A DNA stretch of 64,000 nucleotides from Coniochaeta sp. PMI_546 (Eukaryota; Ascomycota; Sordariomycetes; Coniochaetales; Coniochaetaceae), in the NCBI GenBank assembly GCA_021432605.1, contig MU271143.1, forward strand, positions 4,225,277-4,289,276, written 5' to 3'. A program made the translations under genes and the position numbers. Below the pieces are notes generated by a model. The model worked only from the letters and a program-made list of their open reading frames with translations, searched no databases and had not been told where the DNA came from. The number at the start of each line of letters is the position of its first letter. Position 1 is the stretch's first letter. This document shows positions 1 to 64,000 of this stretch, one piece after another.

Positions 1-930
1 GATTGATGGGAATAATACTATGGTAGTTTCTCTGTGACCAGGAATATCACTCGTGATGACTGCTATACAATCACATGCGCGCTACAAAGCGTGTGTAGTT
101 AGAAAGGAGCTTGTGGTACCACAGGTACGGATAGGAGAGGTTGAACTGATCCTCTCCAGCCGGAGATCTCTACTGAGCTCAGCCATGAGTCCTTAAGTCC
201 AACCACAATTCATTCAATGGTCTCTTTCTCGAGATTACCAGGACAGATGTACAGCACTACAGTACCTTGCCTTACCTTGCCTTCTACCATAGGTACCTTA
301 CATTGAGGAAGGGTAGCAGGGTAAGGTGAGTTACCCCCTTTCCTCGCTTGTCAGGGCCCATATTTTAGGCTCCCAGAAATGGTGGTATGGGGACCCTGAA
401 AACGAGAAGAGCTAATGCGGGGTCAGCCATTGAGAAGCTCACAAGCAATGAGTCACCGGCCGCCCTAACGCCTTGCCAAGCTAGACCCCGCGCGCCACCT
501 CGTGAAGCTCTCAAACAGCTCTTTCAGCTCCCCCAAGCTCTCTCGACGCTCTGGCCCTTGGAGGCCGCTACGTAAAATTAGTGGCGTAGTCTATTGGAGC
601 GCAAGGCATCATCTCTTCAACAGCCGAACAGTCAAATGTGTCAGGTAGAAAGTTAGGCAGACAACGAATTGAAACGCTAAGTCTTCGTCATTGGTTGCGT
701 GGACGCTCAAGGCAGCTGTGCCACCACCATTTGCTTCGCTTGACATTGATCAGGACAGACTGTTACAGGTAGGACTCGCCGTTATCCTTATTTACTGGCT
801 TCTCCTTCCGCTGCCATTGCTTCCTGTACCCAATCTCTATACCCTTTTACCACCACGCAACTATCTTGAGTTGTGCCATAACATCACTTCAGCCGTGACC
901 TTGTAGCCTCTATCTAGAACCGAGCCAGGC
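1..930. other. intergenic region upstream of the DUF4139 gene
   Basis: I see no convincing gene here. Short open frames at 387-575 and 691-906 have no recognisable family and no splice context. The only notable structure is a tandem pair of the 10-mer TACCTTGCCT at 263-282, followed by a GGTACC-containing stretch. Similar TACC/GGTA-rich patches occur at 6215-6245 and 24715-24730. Confidence 0.5.
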
Positions 931-3474
931 ATGGATACCATTCCCAAGCAAGAATTCCGCATTCGCGACCTCTCTACGCGTACAGTCACGCTCTTCCCGA
1001 CGCGTGCCCAAGTTGTACGAGATATCAAGAATGTCGTCCTTGAGGTGAGCAATGCCTTCCAGTCCTGCTTCTAAGACTGCGCCTTATTAACAAAGCTGTT
1101 CCTCCAGCCAGGCGCAAACGAGATCACCATTCTGGGCCTGAGCCCTTCTGTCGACGAAGATTCTATCAAGGTTGAAGGCACCGGCTCAGCCATCATCTCC
1201 GACATTGCCGTTGAACTTCTGCCGAACCGCGATATTTTCCAGGACATCTACCCCGAATCTGACAGCGACACGTCCGATGACGACCTCGACACTGAAGACG
1301 ACGAAGGCGCGAAAAAGGATAGCGACGCTTTGGCGGCTGTTCGTAAGGAACTCACCTCCTTGCGAGATGAGCAGAAACGAGCCAAGGAAGTCATATCCAG
1401 CGCTGAGAGCCGGCTGAAGATACTTGATGCCTACGGCAAGACCCTTGATCGCAAGCGTGGCACCGATATTAGTGCAGGGCTCGATACCTACCGCAGCGAG
1501 CGTGACAAAGTCTTCAAAGATCACATGGATGCAACTATTCGCGATCGTAAGATCAGCAAGGACATTGAAGATCTAGTCGTGGAAGAGGAACGCTTGGTGA
1601 AGATCGAGTTGAGAAAGCAGAAACAGGAAGCGAAGACCAAGGCAAAAGCTCAGAGGGCCAAGGCGAGGGAGGCTGAGAAACGCCAACGCCGCAAAGCCGA
1701 GACTCAGAAGGAAAAGCGCCGCATCCGGAAAGAGCGCGAGAGCTTTTGGCCCCGTTATTGCTGGTCTGTCCGCATCACCCTGGACGCCGTCAATCTTACG
1801 GATACGCCTGGTTCGTCGCGTCGGAGCTCCATAGCAAGTGCCAGTGACATCGTCAAGGTCGTTCCCGAAAAGGTAACATCCTCAGAAGACTCAGACGCTG
1901 CAAGCTACACCTGCGACCTGTCGCTCTCCTATGTCGTCTCATCCGCTTACTGGTCGCCGAGCTATGACCTATCCCTGTCCACGACATCCAACACGGCGCT
2001 TCTATGCTTCGACGCCCAACTCACCAACAAGACATCCGAGAACTGGTCTAACTGCAAGATCGTGCTGAGCACCTCACAAGCTACATTTGCCGGGTTGCAA
2101 GACGCCATCCCCACGCTGGTGCCATGGCGCGTTCGGCTTGGAGGGCGTGGCTACGGAGCCAAGAGCAACATCCTGGATAGCCGCGAAGAGCGAGCTGAGA
2201 AAGATGGCTGGCAGTCTCAGCAGAATGCCTGGGGAGCGCAGAAGTCGCGAGCTCACCTGTATGGGTTTGACGACGGTATTTTCTCTGCGAAGCCGGCGCC
2301 CTTTCCCGCACCGCTGGCCGCTCCTGCTCCAGTGTCCGCGGAGGAATCGTTCGTTCCTGACCAATACAGAGGAAGAGTGGCACAGGAGTCAGTCAGCAAT
2401 AGGCTCGCTATGTCTGCAGCCCCAGGTACGGCTCTAAATGCTTTCGGTGGTAGCCGCGGAGGCGGTGGTCTCTTTGGAAGCGCCTCTAATAGCAGCATCG
2501 CCCCTACGTCGAGCGGATTGTTTGGCGCCGCGAACTCGGCACCACGCCCGCAAGCAGTGGCAGCTCCTCTCCGCTCTGCAGCAAGAGCGCCCTCTGCTTC
2601 CACTGGCTTCTTTAAACGCTTGTCCGCCACATCTCCTGCCGCGGAAAAAGCAGAGACGGATGAACAACCTGCGCAGCTCTACGCGCCCCCTCCTCCCGAT
2701 GAGGATGATGGAGCAACGATGAGAGAAAGCACCCCTGAACTTTCCTTCCAAGAGACAGCATTCGAAGAAACGGGATTGACGACAACATATGACCTGCCGG
2801 GCCTCAAGACACTGAATACTAGCTCCACCGCCTCGAAGCAACGAGTTGCGAGGGTTTCATTCTCCAATGTCGCCTTCTCCCACACCGTGGTCGCCAAGTA
2901 CAAGCCGGTTGCATACCTGAAAGCGAAGCTCCGAAACGCGAGCAAGCTCACACTCCTCAAAGGTCCCGTGGGCCTCACCCTCGACAGCTCGTTTATGGGC
3001 CGCTCTACATTGCCGCGCTGCAGTGCCGGCGACAACTTCACCTTGAGCCTGGGCGTTGACCCCGCTATCGACGTCGTCTACCCAAAGCCCGACGTCAAGC
3101 GCAGCACCAGCGGCATCTTCACCAAGGAGGACAGCTCCGTGTACACTCGTAGCGTGACCATTGCCAACACACGTGCCTCGGCCGGGAAACCGATCAACCT
3201 TGTCGTGCTGGACCAGGTGCCTGTCTCGGAAGACGAGAGGCTCCGGATCGCGATTACCCACCCCAGAGGTTTGGCCGTTGGTGGAAACCCAGTGTCAACG
3301 GGTGTACCGGGCAAGCAGGGGCCGGAGAATGCGGATTGGGGCAAGGCCACTGCTACGCTGAAGAAGGCTGGCGAGGTGTCGTGGGATGTCGTTCTGAATG
3401 CCGGGCGTAGTGTCAAGCTGGTGCTTGAATATGAGATGGCCGTTCCTGGTGGAGAAGGTGTCGTCCAAGTCTAA
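931..3474 (+). CDS. DUF4140/DUF4139 domain protein (mucoidy inhibitor A-like)
   Basis: Two exons, 931-1044 and 1108-3474, joined in phase by a 63-nt intron (GTGAGC...CTCCAG), give 826 residues. The start lies in a good context and opens MDTIPKQEFRIRDLSTRTV, the usual beginning of the N-terminal DUF4140 domain (RVTLYPTRAQVVR-type strand). An acidic linker follows, then a long charged K/R/E coiled coil (about residues 160-260). The C-terminal DUF4139 beta-rich domain contains SYVVSSAYWSPSYDLSL and ends VLEYEMAVPGG. A low-complexity Gly/Ala/Ser/Phe insert with GLFG-like motifs sits mid-protein (about residues 470-570). The family is widespread in fungi and bacteria, but its biochemical role is not established. 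It lies tail-to-tail with NOP2. The family call is confident; function is unknown. Confidence 0.88.
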
Positions 3475-3830
3475 GAGATGCGTACGCGTGTCACGACAAG
3501 ATGAGATGATCCACAGCATTGCCGGTCTGCACAGCTGACTATTCTGCTCGGAGTTGGGAAGGATTCGCTGAATTGGCTACTGGCTACTACTTGCTCTTGG
3601 GATGGAAGGGTTGGGATCTTTCTGCCTTCTCGAGATCAGCATAGAATGTAACATAGCCAGGCTGAAGGTAAGCATGAACGTGCTGTGCAAGACAGCCATT
3701 CTAGATAGACACGAATCAACACAAGTCGCATAAAGATTTTCCATTCCACCCAGTGCCCGAACGCCTAACTAACCAGTATCTATCTGGTGGTATCGCATTT
3801 ACACATCCTCTACCAAAAGCCTACTCTCCA
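3475..3830. other. convergent 3' intergenic spacer
   Basis: This spacer holds the 3' ends of the DUF4139 gene (plus strand) and NOP2 (minus strand). I see no additional gene or strong hairpin. Confidence 0.5.
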
Positions 3831-6059
3831 CTATTTGCTCGCCTTGACCTTCGTCTTCGACTTAACAGCTTCCGCGAGTCCCTCCTTAGACGCCTTCTTG
3901 TTCAGCGCTTTGGGCTTATTCTCCTGAACCGCCGGCTTCGGCGTCTCCGCTGCTCCATTCAAGCCCTCTTTGGAAGCCTTCTTGGTCAAGGCCTTAGGCT
4001 TGACCTCATTGCCCTCCTCCTTGGCATCTTTCTTAACCTCCTCCGTCTTGGACTTGTCCGTCGTCCCATTCAAACCCTCCTTGGACGCCTTCCGGTTCAG
4101 AGCCTTGGGGTCCAGACCCCTGCGGCGCATGGCATTCTTCTTGGCGCGGTCAATGTACTGCGCATCCTCGTTCTCATCGAAACCGCCAAACTCAGCCTCC
4201 CCATCGGCCTCTTCAGTGATAGGCGTCCTGTCGACGAACTCCGTCTCGGCAGGCTTGCTGGAGGCAGCGCCACCCTGCTTCTTCATCTCCGGCGCCAATA
4301 CGGCGTTGGCGGGCGTAGCGCCGATCTTCTTGAACTTGGCGACGAAGAAACCATCGACGTTGTAGGTGTGCGGGTAGTAGCGGCGCGTCAGCTTCAGGCT
4401 CTGGTCGAACTTCTTCCCCATGAAGCTGGTGAAGCCTTCTTTGCCAAAGGGGAGGCCGGTCTCGACCAACTTTACGTTGGGGCGGCGGGCTAGGGCGTAG
4501 GCAACAACTTCTTCGTTCTCCTCGACTGTGACGCTGCAAGTTGAGTAGACGAGGTAGCCGCCGGTCGAGCTGTGATGGTTGACCGAATCGATGGCAGACA
4601 GGAGGAGCTGCTTTTGTGTGTGAGGGAGAACCATGAAGTCCTTCTCTGTCTTGTTCGTCTTGACGGACGGGTCCTTGGCGATGACACCGGTGCCGGAACA
4701 CGGCGCGTCGAGGAGGACCCGGTCAAAGCCACCCATGACACGAGGGAACTCGCGGGCATCGTAAGAGCAGACAATGACATTTTGGGCTCCCAAGCGATAG
4801 ACGTTTCCGATGAGACCCTTGGCACGAGACTTGTTGGGATCGTTGGCGATGATCACACCGGTGTTCTTCATCAGGGCGGCGCAATGCGTCGTCTTTCCTC
4901 CGGGAGCGGCAGCCATATCCAGCACTCGCTCGTTTGGTTGCGGCGACAGAGCCATGACGGGCAAGAAGGAGGACGCAGCTTGAAGAATGTAGTGGCCTGC
5001 AAGGTACTCAGGAGTAGCACCAAGAGGGACAGTCGACTCGAAGATCTGCAGCCCGACCTTGCTCCACTTACCAACAGGCTCCAGTGTGACGCCACGGTTG
5101 ATCAGTGCTTGTGCGAGGTCTCTCCTGTGTGTCCTGAGTGTGTTGGTGCGGATGACAACAGGACGAGGCGACTCGTTGGCCTCGAAGAAGGCAAACGCCT
5201 CCCGTGGCGGGAAGAGGTTATACAGTTTCTCGGCTAGAAACTCGTTATAGTTGTAGTAGGCGCAGATGTCTTTTAGGACCTGAGCGGTGTACTCCGCTCG
5301 CGACCGTCCAGCCCCGAGATTCGCAAAGTCCTCGAGTATTCTTATGGTATCCGTTATCCGCTGCCTCAGCAATTGCAGATCCGGTGCCAGAAGTGACTTG
5401 CTCTTGGCCAGCTCGTCGTCTTCCTCGTCGTCGCCGAGAACATTGGCCTGGTCGCCATCGATGTTGGTCTGCAATGCCGATTCTCGGAGTTCGGCCTCGG
5501 CAGCTTCGTCATCCTCCTCCATCTGCTTGTCGAGCTTCTGGGACAGGCCGACAATGTTAGCAGCTGTGAGCTTCTCTTCCCGGTCGGAATCAGAGTCATT
5601 CTCGTCATCCGAGAAGACGAATTGCTCCTTCTTTGCCGCTTCTTGGTCCGAGTCGTACACCGAGTCGTCGTCAGAGCCGAGGAAGTCGTCACCTAGCTTT
5701 GCGCCGTCCAATCCATCTTCGTCCAGACCCGAGAACTCGTCATCTTCGGCGACCTCATCGTCCATGTCCTGGTCTGACTCGGGTGCAGGGGCCACGGTCT
5801 TTGGCTTATCCTTCTTGGCCTTGGCGGTTGCACCATTCTGAGCGGCTTTCGCTGCCTTCGGCTGCCTTGGTTGGGCGACTGGTCTGGCATTCGACTTCTC
5901 TGAATCTGACTTCTTAGACCTCCTGCGGCGCTTAGCCGGCGCGTCGGCCGGGCTGTCGTCAACGGGAATGCCAGCTTTCCGCTTCAGTTTAGCAAAGTGC
6001 TCTGCTGACAGGGGCTCGGGAGCGCCCTGCTTCTTTCCCATGCGACGTCCTACACCCAT
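3831..6059 (-). CDS. nop2: 25S rRNA (cytosine-C5)-methyltransferase NOP2
   Basis: Single exon, 742 residues. I place the start at 6059 (MGVGRRMGKKQG), the normal NOP2 N-terminus; the frame stays open further upstream, but that part is 5' leader. The N-terminal third is basic then very acidic, as expected for a nucleolar protein. The Rossmann methyltransferase core shows the SAM motif AAAPGGKTTH near residue 383, the DAPCSGTG motif with Cys454, and the YSTCSV motif with Cys508. These are the two cysteines of the RsmB/Nop2 m5C mechanism. The family methylates 25S rRNA and is required for 60S ribosome assembly. The C-terminal tail carries three copies of a KALxxKASKEGL unit separated by K/E-rich linkers, which looks like a local expansion. 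The gene converges with DUF4139 and is divergent from nothing close. Confidence 0.95.
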   Translation of the reverse strand: MGVGRRMGKKQGAPEPLSAEHFAKLKRKAGIPVDDSPADAPAKRRRRSKKSDSEKSNARPVAQPRQPKAAKAAQNGATAKAKKDKPKTVAPAPESDQDMDDEVAEDDEFSGLDEDGLDGAKLGDDFLGSDDDSVYDSDQEAAKKEQFVFSDDENDSDSDREEKLTAANIVGLSQKLDKQMEEDDEAAEAELRESALQTNIDGDQANVLGDDEEDDELAKSKSLLAPDLQLLRQRITDTIRILEDFANLGAGRSRAEYTAQVLKDICAYYNYNEFLAEKLYNLFPPREAFAFFEANESPRPVVIRTNTLRTHRRDLAQALINRGVTLEPVGKWSKVGLQIFESTVPLGATPEYLAGHYILQAASSFLPVMALSPQPNERVLDMAAAPGGKTTHCAALMKNTGVIIANDPNKSRAKGLIGNVYRLGAQNVIVCSYDAREFPRVMGGFDRVLLDAPCSGTGVIAKDPSVKTNKTEKDFMVLPHTQKQLLLSAIDSVNHHSSTGGYLVYSTCSVTVEENEEVVAYALARRPNVKLVETGLPFGKEGFTSFMGKKFDQSLKLTRRYYPHTYNVDGFFVAKFKKIGATPANAVLAPEMKKQGGAASSKPAETEFVDRTPITEEADGEAEFGGFDENEDAQYIDRAKKNAMRRRGLDPKALNRKASKEGLNGTTDKSKTEEVKKDAKEEGNEVKPKALTKKASKEGLNGAAETPKPAVQENKPKALNKKASKEGLAEAVKSKTKVKASK

Positions 6060-6643
6060 CTTGTTCAGCTGTGGTGTTTTTTTTTCTTGGGTGTTGATTG
6101 CCGCAGTAAAGATTTGAGAATGCGGTCTGCCACTTCTGCAGCGGAAATCTCGACGCTGGAATAATTTTCGTTCGCGATAGCTTATCGATAAGCTGATCAG
6201 CCCCACTCAATGCAGAGGTACCTTTACTAGGTACCTTGGTACCTGAGTGAGGGGCGGGTTGACGTAAACCGTACACGGTCACCTGACCCCGCCCCTGTCG
6301 TCGCAACCATGACATGACGGCTCTGAAGGCCGTGACAACGGGAACGTGACCGTTTTGCCAAAGGACAAATAGGCCGAGGACTGAACGGTCGATATAAAGG
6401 GACAGACTTTGCCTGCACTATGAATGAGGGCCTCCTGGACCAGCAACCTCAGCGTAGAAGAATAGGCGTACATAGCATCCGTGCTGCACCACGGTGAGGG
6501 CGTCGAACACCATGCCGGCTCACTCGACTTTGATCACCGGCCTGCGCAGGCTTACCAGTCTAGCTGACAATATGGCAGACAATTACATCACGCTCAGCGA
6601 GTTAATGACCCCTTTCGAAGTAAAATTTCTCACTGCCTTTCCT

Positions 6644-7601
6644 TCACCCCGAAACCTCCCTGCCACATCGCTCCCACGCATCCATGCCCGTTAGGATAGT
6701 AGTGACCAGCATAGCCAAACCGACTGTTCCAGGAGTGGCGTCGATCCAGCCAACCACAACACCAGGCAATATGATGTCGAGACTATTAGCCACGACATTT
6801 CTAGCGAACCCGTGTAGTTTCTTCGTCCTGAGCCTCTCCTCGATCTTCTCATTGACAGTGGTAACGGTTGTGTTCTGCTTCGTCTTCTGGGCTCCAGATC
6901 CGCGCTCTACCGCTTTTGTTGGTCTTGCGGCGCGGAGCCTCTGCATCTTCAAGAAGCTGGAGAGTGCTCCGCAGGCCAACGCAAAGAGCCAGAAACGTTG
7001 GGCTTCGATCATGACTGCGCGGTCCCACTCCGGGGACCATAGCTGCAGGCCGTCGATCTTCAATTCACTGACGATGGCAGGTGCATCAAGGAGGAGATAC
7101 ATGCCATTGAAAGTGCGAGCAAACACGTCTAGCCATGCTTCCGGCTGGGTGGGCGGGTTCTTCTGCTTCTCGCCTGCCTGGCCGGACGGCGGCGCAATGC
7201 TGAGGTAGAGCCTATGCGCTGCGTGGAAAGACTCGATGAAGCGGAAGAGACGAAAGAAGCGCCTGCCCAAGTTCATGCGTTGGCGGAGGCCCAGGAGAAT
7301 TGATAACGTTTCCGCCGGCGCATGGGCTTTGGAGGTACTAAAGTCCAGTGTGGCCAGAAAGAAGGCGAACACGGCTGGATACGATGCTATTATCTGGAAT
7401 ACCGCTTGGAAGAATCTGAAGGTCCGCTCGAGGCCGACTGAGCACAAATTAGCCAAACCAGGGCGCAAAGCGCACACACCGAGTTCTAGTTCGCGACGTG
7501 CAACGGCACACCGACACAGGTCGCTTGTGCATTGGTGGTATTTGCATACCTGAGTCAGTCGTGAACCTGATAACCTGCTCAATCTTGGCACCGGAAGACA
7601 T
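6644..7601 (-). CDS. peroxisomal membrane protein PEX11 family
   Basis: Two exons, 7601-7550 and 7437-6644, with a 112-nt intron (GTATGC...TGCTCAG). They give 281 residues beginning MSSGAKIEQVIRFTTDSVGL. The joined sequence restores the typical PEX11 opening (IEQVIRFTTDSxGLERTFRF), including the first amphipathic helix that remodels membrane. Hydrophobic segments follow (FQAVFQIIASYPAVFAFF; FWLFALACGALSSF; the C-terminal LDIILPGVVVGWIDA), and conserved RRFFRLFRFIESF sits near residues 70-85. PEX11 proteins promote peroxisome elongation and division. Length fits the fungal PEX11/PEX11C group (about 240-300). Which of the two or three fungal paralogues this is cannot be settled here. Confidence 0.88.
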
Positions 7602-8526
7602 TCTGGCGACGGGTAGAGGTGATATCTACACCTTGAGACTTCGGAATGTCACGGGATTTCTGGCTCGATGTCAAACGAAGGACAGTGTATCGCGTCAAAT
7701 AAGCTATGCACTAATATTCTCGATGTCGTCTCAATGCATACTAGCGGGCGGTAGGCCATGGGCGCGGGGCAGAGAGTCGGGATATTGTTTTACAGCTGTG
7801 CATAACCCAGAAGTCTCAAGAGGACAAACAATCTTCCAAGAAATTCCATCAGATGAGGTGCATATTGGGCGACCAGGGGATTGAGAACCTACGTCTCACA
7901 CAGATGAGGAAGGTCGCGCATAATTCTTCCAAAGAAAAAGGAGGCTTCCATGCTTGCAGATCACAGAATCCTGCACACTGAACCTCTTCAACATTAGTCA
8001 GCAGTGTCACAGCTCGCCAGAGCATTACTACCTTATGTAATCCCAGTGTATTGTTCCGCACTGGCACAAGGGCGCGTATTGTGCGTATGACTTAGTAATA
8101 ATCCTAGGTCTACCTCCTAGGATTATGACGTGCCTGGCCGTGGTGATGCTGATCTCTCGCAATTGCAAAGTGGCCCCCATTACTGGGGTCGCGCAAGGGC
8201 GTTTCTGACATTCTATGTAGACGTGCTGTCGAAAGGTCAGGCGGCTGCAATGGCGTCAATGGGAGGATTGATAAAAGCTGGCCATCGTCTCGACAATTGG
8301 GATGACTATGACAGTTCATAGTGTCACCAACTGCTACCCGCGTTCAGGAGCGATGCTCAATCCACCAGTTGTCACTGCACACCGACCTTTCCTCCTCTCC
8401 TCCGACTTGAAGTCATCGTGACCCGGGCTAAAAGACTCCGATATCTTGTGCTATAGCATCTTCGTCATTGATCTCTGGTCTACCGCAAAACAGAGTATAT
8501 CTACTGTGTAATGCAACTGTGCAATC
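7602..8526. promoter_or_regulatory. divergent intergenic region PEX11 / MFS
   Basis: This stretch separates the PEX11 start (minus) from the MFS start (plus) and must hold both promoters. I see no supported gene. It contains an 11-bp perfect inverted repeat, listed separately at 8098-8126. Confidence 0.5.
8098..8126. repeat. 11-bp perfect inverted repeat with 7-nt loop
   Basis: ATAATCCTAGG at 8098-8108 is exactly mirrored by CCTAGGATTAT at 8116-8126, with a 7-nt spacer. It lies about 400 nt upstream of the MFS start. It could be a dimeric regulator site or a stem-loop; there is no direct evidence for either. Confidence 0.7.
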
Positions 8527-9855
8527 ATGGCTGAAGTCAACTTCAACAGTGACATCGAGAAGACCATCGCAGTCCCTGCATCTACAGAATCACAAATTGG
8601 GAAAATCTCCGGCCTGACTAGAAGAAATGATGCACTCTTGTCGGGACAAGAATTTGTTCCCCCTGACGGCGGCTGGCTAGCATGGTCCCAGGTGGTGGCA
8701 ACCCTCCTTACATGCGCCATATCCTGGGGCCTGCCGTCGGCGTTTGGCGTCTACCAGCTCTACTATCGAGACACGCTCAAACTCCCGCAGTCGCAAGTCT
8801 CATGGATAGGCTCCGTGCAGTTCTTTCTTACCTATGGGATCTGCACGTTCTCGGGACGTCTGGCTGACGCTGGGTACATCAGGTCGACCATGGCGACTGG
8901 GTCTTTCCTTGTCATGTTTGGGACTTTCATGACCAGTCTCGGAACCCAATATTGGCACTTCTTCTTGGCACAGGGTGTATGTGTTGGTATAGGACTGGGC
9001 GTCATGTTCATGCCGCCACTGTCGGTCACTAGTTCCTACTTCCTCAAAAATCGCACGATGGCACTGACATGTGCCGCTACGGGGACAAGCATCGGCAGCG
9101 TCGTCTTCCCAGCCATTATACAGTACCTCGTACCGCAGGTGGGCTTCGCCTGGGCGGTACGAATTTCTGGGTTCGTGGCGCTGGTGTGCATGGGAACGGC
9201 CATCATCCTGATCCGTCCACAGCTACAGCCGAGAAAGTCCGGTCCGATTGTCGAATGGACTGCTTTCAAGGAGGCGTCGTATCTGCTCTACTCCGTCGGA
9301 GCTTTCTTACTCTACTGGGCACTGTTCTTTGGCGCGTTTTACATCAACTCTTTTGCCCGAAATATCATCGGCTTCTCGACTATCGACTCCGTCCAACTCC
9401 TCCTCATCATGAATGGAGTGAGCATCCCAGCCCGGCCGATAGCTGGTTATATCGCCAACTGGCACGTCGGCGTCATGAACACATACATAATAGCGACCAT
9501 TTTCTTTGGCATAGTGACGCTTGCCTGGATGGCGGTACGTGACAGAGCGGGCATGTATATCATTGCTGTCTTCTTCGGTCTTGGCAACGGCGTTTGCCAG
9601 GGCCTGTTTCTGGGTTCTCTCGCTAGCCTGACCAGCGATGCCAGGAAGATGGGGACTCGTATCGGGATGGTACACACTCTGGTCGCTTTTGCCACGCTCG
9701 CCGGTCCACCTACAGCAGGTGCGATCATAGACAGCTCGGATGGAAGATACGTCTTTGCACAAATATGGGCAGGCATTCTTATCCTTGTCGCAGCAAGCCT
9801 GTTCATAGGGGCAAGAACAGCTGTGGTAGGGAGGGTGATTAGAGTCAAGATATAA
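8527..9855 (+). CDS. MFS transporter, monocarboxylate-porter (MCT/MCH5-like) type
   Basis: Intronless, 442 residues. After a hydrophilic N-terminus the protein shows the signature PDGGWLAWSQVVATLL, typical of the fungal MCT-like MFS branch, which includes the riboflavin transporter Mch5 and many transporters in secondary-metabolite clusters. About twelve hydrophobic segments follow, with a WIGSVQFFLTYG helix and GRLADAG in the TM2-TM3 loop. The substrate cannot be read from sequence. It converges on the FAD-linked oxidase at 10135-11614 with a 279-nt spacer. Its place beside an oxidase, a LaeA-like methyltransferase and a P450 suggests export or uptake of a small acidic metabolite; that part is inference. 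Confidence 0.87.
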   Translation: MAEVNFNSDIEKTIAVPASTESQIGKISGLTRRNDALLSGQEFVPPDGGWLAWSQVVATLLTCAISWGLPSAFGVYQLYYRDTLKLPQSQVSWIGSVQFFLTYGICTFSGRLADAGYIRSTMATGSFLVMFGTFMTSLGTQYWHFFLAQGVCVGIGLGVMFMPPLSVTSSYFLKNRTMALTCAATGTSIGSVVFPAIIQYLVPQVGFAWAVRISGFVALVCMGTAIILIRPQLQPRKSGPIVEWTAFKEASYLLYSVGAFLLYWALFFGAFYINSFARNIIGFSTIDSVQLLLIMNGVSIPARPIAGYIANWHVGVMNTYIIATIFFGIVTLAWMAVRDRAGMYIIAVFFGLGNGVCQGLFLGSLASLTSDARKMGTRIGMVHTLVAFATLAGPPTAGAIIDSSDGRYVFAQIWAGILILVAASLFIGARTAVVGRVIRVKI

Positions 9856-10134
9856 TGCTGGATCCAGATGGGGAAAATGAAGCAGTGGACCGTGGGTGCT
9901 CGTATAACATCGTTACAAGAAAGGCTTGGCTTCCGGGGATCCAGGAATCTGGAAGCGGGCTCCAGTGAGCGAACAGCGATGGCATCACGATAGATCGATA
10001 GCGCTCTAAATTTATAAAAAGAAGTTTGTTGACTTCTCACCAGAGTCTACTATATTTACTGCAGATTATGATAATTTGCCTAGACATAATCTTAAACGCG
10101 CCCACATAGAGTAATTATAAGAATTGTATGTTGG

Positions 10135-11614
10135 CTACGTGCTGAAACGTGGCAGTGCGAGACTGAAAACATTCTCTGGGTCGTATCTCGACTTCAGCTC
10201 TCTTCCTTTCCCTGCCTTTGACCCCAGGTGCTGTTCGAGAGTCTTTTCCCCCAAAGGCGTCAGACCTGGATGAGCAGCCTCCAGCAATACTGAAGCCCCG
10301 GCGTGCCGTGCAGCCTTGAATAGGTCACGGTTCCAAGTTTCCGCAATGTCCTTGTTCCTGGCGTCGCTTGTGAAGAAAGACGACCAGAAGAAGATGTGAG
10401 ATTGGCCGACACCGATCAAGTGCTTTAGCTTTGGATTAATGGGTATGTCCCCGGACCAGCTAAGGTGGCACATCGGATCATTGGGAATTGTTTCAAGCGC
10501 TGTAACTATGGTCTCGATGAGCGCGGACGTCATTTTGCTGAAGTATTGAGTCCGCATCCCGCCCCAGGGAGCGTTATGATCCTGTAGTGCCGCATAGTGC
10601 TGTGGTAGTGTCTTGCTCTGCACTGAGCTCACCTTCATCGGCGGAGTTGCAGCAACAAACTTATCGAGGTACTGCTTGCCCGTCTCGTGGTCGGCGTCGG
10701 CCCAGGTCCAAAACACCATCAGTTGAGGGCCGCTAACAGGCGGTATGTTCATGACGAACATGTTGATAGTCAGGGGCTTTGGGATTTCAAGCTTGCTAAC
10801 TGCCTCATGGTAGTCCCAAATCGTTTTAGCGAGGTTGCTGGACTCGTACATGAGAACGCCGGTGAGAATCTGTGCCAGGTTAGCATCGGCAAGCACCGTA
10901 CACTTGTCATGAAGCCGATACTGACCTTGATCTTGGGATACACCTTGATCGTCACGGCCGTGACAACTCCCAGATTTCCACCCATACCTCTCAAGCCCTC
11001 CAGTCTCTCATCTTCTTCTCCAAACTCCACCACCTCTCCTTTCCCTGCCACCATTTCTGCCCCAACAATTTGCTCGATGCCCATTCCGTGACTGTGCTGC
11101 ATCGGACCGTATCCCCCGAATGTGGCCCAACCTACATAGCCCACAATCCACATATTTCCCACGGGAGTGATGAGTCCTTCGACGTCTAGCTTCTCGATCA
11201 AGTCCTTCATCACAATCCCTCCACCTATCGTGGCGGTCTTCTTGTCCGCGGAAACATGCACAAAGTTGATGTCTCTCATGTCAATGACTAATGCCCCCTC
11301 TACAACGGTACGGCCTGTACAGCTCAGTTATTATCCACGTTCGGATATGCGCTATAGGAAAACCTGCCAAAGTAATCGTTTCCACCGCCGCGGACGGTAA
11401 AGCGGATGCCTTTAGTCACGCACCAACGCACCACGTCAGCGACCTCATCGGCGGACTGTGGCACAGCGATAGCAGGCGGCTCAACCTTCGCAACTGCCTC
11501 GTTCTGGCAGCGAATCTTACGTCGCTCAGCATACAAAGGAGATTGTGGCGTCAGAATTGTAATACCTGGCAGCGAGGACTCTAAGTTGGAGAAGACTACA
11601 GCAGTTGGGTCCAT
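10135..11614 (-). CDS. FAD-linked oxidoreductase (BBE-like, PCMH-type FAD domain)
   Basis: Three exons, 11614-11368, 11314-10926 and 10869-10135, give 456 residues. Intron 2 (10870-10925) is ordinary GT-AG with a GCTAACC branch site. Intron 1 only keeps frame naturally if a GC donor is used (11367 to 11315); this yields GGGNDYFGRTVVEGALVIDM, the expected family sequence. The FAD_binding_4 fold is clear (RFTVRGGGND, IGGGIVMKDL, GWATFGGYGPMQHSHGMGI), and the C-terminal BBE segment ends YDPENVFSLALPRF. Such enzymes oxidise alcohols, sugars or alkaloid-like substrates with O2. The His that usually carries the 8-alpha-histidyl FAD link in GGGH is Asn79 here, and I see no Cys at the second site, so the flavin may be non-covalent. 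Confidence 0.85.
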
Positions 11615-12466
11615 TCTGAGTAATTATAACAGCTGTGTTTTATGAGATAGAAAACGAGAACCGGCACAAGGATGTGGTAAGCTGATCTAGCCTGGGGGTT
11701 CAGTCGGTTTATGTAGGATTGCAGGGATAATCGAGTAGGACCATTGTCCATGGACTGGATCCTCTGTAAGCACTTAAGGTAAGCTGAAGCTCAACCGGAA
11801 AGCCGGCGAAGCCGCAAAAGCGAATGCTGTCATTCGAATCTGGAGTAAGCAAGCTGATGCTCAGCGGCCGTTCTGTACAAAGTAAAATCTCTGCAGTATA
11901 TCTGAATCGATCAGAAACATGGGTCGGCAGATGATAGCTAGGGCAACAGACAGATGAGCGGTCTAAACGGCAGAAGTGTTGATTGTGGAGTCCGGACTTC
12001 GTTTCTTCCTCGACACGCCTGATGATTGAAGCGTAGGAGGCCCGGTTTCTCTACATTCGTGCCAGAACAGTGAGTTAGAAATCGCACTGTACTGTAAGTG
12101 CATTGACTGGGTGTGATGATCCTTCTCTCTCGCCGTCTATTCCGCTTGATCACGGAAAATGTGGAAGCCAGAAAGCGCTGCTAACCCAATGCGGCCTCAC
12201 ACGATGCATAGTAACTTACGGATGGTATTATAACGGATGCACGGAGCTATTATCATGATAGTCTACGAGTCACCCATCAATAGCTCCTAAGGGAATCGCT
12301 CGAGTTTCCACAGCATCGTGGACCGTACCATCGTAGACAGGAGTCGAGAGTGTCCATCCTCCAGCCCCGAGCCATGCTCCCCAGCGAATGCGCTAGTTAT
12401 CTCTCGAGGTCAGAGCACCGTCAGAGTTCCTCATGTCGAGAATTCATTGTCCCTTGGAATCGCTAC
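11615..12466. other. intergenic region upstream of the FAD oxidase
   Basis: This contains the presumed FAD oxidase promoter and the 3' flank of the LaeA-like gene. Open frames such as 11938-12153 (minus) show no family resemblance. Nothing else is seen. Confidence 0.45.
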
Positions 12467-14237
12467 TTATGGTTTACGACCATAGACGACTCGCTGCCGG
12501 TACCAAGGATGGACATTATTATCGCGCACCTGTCGGCGCAGATGGGCGAGATAGACTTGGATCTCGGTTGGAGACCAGCCCATTACGGCGTTCCACATAT
12601 AGAGAACATAACCTGGGCAGATACCTATGTGTTAGCTGTGCGGTACTAGGAGCGACATGACTTGCGTGTACACGATATGGGGCGGAGCTTATAAAGTCAT
12701 CAACCTACCCTCGGCATCGGACTCGAGCACAAGTCTGGCAAATTGCCCAAGTCTTTTCAGCCTCGGGTCCGCCGGCCAGCTGCCAATAGGGCACTATGTG
12801 GAAGGGAGCACAAGTATTAGTAAAGCGGTGTTCCCAGCGAGTGGTGCAATGTACCTTGTGTTCCCACACTCTGATGTCGACGAAGCCAGCTTCCTCCATG
12901 CATTTCTTTTGGATCTCGTCTTCGACAACTCTAAAGGTCCTGCCAAACTTTTCCCCGCCGGCCCAGAAGACCTTTCCCCATTGGTGCATCGGACTTCCCG
13001 GTAGGATGGAGCCATCATCACACTCCATATTGATCGAGTTCTCGAAGTGTTCTACGTATCCTCCCGGCTTGCAACAGCGAAATGCGTCTCTATAGAGGGC
13101 ATGCCAGTCGACAATGGAGCCCATAAGACCGCGTAGGTGGACATAATCAAAGGTGTTATCTTGCCATGTCCACGGCAGGTTTGCGTCGTCGATCTCAAAC
13201 CTGACATTTGGCGGGACCCAGCTGGGCTGGATGGGCGACAGATCAGTCCCCGTTACTTCGGCACCAGGAAATTGTTCGGCAAAGTCTCTGCACGTTGAGA
13301 ATCGGAGTGTTAGCGCGAACCCTCACGTCCACTACCAAAGACGTTTGACTGGCACATCTGACATACATAGCCCATACGCCTGACGCAAATTCGTTAGCGT
13401 TCGTGTTGCGCGTCCGTAAGTGTTCGTACAGATCAAGGCACTCACCAGTACCCGTTCCAATGTCAACAACTTTCTAGAGGCGAGTCAGTTTTGTTGACGA
13501 AAAACCTCAATATCCGAGGCGCCACACGCGATCAAAGAACACGAGTGAGCATACCTGTATGTCAGATTTAAGGGGCGCCAGGAACAATTTATCTCCAAGA
13601 GCAAGAGTGCACATATGATGACTATAGAAGTCGGCCACTTTCTGTTAGCAGTTGAGGTGCGGCCGCCTACGGAAGCTTTGCGTGCTTTGCGTAATGCTAA
13701 TATATATATATAGATATATGTATAGGAAGGACGGCCCTTACTGGATATCCATGGATTCTTGCTGTTGTTCATCGTTGGGAATCCTGATGATTTCACGTCA
13801 GTTTGAGGCTACACACCGAACTCCATACTGAATGCATACCAGGACTCTGCGACACCCACATTGCTGTGGAAGGTACGTCCAAGAATGTGGCGATACTCGA
13901 GTATGCTTTCCGAGAGCGACGCTGTTGAGCTTGCTACATCACCAAAGGCAGAGTCTTCATCGCCACCATTTCCTGCGTCGTCTTCCGCTGCTTCGGCGTC
14001 TAGCGGAAGCTGAGCCCAATGCGTGGCTGGAAGGATCTCGCTCGGTGGTACGCTCAGAGGCTCCTCTGTTGGTCCAGCAGCCGCGCGTTCAGCAGGACTT
14101 ACGCGGGAGTCTGTCCGATTTTGAGCTCCTCGCGCAGCTTCAGCGGTTGATGGTATTGTGGCCGTTTCAGTGGCAATGGCCGGACTGTCGACCGTAGCCT
14201 GAAGTTTGGCGTCTGGCGACACCTTGGGGTCCGTCAT
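12467..14237 (-). CDS. LaeA/UMTA-type SAM-dependent methyltransferase
   Basis: Eight exons (14237-13840, 13783-13742, 13621-13555, 13473-13446, 13379-13367, 13287-12855, 12793-12709, 12612-12467) join in phase to 403 residues. The N-terminal about 100 residues are disordered (Ala/Ser/Glu-rich). The family block follows: ILEYRHILGRTFHS, WIPNDEQQQESMDIHHH, then SAM motif I VVDIGTGTGVWAIDFA (residues 171-186), then GTDLSPIQPSWVPPN and LPWTWQDNTFDYVHLR. The C-terminus is typical: GWSPTEIQVYLAHL and VHPWYRQRVVYGRKP. Proteins of this group are nuclear regulators of secondary metabolism (LaeA) or metabolite methyltransferases; sequence does not separate the two. Exons of 28 and 13 nt carry the SAM-binding loop. 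It is divergent from the P450 across 394 nt, suggesting a shared promoter. Confidence 0.88.
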
Positions 14238-14631
14238 GATGATTCGAGCAATAGCAATAGCAATGGTTGTTGATGCTAGTGCTCCGGCTTTGTTTGTCTC
14301 TTGTCTGTCTCGTCATTGCCAAGTCGAGTTCAACATCACAGAAGCGCTTGGTGAAGTGAACTTGGTGATCTGTCGGAAATGATAAGCACGACCTGTCGGA
14401 TGCTTTCCGTCGGAGGGAGGGGGAATTCTGAACCTGAATGATGCAGCCAATCCTGGACTAAATCTGTCGTTAGCGTCGCCAGGATAGATACAATAGCCCC
14501 TGCGAGAGGATGAGGGAAAGGGGACATGTCATATTTCCCATTGTCCATCTGCACGCTTTGCGCATCTTCTTCACAACTTGTTTTCACCTGCCTGTTTGCA
14601 CTCTGGACGCTGTCAAGCGTTACGATCACCT
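14238..14631. promoter_or_regulatory. bidirectional promoter, LaeA-like methyltransferase / P450
   Basis: This is the 394-nt gap between two divergent start codons. No TATA-like element stands out on either side. The arrangement suggests co-regulation; no specific regulator site is recognised. Confidence 0.45.
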
Positions 14632-16301
14632 ATGGCTCCAGAGCTGATTGAATCGGGGCTCGTCATCGGTGCCATCACCCTTGGCCTATACCTCCTCGCG
14701 ACAAGTGTGGTGACTTGGGTCCGCCTGCGCCACATTCCAGGGCCGTTCAGTGCTGGATTCAGCAAGTTGTGGCTGATTCGGCGGCAGATGACAGGAAAAC
14801 TGGTGCTTGACCTTCAAGATGTCTGCAAGAAATACGGTGAGATTACTGTGACAATGAGATGACAGGCCTAGTCCACTAATTACTTCCACGAAGGACCGCT
14901 CGTCCGGATCGGTCCCGACTGGGTTGTGACGTCGGACCCGGCCGAAATTCGACGCATCTGGAGCTTGCACTCCGGTTACAGTCGGTCGCCTTGGTACCGC
15001 GGCCTGCGCTTCGACCCGGCCAAAGACAGCATTATCACGGCGACAGATAACAGAGAGCATGGGCGCATACGTGCACATCTGCTTCCAGGGTATCAGGGCC
15101 GTGGGCTGGAAGACCCGGAGCCGATCGTCGATGCGCAGGTCGCTAAGTTCGTCTCCCTAATCGAGCGCAAGTACCTGTCGTCATCTACTGCCCTTCGGCC
15201 CCTGGACATGTCCGATGCTATGCAGTTCCTGACGCAGGATATTATCTCGGCCATAGAATTTGGTACCTCATTTGGATACTTGGATGCTGATGCGGATATG
15301 TACGGTGTGATTGCCATCTTCGAGGCCCTCCTCGGCAGTGTCATGGTCATGGCATTAGTCCCATGGCTAGTCAATTTACTGGCATTACCTATTGTGCGGC
15401 CCTTTCTTCCCAAACCTACAGATCCCCGTGGGCCAGGTCGTCTACTCGGGTTGATCAAGGCACATGTGGATGCACGATACGACGGCAATGCCAGCGGGCA
15501 AGGAAGAGTGCAACGCAAAGATGTCTTGCAATCCTTTGTCGAATCCGGTCTGTCTCGCAACGAGGTTGAGTCTGAAGCCCTGATCCATATGGTGGGCGGG
15601 ACAGATACAACGGCGCTTGCACTTCGCAACGCCATCTTCTTCGTCGCTAGCAATGCTGCAGTGTACGCGAAACTACAGTGCGAGATCGATAGCGCCGTTG
15701 AAGAGGACAGCCTACTTTTGTATGGGATTGTTCCTTGCTCCCGAGCTCGAGCAATGCCATTCTTGCAGGCCGTCATCAAAGAAGCCCTGCGTATGTGGCC
15801 CCCGGTGATGGGTCTTATGGCACGTATGTCAGACAAAGACGACATTATCTGCGGTCTCCGGGTACCGGCCCGGACCCACGTAGCCTGGGCTGCTCTGGCT
15901 GTCATGAAGGACCGAGATATCTTTGGCGTTGACGCCGATATCTTCGCTCCAGAACGCTGGATCAATGCTGAACCTGAGCAACTGAAAGCCATGGACGGTG
16001 TCCAAGGGCTTGTGTTCGCTGGGGGTACTCGTTGGGAGTGTCTGGGAAAAAGACTCGCACAAATCGAGCTGGAGAAAGCATTATTTGAGGTCAGTCATCA
16101 CAATGAAGGCTCGATTTGCTCGTCTGTTGTATCGAGCTGCATCTGATAATGAGGTTGCTAACTATCGAGGACGCTGTACAGCTCTTCCGTCGGTTCGACT
16201 TCACTATGCTTGATCCGGTCCAGCCTTTTGTCTGGTCCAGCTTTGGAACGACTGTCCACCATGGCATGAAAGTGAGAATAACAGCACGGATGAGAACATA
16301 A
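14632..16301 (+). CDS. cytochrome P450 monooxygenase (pisatin-demethylase-like)
   Basis: Three exons, 14632-14836, 14894-16089 and 16182-16301, give 506 residues, a normal microsomal P450 length. Residues 8-30 form a membrane anchor (VIGAITLGLYLLATSVVTW) followed by the HIPGP proline hinge. Diagnostic motifs are present: I-helix GGTDTT (about 303-308), K-helix EALR (365-368), APERW (420-424), and the heme loop FAGGTRWECLGKRLA with Cys451 as thiolate ligand. The heme loop has an unusual WE pair just before the Cys. The protein acts at the ER with a P450 reductase; the substrate is unknown. The 3' end is only 47 nt from the stop of the converging MFS at 16349. Confidence 0.9.
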
Positions 16302-16348
16302 ATCGTCAGTGGTCACCTGCCTGCCGCAGCATCATATATATGTCTTGT

Positions 16349-18416
16349 CTAATGCGCGAATCTGAAATCTAGTCTCCGGCTTCCGCTGAGCTTGGTGTTG
16401 TTGACATAGTCAATTCTCTCCTGCTCTGTCATCGCAGACCAAATCTTGTCACGCTGCCTATTCCTCCACATGTAATAAGCCTTTGTCAACAAGAATAGGC
16501 CGATGACGAAGCAGTTGATGATGACTAGTGTCAGGTTTCCGTTCTTGTACTTTGGCTTGTCATAGTCTTGGTAGATGTAGGCAGATATGATACTGCCAAC
16601 TTGCACCGACATCTGCAGATTGCATGCTTGGTTAGCCGACAGGACCAATGTGTCGTGATGGGCTTCTTCGATCTCCAGCAGATGACGTGCACGAATACTC
16701 ACATTGTACAACGCAGCACTCACGGAACGAGCGCCCACATTATTTGAATTCTTGCTTGCCCAACCAACCAAGATTGCGTCTATTAGCAGGAATGTTAGTA
16801 TTGTACTAGAGACGTAGCAAATGCTCGAGATTTGGGATATACTAACGAGCATACGGGTAAGATATCAAAACTGTGACCAAGGCATATGTCCCCCATTTGT
16901 CGGTGGTAACTCCTGACCACCACCGGAGAGCGACAAGGCATGGCAATGTCCACAGTGGCTGCAGCATCGAAACGAGGGTGCGTTCGTTGAGCCTCTCCGA
17001 CAGGCGCGTAAGGAGTATCAAGTTGATTATGTGGAACACGTTCTGTAGGTGCGATTAGACCCTAGAACGCAGCATATCAACGCTAGGTCGTCAGACTCAC
17101 ATAGGGGATCGTCAGTAGATTCGTATTAAAGGGGTCAAAGCCCAGATTTCGTAGCGTCAGCGTAATGTAGGTTGCTGGTGGTGCTTGGGGAATAAATGCA
17201 ATCACTCCAATGATGTAAAGCGGCCATAGATCGTAGTCCTTCAGTGCCTCCCACAGTCGCTTGGGTGTGATGGCCTGGCGATTGTTCATGTCGCCCTTGG
17301 ATGGGTCATCACGAAGAACCCTGTTAACAACGATCGCCACTTCTCGATCGGTGAACCATCCTTTAGGGCGGAACCAGGTCTTGGTTTGGACAGCCGAGGC
17401 CGGCATAAGGAAAAAGCTGGCGATACCGACCAGGAAGGTGATCAAACCTTCCACAAGGAACAGCCATCGCCATCCACCCCAGCCATTGACACCACGGAGG
17501 TGCAGAAGGGCGAATGCAAGCAGAGACGTGAGGATACCGGTAACGGAGAGCGAAGTCCAGAAGTAGCTCAGCCGAATCGGAAGCTCTCGGGATGTGTAGA
17601 AGTACGACAACCAGAGGACAATGTCAGGGATAAAACCTCCCTAGATACACATGTCAGCGTATGAGGCCTAGGACGTCTAAATAGCAGCGGTTCCAAGTCA
17701 AAGTTGGCATACCTCCAGAAAACCGAGCAGAACTCGTGTGGCAATGAAAGTGCTCCGGCCAGTCAGAGCACATTGTGAGATCGCAACGATTGACCACAGG
17801 ACTATTTGCATCGGAATCCACCTATCCGGACCGATCTTCTTGGAGACTAGCTGAGATGGCAACTCTGCTATGAGAAATGCTACCCGAAAGACGCTGTTGC
17901 CGTAATTGTAGTCTTTGTTTGTCAGCTCAATCTGTCTGCCACGGATTAAATTATGTGGAAAGGACCTACCGTCGGTGTTCATTCCAAGATCGTCCAACAT
18001 ATTGTCCGAGACCGCCTGGGCGAGGTTCCCACGATCGACTTGGAGAGCGAAGAACATGACGCACTATGAAGGTCAATTTCGAGCTGGTTTCTATCCATCG
18101 TGACTTTCCTGGATTCACTTACCGCCCAGAGACAGACACGCCAATCCAACTTTCTTACCAGTCTCTTTTCCTCTTCCTCGGACCATGTCAGCGACGGGTC
18201 AAAGACATGACGACATTCATAATTGGACTTTTCATAGGCAGCACGCCAGTACTGCGCAACAGCTTCATCGTTAAAGGGGTTCTTCTCCGAGGTGACTCCG
18301 TTCTCATCAGACCCCGAGGTATCACTGGAAGCTTGGCCGTGACCCTTTTTGCCATCGCCAGTATCATCAAGATCACGGGTATCAGTATGCCCCAACTTGA
18401 CCGTCTTTGATGCCAT
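16349..18416 (-). CDS. MFS transporter, anion:cation symporter (ACS) family
   Basis: Seven exons (18416-18123, 18063-17970, 17912-17713, 17640-17101, 17042-16847, 16779-16703, 16612-16349) join in phase to 554 residues. The sequence shows the classic Dal5/Tna1-type ACS pattern: a soluble N-terminus, [67 protein letters not shown], and the late [19 protein letters not shown]. About twelve transmembrane helices are visible. The family imports small organic anions such as allantoate, nicotinate, pantothenate or related acids; specificity is not readable here. The exon 3 acceptor (AAAG at 17913) is inferred from phase and family alignment. It converges tail-to-tail with the P450. Confidence 0.87.
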
Positions 18417-20572
18417 GGTGCCCGGCGAACTTGCGCTGAATCAGCAATCGTAATGCACTCGGTTGGAACGCAAGGGGCCTGAAGAGTGTTGCGATCGATG
18501 CAGCAACAAACAGGACCCTGGGATATATGTATAAATACCACTAGATATCAAGATGAACGTCCTCAACTCTGACCCCTGAAATTGACCTGTATTGCGTGAT
18601 ACACAACGTTGGAGGCATTACAAAATCGCCACTGTTCCTCACGGCTCTGCCCCGTGCCAAGAGGGCCTAGTTAGTCTAAGACCAACGTCCCGGCCCCCGG
18701 AGGCGACTACTATGACCATTTGACCGATATCCGCTATGTGCGCTCTTTGCGTACGTTACTTAGGTCATTTCTTGAACGAAAAGACATAGTGTAAACACAA
18801 CAGGTTGAAAACTCGCTGCCATAACCATCACTCTGGATTAGAAACAAGGATCAACCGATGTCGTGATATGGCACAAGAGCCTCCACCAAGACGTGCTGCA
18901 ACAAACATCGAGGAGGGATGCAACCCACCACGTGCAAACTCCGGTACTATCTTGAATTTATCAAGTATTTGATGCTAATCAGTAGACAGACGGTAGCGCA
19001 TGGTAATGCCCCGGAGATGTATTTCAGCACTCCAAACCAAGTAAAGACCCCGAACGGCCTTATTGCCCTTATGATCCGCTGCCAAGACATACCCGCGGAA
19101 ACCCATGCTTCAGTTCATGCAGAAATTGGTCAAAGCAAATGACACAAACCTGATGGCGTAATTGCGAATGTTCTTCCATTACATCGATGGATTCGGCAAG
19201 TGCTGATCAAGAGCTCGTTTGGCTGCACAGATCTCAGCATGCATACACTGAAGAGATTCGATGCTGTCTTTTACGCACTGTTTGAACGGCGCAAGTCAGT
19301 ACGACACTATACTTTACTCTGATATACCCAATTCGGTAGTATCTATCGGTCAGGAAGTTCCTTGCACCGTCGTCGAAAGAGGCCAAGGCATCCTCAGACT
19401 CGGGAGAGCTTTGGCCGATATCTCTGGATCCCTCTTATTGTCAGAGTGTTCAACTCTAGGTCAAGTACATCGTTCCAGCTGAATAGTTGCTAATGGTAAC
19501 TCTTCTGGTAATCTTGAGTAATCAGTTAACAAGGTACTTGGTCGACATGTCAGGGCGTTGAGACAGCTTATGCGGTGCGAGACCGTCTGACGACAAATGA
19601 CGGAACCGGACGTACGAGGCTAAGTTACGGTGCATTTCGAGCCCGACAAAGCCCTCACGAGGGTCACTTCTCGACATTTGCCACCTGCGATGGTCTAGTT
19701 GTTTCCTTAATTCCTTGCTAGCCACTGCAGTTTATGCAGGACAGTGTGAGCGTGTTGTCCACAGTGGGGTTTATTAATGCTATTGACATCATCTTGGCTG
19801 TGGACAGTGTTCAAGACTGAGTCCTTACGGAGAGCTTGAAGAATTTCTCACGACAGCCGGATGAAGACAAGACGGATGAGCCTAGAACAGTTTGAAGATA
19901 TGGCTGAAGTGAAGCGGTGCCGCCTGTATGGGACACTTAAGCGGTAAGCCATGACATACAAATGGTCTGGTCGGCCTTCAGAGACTAAGATGACCAGAAA
20001 ATCAAATGCAAGGCAGTGTAAAAATGCTGGTGATGGGGAGACACCTCGATACTCACCCGAGCTTCTGTTCTGGCGTTGTGTCCTTTCTGATTGAACATCG
20101 CGGTAGTTGGAACATGGTTGATAGGGTACTTTTTCTCCTTGGCTTTCTCCTGATGTAATTTGTGGCGGGAGACTTGTAACATTCCGCACAATTTGCAGCT
20201 TCTCGAACCCGCTAAAGCTTATTTTGATCTCATGGATCCGGGAACTCGGTGAAAAGAAAATTGAATTGCCGTTGTAGGGCCATCCTGCCCACCCTTCGTC
20301 ATGGAAGGAGAGACAACTGGGTGACGCTGCAAATAAAAGCTGTTTGCTTTAAGAATAAAGAGAAGGCTTGACGCAGCAAGCTAGACTTCAGACGCTGAAA
20401 GCGGGGACGGGGGCAGAAGAGCTGGCCCGGAGGTGTCATGACACCATTTCTTGCCCAAAAGATTGTTAACCTGATGGGCATCGACTTTGGGTCAGCAACA
20501 CATGGGAGCTCCTTATGATTACATTCAGAGCAGGGTAAGACTAACCTAAAGCAGTACAGAGGCGCTGACGAG
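18417..20572. other. 2.1-kb intergenic region without recognised gene
   Basis: The left end is the ACS-MFS promoter, with a TATA-like stretch at 18521-18540. The rest contains only short unconserved frames, for example 19261-19482 and 19848-20189 (minus). I recognise no protein family, RNA gene or transposon remnant. Confidence 0.45.
18528..18538 (-). promoter_or_regulatory. TATA-like element upstream of ACS-MFS
   Basis: Read on the minus strand this is TATTTATACAT, about 115-120 nt upstream of the 18416 start codon. It is the best TATA candidate in that flank. Confidence 0.4.
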
Positions 20573-22352
20573 CTACTCGTCAAGTAATGTCAGAACAATA
20601 GCCTGCGAATCTTTCACTCTGACGCTTATCTCTCCATTACTTCCAACGTTGACCGTCTCATTAGAGCATCGTCGACTTTTCATGCTCACACCATTTCCAA
20701 GACTGGAGTACTCGTACGCATACCCCGCGAATGTCAACCCAGTCTTCACATCGCTTCCAGGAGCTGTCAACCGCTCAACTTGCCACGAGGAGCCTGCCAA
20801 CTGGTTTCCAACGGAAAGCGTATAGGTAGGAACCGGCCGAGGCGTGGCAGTCGTCGAGTTATATTGATTCATGTTCAATATTGCAATACGTGCGAGATGA
20901 CCACTGGCATATGCGGCGTAGGCGGACTCGTAGGGACTCGACGAAAGACTAATCTCCACGACAGCGGTGCTAGTACTAGCGCCCAAGAATCGGGCTGCGG
21001 CTAACTTTCCATAATAAGGCGCCAAGGTCTTTGACTCGTTTCCGCCAGACGCAACAGGAGCCCATGCAGAATACGGTGCGCCGTTGGACTCTAGGTGTAT
21101 CTTGTCAGTCGGTTACTGCCTACACGACAGGCTGCGGTGTGGAAGTTCAGAGGAGAGACCACTGGAATATCCCAATAGGTGACTTACGGTGGTAGTGCAG
21201 ACGCTTGATAACACCAGTTGAGGCAGCATACAAGGTGAAGTCCATCACCCACAGGGCTGCGCCGAACGTGTCGGACAAGCCAGCAGCACCGCCTCCATAC
21301 AAGGAATTGCACTCTCCAATAACATACGGTTTGTCATCAACAGCAGCCAAGGCGTTTGCAGCGGCAACGTGCTTGCTCAGGCTTTTGACCGTGACATTGT
21401 GGTTCATAAGTGTTCCTTGCAATGTTACCCCCGGTGAGGTAGCACCAGTGATATAATTATGCAGACTTTTCTGTTTAACAGCATTCTGGGAGTCAATCCC
21501 ATCCTGGAAAGCGGCAACTTGGGAGTAGGCGCTGCCCGGGCTGGAGAATGATGGAGCCATGAACTGAGGTGTGCCAAGCTCGGGGCACGCCGCCAGTAAA
21601 TATTGCTTGAGGTGAGATGTCCCATTTTGCCATTCAGTGACAAACTGAGACACGTTCCAGTTCGATGGTCTCCATTTGCCCAGATAAAGATCCGGCTCAT
21701 TTCCGTACTCCCACATGCTGAGTTGCGAACCGATAGCTTTGCATGCCAGAGGCGCTGTCTCTGCTAAGGTGGCATAACCCGAGGCGTTGTTGGCGGCAAG
21801 GTTGAAACCGTGGGTATAAAAAGTGTCCGGAAAGGTGCGATAGGAGTCAAAGAACGATTTGCCAATACACACAATCGCCAAAGGGTCCGCGGCGCAAGAT
21901 GTTGCGGTTGCCGACTGAAGCTGCGGATCGTAGATGGCTCGGTCCCTGAAGAAATGACATCAAACATTGGTTTCAAGGACTCTGGTCCGGACCTAGACTT
22001 GTTCACTCACTGTGAATTTCCCCCTACCCTGATCACGGGCATGTCGCCCCCCTGAAGGCGGCCTAGATTCTTCAGAAGGTTGGCCGAGAAGACATTCGGC
22101 GCTGACCGAATACCTGATGATTACAAGTATTTAGTGTTTGTTTCCGCTCTTTTGTCGTGTCGGCACCATGCATTACATACCTGCGAATAGGGGAAAGCTC
22201 ACTAATTCAATTGAGAGTGAAACATACGCTGGGAAGCCAATTGGCAGAGCAGCTGAAGTTGAAGGCACTGTTACTGAGGCTTGAACAGCTGATTCTACCA
22301 GGACCGGCTGTGTGAAGAGAAGTGGTATAAGACTGGGGCGCATTTTCCTCAT
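20573..22352 (-). CDS. GH79 beta-glucuronidase-like glycoside hydrolase
   Basis: Four exons (22352-22181, 22113-22011, 21945-21188, 21090-20573) give 516 residues. The first about 25 residues resemble a secretion signal (basic MRKMRPS, hydrophobic LIPLLFTQPVLV, small residues before QASV). The family block follows: YVSLSIELVSFPLFAG, NVFSANLLKNLGRLQGG, MPVIRVGGNSQ. The catalytic acid is expected at Glu175 in WEYGNEPDLY and the nucleophile at Glu303 in VIGECNSLYGGG. The C-terminal part is a beta-sandwich typical of GH79. Family members remove glucuronic acid or 4-O-methylglucuronic acid from polysaccharides and arabinogalactan proteins. It is divergent from an MFS sugar transporter, and the shared promoter carries an element also found before the GH88/lyase pair. 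Confidence 0.9.
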
Positions 22353-23049
22353 CGCGGCACGAACAGTTCAGACAGTTGGACCAACAGAGTAAGGAGGCTA
22401 GATGAGCTTCTGCAGTATTTGCTTTGCCCGAAAAGAAAAACATGCAACAGTCAAGGTCACCAGAATAGGTCTATATTAAGGTGAGTACGGATATGACAAT
22501 GTCCATACCCTGTATGTTGTGGGCTGCTGACTGTTACTGTATCATTCCGCCAGTCTCTGACTTTTGTTTACGTGGGGCTCGGTCGGGCCGAAGTTACGTT
22601 GTGAGTGACAAGACAGGGGAAAGGGCCGGGAAAGGCTGTTGCGGGGTACCGGGCCATGTCCTTGCCGAAGCAGTCAAGGGAGAGCATGCTCACTAGGAGG
22701 GGGGACTACCCAGCAGCGGTGTGCGGCGGCGGATGGTCAATGTGCCGAAATTCCGGCCATCATCGTAATGTATTCCCCACGATCAAACTCCCCCATGGGG
22801 TCAAATCTGGGGACTATTATGGTCCTTGCCAGCAAGGACCAAGGTTAGACTAGTGCTGAATAACAAGTTGGGCTGGCCGGTTCTCTAATTGTAGTACGGC
22901 GGAGGGTGACGGACATGTACCCTCAGGAGGTGTGACTTGCATATAAGTCCGTTGTGTGGCAAACATCTACACGGGCATCTTCTGTCTCGTGTCAGATATG
23001 CTTCAAACTCTCCACTGCAATACCTAGCTGTCTTGGTCTCTGCGTCAAG
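22353..23049. promoter_or_regulatory. bidirectional promoter, GH79 / MFS sugar transporter
   Basis: This 697-nt region separates divergent starts. It contains the shared element at 22738-22755, a CGG-rich stretch at 22722-22733, CreA-like SYGGRG hexamers (GTGGGG near 22571, CTGGGG near 22806) and a TATA-like ATATAAG at 22941-22947, about 105 nt before the transporter start. Confidence 0.55.
22738..22755 (+). promoter_or_regulatory. shared promoter element, copy 1 (CAATGTGCCGAAATTCCG)
   Basis: This matches the element at 30220-30237 at 17 of 18 positions. The core holds two CCG triplets 5 nt apart, and here a CGG overlaps the second CCG, so CCG-N6-CGG is also present. That is the kind of spacing Zn2Cys6 dimers recognise. 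Binding by the Zn2Cys6 protein at 25236 is inference. Confidence 0.55.
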
Positions 23050-24678
23050 ATGGTCTTTCACGTCGATAAGACAGCCGTGCGAGGAGTTGAGGGGGTGACA
23101 CTTCGGCAGACAGGCCAGCGTGACCGCTTCTGGTGGCACTACCCAGGGCTACGCATGCTCAACTTTCTCCTACTCGGATGTATTGTTTGCGATATCACTA
23201 ACGGCTTCGACGGAAGCATGCTCAATGGCTTGCAAGTGCTCGAGTCGTGGCAAGATGCCATGGGCAAGCCCAAGGGGACGCGACTTGGAACCATCACCAG
23301 CGGGACACGATACGGGCAGTTAGCCGCTCTGGTGATCTGCGCCCCTTTGATTCAGAAGTTGGGACGACGTAAGCCGATCGCCATCGGCTCGGCCCTTGTG
23401 CTGGTCGGTGTTGCACTACAGACCGCGGCTGTCAACTACGAGATGTTCGTCCTCGCGCGCGTGATCATCGGATTCGGGAACACGATACAGAACACGGCCT
23501 GCCCAATCCTAGCTGCAGAGTTGGCACATCCCTTCCAGCGGACGCAGATTATTGGCATCCAAAACTCAACCGGCTCCCTTGGCCAGATCATGGCAGCATG
23601 GATTACATACGGCACGGCCTTCATCGTGGGTTCATGGGCCTGGCGCTTGCCATCGCTCTTACAAGCCGTTTCGTCCATATTCCAGCTGATCATGTCCTTT
23701 TTTATCCCGGAGTCGCCCCGGTGGCTTGTCCATAACAGCCGACACGAAGAAGCATACCGAATCCTGGCGAAATACCATGCTGAAGGCGACGAGAGCTCTC
23801 AGTTGTTGCAATTCGAGATGGCCGAGATCGAGGCAGCAATCGAAGCTGAGAAGGCACAAGCCTTGTCGTCATGGCTTGAATGGACCCGTACAACAGCCAA
23901 CCGGTACCGACTCTTCATCGTTGTGACATCTGGCTTTATTATTCAGTGGTGCGGAAATGCGCTTATATCGTGAGTCTTGCAGTGTTTCTTATCACATGTG
24001 TCGTTCAAGCACCGAAGCTCACCTCAAAGATATTACATCCATCTCGTTTTCAACTCGATCGGGATCACCGACTCCAAGCAGCAGCTGCTCCTCAACGGCG
24101 GCGTCACCATCAATGGCTTCGTCTGGGGCAACGTGTTCTCGCTTTTTATTGACAAGATCGGGCGCCGTCCTATGTGGTTGATTGGTATGAGCGGCATGTT
24201 CGTGTCGTTCTTGCTGTTGACAGTCTTCACCGGCGTGAATACGGGGATCGACTACGCCAATGTAGGCCTCGGCCGTGCCACTATCTTTTCGATATTCCTC
24301 TTTGGTTTCTTCTATAAGATGCCCGGCTGCATGCTCAACTCATACGTGGCCGAGGTGGCGCCTTTCGAATTGCGAGCGAAGGCGTTCGTCATCTCAAGCT
24401 TTGGAGATGCGGGTGCCAACATATTCAGCAGCTACACCAACCCGATAGGGCTGGCGGCCATTGGGTGGAAATACTACATTGTTTGGTGCTGCGTGCTAGT
24501 GAGCAACTTCGTCCTCATCTACTTCTTCTACCCAGAGACCAAGAATCTCAGTTTGGAGGAAGTCGGACAGATGTTTGACGGGCCTAACGCTGCAGATGCG
24601 AAGCTGCACGCGGCGGAAGACGTCACCGACGAGAAGAGAGCTGAGGCCAGTGTAGTAGCGACAACGATGGTCGAGTAA
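23050..24678 (+). CDS. MFS sugar transporter (SP family, lactose-permease-like)
   Basis: Two exons, 23050-23969 and 24030-24678, give 522 residues. I use the ATG at 23050 (MVFHVDKTAVRG); the frame is open further upstream but that looks like leader. Twelve transmembrane helices are visible with SP-family signatures: FDGSMLNGLQ, QKLGRRKPI, PESPRWLV (end of TM6), DKIGRRPMW and the C-terminal PETKNLSLEEV. The IGFGNTIQNTACPILAAEL segment resembles fungal lactose/cellobiose or acidic-sugar permeases. Sequence does not fix the substrate. Given its divergent pairing with GH79 and its neighbours, uptake of glucuronate or an oligouronide is a reasonable inference. It is probably co-regulated with GH79. 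Confidence 0.9.
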
Positions 24679-25235
24679 GCAGGCAGCTCAATAGGCAGCG
24701 GAATTGTTCACGAAAGTACCTTAGGTAGAGATAGTGTCAAGGTAAGGTTATCTAGCTCGAGATCGATGGTGCAAACGAGTGGTTACAAACATACAAGCTT
24801 GACAGTGAGTGTGACTGGTGCTCGGCCATGTCGCGGGGAATTAGCTACCCTGTACCCCGCAATCGAGACCTTCGGTTACTGCCCCGGCCCCAAGTCCCCT
24901 GCTATCTTGGCTTGCATTTGTCCCTGGATATGGTGGTAGTACTGCCATGGAAGTTCTGATTGGTGGAATTTGAGGATCCACCTCCTTCTTACCCGTCATC
25001 TCTCAATTCTCAAGGTGTGCTTCCAGGTTTACAATAGTACAAGAGCGAGCTTGAGGATAAAGTCTCTTTTTTGCCATCACTCTACCAACAAGGCGACTTG
25101 CTGCCTTTGTGATCATTTAGTGCCATAGTATCTCCGCAAATTTCTGTTGAACAGTCTCCCGGAATCACTGACCAGTCCACTTTACTCGGTCTCACACTGG
25201 TTGTCACCGAAACTGAGCACCGTGGCACCCTTGTC
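24679..25235. promoter_or_regulatory. intergenic region upstream of the Zn2Cys6 gene
   Basis: Downstream flank of the transporter and promoter of the regulator. No other gene is seen. There is a short palindromic TACCTTAGGTA patch near 24717. Confidence 0.4.
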
Positions 25236-28182
25236 ATGGAACATCGGCCATGGCAAGCAGCAGACGGGGGAGGAATCGATTCGGGTAGCTCGCGGCTGTC
25301 TGCGAGAGGGGAAGATGAGGACTTATTGCCCCACGAAGATCTCCCCGCATGTCAATCTTGCCGCCGGAGGAAGTCAAAGTGCTCGAGGGAGAGGCCAAAC
25401 TGTTCACAATGTAGCAGGCTAAGTGGGAAGCCCTTACGAAAGATCCGGCTTACCTCACAACAAAGTTGCTGACACGAGACACCAGGAGCTGAATGCATCT
25501 ATATTACCAAACAAAAGCCGGGTTTGAAGACCGGCGCCATTGACAACTTGAGTAGCCGGTTACGTGAGTTCCATTTCACCTTTTCACAACAGTGTGGTGC
25601 TCATTGAAGCAGGTGTGCTTGAAGAACTATTCCTGGACGATATTGGCAACAGGAAGCCGCAGTTGTCTTTTCTAGACGCCGATGCTGATGAGGCCAGCGA
25701 CCCACGTCTTGAGTCGTTATCTTCCACGTCTCATGGCAGAGGGCAAAACACGGCCCGGGAGAGTTCCACTGTGGATGAACAGTCGCCTTCAGATGTCTCG
25801 TCACAACCCCATGCCCCTCGCAAACGACGGCGTGTAGGCGGCCTTGAGCAACGGTCAGACTCTGCTGGTGATTATTGTGTCCCACCGCTACCAGCCTTAC
25901 CCCTGCTTGAAGCGATTGTTGAGGCGCATTTTCACTCATTGCACCACTGGATGCCAATCCTCCACGAGACTCGATTTCGTGCCAAGCTGAAAGACAGCCA
26001 AGAGAGAGCGAGACTCGTAGTCCTGTTCCATGCACTTGTCTCGACTTCCATCAAATACATTAGATTGGAGGACTTCGATATGACTTTGGAAGACGCCGCG
26101 CGGCAAATTCGGATTTCCAGGACGGCCGTGATGCTGAATGCTATGGAGTCGCTTTCGCTTGAAAACACCCAGGCGCTTGTCTTTCTCGCCTTCGACTATG
26201 TATTGATGCGAACCCCTGCCAGCCATCTGCCGTTCATGTTCTAACTATTTCGTTTAGATGGGCAGCGGAGAAGTCGCCAAGGCATGGCCCATCATCGGAT
26301 CTCTGACCAGAACTGTAAATTATCTTCAGTTGACAGTAGAGCCGGATGACGACTCTCGAAAGCAACAACTGCTGAGATCCTTGTCTGTTCTTGACAAGCC
26401 GCAGGACTGGACTGAGTCGGAGGGTCGTCGTAGGCTATTTTGGGTCATCTTTTTGCTTGACAGGTTCGGAAAACCCCATGCTTTTGCGGCCTCATAAGGC
26501 TCGAATCGAAGCTAACAAGTCGCATAACAGGATTTGCTCAGTCACCTCCGGGTACGGCATGTTCGGGTCTACAACAACTAGTTCTCTGCTCACATTCTAT
26601 AGGTGGCATACTGGCCTGACCTCGGATGATATGCATCGTCGGCTCCCTTGTGGTGGGGCGCTGTGGGCACGAGAAGAGCCTGTTTCGACCCCTTTCTTTG
26701 GCATATGGAATAAGTCAGCCGCAAAAATCGGTAACTCGATCGCCAATGTGCCGAATATGTATCCGTCCCCACGAGGAATAGAACAACCAAACACTCCTTC
26801 AGCAGGAGATGTCGATACCTCGAAGCTTGGTGCCTTCGCACACTGCATTGAATCAACAGAGAATCTCAGCCAAGTCACCACCTTCTTTCTTCAACAAGAC
26901 GTTGACTTTGGAGATCGTCGCGAGGTTAAAGATTGGCTAACCCGATTTAAAGAGCTTGATCTACGCCTTGTTCAGTATGTTATTCCCTCGCAATCGTCTC
27001 GCAGACTTAGTGCATGTACAGGGATGCTAAATTGTCTCTTCCAGCTGGAAGATGTTCCTGCCCCAGCAGTGGCAGGATTCAAATGTCTCGCGAGACGCAT
27101 CCATCATCAAAATGGACCCTAACTTGACCCTTGCGCATATCACGCACAATACATCGATGATTCTGCTGCATCAACACATCGCATATCCACCTTTGAGCTG
27201 GAAGGGTGTAGTTAAGTTGCCAAGTTCTTGCAGCATTGAAACGTGCCAACTTGCAGCTGTCGAAACCGCTTCGATTGTCGAGAAATACTTGAGATATACT
27301 GGCGGTATTGTCAACAGTCAATTCGCATTCTGCGCTTTTGTCGCAGCGAGGGTCTTGGTAGTCCAATGGCAGTCAAGCGAGGCCAACACCCTTGCACCGG
27401 CCTTCTTCAGCCTTCTTCAGAGCTTGCAAGATATGTCGACACGATGGCTTGGCTCCTTCGAGCACGCTTTAGATAACGCAATGTCTCGGCCGGTGAGCTA
27501 TCTAGCTACACAGACTGACTTAGCGGCCCGATATGCATCACGACTCCGCGCCCTACAATCTCGATGTGCCAGCGATGTCAATTTTGCTTCTTCAGGGCTA
27601 GCAGAAATCTTGCTGGACTCGAGCTTCGAAGGCTTTGTGGAGAAGCAGACTTGGAGTATTATTACCCATCAACAAAGTGGAAGTTATGCCAGTCTTGAGA
27701 GCAGAAGCACCAACCGGTTACAAGAACCATCACCGATTACTTCTTCAGGTTCACGAGATAACTACACTCAATCTCCTAGCATAGTGGGGGAGCTAGATCG
27801 TCAATATCACCCCATTCATAGCAACACGATTCCCGCGTCGAGACGACCAAGGCATGCCCAGCCCAGTAGAGAACGCGGCGGTCAAAGCTCAAATATAGCA
27901 GCACAAGAGCCCATTGGAGACTCACAATATGGCGGCATGACATCTCCAACACTCCCAGCTCCTCCTAGCGACATGAACGGCAGACTTCCTATTCTTGGTC
28001 CAATGTCAATGGGCATTGGTAGTTTTTGCCAGGCACAGCCTGGACTTTCCGAAGAGGACGAGCTTGCCGCGATGTCCCAGATGCTACTTGAACACCAATT
28101 TCTACAGTTGGACCGTGTCATACGGCTAGACGGGACTGATTTCTTCAATGATGCAGGAGATGGACTGCGCCTCATGTCATAA
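25236..28182 (+). CDS. Zn2Cys6 transcription factor with Fungal_trans domain
   Basis: Seven exons (25236-25422, 25486-25563, 25613-26199, 26258-26463, 26531-26551, 26603-26974, 27045-28182) join in phase to 862 residues. The zinc cluster is complete (Cys39, 42, 49, 56, 59, 66; spacing 2-6-6-2-6), and intron 1 lies between the fifth and sixth cysteines. A linker and short coiled coil follow ([19 protein letters not shown]). The middle homology region shows [29 protein letters not shown] and [21 protein letters not shown]. The C-terminal 300 residues are Ser/Gln/Pro-rich and probably activating. Exon 5 is only 21 nt. It sits between two carbohydrate-active gene pairs, which makes it the likely pathway-specific activator (inference). 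Confidence 0.88.
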
Positions 28183-28321
28183 ACTAGTGGTTCGGATCAT
28201 GTACTTTCAATATTTCGGTGCACGTCCAAATTGCACTTTGCTAAGTCTAGCATTATGCTTCCCCAGCGCAGACCAAGACATGAAATTACCCATTCTTTGC
28301 TTTACCAAAATGAAAGTGCTC

Positions 28322-29892
28322 TCATACCAGGCCCATACGGAGCAGTTTGTTGCCCAGCTCGAGAAAGTAGTAGTCGGCATACACCAACCCGAGGTCACGA
28401 TATCGCATCAAGGCACTGGCATTGTTGTTCGCCGTAGAATGCTTCAATATTGCATCCCACGTTCCCGGTGCCACCCTGACCTTGCCATGGTTGTCGACAG
28501 TAAAGCTTGCGACGTCATTCCTCTCCACTGAGTAACCTACTGTGTCAGACGCAATACGCAACGCTGCCGCCAGGTACACTGAGCTCCGTGATGAGTCTGT
28601 GGTCTGGAGTGCTTGGTGGAGAAGCAGCAGCCCATTGGCCGCAATCATACCCGCAGAGGTATCGCGGAGCGGCTGACCGTTGGTATCCATGTCTTCGTGT
28701 GGTGGTGCATCAAAGTCCCAGAGCGGCACGGCCTTGTGAGTGGGCGCGGGTGACTCTGACAACCGACGAAGAAAATAGTCGGCCATGCGTTGTGCTGCTA
28801 GGAGGAAGGTGGTGTCCTTGGTCCACATATACGTCTGTGTGAAGCCCAGGACAGCCCAGGCTTGACCCCTTGACCACGTCGATTCGTTGGAATAGCCTTG
28901 GTGCGTCATATTGAACTGGACGTTGCCGCTTTGTGGGTCAAGATTGGCAACGTGGTATGTGGAGTTGTCAGGACGCACAATTGTGCGAAGTACAGTACGG
29001 GCGTGTGTAGAAGCAATGCAGCTGAGATTGGGATTGGATGACTGATGGGATGCATAAAAGAGTAGGTCCATATCTGCAAAGTTGTCAATCAGTCGAGTAT
29101 TATAGTGAAGTTGGGGAGGGTCCCCAGGGGGGGGACGTCGCCTACTGCACATGCTGTCAATGATGATGAGGAAGTTCCTTTCCCTATCCACGATCTCATA
29201 GCTGTGGCTCACGGCCTTGTCCCAGCTACGTATAGCCTGAGTCCTCTCATCATATCGGGTAGCCAGGCTTTCAGCGGCATCAATGTATGACTTCAAACTT
29301 GCCTCTGTGCCATTAAGCTCCCAGTCAATTCTCAAAGACTGCATTATAAAGCCTAAATCGTGCGAGTTGGTTCTTGTCGCTTGAGCGTGCAATGGGGCGG
29401 TCCATCTCCGACATAGCTCCAGGAGCTGATTATGGAATGACACAGCCCCTAATTGGGGAGGACGAGGCAGAGTTTGAGGATACCGTCTGAAGCGTTCGAG
29501 TAGGCTGTATAAACAGGCTGGAAAGAAGCCGCATGTCCAGAATGTCGCAGGCTTGGAAAGATATCTGCCGGCTGCTCCTCCAAGAGGAAGGATGTATTCG
29601 GGATATGTCTCCAGGTTCGGCTACCATGATAGTCTTAACATTTGCTGGAGCAACAAAATATACGGATCAGGAAACATACGTTATGTTCAATGTAAGCCGT
29701 GGCTACTCTCCATATTTTAGCCGCAGTATTCTCGCTGAAGAGATCACGAAGACTATGTGCCATGATAGCACTTGATTCTTCATTAATCTTCTCGGGAGTT
29801 GTAATTCCAGAGACTGGACTAGGCACAGGAGAGGAATGCATGGGCTCGCCAATTGCGGACTCCTCGGAAGACGATTCGTGTTCGTCAGTCAT
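28322..29892 (-). CDS. GH88 unsaturated glucuronyl hydrolase-like
   Basis: Three exons (29892-29680, 29620-29146, 29073-28322) give 479 residues. The alpha6/alpha6-barrel family signatures are present: CGFFPACLYSLLERF, SLRIDWELNG, ERNFLIIIDSMC joined to NMDLLFYASHQ across intron 2, THQGYSNESTWSRGQAWAVLGF and DTSAGMIAANGLL. Asp232 in NMDLLF and Asp/Arg residues near SRGQAW match the expected active-site regions. GH88 enzymes hydrate the 4,5-double bond left by polysaccharide lyases and so release the terminal unsaturated uronate. There is no signal peptide (start MTDEHESSSEES), so it is probably cytosolic, as for bacterial relatives. It is divergent from the lyase-like gene at 30481; the two enzymes act in series in known pathways. 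Confidence 0.88.
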
Positions 29893-30480
29893 GTCGACGA
29901 TATGTATGGGACTTGGACAGTGCTCGTTATAACGAGAAGGGAGCTGAGCACGGTATTTAGGAGGAAACCATGTAGTTCGGCGCTAGGGTCGTGGTTCAAG
30001 GTAGATATCCTGTTGTTATTCCTCACGTTTTCTCTCAAGTGCCTTGCTGTGTGTCTGAACATGTCTTGGTTTCAGGTATATTTCACTCGGGCGACGTGAG
30101 ATATCGAGTGCAATGCTCCAGCTTACATAAGATAAGACAAACCAGATATGAGTACCAGCCGTTGTTCCCGTGGCAGTGGAAGGCCTCTTTGGTGTGGTGG
30201 CCGTGTTATTGCGGGCTACCAATGTGCCGAAATCCCGATGTCGTCGGGACGGCGGAGTATGTCCGGCGCCTCTTCCGGATTAACGGCATCACTGCTCTTG
30301 CGCTTCGGAGGAATATCTAAAGTTGAAAAGATTGACAAGGTCTGGTTATGGCTCAGTTTTGTGATAAAGATTAGAGAAACAGGAGTTTGCAAAGTCTCGG
30401 GACTTGCAAAAATCATCTTGCGACCCCTGCGCAAGGATCTTTGTTGTTTCCACCAGGCCAGAGTCTGGCATATTCCAACA
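29893..30480. promoter_or_regulatory. bidirectional promoter, GH88 / lyase-like gene
   Basis: This 588-nt region separates divergent starts. It includes the second copy of the shared element at 30220-30237 and several further CGG triplets just after it (30244-30255). Confidence 0.5.
30220..30237 (+). promoter_or_regulatory. shared promoter element, copy 2 (CAATGTGCCGAAATCCCG)
   Basis: Identical to 22738-22755 except for one T/C change at position 15. It lies about 245 nt before the lyase-like start and about 330 nt from the GH88 start, in a matching divergent-promoter setting. Confidence 0.55.
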
Positions 30481-31677
30481 ATGCCACACCCACAGACAAT
30501 TGTTTTAGAAGGCAGCCAGTTGACAGACGTCCGACGGCGTCTCCTTGACAGCCATGACCCCGTTTTGCAAGCCGCCAAGAAATGTCTAACTACCCAGGCA
30601 AATAAGTGGCTCCAGGAGGGTCCATGGTCTGTCATGGACAAGAAGAAGACGCCGCCAAGTGGTGACATGCATGACTACACCAGTCAGGCTCCCTACTGGT
30701 GGCCGTCACCAACGCCGGACGGCAGTCCTTACGTGGAGCGTGACGGACAGAAAAACCCCGAGGTGCTTAACTACACAGACCGAGTTTATGTGGAAAAGGT
30801 GTTCCTTTCCTCATACACCCTCGCGTTGGCGTGGTTCTATACTGGCGACGAAGCATATTCCCAACATGCGGCCAGAATTATCCGCACCTGGTTCATCACT
30901 CCCAGCACTCGCATGAATCCTAATCTTAACCATGCCCAGCTAATTCCCTTCGCGAATACGGGCCGGCACATCGGGATCATCGACTTTTCGCAATGGTACA
31001 CTAGCGTTTTGGATGCTGCTGCCATCTTGGCCACGGGTACAAGCTCAGGTGGCCCAGCACCGGGTTGGACGATCGAGGACATGACCGGTTTTCGCAGGTG
31101 GAACAAGGATTTCCTCGCTTGGCTTGTAAACAGCCCTTTTGGCCAGCAAGAACACGCCGAGATGAATAACCATGGGAGCTTCGCCTCTATGTTAGTTGCA
31201 GCCATCGCGCTGTTCGTCGGTGATCATCAGCAGGTGAAGTTAGAGGCCGACTGGGTGCAGCAGCACATCGACAAAACAATAGAACCCGACGGATCGCTGC
31301 CAGGTGAGCTCCGGCGGACAAGAAGCTGGCATTATTCAACATTCACTCTCCTTGCCCTAACACGACTTGCACTCGTGGTCCAGAAGATTGGAGTGAATTT
31401 GTGGTTTTACAATGGCCCGGAGGGACAGGGAATTACCAAGGCAATCGAATACGTGATCCCTGCAGCAACCGGCAGCGCACAATGGGAGCACCCGGAGCTT
31501 CAGTTCAAAGCATACGCCGCCGCCGATATCATTCGCGCGGCCGCAAATGCCGGTCATGAGCCATCAAGGGCAGTTACCGACAAACTGGAGACACCACCAG
31601 AATGTGACTTGTGGCCGTTGAGGCCGGCGCCTGAACAGTTAGATCCGGTGAAAACGGACAAAGATAGCTCTTTTTGA
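30481..31677 (+). CDS. alginate/glucuronan lyase-like protein (Alginate_lyase fold, PL38-like)
   Basis: Single exon, 398 residues, starting at ATG 30481 (MPHPQTIVLEG); the upstream in-frame extension is leader. The alpha-barrel family motifs are visible: GDMHDYTSQAPYWWPSPTP near the N-terminus, AWFYTGDEAYSQHAARIIRTW, and HAQLIPFANTGRHIG. The Asn-His pair MNNHGSFAS (N230, H231) corresponds to the catalytic pair of A1-III-type lyases, and RRTRSWHYSTF carries the candidate catalytic Tyr. Such enzymes cleave uronate polymers by beta-elimination and create the unsaturated ends that GH88 removes. No signal peptide is present, which suggests that it acts on imported oligouronides. Whether the polymer is alginate, glucuronan or another uronan is open. 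Confidence 0.8.
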   Translation: MPHPQTIVLEGSQLTDVRRRLLDSHDPVLQAAKKCLTTQANKWLQEGPWSVMDKKKTPPSGDMHDYTSQAPYWWPSPTPDGSPYVERDGQKNPEVLNYTDRVYVEKVFLSSYTLALAWFYTGDEAYSQHAARIIRTWFITPSTRMNPNLNHAQLIPFANTGRHIGIIDFSQWYTSVLDAAAILATGTSSGGPAPGWTIEDMTGFRRWNKDFLAWLVNSPFGQQEHAEMNNHGSFASMLVAAIALFVGDHQQVKLEADWVQQHIDKTIEPDGSLPGELRRTRSWHYSTFTLLALTRLALVVQKIGVNLWFYNGPEGQGITKAIEYVIPAATGSAQWEHPELQFKAYAAADIIRAAANAGHEPSRAVTDKLETPPECDLWPLRPAPEQLDPVKTDKDSSF

Positions 31678-32487
31678 GGAACCGAAACAATTCACAACAT
31701 TAAGGACTGCTCATGCCCTTCGAGAACCATAGCCTGTGATGAATCAATAGCTTGGAGTGTCGCTACTCACTGCGAACCCCAAGGCTCAGTCTGGTGTTCC
31801 TTAACCGCCTTTCCGAGTTACGTTTGGGACTAGGTTCATGATGGTAATAATTACCGGCATCTTCGTCCTTAATGCAGGGAGTGGCGATACTCCATCCATA
31901 GAGGTTCCAGGCGAAGAGCTCGCCGGCATGTGGAAGCATGAGAACCCACCTTACGATGTGTGGTTCGTCTCCTAAGAAGCTCGACTTGATAACTCTAGTC
32001 GTGGAAAATCGGTTCATGGCGTGACTCCATCGGCGACACTGTCAAGCGGCTATGACTGTGTGCATCTCTGGGCTTAAATCCGTGCACTGTGGTCTTGATG
32101 GGCAGCGGCAAAGCTCTTGCTTATACCGCAAACAAAAGGTAACATGACGGAAGTTGAAGGCTGAATAGGGACTTTCGCGTACCAAATAAAAGGCTTGAGC
32201 ACATGCGGGGTGGGCTGGGGACTGCCTCCGAAGTGACAGTTAACTCCCGAGGTGGAGATGCCGCGATCCCGAGTTGCTTTATGGAGCTGGGGGACTGGAA
32301 AGCCGCGGACTAGCTCACTTGAGAACCACAGTGCGAAGGATCGGCTGATTGTCCGCGAACATACTAATAATACATATGTATCAGAAACTCTGAATTAACT
32401 GAGGTCGGAAACCAGGTTTTCTCTTTCCACACGTTCCGTTGAGGCGCCCCCCGCAGCGACCTGAGAATCACCAAGAAATCGGTCCCA
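31678..32487. other. intergenic region between lyase-like gene and flavin monooxygenase
   Basis: No supported gene. An 84-codon minus-strand frame at 31763-32017 has no recognisable similarity. CreA-like hexamers GCGGGG and CTGGGG lie close together near 32204-32220. Confidence 0.45.
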
Positions 32488-34213
32488 ATGTCGCAAGCAA
32501 ACGTCCGTAACTCTTTGTCCATGCTTGTCACAATCAGCTGCTGATTTGATTTGTAGGGCGCCAAGCATGATGAAGTTCTACACGTCGCTATCATTGGCGC
32601 AGGAATTGGTGGTTTGGCCTGCGCCATCGCGTGCCGACGAGCGAATCCCCCTTTGAAGGTTACTGTCCTAGAGCGTACGCCGCAAATAGAGACAGTAGGG
32701 GCGGGGATTCATATCCCACCAAATTCCTGTCGAGAGCTGACTCGATTCGGCTTACTTGATAAACTTAAGCAAGCCGGAGGCTACCAAGTGCAGGACTTCA
32801 CGCTACGAAGGTACCAGGACGGGCACGTTATCGTTGAGAAACCTCTCAAGGGAAGGATGGAGAAGGAGTACGGGGCCGAGTGGATGTGAGTGCAGAGACC
32901 AAAAAGAGACCAAATGTGATCTGAGAGTTCCCTCTAACAACTGGAAGAGCGATACATCGGGGCGACTACCAGAAGGTTTTACTATCTGAGGCATTGGAAG
33001 TGGGCGCGGTTGTAGAAACCAATGCCGAAGTCACAAACATTGAACCTGCCGCGGACAGCCAGCAGACGATTGTGCTAAAAGACCATAGAATCATCCAGGC
33101 GGACGTGGTTATTGGCGCAGACGGTATATTCACTAACAGACCCAGTTGAGTACCCAGCTGACTTCGTTCGACAGGGCTTTGGTCTCTTGTGCGAGAAACT
33201 GTTCTCGATCGTCCTTTCCCTCCTAAGGCAACGGGCGACCTCGCATATAGAGGCACTTTCTCTCGAGAGCAGCTGCATAGCCTGGAGAATGAGCGCATAA
33301 ACAAGATTATGGAGCAGTCAAACATCCAGGTCTGGCTTGGGCCGGGACGACATGCTGTCTTTTATCCGCTGAGGAACCACACGGAGTACAACCTTGTGCT
33401 ACTGTACGTCATATGCCTTATTCTCGGTCGGTATCGGGGGTAAGGATTGGTGCTAAATCGTTGCAGAGTTGCAGATGATCTTCCAGAGGGCATGAGGACT
33501 TCACCAGGAAGTGTACAGGAAATGGCATCACATTTCAAAGGCTGGGATCCAATGTAAGTCCCACCGTCGTCATCTCTCCCGGCATGCGGCTTTTGACTCG
33601 TCATATAGCCTGAGCGATATCATATCATGCTTGAAATCCCCTTTAAAGTGGAAGCTTCTTCACTTCGAAAGCCTTGACAAATGGACGAAGGTATAACACG
33701 GACCAAGAATCCCATACGAGTATTAATGCTAAATTGGGGGAAAAGGGTACTATTGCTCTCTTAGGCGATGCTTCTCATCCCACCCTGCCATACCAAGGGC
33801 AAGGCGCAGCCATGGCGGTCGAAGACGGTGCAATTCTGGGCCGGCTCCTCGATCAGCTACAGAGCAAAGGCCTCCCTCCTAGCCAAGCGGAGAAGAACGT
33901 TCTACTAGCAGCATTGTTTCGGCTCTATGAAAAGATTCGAAAGCGTAGGACGGAAATCAATGTCGCCGGCGCCGTGCACACACGCCATTTCTACCACCTT
34001 GCAGACGGTGACGGGCAACAGCAGCGAGATAGGGAGCTGGGCCGGCTGCCATCCACCAAATGGCAAGGACGCTGCTCGTTCAATTGGGGAGATGCCGAGT
34101 ATCAAAGAAGCTTGCTGGGATTTGATGTCCTGACTGATACGGAGCAGCAATTTGAGGATTGGTGGCAGGGTTGGCAAAAGGCGGCAAACGGACACAGTAA
34201 TGGCAATGCCTAA
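32488..34213 (+). CDS. FAD-dependent monooxygenase, salicylate 1-hydroxylase type
   Basis: Seven exons (32488-32502, 32557-32885, 32948-33123, 33175-33403, 33467-33553, 33609-33690, 33746-34213) join in phase to 461 residues. In single frames it looks broken, but every break falls at a usable splice site. The motifs are intact: GAGIGGLACAIA (GxGxxG FAD motif), VGAGIHIPPNS, the DG motif in VVIGADG, and ALLGDASHPTLPYQGQGAAMAVED (GD motif). Members hydroxylate and often decarboxylate aromatic acids using NAD(P)H and O2. The first exon codes only MSQAN, so the exact start is the weakest part; its donor GTCCGT is poor. It is followed head-to-tail by a second flavin monooxygenase, which suggests a shared aromatic pathway. 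Confidence 0.85.
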
Positions 34214-34898
34214 CCTGTCTCTTTTACAGATGACGCATAGGTGTTAACGTAGTGTTCGACCTGTCATAAATAAATGATGAATTGTTTTTATTGTACATTG
34301 AGCTGTCTCGTCGGTGGGCCAAGTCGGCGGTGACGTTATGGGCCACAATACGCAAGTCTGAAGGTCAGAGGTATTAGTGTAGAAAGGGCTCGACCCCGCG
34401 GCAGATGTGTTTGAGAACCTTGAAACAGAGCTTACGTGGAGTGTAGACTACGTGTAGGTACCGTACTATGGTAGACATCGATCCCCGCATTTTGGGAGGA
34501 TCCCGTGGTGATGGCGCAGGCAAATAGGCGACCCATAGCTTCGGGTCTCGACCTTGGACGGAAGCTGGGGTTGTGGAGACCGGGTATTTTCACATCTTGG
34601 GGGATTTTTGGGGGATGATGTGTACCTCAAATGCGGAGCTGGGTCTGGGGGACCCCCATGTGTTTAACTCCTCGGGAGCGTATGGAGCGTATCCGCGTAT
34701 TCAACCCGCCCTGGGGTTTATTGGGGAAACTGCTACTACATAGTAGACCTAATTAGTGTGGGGATGTCTAGCTACCTCATGGTTCCAAAAGCAGATTGTT
34801 TAACATCACATATACCTGTCAAACCTCCAAAACTTGGTTGTTCTTCAACTGTGAATGTACTACACTCCCATCGACCAAAGACGTGAAACCTGACAATC
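34214..34898. promoter_or_regulatory. promoter of second flavin monooxygenase, rich in CreA-like sites
   Basis: This 685-nt region has at least nine SYGGRG hexamers on the two strands: 34394, 34436, 34483, 34565, 34573, 34633, 34645, 34711 and 34758 (first base). Roughly three would be expected by chance. It also has several G-runs. Carbon catabolite repression is a reasonable inference. Confidence 0.45.
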
Positions 34899-36974
34899 AT
34901 GGGCGATACGGAAATGCACGAAGCTCTCAAAGATGGGCCGCCCAAGATACAAGTGGACTACCTGATTGTGGGAACCGGCCCTGCAGGAGGTGCTCTGGCA
35001 GCTTTCATGGCATCATACGGTAAAGGGTATGACCGAGCCGTGGGCATGATTCAGGCTGACTCTCGTATTTCCAGGCATGAAGGGACTAATTGTGAGCCGG
35101 GACTCGAGCAACGCCGACACGCCCAGAGCTCACATTACCAACATGGCGGCTCTTGATTGTCTCCGGGATTTTGGCCTCGACACGCAATGCTATAAGCTAG
35201 GGACAGGAAATGACTCCATGAGGCACACCCGCTGGTCAAACACAATGGCGGGCCAGGAATATGGTCGCATCTACTCGTGGGGCAACGACCCAAGACGCAA
35301 GGTGCGTGATGTATAAGTTTGTTTAGGTCAATGGTGGACTAATTGCGGCTTATAAGGGTGACTACGAACTTGCCAGCCCGTCTCATATGCTGGACCTGCC
35401 TCAGACATTGTTGGAGCCAGTGCTGATCCGGCACGCGACCTTGAATGGCTTCAAAAGCCGCTGGGACACCGAATTTGTATCATTCAAGCAAGACGCCGAT
35501 GGTGTTACAACCACACTACTCGACAAGATCTCAGGCTCAAGCTATCAGGTCAGGTCCAAGTACCTTTTTGGCGCAGACGGAGCTCGCAGCAACATCATCC
35601 GCCAGGCATCCATTCCGCTGATTCGGCGCCCAGGCCAGGGCTGGGCCGTCAACGTGCGTATAAAGGCGGACCTGTCGCACTTGATGGAAGCACGCATGGG
35701 CAACCTGCATTGGGTTATTCAGCCCAACCTCGACACACCAGACTGGGCGTGGATCGGCTGCTTTCGAATGGTCAAGCCGTGGTACGAATGGATGTGTATC
35801 ATCTTCACGGCGCCCACCGCTGAGAGAAAGCTGCGCAGCAACGAGGAGTATTTGGTAAGGGTTAAAGAGCTACTTGGGGATGATAGTGTGGACGTTGAGG
35901 TACTGGATGTCTCAACTTGGGCAATCAATGAAACCGCCGCCGAATACTACTCTAAGGATAGAGTGTACGTTAAGATCAACCAGATATTTCATGGTGCTAC
36001 CGAGTTCGCTGACTGTGTGAGGCAACAGGTTCTGTTTGGGGGATGCGGTGCACCGACATCCTCCAAACCACGGTCTTGGATCCAACACTTGCATTCAAGA
36101 CGCACATAATCTCGCATGGAAGATCAACTATGTCGACAAGGGTAAGAATTTGCCTTATTGTACACATTGGGCATTCATTGACGTCTTGACCTTCAGGCCT
36201 AGCTGGAAATGGGCTTCTTGATACCTATAGCATTGAGCGGCAACCAGTTGGACTAGATGTGGTTACACAGTAAGTCCCAACCTCGTCTATAACAAAACGG
36301 GAGAAATAACATTCGTAAGAGCAAACGCTTCTCTCCGAAACCATAAGAATATCTGGAACATCTTGGGCAACCTAGAGCCCACTGTCGAAGAGCGTACGAA
36401 GGCACACTCTGAGCTCTACGCCGAGACTCCCGAAGGGCAACTTCGCAGGCAGGATCTAACCAAAGCTCTCAGAGCCATCGACAGAGAGGAACATGGTCTC
36501 GGAATTGAAATGAATCAGCGGTATGAATCCACCGCTGTATACCAGGTAGATCAAGGACCAAAGCCTGCCTTCACTCGAGACGCCCTTGAATACTACCATC
36601 CTACTACCTATCCTGGCGCACGATTGCCGCATGCCTGGCTCGGGAATCACATTCCGTCCAAGTACATTTCAACCATCGACTTAGCTGGGAAGGGAAAGTT
36701 CACCTTGTTCACGGGCATTGGCGGTCAGGGTTGGAAGGCGGCGGCTGCTCAAGTGTCTTCTGAGCTTGGAATACCATTCAAAGCGCATTCCATTGGGTAT
36801 GCCCAAGATTTCAAAGACGTCTACATGGATTGGGAGGCTCAGAGAGGCGTCGAAGAGAGTGGCTGTGTTGTAGTACGACCGGACCTTTTTGTCGCATGGA
36901 GGAGTCCAGCTTGGACGGAAGATGCAGTGGAGAGGTTGAGGAAGGTGATGAAATCGGTACTGTCACTGAAGTAG
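34899..36974 (+). CDS. FAD-binding aromatic hydroxylase, phenol 2-monooxygenase-like
   Basis: Six exons (34899-35019, 35075-35301, 35357-35964, 36029-36141, 36197-36269, 36320-36974) give 598 residues, matching the phenol hydroxylase family (about 600-660). Motifs: FAD-binding LIVGTGPAGGALAAF, YLFGADGARSNIIR (DG motif), and CLGDAVHRHPPNHGLGSN (GD motif). The C-terminal thioredoxin-like domain reads KFTLFTGIGGQGW and GCVVVRPDLFVAWR. The family ortho-hydroxylates phenols, yielding catechols, using NADPH and O2. Codon phase is kept at all five introns. With the salicylate-hydroxylase-like gene immediately upstream, catechol-type products are plausible, and an extradiol-type dioxygenase lies at 50.3-51.4 kb. 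The substrate is unknown. Confidence 0.88.
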
Positions 36975-37147
36975 TATTTTCAATTGTGTGCAGGTCACGG
37001 GTTTTGGACAGGCAGCCTTCTAGAGACCGTGACTATCAATGTATTCTGTTTCTTGTGAACTCTATAACTTACGGCACGAGAGCCGTATTATTTGTCATTG
37101 TTATTGATCAAATATGGATTATAGCACATGTGAGATCAACATCATTC

Positions 37148-37693
37148 TCAGTCAATGCCTCCTTCATCCTCGTCCAACTCCTGACCAGCTACGACTATCT
37201 TCTCAGCTGACTGCAAGACATAAAGCATCCTAGCCCAATCGCTCGCACTCGTGTTCCGCCATGCGTGGTTCGTCCCACGCTGTACAGCGACATCGCCTCT
37301 CCTTAGCAGCCGAGTCTCTCCTGAGTCGAGTACCAACTCAACCACGCCCTCGATGACCACCCCGAAGTCGCACGACTGTGTTCTGTGCATCGGACTCGTG
37401 TATCCTGGGGGGAAATCCACCGTACGACAAACGGTGCCGCCTGGGATTGTGATCTTTGGCGCATTGATGATGAAGTTTTGATAGATCTCGATATCTTGGT
37501 CTCTGGCCATGGAGACGGGGAAGCTTGAGGTTGCGTACATGAGACTGAACTCCATGTCGCCGCCCATTACGCGTCGGACTGGCGCTGCCTCTGGTATGAT
37601 CGTGCTGAAGCGGGCCTTGCCGGAGGCATCATGTGCAGTGATATACCTCGAATGAGGACGGAGGTTGCTTAGCCGTTCTGGTTGAGTCGACAT
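37148..37693 (-). CDS. small cupin-domain protein
   Basis: Single exon, 181 residues, starting MSTQPERLSNLRPHSRYI. A single-domain cupin: FPPGYTSPMHRTQSCDFGVV is motif 1, and RRGDVAVQRGTNHAWRN is motif 2 with its His and Asn. Motif 1 has one His followed by RT where many cupins have HxH, so the metal site may be altered or use other ligands. This pattern resembles the cupin_BLL6423-like group, found near fungal and bacterial oxidoreductases; its reaction is not known. A TATA-like stretch lies at 37801-37810, about 110 nt upstream. The gene is convergent with the phenol-hydroxylase-like gene and head-to-tail with the acyl hydrolase upstream. Confidence 0.82.
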   Translation of the reverse strand: MSTQPERLSNLRPHSRYITAHDASGKARFSTIIPEAAPVRRVMGGDMEFSLMYATSSFPVSMARDQDIEIYQNFIINAPKITIPGGTVCRTVDFPPGYTSPMHRTQSCDFGVVIEGVVELVLDSGETRLLRRGDVAVQRGTNHAWRNTSASDWARMLYVLQSAEKIVVAGQELDEDEGGID

Positions 37694-37800
37694 GTTTGCA
37701 GGAGTTCAGTATTCACATCAAGATGTTGAAGACAGATAATGAAGGTTCAGATCTGCACAGTACACGTTCAAGCAAAGATATACATCGAGGCGCATAGAGA

Positions 37801-37810
37801 CTATATATAT
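37801..37810 (-). promoter_or_regulatory. TATA-like element of cupin gene
   Basis: An AT run reading ATATATATAG on the minus strand, about 110 nt upstream of the cupin start, in a 147-nt intergenic gap. Confidence 0.4.
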
Positions 37811-37840
37811 GTGCGTGTACATAGCATGGAGGTCTCTCTA

Positions 37841-39688
37841 TCATGCAGATGCCAATACTGGAATCATAGGGAGTCGAATCCAGTTGTCATATCCCGGGCC
37901 GAAATGGATGCTGTTCATTCCCTCCAATAACTCCCGAGGTCGGTCCACCTCGGAGTTATGCTCAAATAATCCCGCCCCCTGCGTATCTCCCGACGATACC
38001 TCCAGCACTAATCTGTGACCAGGTCCAACAACCACATTGGTGGGCCACACCTCTACATCCACAGGGTAAACCTCGCCCGCTGTCACGGGGAGGACATCAG
38101 ATGCAAAATATGTTCGATGGGGTTTCCAAGACTGGTGTCTGGGATGGTTCTCAGCCACCTTGCGGAGTGAGGTGCGGAGCCAGCCCTTGGTCACGGGAAC
38201 TGGATCGCCGACAGTTCCGGTGTAGAGGATCTCGGCACCGTTTGCGTCAAGGTGTCTCAAAGTGATGAAAATATCAATCTCGGATGGACTGGTATTACTG
38301 GTCGGAAGACTTGATGCTGAAATATTGAGATGGACGACGATGTGACCTGTAAACTCAGTCTTTTGAGCGAAAGGCTCCGTGGTGAACTGGACAAATCTGG
38401 GGTTGCTTAGGGTGCTAGGTGCTTGGTACGAGACGGTGGTCAGTGCCTGGAGACTGTGAGACTCTACCAGTCGCTGATCAGCGGTGAGGAAGTATTGGGT
38501 GTAGACTGTTCGAGCAATCGGCCACTCGTCCTCGTAGCGTTGGGGGTATTGTTTTTCAGCCACTGCATCATTGTATCCAACATTGCCCTCTCGCAGCACC
38601 AAACCGACTTTAGGCGCCTCCCCCGTCGACCATCCGCCTCTATCTTCCCCTTTCAAAAAAGCATCCAAGAAGCTCTGCTGCATGCTGACACTCTCTTTTT
38701 CATAGAACGGCAGGTCGTGGCGTCCAGTGAGAAATCGAAGATACTTGTGCTTGGAGCTGGCGTTGAGGTACCCTTCGACATTGCCGCGCAGGTGTAGGAG
38801 TATGCCGCCCCAGTTGCCTACGGAGAGAACGGGCACCTGGATATCTGCCATGTCGTAATCCTTGGAAGCGTAATACTCCTCGTCCAGAAACCGGTGAACC
38901 GCATTATCTTCGTTTTGATCTCGACGGTTGGCAACAAGCTGGTCTTCGGGGAGATCCCCCTCGATGGTGTCATGACCCCATTTCCTCGCAGCTCTGCCGG
39001 GGCGGCCATACTGATTGGTAACAACCTGTCGATTCCACCAGAAATTGATGAACGTATTCGACAGAATCCCTCCGTGTCTGCATCGATCACGGTAGTAGTC
39101 CGACATGCCTTCCCAAGGCACGATGCAGGCGAGTCCCTTTGGCTGTAATGCTGCAACCCGCCATTGACTTCCGGCAAAGTAACTGATTCCCAAGAGACCT
39201 ACACGGCCGGATGACCATGGTTGGGAAGCAGCCCACTCTATGACGTCGAAGAATGCCCGGCTCGTGCTACGGGACATGGTGTCGAGCACACCAGGAGACT
39301 GCCCAGTGCCCACCTCGTCAGCCCTTACAATCGCGTATCCATTCCGGGTCCAGTATCCTGGATCAGGTGTTTCCCACGATGAATGAGGAGAGTGGTGCTC
39401 TTCGGGGACTTCTGCGTACGATTCAGGGTGGAACCTATCACGGTAAGTAAAGGTAATCGCCGTCATAAAACTTGGGCCATCCTACACGCTGTAATGGACG
39501 TCTTTGCCGTAAGGTCCGTACGTCACCAGGACTGGATAGCTTCCCACCTCAGAATCCTTTGGGCGGTAGACGTTACATCTCACAATACCCTTGTCGTCCT
39601 TCAACACTATCGCAACATTTTCTTCATAGACGTAGTCGAATGAAGTTCTGTCCACCTTGTGGGCATCTGTGATCTTCGGCACCCCCAT
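37841..39688 (-). CDS. CocE/NonD-family acyl hydrolase (X-Pro dipeptidyl-peptidase S15-like)
   Basis: Two exons, 39688-39486 and 39434-37841, with a 51-nt intron, give 598 residues. The alpha/beta-hydrolase core carries LVTYGPYGKDVHY, the NGYAIVRADEVGTGQSPG oxyanion region and the nucleophile elbow LLGISYFAGSQW with Ser152. The C-terminal half is the jelly-roll domain of the CocE/NonD family (HLDANGAEILYTG; VYPVDVEVWPTNVVVGPGHRL; DTQGAGLFEHN). Enzymes of this family cleave esters or amides, for example cocaine esterase and glutaryl-7-ACA acylase. Here it could hydrolyse an aromatic ester before ring hydroxylation; that is inference from the neighbours. The donor is GT|GTAGGA; phase leaves only this choice. 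Confidence 0.85.
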
Positions 39689-40093
39689 TGTGACTTAGAC
39701 TTTGTCTGGTTCTCCAACTAGTAGCAAATGGTCATATACGTCTTACTGAGGACTTTAAGTAGGCAGTTTGGTCTGTCGGGACGTCATGCATCGGTGCTGA
39801 ATTCCCGCGCGGAAAAGAGTACGGTTGCTGTGGAGGTTAGAGCGGGAATTTTGCACAGTTCAACGGGCCAACGGCGTAAATGCCGTTTAATTGATGACAA
39901 AACACGCAAGATGCCACGTTTAGGGTCACATCTGTTAGTTTTTGAGACTTGTTCTCGTAATTATTCTATCTTTATCTCCCAAGTCCTTTTCAAATAATCT
40001 CTGGCTTATATCGGTCTTCGAGACTTGACTCTACTGCTTTGGATTATAGCTTTTAGCCTTTGCTCAGGGGCTGCATCAACTGCATTGCAAATA
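39689..40093. promoter_or_regulatory. intergenic region upstream of the acyl hydrolase
   Basis: Promoter side of the acyl hydrolase and 3' flank of the dual zinc-finger regulator. No further feature is seen. Confidence 0.4.
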
Positions 40094-42474
40094 TCAACTG
40101 ATTACATCCATCATATCACCAGCCTCTGGTTCAGCACCATGTCTGGTCTTGATTTCGGAGGAGATCAGGTCACAGAGAGCAGTTCCCAAGAACTTTGCCA
40201 TAGGAACTCTCAGCTTAAACAAGAGCTGCGACCCGGCGTCTACTAAATCACTAGCTGAGCTAGCATTATCTCCTCCGGACTTTGTTTCCCCGAACCATAC
40301 AACCAGTGTTGCAAAGTACACACACAGAGGCAGGTGTGGGGGCTCAGCAACTTGTGTCTTGTCTCTATTTACTGACGTCGAGGCTTTACGTTGAGGCGCC
40401 GTCTTTCCCTCTTGCGCGATGCGAAGTATAGCCTTTGAATGCCAAAGAGCGATAGCACACTGACGATTGCTGGTCCAGGGCCGGATTCCATCATTTTGAG
40501 CTTGGTTTGTGGGCAATGTCGATGTCGATCCAGCTGCTGCTTGTTGTGCAAGGCGGTGAAGAACTGCCATATTGGACTGAAGCGAGACGTGTGCGAGGTG
40601 GTAGAGAAGCATTTGAGACGGTTCAAGAGGACATTGACCGCTCGGATACGAGTTGGACTGCATCCAGCGATCCAGGGCAAGTTGAACAAATTCGGCCTTC
40701 CACAAGCGAGGCAAGGCGCAGCCGTCAGCATCGCGAGGACTTGCCATCCAGCTGTAGCGTATGCATGATGCCAGGTGGTACATATCTCCATCTGAGGAGG
40801 CGGCTGAGTTTGCATCAGCTGAGTCCGGGTCCGACGATTGACTTTGAAGAAGAGGGGATTCCAGATCGTCAACGAATGATGGGGGACGCTGCAGAAGCAA
40901 GACCCTGTAACTGTCTAGGACGTGCATAGCCTCGGAGAGCAGCCTCGTCTCATTTTGCTGCTTCATTCCAGCCTCCGTTGGTAGTGATTTGATACAAGAG
41001 GTTGCTGCGTGTACTTTGCTTCCATGGAACACCTCCATGAACTCATACGCGCGCTTATCTCCGCTGCATAGTCCGTACACTTCGAGAAGGATGAACGTCT
41101 TGGCAAAGCTGAGATAATCCTCGAAAGAATTCTGGCGATACTGCAAGTAGTCCTGCAACATCAGACGTCGGGCGTCATTAAAGAGCATTTTTGCAATTTT
41201 GTTGCTATCGGGACAAGTGCAGTAAAGGCCCCCGACTGCGGCCATCGCCAAGCACAGCTCCACTCGGGTCCCTGGTCCTACTTCGAAGTCGACAAATATG
41301 GCAAATGTAGATGAAATATGCCGTCTTGAAACGTTGAGAAGGACGTTGATGAGGTCCTCATCATAGACTCCGAGCTGTGGCAGAGCTGAGTACCAGGACC
41401 ATCGCTGTGCCTCTCGGGATGGGGACGAAGCTCGGGAGCGGCGCTGGAGCTGATCCTTCATCATGTCTATGGCGCTGTCCATTGACGGATCGAGGTCGAT
41501 GTCAAAGGCTGTCGAAGTCTGGGGCCAGATGTCGTACATGTGGGATATGGAGAACTCGTTAGGGTCTTCGAGCCAGTTGCCAAAGTCCTAAAAAAGAGGT
41601 CAGTATCTACACCCTACAGAGCTGTGCTATAAATGAGAGTCTCACTGCAGATGGAACCAGGTCATTGAGGAAATCCATCGTGTCCCATGTCTGCTGCAGA
41701 TACGCTGCACCGGCTTCGAACGGGGCTTCGGTTGACGGGATGCTCGCTACCTCGGATGCTACATGTATCCATTGATCAGTACCAGTTATCGAGGTCCTGG
41801 AGGTATCATAGTACGTATCCGGGACCGCGGTATTGGCTGTCATGTTGGTCGGTTCGGAGCTATGGGGCCTAACAGTCAGAAGCGTCGATGGCGGTTCGAT
41901 ACTATTCGGCGTCCAAGGCCCGAGGAGAGAATCTACTGCATTCATCTCGTTTACTGTCTCGTTCACCTCTCGCTCATTGCCTAGATCCGATGACTGGCAA
42001 GCCATACTGTCGTGGTCAGTTGGAGACACGAGGACTACCTCAACATTGCGAGGCCGTCCAGGAGGTCTACTTGAACTTGAGACAGTACAAGTGAGGAGCT
42101 TTGATTTGCACGAGCGACATGGTCGGAAATTGTCGCACTTCAGCTTTCGCTTCCGGCACTGGTCGCAAGCCAGTCGAGATCTCTCCCTCTCCCTCGGATT
42201 GCCGAGTTTTTCGTTTGTTCGCTGGGAATTCGTGGGTCCTGTCGAAGCTCCATGTTCTCGATGCAGTTTTTCCATGTGCTTCGCCAGCACATCGGGACGT
42301 TGGAAGCCGGCCTTACAGTGCGGACAGTGGAAAGGCCGCTCTCCTGTATCTGTCAGGCAGGTTAGCATCAAGTACTGCACCTAGTATGGAGTGCGACCCC
42401 TCACGTATTCGTTGATGTCGAACGAGATGCTCATTACGAGCAAAACACCTCCCGCAAAACTCGCACTGCGCCAT
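40094..42474 (-). CDS. C2H2 plus Zn2Cys6 transcription factor
   Basis: Three exons (42474-42405, 42349-41646, 41587-40094) give 755 residues. Two C2H2 fingers open the protein (Cys4, Cys7, His20, His24; Cys32, Cys35, His48, His53), separated by the classic HTGERPF linker, which is rebuilt exactly across intron 1. A Zn2Cys6 cluster follows at Cys85, 88, 95, 101, 104, 111 (RKRKLK between the second and third). The remainder has a Fungal_trans-type region (LAMAAVGGLYC; FEDYLSFAKTFILLEVYGLCSG). Regulators with both domains are a known fungal class. It lies at the end of the flavin-monooxygenase group in the same orientation as the acyl hydrolase and cupin, and may control them (inference). Confidence 0.87.
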
Positions 42475-43031
42475 GGCGAAGAAATTCGGTAGGTCACCGC
42501 GTCAATACTAACAAACAATTCGTTGGCTACTTTCACTTCAGCGACACTCCCCGCATTCGAAAATCCGGTGGTCTGGGAAATCTGGGGTGCTTGAACTGGG
42601 GTCGGGCGAAGATGGGGTCTGGGGTCCATGTCGGTATTTACAATAGGAGGTCTTCGTCTGGTACTCTAGTGTACATCCTTTTCAATGCCTTGGCTGGTTC
42701 AACTACCCAGAATAGGTGAATCTTATTAGTGCCCGCGTGTTCCGATTCACAAGCGAATACGCTCCAATTAGCGTGTTATGCTGCCCAGAATCTTGCCTTC
42801 GAGGACCCATACGCGACCCCACCACCGCACCGCAACACCGAACCGGTCAGGCTGAGACACTGGAGATGGATCCGGGAACTCTTGTAACGCTCTCGTAGGT
42901 ATGAATATTCCATGTTGTATATGACAGGGTCTGCTGGGATCTGCCAGGATCTATGCTGCCGTCTGGATTTGTGTGATCAAACTGGAATTCAGCCTTCGCC
43001 TATATCTACCAACTCCCTCTATGAACTGGTC
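42475..43031. other. intergenic region between dual-finger regulator and orphan gene
   Basis: Contains the regulator promoter and the 3' flank of the orphan protein gene. No supported gene is seen. Confidence 0.4.
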
Positions 43032-44314
43032 TTACTTGGACCTGCCTACTCCAATAACAACAACTTGGCCCTTGATCGCAACAAATACCCTCAATCCGCC
43101 ACTAGTGACTTCTGCTTCCGGATTGTTCTTCGCCTTGCGGAAAGCTTCCTCGAGCTTCTTGCCTTCCACGACGCTGACACCCGACGATCCTTCAGAAATG
43201 ACCGCAATACCAGGTTCCCAGTCAAACCCCTGCAAAGAAAAGATGTTAGCCACGCATGACACAACCAAAACGGGAGCCAGGGAAATGGGTGGCGTACGAC
43301 TGTGAAGTCCATATGAGCCTTCTTATCAGGAGTCTCGGCGCAAAAGGATACAGCGGCACGGACGAATCGCCCGTTGGTAACAATCTTCCTCAAAATCCCG
43401 TCGCCCGAGGCTCCTCCTAAGAGAGCAAAAGTCCCTTGCTTATTCCTGGGGTCGATAGGGCGCAGCGAAAATGGCCCCATCTCTGGGAGGCTGGTCCTCC
43501 GGAGAGCAGACACGGGGAAGTAAGTATCCAGACAAACGATCTTCGCCGCAGCTTCGTTCATGACATTGACACGGAGATAGATCTCGCGTCTGTCCAACGC
43601 CACCTCATACGCCTCTTTCGGTGTTTTCTAGATTCATGCGACAACCATTAGTACGTGATTAGAAGCACCAAAAAGGTGATGTGCTCGCTTTCGTACCGCA
43701 AGAGCAAACTTGACAATTTGCTGGAGTTCTCCGAAACCTCCCTGATCCCTTGCTTCAATAAGTCCTTCGCCTTTTTGAAGTCCGCTAATGGGACCTTTGA
43801 GAGTTTTCACAAGGTCTTTAGAATCTTTGGCGATGCCGACTCCCTTCACGGTGAGGTCGAAAGCTTCCTTCTGGCTGTCGGTTCTGTCAGACGCTGCCTG
43901 TTCCTCCTTGGTGCCGAAAGCCGCGGTCTTGATGGCTTCCTTGTTCATGGCCGGCGTTGCTGGTGCTGGCTGTTTCTGTGCGACAGGAGCCGGCTGCTTC
44001 TGTGCGACAGGAGCAGGCTGCGCCATCTTCTTCTTGATCGCGGCGACATGGTCCCGGGCAATCTTTGCCTTGTACCTGTATTTCGCCGCGTCTTTCCCAC
44101 CATTCAACCCCTTGCCATAACTGGTCCCGAAAAATCCTTTCTTGGCCTGTGGTTTTTGCTTATTCGCCAATTCATCGAACTTGCTCACCCAAGCTTCAGC
44201 CTGCCACAGTTGGTCTTTGAGTGGCGCCGTCTCAGGAAGCATATAGACGTAGCCTTCGGTACCCCATTGGTTATCCTGCTTGTCCCAATCGTTTACGGCC
44301 CATGTGAGTGACAT
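43032..44314 (-). CDS. uncharacterised 381-aa protein with QPAPVAQK repeats
   Basis: Three exons (44314-43697, 43627-43298, 43229-43032), all with phase-0 introns, give 381 residues. I do not recognise the family. Residues 1-110 open MSLTWAVNDWDKQDNQWGTE and contain a K-rich helical region. Residues about 108-135 hold two tandem copies of KQPAPVAQ. The middle (about 140-210) is charged, with KGVGIAKDSKDLVKTLKGP. The C-terminal half looks like a compact alpha/beta domain (REIYLRVNVMNEAAAKIVCL; LLGGASGDGILRKIV; GFDWEPGIAVISEG). No signal peptide or transmembrane segment is seen. The clean splicing and good start context support a real gene. A TATA-like CTTATATATGA lies at 44456-44466, about 145 nt upstream. 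Confidence 0.75.
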
Positions 44315-45615
44315 TGTTGGATGAGGGAGGCGTCAAGCGCCGGACGGGGGGGAAAAGAACAAGAAGGTGCAGCTGTGAGGTGTAGCTGGGCGACAGGCTG
44401 GATCAAAGAACACCAAGTCTGGCTGCCCGCTTAACGATAGTCGGTTTACTAGGTTCTTATATATGAACAAACCCCTAACATTCCCCGTGTCCCAAGAACA
44501 GGTCTATTGGTTGGGCTTGGGTACGTCCGGGCAAAACCATCTGCTCACTTTAGGGTGGTGGGGTTGGCAAGAAAGCAGCTGAAGAAGGGGGGCTGTGGTT
44601 AACTATCGAAAAGCTCATGGGTCTGGCTGCTCTGCTGGGAAACTCGGCCGTAGGCTCATATCCTGAAGCAGTAAAGCGAGCTTTTCGATAGCGCGACAGG
44701 CGAGAACTATTGGACTTGAGCATACCTCGACTTTTCCAGGGGCGAGTCGGTTTTGGCCTAGATTGCCTTAGAAGAACCAGCTAGGCGGCTAGTGTCTTCA
44801 GCTGGAGCCCTCCGGGAGTCACGGCCATGGCCGAGATCTGCCAGATACCGCTAAGTACTGGAGCCAGGGTCGCGGTGGGGCGCCCGCTAGCGAACTGGCC
44901 CCAGTAAGTCACTGGTGATTCCAGTGGATGTGCTGTGATTGATAAGACTGATAAGGACAGGAATGAACTCGCTAACGCTGGAACTATTGAAAGTGCAACT
45001 CTAGACTCAGTCGTACAAGTCCTCCTCAGCCGACCTGCATTCCATCCATTCGGTTAATCTAGGGGTCCAGACACGTTTATGTTGCAAATGCGAGGTGCGG
45101 CCCTCCACTAGCTCCGGGCGCTATTGGATGCTCCTGAATCAGCTGAGCACCAACTGAGGCCGCTGCCCCACTGCCCTCGATTTTCAGTCAGGGCTTCCTC
45201 CACTACTTCTCGGTTTATTGAGAGCTGACGAAACGTCTAGACTCGGTCGAGGTGGTAGACTGAGGAGGAGTAGGAGATAACGCTTCAGTACCTGATCCGA
45301 CAAAACAGGCTATCATTAGCTGCGGTACGATCCACCTGTGATCCAGGGATACTAATGCATTTTGGGAAGCCTCCGCAGAACAAAAGTCGCCAGCATTCAA
45401 GGTCCCCTTAAAGCAGCACCTACCTCGCTGATTTTCCCCGTGGTTGGAGGTCAAGCCGGACGGTTTTTTCTTTTCTTTTGAGAAAGCAGAGGCATTTGCC
45501 CCTTTTCGCTGTCATCTTTCCTCCTCCTCCTTTCCACTCTCAACCTACCATCTTGAAATAAAAAAAAGAACAAACAAAACAGAACCCTCCCCGGGTCCCA
45601 TAATCTTGTTGGGAG
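44315..45615. other. 1.3-kb intergenic region
   Basis: Divergent flank between the orphan gene and the repeat protein. It contains a 14-bp inverted repeat (44603-44691) and no recognised gene. Confidence 0.45.
44603..44691. repeat. 14-bp perfect inverted repeat, 61-nt spacer
   Basis: CTATCGAAAAGCTC at 44603-44616 is mirrored exactly by GAGCTTTTCGATAG at 44678-44691. No target-site duplication or coding content is seen between the arms, so it is not called a transposon. Confidence 0.65.
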
Positions 45616-46533
45616 ATGTCTGAATATACAACGGAGTTGCCTAGCCGGCCTCGTCGGACGCAAAACGGATACACGGAAGATGCCCTGCCAGAAGGACAAT
45701 ACCTTGACGAAGAATCAGGCGAAATCTACGACGCTGATGGCAACGTCGTAGACCATATAGCCGCGGAAGATCCGCAGGCTGAGAATGCGGACGAGGAGGA
45801 ATATGCGGGCGACGCACAGCCAGCCCAGGATGACGAATACGCAGTGGATCAACAAGATGTTGAGGACGCCGGAGACCAGACGTATGAGACGGATGTTCAA
45901 GCCACTGGCGCTGAAGAAGGTGTCGAAGGTGAAGGAGTTGAAGGTGAGGGTCAAGAAGTCGAGGGTGAGGAAGTAGTCGAGGGCGAGGAAGTTGAGGGCG
46001 AAGGAATCGAAGGTGAAGAAGTCGAGGGTGAAGAAGTCGAGGGTGAAGAAGTCGAGGGCGAACAAGTTGAGGGTGAGGAAGTCGAAGGCGAAGGAGCCGA
46101 GGGTGAGGGTGAAGAGGTTCAAGGTGAAGAAGTTGAGGGTGAGGAAGTTGAGGGTGAGGCAGTTGAGGGCGAGGAAGTTGAGGGCGAGGAAGTTGAGGGC
46201 GAGGAAGTTGAGGGTGAGGGCGAAGAAGTCGAGGGCGAGGAAATCGAGGGCGAGGAAGTCGAGGGCGAGGAAGTTGAGGGTGAAGAAGTCGAGGGTGAGG
46301 GCGAAGAAGTCGAGGGTGAGGGCGAAGAAGTCGAGGGCGAGAAAGCGGATGAGGGTGAAGAAGCCGCTGAGGATGCGGAAAAGGACGAGGTCGAGGAGGA
46401 AGATGAGGATGACGAGTTTCCTGAGGATTGGGGTGACCTGGCAAATGAGTCCGACTGCTCTTACGATGATGATGACGACGAAGACCAAGAGTACGAGGAA
46501 GACCCAGACGCGCCGGGTTTACATGAAGAGTGA
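45616..46533 (+). CDS. acidic VEGEE-repeat protein
   Basis: Single exon, 305 residues, starting [18 protein letters not shown]. Residues 1-95 are acidic but not repeated ([19 protein letters not shown]). Residues about 100-250 consist almost wholly of the pentapeptide VEGEE and close variants ([22 protein letters not shown]). A tail rich in D and E follows ([16 protein letters not shown]). At DNA level this is a coding minisatellite with a 15-nt period (GTCGAGGGTGAAGAA-like). The protein must be intrinsically disordered and highly negative; function is unknown, and a nuclear or chaperone-like role would be a guess. Copy number is likely polymorphic. Frames opposite the repeat are also open but are a by-product of its codon composition. 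Confidence 0.7.
45915..46370 (+). repeat. coding minisatellite, about 15-nt unit
   Basis: Roughly 30 imperfect units of GTCGAGGGTGAAGAA, varying at third codon positions (GTC/GTT, GGT/GGC, GAA/GAG). A few units are extended by GGTGAG or GGCGAA, which gives GEGEE interruptions. Confidence 0.8.
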
Positions 46534-47068
46534 GAAGTATATAGTAAAGCGTCAAGTATCTTTCGCCTGTTGAGATACCCAGTTTCTCTATCAGATCAGC
46601 ACGAGAGAGCCAAATTATAAATATCACGATGGGGATTTAAAGAAGGGATTTTGCCGGCTTATGTTATCGTCTTTTTAGGTTTGCAGCAACCTTGAATCGA
46701 GAAGGCGGAATGTGGCTCCCTCCGGCAGCACAGATAGAAGCACTAATAGCACCAGACCAATTACGAAGACGGAAATGGTCTAGATCAAACCCCGAGCGGT
46801 GTCTTAATCTGGAATACGCACTTTTTGTACGCTAGCGAGTCGGGGAAAGGGTCCAGTGTGCATGACGACGCAGGAGTTGTGTGCGGGGGAGCGAAGAAAG
46901 GGCCAGCACCCTGAACGTAATTCTCTGGATCCGAGGCTTACCGTGGGCCGATGGGCGCTAGTATCAACCGGCATAGATGGCCTTCGCGCTGTGAAGCATC
47001 TGGGGTGGTGGGATACATAATAACGCGGCCTTCCCGTTCTGTGCCTTCCCCTGTTCAATGCTACCACA
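46534..47068. other. intergenic region upstream of the Fungal_trans protein
   Basis: No gene is supported. I searched upstream of 47069 for zinc-finger coding sequence and saw none. Confidence 0.4.
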
Positions 47069-48770
47069 ATGGCGCCCACAGGGAAGAACTCAAGCTGGCC
47101 AGGGGAGCGCGACCCTTCCTATCGAGATGTCGCTTCTGCTAGCGAGCGGCCCGACCCAGCTTTGGTATCCAATTTCAGAAGACTACTCATGGCTAGCGAC
47201 GACGCGGCAGGGGTCCAGCAACTCCTACGGACCAAGCTGAAAGATCAAGTGAGTGGTCTCCGTCTGCTTGGAACTCGGGGCGCAAGAGACATTTGTTCTG
47301 ACTGTGGTAGCAACCTCGGTTGTCGGGCAAATACACTTATCCCCTCGCACTGCTCTCTAGCTTTCCTAAGCTACCTTCCCCTGACCGTACAGCTGAGCTT
47401 TGTAGGTTATTTCCCAAGCGATGCCTGCAACACGTCATGTTTGAACACTTCCCTACGCCTACGCTGAGCCACGATACAATCGCACCGCTGCGCTTCGGAG
47501 TTGCGGCCCTGGCGTCCGTGAGCAGCGGTGGTGGCACTGATGAGATCGAGACGCTGTATTTGGCAGGGGCGAATTTGTGGCCAGCCATGGTTGAGGTTGA
47601 TAATAGCCTGGCAAGATCTATCGAGATGCTGTTGGCGGTAAGTTCTGGTAGCTAATTATCGTATCATCGTTCAGTGCTATAAGCCGCTGATACTGGAGGA
47701 CCTTAAAGGCAGTGCTTCTCATTCCATGTGGTGTGCTGGCAGCGACGCAGTCATTGCGAACCCGGGCAGCTCTCCTTCTGCCTGCAACATTGACGGTTTG
47801 TAGTACCATTTCCGACAGCAATGTGGGCACTTCTGACCAAAATCTCTTCACCTAGATCACGCGAAGAATGCAGCTACATAATCCGGGGCAGCTGGAGTTG
47901 GGTCTCCGCCAGCGACTATCATCATACAGCTCCATGCTGTGGTCACTCTGGCTATGGGATATCCTTCACGCACTCCACTCAAATCAGACTCTTAACTTCT
48001 CGGCCACCGAGATCTTGTCTACCGAGCCCTCGCCCGCCATTCCATTTCAGCACATCTACCGTGACCTCTTGCAAGACGGAAATGAACACCAGCCCATTCT
48101 CCTCGCTATGAATGGCGATCCGGATCGGGATCAAGCATTTCTCTTGCTCCTTGCTATCTTGTCGGACTCTATCACCGTACGCCGATCTATAGGGAGTGTC
48201 ATCAATGCTGTGAACCCTGCCCACTCACTCGCCCGCGAGGTCAATCCGTATGTTCTGTTTTCTGACCATGCAGAGCTTGATAGAATGCTGGGGCAGCTCT
48301 CGTTAGCTTTGGACCGATGGGACGCCCGATTCACGAAATTGAAGAGGCCCGACATCAAGGTTCTGAGCCTCTATTGTAGGTTATATCTTTCCTGCCCAAT
48401 CCTGGCGGCTCTGCATGAGAGTGCCCTCAGCCAGGGGGAACATTCAGTTTCACTCAAAGACTTGAGTGCATCGTTCAACATCGATGTGTCGAATCGATCG
48501 GTCGATTATGCGTGGGCTTTGCTTGATACAGCAGCCGCGGTAACGACACCACTGCCGGCAGAAAGTTCGCTCTGTCCGGCTTGGATGCCAATATGCGTCT
48601 TTCACGCAGCATTGGTCGTCTGGGCTAAAATTCGTTGGGATAAGAGCAGCACGAGTACTGGACATGGCAGTATCCGAGCTCTACTGGCATTCAAGGTCGA
48701 GTTAGAGGGAATGCAATGGCCCTGCTGTACAGACATGGCTAAAGCATTACAAAAGCTGATGTGTGGTTAA
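47069..48770 (+). CDS. Fungal_trans-domain protein without visible DNA-binding domain
   Basis: Four exons (47069-47248, 47311-47637, 47709-47795, 47856-48770), all phase 0, give 502 residues. The body matches the fungal transcription-factor middle homology region (PF04082-like): PKRCLQHVMFEHF, LYLAGANLWPAMVEVDNSLARSIEMLLA, SYSSMLWSLWLWDILHAL and a helical C-terminus. The N-terminal 60 residues are polar and contain neither C2H2 nor Zn2Cys6 cysteines. Related C2H2 regulators carry fingers at this end. The protein may therefore be a truncated regulator, a co-regulator, or have an unannotated upstream exon. No cysteine-rich exon is visible within about 500 nt upstream. Acceptors at 47311 and 47709 are supported by phase and continuity of hydrophobic helices. 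Confidence 0.72.
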
Positions 48771-49411
48771 TTGGCAAGTCGGATTATATCTGAGAATCAC
48801 CATTAATTACCTGAGTTCAGATGTGACAGGAGATAGGCTCAAGGCGGGCATACCAGGGTCGACGGCTACCCTTGTCGTTGAAGAGGCTACCGTTAGTGTC
48901 TGGTTGCGCCGCGTTTCAGTACGTCACAATTCTTGTTTTGGTACGATATGTGAAGCCCAGAGGCCCCAACTCCCCGCCAGATCCACTCTGCTTGTGCTCG
49001 CCCAAAGTGATGCATCTCAAGCCCGCCGTGCACCTACAGGGGCCCAATCTCTACAGAACTGGCGATACCTCATGCACGCATGTGGTTGCAGCAGTAGGCT
49101 GTGGCTCTTCAGCCGATATTCGTGTTGTTCGCGCGTGCAGTGACTTCTGCATCGGGTCTGGGGAGGGGGGATGGGTGAGGCCAAGCATAGAGCTAATCAC
49201 AGGGTACATAGATCCAGATAGCTCCTCTTGGACGATGCGGGTGGTCTCCGGCGGTTTTGCTACGATCGCCGGCGCAACAAAGAGACCCGAGAGCAGTCAG
49301 AATTGAGGAACCTTGCCACTGCCAAATGCAACTCCTACTTGTTTCCTTCCACCACCCCCCCAAGTCTGTGTGATTTGACCTAACCCTGTCACATTGCATC
49401 CTGTTCCGAAA

Positions 49412-49420
49412 TATAAATAG
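49412..49420 (+). promoter_or_regulatory. TATAAATAG box
   Basis: A full TATA consensus, followed about 25 nt later by CT-rich CCCTCTCTCGTC, the usual layout of a fungal transcription start, and then by AAAACCATG at 49451-49458. Confidence 0.4.
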
Positions 49421-49455
49421 GAGTACAGAAACCCTCTCTCGTCTTATCAAAAACC

Positions 49456-49566
49456 ATGATAGCCTCGGCATGTTCTATGAAGCCAGCATATGCAGATTTA
49501 TGCATGACGTACACTTCATCGCGTGGCTCATCTGTCCCGGGTGTGGGAAGCAATCAACGGCCGTAG
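49456..49566 (+). CDS. possible 36-aa small protein
   Basis: A short frame starting MIASACSMKPAYADLC in a good initiation context 36 nt after a consensus TATA box. No family is recognised. It could equally be the first exon of a longer transcript or a leader of a non-coding RNA. The main support is the promoter layout. Confidence 0.22.
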   Translation: MIASACSMKPAYADLCMTYTSSRGSSVPGVGSNQRP

Positions 49567-50314
49567 ATTGCGCTGCTTCGAATATGTCGAAGGAAGTCTC
49601 CCATTATGATTGCTGCGTCGTTTTCTCCTTCACTCATTCAAAAATGAGCGTATCCTCTAGATAGGTATGAGACAAAGGGGAAAACCTTGCAGTGCAAGAT
49701 TACTTTCATGAGCGCATTAGCCGCAGGTCTCGTGATCATCCTGCCCGTATCTGTAAAACCAGGAAATGAGACCCGTGGACCTTGGGAAACTTCAGCATAT
49801 GGCGCGCATATTTAGATAGGAAGACGTACGAAGGTTTGAAAATGACTGTACAGCCTGCCATAGGTGTCAAATCAATTCTGAGAACCTCTATGCGCAGAAA
49901 TAACCACGCTTAACCGTGACTTGAGCTTTTGTGCAGCTGTCGAACAAGTGCACAGAAGGAAGAATCCATTGTCGTTCTGGACGTTTCTTATTCTTGGTTG
50001 CCGGCAGGAGCGAGAAAACCATTTAGAGGCGCGGGATGCACGACGACACCCACAATATATGTTGGTGTACAATTCGTCGAGATAGAGATGCGAGAGCAGG
50101 CTGGCCGCTCATTTCCAGGTCTTTGCTGGAGTTTGCTTGAGCTATGTTAATGTCTAGTCGTCCACTCCACTTCGACTACCGAGTTTCCGACGCAGGGCTT
50201 GCAATATCCATGCATCTGAGGTAATCAGCATGTCGTTTACAGTATCACTAGATCGTATTGGGCCATGATTCATCCGAAGTCTAGCATAATAGACATTGAC
50301 TTAGGTCTAGACTT

Positions 50315-51351
50315 TTAGTCCCACTTTGTCGGAAGTGGAGGCCCCCAAATAGCCGCAGCCGTGCCCGCGGACCTCACTGTGGGAGTGTTCTCGTTGACCA
50401 CGTCCCCATCAGCGTAATGTTCAATCACGAAGCCTGAAGTGTCCCACCAGTAATCAAAGATTTGAGAGCCCATGATGTGTCTGCCCACCCCCCACATCAG
50501 CTTATACCCTTTCTCCTCAAGCCACTTGTGGCCCATCATCTGTGTGTCCAAGTCTTCAACCTCAAAAGACGAGTGGTGAACCTTTGTGCCCTTGCCCTCG
50601 CCGTGATGTCCTGCAATGAGGAGGCAGTGATGGTCGGAGTATTCGAGACCAAGGTCGAGGTGGAAGAAGGACATCAATTCATCATCCGGGGCGCCTGGCT
50701 TGTACACAATGTCGGTAGCTTTGAAGTTGAAGCGGCTGGTGTACCATGCGACTGTCTGAGTGTAATTGTCTGTCATGTAACCAAAGTGACCAAGTTTATG
50801 GATCTTTGCTGGGCCACTGCCCATGCGGTTGAAGACGCCTGCAAGGTGTTAGCTACTAAGACTCGTGTCGCATCGAGGCAAGTGAGGAACTGGCCCTTTC
50901 TTGACTTATTGACTGTCCCATTGACGTTGGGACGACCCTCATAGACATTTGACAAGCCCTTCTCGGGAACAGGTCTCTCATCTTGACCGTACACGATCTG
51001 GACCTCGAACCCGTTCACGTCTGATACACTAACCATTTTGCCGCCGCCAGGCAGACTCGATATGTCTTTCACCTCGGCACCTTCGAGCCTACACGCACGC
51101 TCAAAGTCTTGAGAGGTCCGCGCTAGAAAACCAGCACCGTGGAACTTCTTCTCTTGACCCTCTGGTGCCTGCCTCGCCACGTAGATGTACGGATCTGGCC
51201 CGTATCCTCGAAGAAGGACATCTTTACCATCGGAGAAGCTGGTGGATTCGAAACCAAAGTCTTGCGCAAACTGCAAAAACCCATCTCTGTCCGGGTGCTC
51301 GTATATTACGTAGGATAGACGTGCAAGGTTGATTTTCTGAGGAACAGTCAT
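50315..51351 (-). CDS. type I extradiol (VOC-fold) dioxygenase-like protein
   Basis: Two exons, 51351-50895 and 50838-50315, give 326 residues from ATG 51351 (MTVPQKINLARLSYV). Two vicinal-oxygen-chelate repeats are visible. The C-terminal domain holds the likely Fe(II) ligands His170 (KLGHFGYMT), His241 (KVHHSSFEVED) and Glu292 (GFVIEHYADGD), the 2-His-1-Glu set of catechol 2,3-dioxygenase or 2,3-dihydroxybiphenyl dioxygenase relatives. The only splice that keeps frame and restores RKGVFNRM uses a GC donor (50894) and the TTGCAG acceptor. A TATA-like TATGTATAAA lies about 100 nt upstream. It is divergent from a TRI12-like MFS. Ring cleavage of a catechol made by the 32-37 kb hydroxylases is an attractive but unproven link. 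Confidence 0.82.
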
Positions 51352-52093
51352 TATGGGCAAACTTCACAGTAAATGGGGCAAACGGGAAGTGGTTGGCGCT
51401 TCCTTGTGCTGGGGAGTGAAAGGGTTTCTTAAACATGGGAGTTTGTTTATACATATTCCTAGAGAAGTTAGTGCCGGCTATTTCTTTTCTTTTTGCTTAG
51501 AGAGACGTCTTTCTGAATTAATTCCCGACGGTCAGCTCTCCACCTTCCGAGGTCCCTGGCGAAGTCGGGCGGAGTGATCCGTGACTGCAGCATACCTATT
51601 TGGCCAGGGTAAGCACTGATAGATATATGCATCCGCGTTTTGTTGCTGACAATAACGCCTTAGGATGCAGGAGGAAATTGGAAGCGCGTATTCACTGAAA
51701 TTAACTTTGATCTTACCCCAGAAACCCCAGCTTTTGGTAGTTTGGCAAACGTTCCTAACAGACCTACACGCCCAGGCTTGGCGCGGGGAAGATGCGGCCA
51801 TCATGACCGTCGGCAGGAGATAAAAGAAACCTCTCCGCCCTTGTAGATGGGCAATATCTAGTCATGCGATACGCAGTGCAGAACTACCGGGTCCGTGTCT
51901 CCACTGCAACCTTGCAACAGACTGCGTCAAGATCTTCGATTTACCTCTGAGTGATCACCCCTTATCATTAGCCGTCTGGAACAGAGTGACTGCATCGCCT
52001 GCTATCACCGCCAGAGTCACAACGCCCGTTTTCCAGAACTAGTCGAAATTCCGTCTCCATATCCACCGCAAATTAAATTTCTGCACTACTATC
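51352..52093. promoter_or_regulatory. bidirectional promoter, dioxygenase / TRI12-like MFS
   Basis: This 742-nt region separates divergent starts. TATA-like TATGTATAAA (minus strand, 51445-51454) serves the dioxygenase. No gene is seen inside. Confidence 0.45.
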
Positions 52094-53899
52094 ATGTCTC
52101 ATGAACCCAAGGAGACCAAGGAGCTTAGATCAGAAGTTGTTGACGGCTCCGACCAGACGCTTTCTGATGGTGCCGAGGATTTTGACGAACCTCGACCTCA
52201 GCTCCACGCCAAAACATGGCTTGCTATTGTTGGGGTAGGCCTCGTGTATTCCGCTCAGCTCTTCAGCCTCGTGGGCGCTGGAGTGGTAAGTGCGCACTGC
52301 TATCACGTTGAAACAAGCCACACATTGACTTGACTCTAATAGCAAGGCAATGCAATCGGTGGGCATTTTGGTCAACCTACCAAAGTCACTTGGATCACCA
52401 CCCCCATCACAATTCTTACCGTCGTTCTGTCGCCCATCGTCACGCAGGCGGCAGACTATTGGGGCCGCAAGTGGTTGCTCATTGGCATGACATTTACGGG
52501 AGTGATTGGTAGCATTGTTGTATCCCGTGCGAATTCGTTCAACGTTGTCATCATCGGATTCACCATTACCGGTATCGCCAACGGCGCTCAGGCTCTCGTC
52601 CACGTCGTCACGTCTGAGGTGCTGCCCCGCCGCTGGCGTGGTTATGCGCAAGCTAGCGATATGATCGCAACGGCCCTGGGTGCAATTACCGGTCTACTTG
52701 CTGCGGGAGGACTTAACCGGAGAAGCAGCCCAGTGTCGGAAGGCTTCCGCACCTTCTACTATATTGCTGCCGGAATTTTTTTTGTCTCCTGTGTGCTATG
52801 CGTGTTCGCCTATAACCCACCCATGACCGAAAAGCAGCTCGAGTATAAAGGGAAATTCTGGGCCAAGATGGCCAAACTTGATTGGGTGGGCTACATACTA
52901 CTCGCGATCAGCCTCGTGTTGTTTTCAGTCGGTCTATCCTACTCGAAGAACCCTTATTCTTGGTCAGACCCTCATGTCTCGGCCACATTTGCGGTTGGCA
53001 TCTTCTTTGGAATCTTGCTTGTTGCTTACGAGACCTGGGTCAAGAAGGACGGAATGATACACCATGAGCTCTTCAGTCACAACCGCAACTTCAGTATCGC
53101 TACGGTCTGTTCTTTCGGAGACGGAATCGCTTTTTTCGCGACAAACACCTACTTTGCTTACCAGGTCAGCTTCTTATATGAGCATGACGCTTTACGTACC
53201 GTTACACACTACGCTATCGTCTTCCTCGTTTCGATTCCCGCATCCGTTCTTACAGGGACGTACATATCTATCATGCGGGAAGTTCGATGGATAACCGTTC
53301 TGGCCTTCCTCATCTTCACTTCCTTCTTTGGAGGGCTGGCTTCAACCAACGAAGACTCAAGGACTCTTGTTTGGGGGCTTCCGGTCCTCTTGGGCGGAGC
53401 CTTGGGTATATCCCTCAACACTTTAGTCACCATTGCTCAAATTTCGACGCCAGTTCATCTTATCTCCTCTGCCACTGGTGTCCTGATCGGTGTGCGATCC
53501 TTGGGAGGGGTTGTCGGACTTGCCATCTACCAGGCGCTCTTCGTTGGTGAAGTGGCTAACCTACCGGCCAATGTCGGAATGGCTGTTATCTCGGCCGGTC
53601 TTCCCCGAGGAAGCGTTGCTAGTTTCATCGCAGCTCTGAAGGCTGAGAATGAGACTGCGTTGGAGGCTGTGCCGGGCATTACCGCCGAGATCATCGAGAT
53701 AGGTGAGACAGCATTGAAAGAAACGTACCTTGGTGCTTTCCATCACGTGTGGATCGCAGCATCGACTTTCGTCGGAGTCGCCGCGTTAATCGCCGCGTTT
53801 CTATTCAACCCAAAGAAAGAATTTAATATGCATGTTGATGCGCCGGTTGAAGAGCTTGAGGTGGAGGAAAGGGCTGGAGGAGCAGCCTCCCACGCTTAG
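52094..53899 (+). CDS. MFS transporter, TRI12-like (DHA14)
   Basis: Two exons, 52094-52285 and 52343-53899, give 582 residues with about fourteen hydrophobic segments. Typical TRI12/siderophore-type features: SLVGAGVQGNAIGGHFGQ across the intron, ITTPITILTVVLSPIVTQAADYWGRKW (motif A), TSEVLPRRWRGYAQA and GFRTFYYIAAGIFF. The ending is a soluble acidic tail (HVDAPVEELEVEERAGG). Fungal relatives export trichothecenes or move siderophores or drugs across the plasma membrane; which applies here cannot be told from sequence. It is divergent from the extradiol dioxygenase, so it may handle the same aromatic substrate or product. Confidence 0.86.
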
Positions 53900-56800
53900 A
53901 TACGGAGCTTGAAGGAGACAGAAAGCACGACTTCTATTCCTTGCTTGTGTGGTTTCTCCTCTGCCAGAGTGTCGTCTCATCCTGTGTTCATCTAAAAATG
54001 AAACGAAAATTTCACCATCAAGTATTGGTCCGAGCATCAGAAGTCACACTGTTGCTCTTGTCAAATTCACACATATTTATTTTTAGCCAAATACCATGGC
54101 CACAATGCAGAATTTCTTAAGTCACTCGAAAAACCCTTTATTAGTTCATAAAGTTCATACCAACCTGGAAGTCTGAGCATGCACACCAAAAGAGCTCTTG
54201 GCCAACACATGTTCATATTCTTGCTTACACACTATATGATGCTTACCCATAGTTGGTGAGGTTTTAACCAGACTTATAGGTGCGGTCTGCTGGTGTTTAT
54301 TTACGCAAGCTAGATAGTTCCTGACAATCAGGTATTTCTCGCAACATATTGGCAATGCTAACAAAGAAAACACCAGGTGAGGCCGGCACGAGACATTGGG
54401 TCCTCAATCAATCCGCGCGTTTTTGGACTCTATTACTGCCGCCGTTGCAAGTTCTTAAACATATGTCTCGTTGGCGGTTTTGATGTTAGTGACCGCACAG
54501 GCGTTCAGATGGGGTGTTGGCAACGTTTCCAGTACCATTATGACTGTGTTGATCCAAACAGCTGCAACTGATGTCAAGACCGTGGAGCCCGGCCACGATT
54601 GGGCGTGTAACACAGTCTGATGATCGCAATAGTTTTGAGCGCCAGCATAAAGATCTTTCTTGAGTGTCTCCTCACGTAAGCCTATTTAGTCTTCAGCAGA
54701 AACACCGGGACATATGAGCCACAAGACAGCTGGAAGGGGGCGCCTGAATGCGGTCTTATTACCTTCTTCAATCGGCTATCTAGTTTGCCGTTGCTGTCGA
54801 GTTGGCCAGCATCGTAATCCTTGTCAGGGAAAACTAAGAGCTCAGCACCGAGGTTTTTCGCGACATCCAGGCCCAGATCAGCTGGGCTGTCTCGGCGATT
54901 GCATCCTAGTGTCTCTTTATCCTGTGGCCCTGCTGGACTGGGGCAAGTTAGCACATCGATACCGTCGCGAGAAGAAAAAGCTTAAGGACGACAGATCGAG
55001 ATGCAGGATCCGCAAATTACTCTATGATCTGACCTTCGTTATGTTCTTCTACTCTTTTGTGTCCCAGTGCATACACAATTGGGCGCCGCCCATAGTGGGA
55101 GAGGAGAATGCGCCTGTCTAGACTAATTAGATCACAGACTCTAACAAACAACACTGGCGCACTTAGTCGACCCGCTAAGCAGTCCTGAATCGAATGTCAT
55201 TGCCGTTTTTGGGCTGGTCGACTCGCTAGTCGTCTTCTAGTGTACTACGGTCTGTTCGATGTCATGAACCAGGTTAGGAAAGTCAGTGGGGGCATGCTCC
55301 TCAACTTCGCTGGAAGCGCCAATGGCCGCCCGCCGTCCGCGGATGGATCTTTAGATAGGTAGCTACTTGGTGATCCACAAGGAGTCAGCTTTTGACGGCG
55401 TGACGATTGTCGGAATGGTGACACTACTTGGCCCCTTATTATTGCCAATGGCCATCTTGTGGGGGGTTTGTCCGAAGAGGGATTCAACAGGAGCTTGGGA
55501 AGGTTACAAGCGATGCATATGCTGTTCACGACTGGAGCTTCGCTAGGTTGAAATAATTGTCTTGTTCGCCCCTGTCGTGGTTGACTTTGTCCAAGGCCGT
55601 GCTCGACTCTACCCTTTCCACTTTCCAAAGGGAACAGTTACGGCGACCGTGGATTTTGAACTGCCCCGCGCTCCTAGTATATTTCGGTGCTACGATATCC
55701 ACTTTGCGGGCCAATGATGATCAGGGGCCTGATACAGGGTTACAAGGCGACATCTTGGCGGCGACATGGGATTGTGTGTCGTTTCCAAGGAGAAGGATGA
55801 CCCAGGCAGCCGGGACCAGGAGTATAGTATAGGTGTAGTAGTGGGGAGTAGCGGGGGGTTACTATGTTGCCGAACATGGTGTTTCTTTGACAGCGGCTCC
55901 GGCGCATTATCTGGCACAGTCGTTTCGGAACACCTCGACACCATAGTAACGTGCCAAGTACCTACGTGATATCTTGCTAATAGTGAGCCGATGCCGTATG
56001 GAAAGGAATTCCGGAAGAGATGTAGACGCATTTCATGAGTAGGAACTGCTACGTAACTCTTGTTCCATTGCACAAACTACGTGTACCTAGTCTAAGTGTC
56101 TGAGGTTGACTTTCACCGCATAAGTGCCGACCCCACTCCTCTCAATCCTTCCTTCCCTTGTGTGGCTTCTTTTAGCAGCCATCTCGAACTCGTTCGTGCC
56201 AGTGTTGCAGCGCCCCACAAAGGACCGTCCTGATCAGGCAGGTATGCCCGTCAATCCTAACCCTTGCGGGGTCATAAGATAGGAGCTTGGACGCGTACAG
56301 GGGGCCGCCATTGGTACACGATAAAACCAAGCTTTGACTATATAGTACGGACATATTCCAGATACTACCCTACACTATGACCGAGGTCGTGTCCGGTAAA
56401 TTCGGTTCTAACCGACAGACTGCATCTGTTGACAGCTCAACGGCTAAGCTAGGATAAGTGACTGCAGAGGGTCAATGGTAGAACCCAACACCGAAAATTC
56501 CCTTGTGAGAGCAGGATCGCCAGGTCGTAGAAGATGCACCATATACCAGAAAATCTAGTACCACCATTTTCGCGGAGGTAGACACATATTTTTAGAGACG
56601 TCAACCTTAACAACACCTCGGCATCAGCCGGGTATCTCGGCTAGCGTCATCTTTAACTTAAGCTTCCCAGTAGTCGGTTGCTGTGCCGCGCGAAATTTCC
56701 GCACCCCAGACTTACCCCAGATGCTATCCCGCTAGCCTAATGCGGAGGGGTGAGAGCCCCGCTCAAAGGTTACATGGGGGTATAGTAGCGAATATAAGAT

Positions 56801-56967
56801 GTCTTGCCTGCTTCGATATGGCCTTGACCTGTTTCTCTTTTCCTCAGCATTCTCTTCACCAGAGTCCGGGCTATCAGGCTGATCAGAGAGAGCCTGCTCG
56901 TAGGTTTAACTTTATACCCAACTTTTTTGAACCGTCCCAAAACACCAACACTCAGGACAGCGAAGCC
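53900..56967. other. 3-kb gene-poor region
   Basis: No intact gene is recognised. The stretch 54680-55700 contains short minus-strand frames with protein-like composition, for example VAKNLGAELLVFPDKDYDAG, separated by stops and lacking splice sites that would join them. This could be a decayed gene of unknown family. The rest is AT-variable non-coding DNA. The right end is the promoter of the next MFS. Confidence 0.4.
54682..54954 (-). pseudogene. possible decayed gene fragment, family unknown
   Basis: A 90-codon frame with a plausible folded segment (LGLDVAKNLGAELLVFPDKD), flanked on both sides by stop-rich sequence. I could not extend it into a gene model, and the family is not recognised. 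It could be chance coding-like sequence. Confidence 0.2.
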
Positions 56968-58746
56968 ATGGCCGAGCATACTACTGCACCCGATGTAGAG
57001 AAGCCGGCGACGGACATGGAGCAGGAAGAATTCAAGAAAGACTTCACTTACGACACCGATCCACGTATCAACGCCTTCACTCTCAAGGAGCAGAGAAAGA
57101 TATACCGTCGAATCGACATCCGGCTTGTCGTCACTCTTGGGTGCATGTACATGATCAGTCTGCTTGATCGCACCAACCTAGGTGCAGCTTCGGTTGCAGG
57201 GTAAGTTGTTGAAAAGCCATTGCCTCAGTAACAAAGAGAAGTACATGCTGACGTATATCTATAGGATGCAAAAGGAGCTGGGAATGAACAGCATCAACAA
57301 CGCGTACACCATCGTTTCGCTCGTCTTCTTCTTTCCATATGCTATTTGCCAGCCCCCGGCTACCGTGGCCATCAGGAAGATTGGTCCCCGCCTGTTTTTA
57401 TCCTTTATTGTCTTTGGCTGGGGCGCTGTTATGATAGTAAGTGCATTCCGAATGTTGATGTGCGCCATTCACGCAGCTGACATATACAGGGCTTCGGATT
57501 TGTCCACTCGTGGCAGGTCATGGCCGGTCTGCGCGTGATCCTTGGTATCTTTGAGGCCGGCTTCTACCCTGGATGTGTCTATCTTCTTAGCACGTGGTAT
57601 CCACGCTACGAGCTGCAGAAGCGCAATGCCGGGTTCTACCTCATCGGAAGTATGGCTTCTGCCTTCGGAGGCATTCTTGCTTACGGACTCATGCAACTTA
57701 ATGGAAAGGCGAATTTGTCGGGTTGGAGATGGATCTTTGTCGTAAGTTTGACCTGCTTCTACGCACCCGAGCCACGCGCTATGGTTGTATTTTCAACTCT
57801 CCATGTATGTCAATATTGGCCCTTTTGAGCTGAAGCTAACGATGTGAACTTGACAGATCGAAGGAGTGTTGACCTGCGTGCTCGCCTTCGTAGCGTACAT
57901 ACTTATCGTTGACTTCCCCGAGAACTCCCCGAAATCATGGCGATTTCTTTCTCAAAAGGAAGCAGACCTAGTGGTTGCACGGATTGATCACGACCGCAAC
58001 GACGTAGAGACAACACCATTCCACCTAGGCTCGTACCTGCGCAACGGTCTCGATAGCAAGGTGTGGGGTTTCGCATGGCTTTATATGCTGACAACTACCA
58101 ACACCTATGCGATCGCCTACTTCCTACCCATCATCCTCCAAGGCGGTCTGGGCTTCGATGTTGCGAGCGCCCAGTGTCTCGTCGCACCCCCCTACGTCGC
58201 GTCTGCAGTGGTCATGATCATCCAAGGATACCTCGGCGACAAATGGCATCTTCGAGGTCCTATCATCGTGTTCAACTGCGCCCTAGGTATGTTCTCGTCC
58301 TTGTCTCGAGCTCATCGTACCTGCGTCAATGCATTCAACTAACTGTTCTGTTACTTACAGGCATTCTTGGACTTGGCCTTCTGGGTTACGTGACGCAGAG
58401 CGGCGTACGGTACTTCGGCGTCTTCTTGGCCACAATCGCCTGCAATGCCAACTGCCCAGTGCTACTGACATACCAATCAAACAATATTCGAGGCCAGTGG
58501 AAACGAGCCTTCACCTCGGCCACATTGATCGGCGGCGGCGCCATCGGCGGCATCATTGGTACCAGCGTGTTTCGGCCCATCGACTCTCCGACTTACCGAC
58601 CCGGCATCCTTGCCTGCTTGATCGCCAACGTGCTTATGATTCTCATCGTACTTTTACTGAGCTTGAAGTTCTACCGTGCTAACAAGCGCGTCGATGCTGG
58701 GGGTAAACAGATTGAAGGATACCCCGGCTTCAAGTATACATTCTGA
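56968..58746 (+). CDS. MFS transporter, anion:cation symporter (ACS) family
   Basis: Five exons (56968-57200, 57265-57436, 57490-57741, 57857-58286, 58361-58746) join in phase to 490 residues. ATG 56968 (MAEHTTAPDVEKP) is chosen over the earlier open frame. Family features: INAFTLKEQRKIYRRIDIRL before TM1, the LDRTNLGAASVAGM signature, VAIRKIGPRLFL, LRVILGIFEAGFYPGCVYLL, NLSGWRWIFVIEG, and SNNIRGQWKRAFTSATLIGGG late in the protein. This is the Dal5-like/Tna1-like branch, which imports small carboxylates or vitamins. The substrate is unknown. It is not adjacent to an obvious metabolic gene; its neighbours are a gene-poor region and a DHA14 exporter. Confidence 0.88.
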
Positions 58747-60060
58747 AGCCGATCAGCAGGGACAGATAACAAGACAACGGCCCCTGTCAAGAGCATACTT
58801 TACTTGTTTTTTCGTGAATGGAAATGCAAATATGATCCCGAAAATCTCTGCTTCTCATAGGTTTTGACGTAGACGGGTTCTCTCCCGGGATATATGCGTG
58901 CGCAAACACGTAACAATATCACCCTAACTACTTCTTGGGCCTTGGAAAGTATTTATAACGACGACGTAGATCACGCTCATGAGCAGATATATCCGATGCC
59001 TTTAGCCAATGGTTGATGAATATCAACTCAACTTGAACATGCAATTTGGAAAACAATCACGACAAGACTCCGCTTATCGAGTTAGGTGAGATGGTGCTGA
59101 TGTCATGGAGTACTTGGCTAATGGGTGTGCTGGTAGTGGCTCAAGTGGTTAGTGCCACATACGTCTTAGTGGCGAAGGACTTAAGGTTCGTTCTGCTGAC
59201 GCATTCGTGCCAAGGGCTTACCACCGATACTAGTCGGATCGCGAGCATAAGACTCGGCGATATTCTACTCCGGCACTGTTAACGCCGTGCTACGGCTATA
59301 GCCTTTAATCGAGCAGAGACTTTGCTCGGTCGATCTCGTAATCTCTAAGGTCAACACACACCCCATCTCCGTGGGCCGTCAAATTAGTGACATCGTCTGT
59401 CGACCGAAACCTAACGGAGCTAGAAGTCAGTAGCACGCAGAAGGCATCTATGTCTGATGTGGACCGAGTAATACTAATCAGTAACAAATACATTGGGCAA
59501 CTTGTTTGTAATCAAGAAAGTCAAGTACTACTAACTCAGAGATTACTTGAAAGTTACACTTACTACATGTTAAACTTAACAAGGGAGTGCCTAATGAATG
59601 TCAGCTGACAATGTAACTAGACCCAAAGCGGTGTACTTTGTTGTCTTGACTTAAGCTTGTGATAGACACACGGCCTTGGACCATTTAAGCCATTCCTCTA
59701 AAATGTAGGTCTGAAGTCCAATAGTCATGCTACGTCTTGGCAGATACGTAGTATGTCTCTGCCTTATGAGTCATATATGAACGGTGACCTATTTGTCATC
59801 GACAACCGCATGCCGAAGAACAGATCGAGCAATCACTGCTTGATTAACCTACCCACATTGTAGCGTAAGCCGGACCAGTGAGCTGACGGGAGAGCTAAGA
59901 GAAGCGCTGACAGGAAAGCTAGTCTGGCAGAGCTGATGTTATTACGTTGATACATCTGTACTGCTCGCGTCCATCTATAAGAATCTTGCGGCGCCCTGGG
60001 TGTCAACCTCGAAATCAGGACCGATCACTTACCTTGCCCAAAAAAAAAAAAAAAATCAGG
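58747..60060. other. 1.3-kb intergenic region
   Basis: No gene is recognised. Short frames such as 59046-59282 and 59387-59608 lack family resemblance. A homopolymeric A tract (about 15 nt) lies near 60040-60055, directly before the next start codon, and a TATA-like CTATAAGA lies at 59975-59982. Confidence 0.45.
59975..59982 (+). promoter_or_regulatory. TATA-like element upstream of DHA14 MFS
   Basis: CTATAAGA about 80-85 nt before the start codon at 60061. Confidence 0.4.
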
Positions 60061-62121
60061 ATGGCATCTCCGACTCAGATTTCCAGCGGCACTTCGAAGG
60101 AGACACTGCAGGACCCAGAGCAGTACCACGAACAGCAAGAGGAGAAGAAGACGCTCGAAACGAAACCAGCGCCAGCCAACCACACAGGTGCCTCAGATAG
60201 TCCACAAGAAGTTAGTGACATCGAAGCCAATGAAGCCGCTACAACCGAGGCTCCGGCAAGAGACATGTCCACGTTCAAGGTAGTTACGCTGTCCGCGATT
60301 AGTAAAAAGTCGAATGTTAATGATCGTGGCATTACAGTGGATCTTCATCCTACTAGCAATATATATTTCCGCTTGGCTATACGGTCTTGATACCACAATC
60401 GCTGCTGACGTTCAAGGCACTGTACTCCAAAGGTTTGGGCAGCCTGAGAAGCTGGCTTGGATTGGCGTTGGCTTTCCACTAGGGAGCATCGCCATCATTC
60501 TCTCACTGTAAGCAAAAACCTCTGCCTTAACCCTATGAGAGATGGTTTCAGCCTTGTTAACCTTGTGGCTATTGTTATTCAGCGGCAAAGCATATGGCAT
60601 CTTCGACATGAAATGGCTCTATGTCGCGAGCCTTATATTGTTTGAGGGTGGCAGTGCCCTCTGTGGCGGTGCACCGACTATGGATGTAAATGCACCTTGA
60701 AGCTCTCTTCAACATACCTCTAGCATCTAACGACGTTCTTCTAGGCTTTGATCGTTGGGAGAGTGATTGCTGGTGCTGGTGGAGCTGGCATGTACCTCGG
60801 GTCAGTACCGCCCGGCCATACCATTCTATCACAGCTGAACTAACTTTTCACAGAGCACTGAACATTTTAACCGGACTTACCACGGAACGCGAGCGGCCCG
60901 TTTACATGGCGTTGCTCGGTGTCTGCTGGGGTATCGGAACCATACTAGGTCCGGTAATTGGAGGCGCATTCGCAGGAAGCTCAGCGACCTGGCGTTGGGT
61001 GAGTGCTCTAGTGTATCTTAACCACCAGCGACACTGACAATGAGCAGGCATTCTATATCAACCTTGTTATCTGTGGAGTATTTGCGCCTGTCTATCTTTT
61101 CCTCATCCCATCTATGAATCCACAGCCGACTCGAAGCATGATGCAAAAACTGAAAGAGATCGACTGGATCGGTAGCATTTTGAACGCCGCCATCTATGCC
61201 ACCTGGGTACTGGCTCTCACATTTGGTGGTGCACAGTGGCCTTGGAGCGATGGTCGAACTATCGCTTGCTTTGTGGTTTGTGGCGTCCTTATAATTGTTT
61301 TTGGACTGCAGCAGCGGTTCAAGATCGGCACCAGCTTTGAACAGCGAATTTTCCCGGCGGGTTTCCTGACATCACTATCCCTGTTGCTGCAGTATTTCAC
61401 AACGGCGTGTACTGCAACCGCTCTCTTCGTCCCAATTTACTATATTCCGATCTTTTTCCAGTTCACTAGGGATGATGGCGCCCTCAAAGCTGCAGTCCGC
61501 CTTCTTCCGTTCATTGTCGTCACTATCTTCTGCGTCATGCTCAATGGGGCACTGATGCCGCAGATCGGATACTACAAGCCATGGTACACGGTATCCGGAG
61601 CGTTCATACTGATTGGGGGTGCCTTGATGTTCACAGTCGATTCTGACACATCGCCAGCCAGGGTCTACGGGTATAGTGTCCTAATCGCCATCGGGACGGG
61701 TGTGTCTGCACAATCCGCGTACTCTGTTGTACCCATCAAAGTAGCCATGGACCCACGTTACGGCCCGCGGATGATTCCTGACGCCATTTCGTTCATCAAC
61801 ATGGCGCAGATCGGGTCCATCGTCCACGCTTTGGCTATCTCCGGCACCGTCTTCCAGAATCTAGCATTTCAGAATCTCCAGCACGCGTTGGCAGGCAGGG
61901 GCTTTACAGATGCCCAGCTACACGGTGCAATTTCTGGTGCGCAAAGCCAGGTTATCTCTAATGCGGGCGAGGAAGTCAGGGCACTGGCCGTAGCGGCTAT
62001 TGTCAAAGCTATGGATCGGGTTTATATTCTGGTCATCGTTGCTGGCGCTTTCTGCTTCCTTGCGTCGCTACCGATGAAGTGGGAGAAGTTGTTCATGAAG
62101 ATGTCTGCTGGTGGAGGTTAG
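60061..62121 (+). CDS. MFS multidrug/toxin efflux-type transporter (DHA14)
   Basis: Six exons (60061-60279, 60338-60507, 60583-60685, 60745-60800, 60854-60998, 61048-62121) join in phase to 588 residues. A 70-residue hydrophilic N-terminus (Glu/Thr/Pro-rich) precedes fourteen predicted helices. DHA14 signatures: AIYISAWLYGLDTTIAADVQ, WIGVGFPLGSIAIIL, the antiporter motif GRVIAGAGGAGMYLG, LGPVIGGAFAGSSATWRW and MNPQPTRSMMQKLKEIDWIG. These transporters export drugs or secondary metabolites by proton antiport. The start directly follows an A tract in the leader. No biosynthetic gene is adjacent, so self-protection or general drug resistance are equally possible roles. Confidence 0.88.
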
Positions 62122-62243
62122 ATTTGAGCTTGACCGGAAAGTGCTCCACACAGCAGATGCGCAATATCTGCAAGGCAATTCAAGTTTGGGAAATGTTGGT
62201 CACGGACGATAGATCTAGATTAAAATGTGCAAGCACGGGGTTG

Positions 62244-63587
62244 TCATCGCGTTGACGTCGCTGAAGCTACGACTTTCTGCTTCTCCGGCATTCTCTCGTT
62301 TACTATGGGCAGCAACTGCATCTTCGGCTGCGGGCGGCTGTTGTAGAGATACATGGCCAACAAGACCACCACAGCGCCTGACGTAGACTACTCAAGCGTT
62401 AGTAGATCATCGATCGATGAGAGTTCCTCGACGGTACGTACGTGAAACATCAGGGGCTTGCGAAATACGAGGGCGCTCGCCGCATAGGTGACGACAATGC
62501 TGAGACTTGCAGCGAAATTCTTTGCCACATTGTCAGCATACGCGATGCAGACAGCCACCACGAGTCCACCTAGCGCCTGCAATGCGATCGTGAGCCATAC
62601 TATCGGGTTGTACCCCGCAAAGAAGCCATCTCTCCATATTACGGCACCGTCTTGCCAGAGCACGCCAATGAAGAGTGCTGGAAACAAACTGAAGAGCGAC
62701 AGCTGCACGTTTCGCGTCCATATTGACACAGATGTAAGCGAGTCCTTGACGAGCTTCTCAAAATAAACGCATGTCAGGCCTGAGGTCAGAGATGCCGCCA
62801 ATACCGCTAGTAGGCCTTTCGAGGTATTTGACGTGGGCATGGTCGGAGCTTCGGAGAAGGCGGCGAGTCGATCCCTCCAAGTTGGCCCAGGTGACGAGGA
62901 CGAGCCAGCAGAACTGGAGACCTGGAGCAGAGTCACACCGCATGTGAGGAGTATGAGGGCAAGCCATTGCCTCAAGGACACATTCTTGCCCCGCAGGATG
63001 ACGCTGAAGAGAACTGTCGTCAGGATCTTGAGCTGGTAGGTGACCTGAAACGTTACAGCATCAAGGTTGCTGATTGCCACATAGACCAGAGTGCTTTGGA
63101 GGGTGTAGAGAGCGGCCGGCACGACAAGCTTCCAGCTATCTGGGGTCAAGACGGATCGGTAGAGGAGCAAGGCGCGCTCAGACGGCTTGCTTGATCGGTA
63201 GGACTGGCGTAGACTATGGGTCTCCAGGCCTAAACTCACAAGAAGCTTCGTGATCTCTACAAATAAGACCGCTGTCGATGCTAGATACCGAGGTTCGGAG
63301 CCGATGGCCTTGTGGCGCGAGTAATGCATCACCTGAGATGTATCAGATTTCGCTTCAGGGGGAGGAAAGGTTATAAGGCTGAGAACACACCATGACCAGT
63401 GCAGAGTTTTGCACGACAAGCTGCGTGAAGTCATTAGACTTGGCACAGATAAGCTTTTTGGAACTTGCTGTGCATCGCGTACCAGAATCAGGGAAAACCT
63501 CTGGATGGATAGATGCCGGTGTCTTGGCGAAGCTTGCACGACTGTGTGCCGGGGGAGATCGGCCTTGGAAAGTCCATTGCCAAGCAT
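62244..63587 (-). CDS. nucleotide-sugar transporter (UDP-Gal/UDP-GlcNAc type, SLC35A family)
   Basis: Four exons (63587-63483, 63420-63391, 63332-62442, 62387-62244) join in phase to 389 residues. Splicing restores RFSLILLVVQNSALVMVMHYSR, the first helix of the Golgi nucleotide-sugar transporter family. Further signatures: YLASTAVLFVEITKLLVSL, VPAALYTLQSTLVYVAISNL, ATFQVTYQLKILTT-like DAVTFQVTYQLKILTT, and GGLVVAVCIAYADNVAKNFAASLSIV. The C-terminus MYLYNSRPQPKMQLLP is typical. Family members exchange luminal UMP for cytosolic UDP-sugars in the Golgi or ER. Specificity (galactose or N-acetylglucosamine) cannot be separated here. Exon 2 is only 30 nt. This looks like a core gene at the edge of the accessory region. 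Confidence 0.9.
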
Positions 63588-64000
63588 GGTAACTCCCGTG
63601 TAACAGTACTTCGAGACTCACTCGTTACACTATAGGATCGAGGAACGTAGGCGAGAGCAACGAAATCAAGCCGATTGTGTCTCAAAGAGATCAACTCCAG
63701 TCGATGGGTTTTGAAGTGCAAACCCTCGGATGAGCGGATCAACCCTAACCCATGCCAGCTCAAGATAACTGTCGTCAGGACTCGACCGACTTCTGTGCTC
63801 GGCAGGACCAATTTCAGCTGCTCCTGCAAGCTCGAACGGACGGGATGCCCCGGACGAGTTGAAAATCCTTTAGCGAGTTCGCGAACCGAATGTCGGACCG
63901 GTTACTGTGCGTATCCCACAAGAGTTGGGAGTGGTTTGTTATTTGCTGGCTCGCACCGTAAGCCGAGTTCATACCTTTGTGCGGCACCGCCGAGCTGATA
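63588..64000. other. upstream flank of the nucleotide-sugar transporter
   Basis: No supported gene before the window edge. Short frames on both strands have no recognisable similarity. Confidence 0.4.

Follow-up and report, generated by a model that had tools for sequence, protein, structure and literature searches.

The window, that is, the whole stretch of 64,000 nucleotides of Coniochaeta sp. PMI_546 DNA that was analyzed, contains five intact genes at positions 20573 to 31677. The outer limits are exact, with the stop codon of the GH79 gene ending at 20573 and that of the lyase gene at 31677, and all gene models are complete, with GT-AG introns and zero internal stops. Exon choice was guided by the reading frame and by relatives, and the gene models are predicted. 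In order along the window, the features are as follows.

20573..22352, minus strand: GH79-type beta-glucuronidase; 4 exons (22352-22181, 22113-22011, 21945-21188, 21090-20573); 516 aa
22739..22755, plus strand: promoter motif copy 1, AATGTGCCGAAATYCCG, in the GH79/MFS divergent promoter; candidate operator
23050..24678, plus strand: MFS sugar porter; exons 23050-23969 and 24030-24678; 522 aa; Pfam Sugar_tr (PF00083), 280 bits
25236..28182, plus strand: Zn2Cys6 transcription factor; 7 exons (25236-25422, 25486-25563, 25613-26199, 26258-26463, 26531-26551, 26603-26974, 27045-28182); 862 aa; Zn_clus, 37 bits, and Fungal_trans, 57 bits
28322..29892, minus strand: GH88 unsaturated glucuronyl hydrolase; exons 29892-29680, 29620-29146 and 29073-28322; 479 aa
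30221..30237, plus strand: promoter motif copy 2, in the GH88/lyase divergent promoter; candidate operator
30481..31677, plus strand: PL38-type lyase; single exon; 398 aa; Alginate_lyase (PF05426), 278 bits

The original prediction had named five families at this locus, and sequence or structure matches back each of them: GH79, MFS, Zn2Cys6, GH88 and the alginate-lyase family (PF05426, PL38 type). The gene models also show the layout that it had described, with GH79/MFS and GH88/lyase as divergent pairs and the regulator in between.

The lyase matches 3nfv (8e-57) and 8bdq (9e-56) by sequence, and the best fold matches of its AlphaFold2 model (pLDDT of 86.7) are PL38 structures, namely 3nfv with a TM score of 0.85 and 8bdq with 0.79 to 0.82 (E values to 7e-21), with matches to PL17 (1.6e-5) and PL5 (1.3e-4 or weaker) far behind. 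From the sequence alignment, Tyr72, Asp88, Gln153, Asn230, His231, His284 and Tyr285 of the lyase correspond to Tyr91, Asp108, Gln173, Asn242, His243, His297 and Tyr298 of BoPL38, with Tyr285 directly after His284 in an HYSTF block, and all seven are invariant across the 40 relatives in the alignment. Six of the seven BoPL38 residues compared (Tyr91, Asp108, Gln173, Asn242, His297 and Tyr298) occur as mutants in PDB titles, and active-site roles for His243 and Tyr298 were taken from passages of PMC13169297. The protein is a putative lyase of a uronic acid polymer.

Whereas the lyase assignment held in the HMM search, the GH88 product gave no Pfam match at an E value of ≤0.01, and an NCBIfam search provided no useful call for it. 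Across its catalytic domain, it nevertheless resembles unsaturated glucuronyl hydrolases (UGLs) of known structure, with 8 different sequences matched and a best E value of 1.1e-34, and several close relatives bear the NCBI name GH88. Asp159 (in HDLGF, the HD motif) and Asp226 (in IDSMC, the ID motif), which we take to be the catalytic aspartates, align with Asp residues of 3wiw and are invariant in 29 relatives. A close orthologue (P0121) scores 12.8 bits against a cutoff of 26.6 for PF07470, a model that helps annotation but does not define the family, and a precomputed Pfam domain is present on 0 of 120 GH88 relatives among the matches listed. The Pfam GH88 model is thus blind to this fungal clade, and domain-based surveys would miss such clusters for that reason. 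Since no signal peptide was seen on either the lyase or the GH88 protein, both are probably cytosolic, as judged from sequence; together with the PL38-like character of the lyase, this suggests that the two enzymes probably form the intracellular end of a pathway rather than degrading polymer outside the cell.

The GH79 protein carries the C-terminal domain Glyco_hydro_79C (PF16862, 83.4 bits), and its hydrophobic N terminus is of the secreted type. Both putative catalytic glutamates, Glu175 (in NEP) and Glu303 (in GEC), are present and align with 7dfq, and we presume that they have these roles. The zinc cluster of the regulator, CX2CX6CX6CX2CX6C, is complete.

The two divergent promoters share a motif, TGTGCCGAAATNCCG, which was spotted by eye, post hoc. 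Exactly two exact copies exist in the 33.48-Mb genome, one in each divergent promoter, while the reversed-pattern control gave 0, and this ties GH79/MFS to GH88/lyase. Among 300 shuffled promoter pairs, 1 had 17 of 18 bases in common and 2 had ≥16; at a tolerance of 3 mismatches, two matches also occurred in 3 of 100 window shuffles. No internal repeats were found inside either promoter. We regard the motif as a candidate operator, probably of the Zn2Cys6 regulator. A wider regulon did not emerge: at ≤2 mismatches, the genome holds 160 matches versus 118 in the reversed control, the first of these positions being listed. The surroundings of the PL20, PL7 and secreted PL38 genes of the same genome hold no copy that is exact or has one mismatch; the secreted PL38 gene is preceded, at ∼3.2 kb, by one copy with two mismatches.

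Conservation in other fungi was assessed from locus tags and common contigs, which link two or all three of the lyase, GH88 and regulator genes in Sporothrix, Phialemonium, Trichoderma, Escovopsis and Penicillium. The three genes carry consecutive locus tags in Phialemonium thermophilum (3789/3790/3791) and in Sporothrix eucalyptigena (005070/005071/005072), and other adjoining pairs are found in Sporothrix, Penicillium and Trichoderma. Among the matches listed, common contigs, inferred from an equal size of the longest contig, number at least 16 for lyase-GH88, 11 for lyase-regulator, 26 for GH88-regulator and 5 for all three; because 120 matches were listed per search, each standing for a 90% cluster, a missing pair does not equal gene absence. 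Locus-tag neighbors are the strong part of this evidence, and co-occurrence on multimegabase contigs alone is weak. The GH88 orthologue of Coniochaeta sp. 2T2.1 sits on a contig other than that of the lyase and regulator. The transporter is joined to the regulator in one species, Trichoderma austrokoningii, where a gene model (P0255) fuses the two orthologues and its MFS half is 81.6% identical to the window porter over 467 aa. Synteny in other fungi covers the lyase, GH88 and regulator in several genera and the MFS porter in one species, and the promoter motif speaks for counting GH79 in, so that the earlier claim of a shared uronate pathway with its own transporter and regulator is supported at the level of sequence.

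In trees built from hand-picked rows, Penicillium stands apart from the other Eurotiomycetes rows for all three proteins. It groups with Phialemonium in the lyase tree (support of 98/97; 49 of 120 rows plus the C5 paralogue) and the regulator tree (100/99; 32 of 120 rows plus the window) and falls inside a Coniochaeta-Sporothrix-Phialemonium group in the GH88 tree (100/99; 33 of 120 rows plus two from the same genome). The genome also has a second GH88-regulator locus (C3, L020), where a GH88 with 52% identity and a Zn2Cys6 paralogue (40.6% over 645 aa) face each other in convergent orientation. Its neighbors, a DUF2264 protein and another MFS protein, are unlike those of the window cluster; no lyase is present among the open frames listed in 9.9 kb, and no copy of the motif was found there with ≤3 mismatches.

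In Streptomyces, GH88 lies immediately downstream of the lyase, in convergent orientation, in 7 of 80 lyase loci; the other 73 have no GH88 within the DNA examined, some loci being truncated. An origin of the whole cluster in Streptomyces was set aside, since representatives of 12 neighbor families there (e.g., riboflavin synthesis and permease genes), judged by eye, do not seem linked to uronate.

The PL38 family does not fix the substrate, since its specificity is broad, with Aly38A and BoPL38 acting on alginate and RiPL38 on hyaluronan or chondroitin, according to the passages available. Two characterized members, CUL-I and TpPL38A, are described in passages of PMC13027841 and PMC9029943 as glucuronan lyases. 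Because "alginate lyase" names stem from PF05426 and these two enzymes are glucuronan lyases, alginate was set aside as the default substrate, although it may still be the polymer, and we infer that glucuronan is the likeliest one. The genome encodes a secreted-type PL20 matching glucuronan lyase A 2zzj (9e-93), a secreted-type PL7 matching glucuronan lyase 7nde (2e-61) and a secreted PL38 paralogue. A Pfam Lyase_8 (PL8) search of this genome gave no match, but the control genomes were equally without one, which keeps the result from counting as absence.

We therefore favor, with a probability of roughly 0.58, a reading in which the cluster serves the regulated import and cytosolic breakdown of oligouronides, presumably of the beta-1,4-glucuronan type. 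The secreted PL20, PL7 and PL38 paralogue encoded elsewhere would cleave the polymer, releasing oligomers that end in an unsaturated residue, the secreted GH79 of the cluster may trim terminal beta-glucuronic acid and the MFS porter would take up oligomers or disaccharides. In the cytosol, the PL38-type lyase would act on the oligomers by beta-elimination and GH88 would take off the unsaturated residue, yielding 4-deoxy-hexoseulose uronate and glucuronate; the catalytic residues for both steps are present. The Zn2Cys6 protein probably turns on both divergent promoters through TGTGCCGAAATYCCG, which both contain.

The same import-and-cleave cluster could instead serve another glycan that contains uronic acid, for example the side chains of arabinogalactan-proteins or gums, fragments of glucuronoxylan, alginate, a hyaluronan-like polymer or a bacterial exopolysaccharide, with GH79 freeing a glucuronide-ended oligosaccharide outside and the lyase and GH88 completing the breakdown inside. 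The best solved match of GH79, the rhamnosyl-glucuronidase 7dfq (E value of 1.1e-26), fits this alternative, but the similarity is distant; the broad PL38 range also fits, as does the presence of GH88 relatives and the same regulator type on common contigs in fungi with no lyase among the matches listed. We consider it unlikely given that the nearest solved relatives of the secreted-type PL20 and PL7 are glucuronan lyases, as is the only characterized fungal PL38 named in the literature passages.

It is also doubtful, if slightly less so, that the functional unit comprises only the lyase, GH88, regulator and MFS porter, with GH79 a local joiner or an unrelated neighbor sharing the MFS promoter. 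The synteny evidence covers those four genes, GH79 was sought in the 80 Streptomyces lyase loci and found in 0, and this genome has other GH79 relatives outside the cluster; yet the GH79/MFS promoter bears the motif of the GH88/lyase promoter, exact nowhere else in the genome. Fungal genomes are gene dense and rich in GH79 and MFS genes, which would favor a chance neighborhood of five unrelated genes, but the synteny, with consecutive lyase/GH88/regulator locus tags in different genera, makes this very unlikely, and the fused MFS-regulator model and the common motif also argue against it.

No description of a fungal PL38-GH88-regulator cluster stood out in the literature listings and passages searched; an earlier description is possible, Pilgaard et al. 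2022 being represented there through citing papers. If the favored import-and-cleavage reading is true, fungal glucuronan catabolism would gain an uptake step, intracellular cleavage, a dedicated regulator and a candidate operator, none of which was met in those listings and passages. Because glucuronan is reported from Agaricus (PMC10512326) and glucuronic acid from Mucoromycotina walls (PMC7928374), in the passages available, the module may bear on the feeding of mycoparasites and litter fungi.

Among fungi, Trichoderma parareesei already has a known PL38 glucuronan lyase, TpPL38A, as part of its system of glucuronan lyases (Pilgaard et al. 2022, via passages of PMC13027841, PMC9029943 and PMC10512326). 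Both systems are fungal, with PL38 there and PL20 and PL7 enzymes closest to solved glucuronan lyases here, but those mentions deal with the lyases and name no cluster that adds GH88, a transporter and a regulator. BoPL38 of Bacteroides ovatus (8bdq, 9fhX/9fiX series) shares the fold (TM scores of 0.78 to 0.85) and the seven active-site residues with the window lyase, from which it differs in sequence (28 to 30% identity); no signal peptide is seen on the window enzyme, and BoPL38 is, in the passages available, an alginate lyase of an alginate locus, unlike the glucuronan reading here. The bacterial UGLs 1vd5, 3wiw and 2zzr resemble the window GH88 at E values of 1e-30 to 1e-34, with the HD and ID motifs kept, whereas the latter belongs to a fungal clade, has an N-terminal extension and scores under the PF07470 cutoff. 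As in bacterial uronate polysaccharide utilization loci, lyase, unsaturated uronyl hydrolase, transporter and regulator adjoin in the window cluster, which differs in its fungal intron-bearing genes, MFS porter, Zn2Cys6 regulator and divergent promoters. We tentatively suggest, as a view that is somewhat more doubtful than probable, that it is a transferable fungal counterpart of such loci in which the last beta-elimination moved to the cytosol, a signal-less PL38 having been added to a GH88-regulator pair that is older and itself duplicated here, before the whole unit moved between Sordariomycetes and Penicillium.

The window lies on contig C1 (4225277-4289276) of our 33.48-Mb, 24-contig assembly, and all five genes at window 20573-31677 are intact, with open frames and GT-AG introns. 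As predicted, the gene models form two divergent pairs around the regulator: a 697-base promoter separates GH79 (-) from the MFS transporter (+) and a 588-base promoter separates GH88 (-) from the lyase (+), with the regulator (+) placed between both pairs and convergent with GH88. Pfam agreed with the families proposed for four products, namely GH79 (GH79 C-terminal), MFS (sugar porter), Zn2Cys6 (Zn cluster and fungal transcription factor) and the lyase (PF05426). The closest solved structure to GH79 was a rhamnosyl-glucuronidase, a distant match only. Among the matches listed, the nearest named relatives were from Coniochaeta ligniaria (lyase, 87%; GH88, 86%; regulator, 78%), which makes a Coniochaeta the probable host.

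The original prediction took failure of the lyase or GH88 assignment in HMM searches to count against the proposed cluster. The window GH88 had no Pfam match, yet it directly matched characterised, solved unsaturated glucuronyl hydrolases (best E value, 1.1e-34), and the failure is thus confined to Pfam's model. None of the 120 GH88 relatives among the matches listed carried a precomputed Pfam domain, several nonetheless being named GH88; PF07470 misses the fungal GH88 clade among these relatives.

The lyase is predicted to be PL38-like from both its sequence and its modelled fold. Its sequence matched 3nfv and 8bdq (the latter BoPL38 from Bacteroides ovatus) at about 1e-56, and an AlphaFold2 model built on an alignment of 40 rows (pLDDT 86.7, pTM 0.89) matched PL38 chains with TM scores of 0.78-0.85 and E values down to 7e-21, against 1.6e-5 for PL17 and 1.3e-4 for PL5. 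In the sequence alignment, BoPL38 Y91, D108, Q173, N242, H243, H297 and Y298 correspond to window residues Y72, D88, Q153, N230, H231, H284 and Y285, all seven invariant in 40 relatives. PDB titles name Y91, D108, Q173, N242, H297 and Y298 of BoPL38 as mutants, and H243 and Y298 act as bases according to the available extract of PMC13169297.

Signal peptides were judged from N-termini and hydropathy readings. The lyase of the window and closely related fungal proteins begin directly in the conserved core and show no signal peptide, whereas a hydrophobic N-terminus is present in the Streptomyces, Mycena and Pseudogymnoascus relatives. By its N-terminus, the window GH88 also lacks a signal peptide while GH79 has one. 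Another PF05426 gene in this genome, the C5 paralogue L019, also has a signal-like N-terminus; its neighbours, identified by eye, are a gamma-glutamyltranspeptidase-like gene and a hydrolase with a CBM1 domain.

Features of the same genome (G000) outside the cluster
L019 (C5:829000-838900), 5708-4443: PL38-type lyase paralogue, signal-like N-terminus
L020 (C3:288000-297900), 3767-9850: second GH88 and Zn2Cys6 paralogue, convergent
L132 (C5:2264037-2264678), L133 (C5:877187-877849), L134 (C3:448633-449268): PL20 and two PL7, hydrophobic N-termini

TpPL38A, from Trichoderma parareesei, reportedly acts exolytically. Characterised PL38 enzymes include glucuronan lyases (CUL-I and TpPL38A), alginate lyases (Aly38A and BoPL38) and a hyaluronan/chondroitin lyase (RiPL38), as given in the available parts of PMC13027841 and PMC9029943. 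Elsewhere in this genome there is a secreted-type PL20, with glucuronan lyase A (2zzj, 9e-93) as its sole solved match. Of two PL7 genes, one is nearest to glucuronan lyase 7nde (2e-61), and the secreted-type PL38 paralogue is present as well. Because the PL20 and one PL7 resemble glucuronan lyases and some PL38 enzymes are glucuronan lyases, glucuronan is our best single guess for the substrate polymer.

A 17-base sequence common to both divergent promoters was first spotted by eye: AATGTGCCGAAATYCCG, at window 22739-22755 and 30221-30237. With 3 mismatches permitted, two matches also occurred in 3 of 100 window shuffles. The pattern TGTGCCGAAATNCCG has exactly 2 copies in 33.48 Mb, both at the window's divergent promoters, and its reversed-pattern control has none. 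Allowing 1 mismatch added 6 places genome-wide; at 2 or fewer there were 160, near the 118 for the control. When the promoters were shuffled, 17 of 18 bases were shared in 1 of 300 pairs and at least 16 in 2 of 300. The motif includes CCG-N5-CCG, a spacing typical of Zn2Cys6 sites, and we regard it as a candidate operator.

Synteny was assessed with NCBI locus tags from separate lyase, GH88 and regulator searches, and the tags proved to be adjacent or closely spaced.

Locus tags of cluster homologues in other fungi
Phialemonium thermophilum: lyase/GH88/regulator, 3789/3790/3791
Sporothrix eucalyptigena: lyase/GH88/regulator, 005070/005071/005072
Sporothrix curviconia: lyase/GH88, 005348/005349
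Sporothrix bragantina: lyase/GH88, 000997/000996
Sporothrix thermara: lyase/GH88, 004540/004541
Penicillium atrosanguineum: lyase/GH88, 007920/007921
Cladophialophora chaetospira: lyase/GH88, 009293/009295
Trichoderma virens: lyase/GH88, 011061/011065
Trichoderma viride: lyase/regulator, 004480/004479
Trichoderma virens FT-333: lyase/regulator, 010740/010741
Penicillium verhagenii: lyase/regulator, 007295/007293
Penicillium odoratum: lyase/regulator, 005254/005258

Among the 120 rows listed per search, with contigs taken as shared when their lengths were equal, shared contigs numbered at least 16 for lyase and GH88 (two of the 16 being short, 6984 and 13725 bases), at least 11 for lyase and regulator, at least 26 for GH88 and regulator and at least 5 for all three. 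The Trichoderma austrokoningii gene model P0255 fuses a transporter (81.6% identity to the MFS of the window) with the regulator (52%), in the order seen in the window; the fusion is probably an artefact of gene prediction in which adjacent genes were merged. Conserved synteny was found for the lyase, GH88 and regulator by locus tags and, in one species, for the MFS by P0255, but Coniochaeta sp. 2T2.1 has GH88 on a different contig from the lyase and regulator, which counts against linkage.

The C3 paralogues resemble the window genes (GH88, 52%; regulator, 40.6% over 645 amino acids) and adjoin a DUF2264 protein, a group that we take to include GH154 glucuronidases. This pair, together with the GH88-regulator contigs in other fungi, suggests that the GH88-regulator module is older and gained the lyase in a single group of lineages. 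Among 80 Streptomyces lyase loci kept from 479 relatives, GH88 was directly downstream and convergent in 7; the other 73, some of them partial, give no support for linkage, and a GH79 match was found in none of the 80.

In the lyase tree, a branch (93/92) sets apart the signal-less fungal lyases (22 rows, leaving 12 ungrouped rows out of the count) and another the Streptomyces lyases (100/99), but the midpoint root separates Cladophialophora from the other members of its group. The Penicillium rows group with Phialemonium for the lyase (98/97) and regulator (100/99), the rows concerned being P0023, P0021, P0251, P0253, P0269 and kin. Penicillium also has another type of regulator, which is placed elsewhere in the tree. 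In the GH88 tree, Penicillium sits inside a Sordariomycete group (100/99), where the placement of Phialemonium is weak (90/77). Since Penicillium and Phialemonium, which belong to different fungal classes, group together for the lyase and regulator, a fair reading of these trees is that the cluster may have moved between classes.

Adjoining the cluster, window 32542-37705 holds a cupin gene and two FAD-dependent monooxygenase-like genes, of which the first matches only below Pfam's cut-off and the second has a C-terminus of the aromatic-ring hydroxylase type; by sequence, these may form an aromatic-degradation group. An open reading frame at window 52343-53896 matches TRI12-type MFS efflux pumps.

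PL38 has already been seen in Sporothrix genomes (available part of PMC9281073) and characterised in T. parareesei (available parts of PMC13027841 and PMC9029943). In the literature searched, with incomplete coverage of Trichoderma, we found no description of this cluster. Judged from sequence, the enzyme families and the kind of locus are known, and what appears to be new is the fungal arrangement, the putative cytosolic lyase step and the candidate operator.
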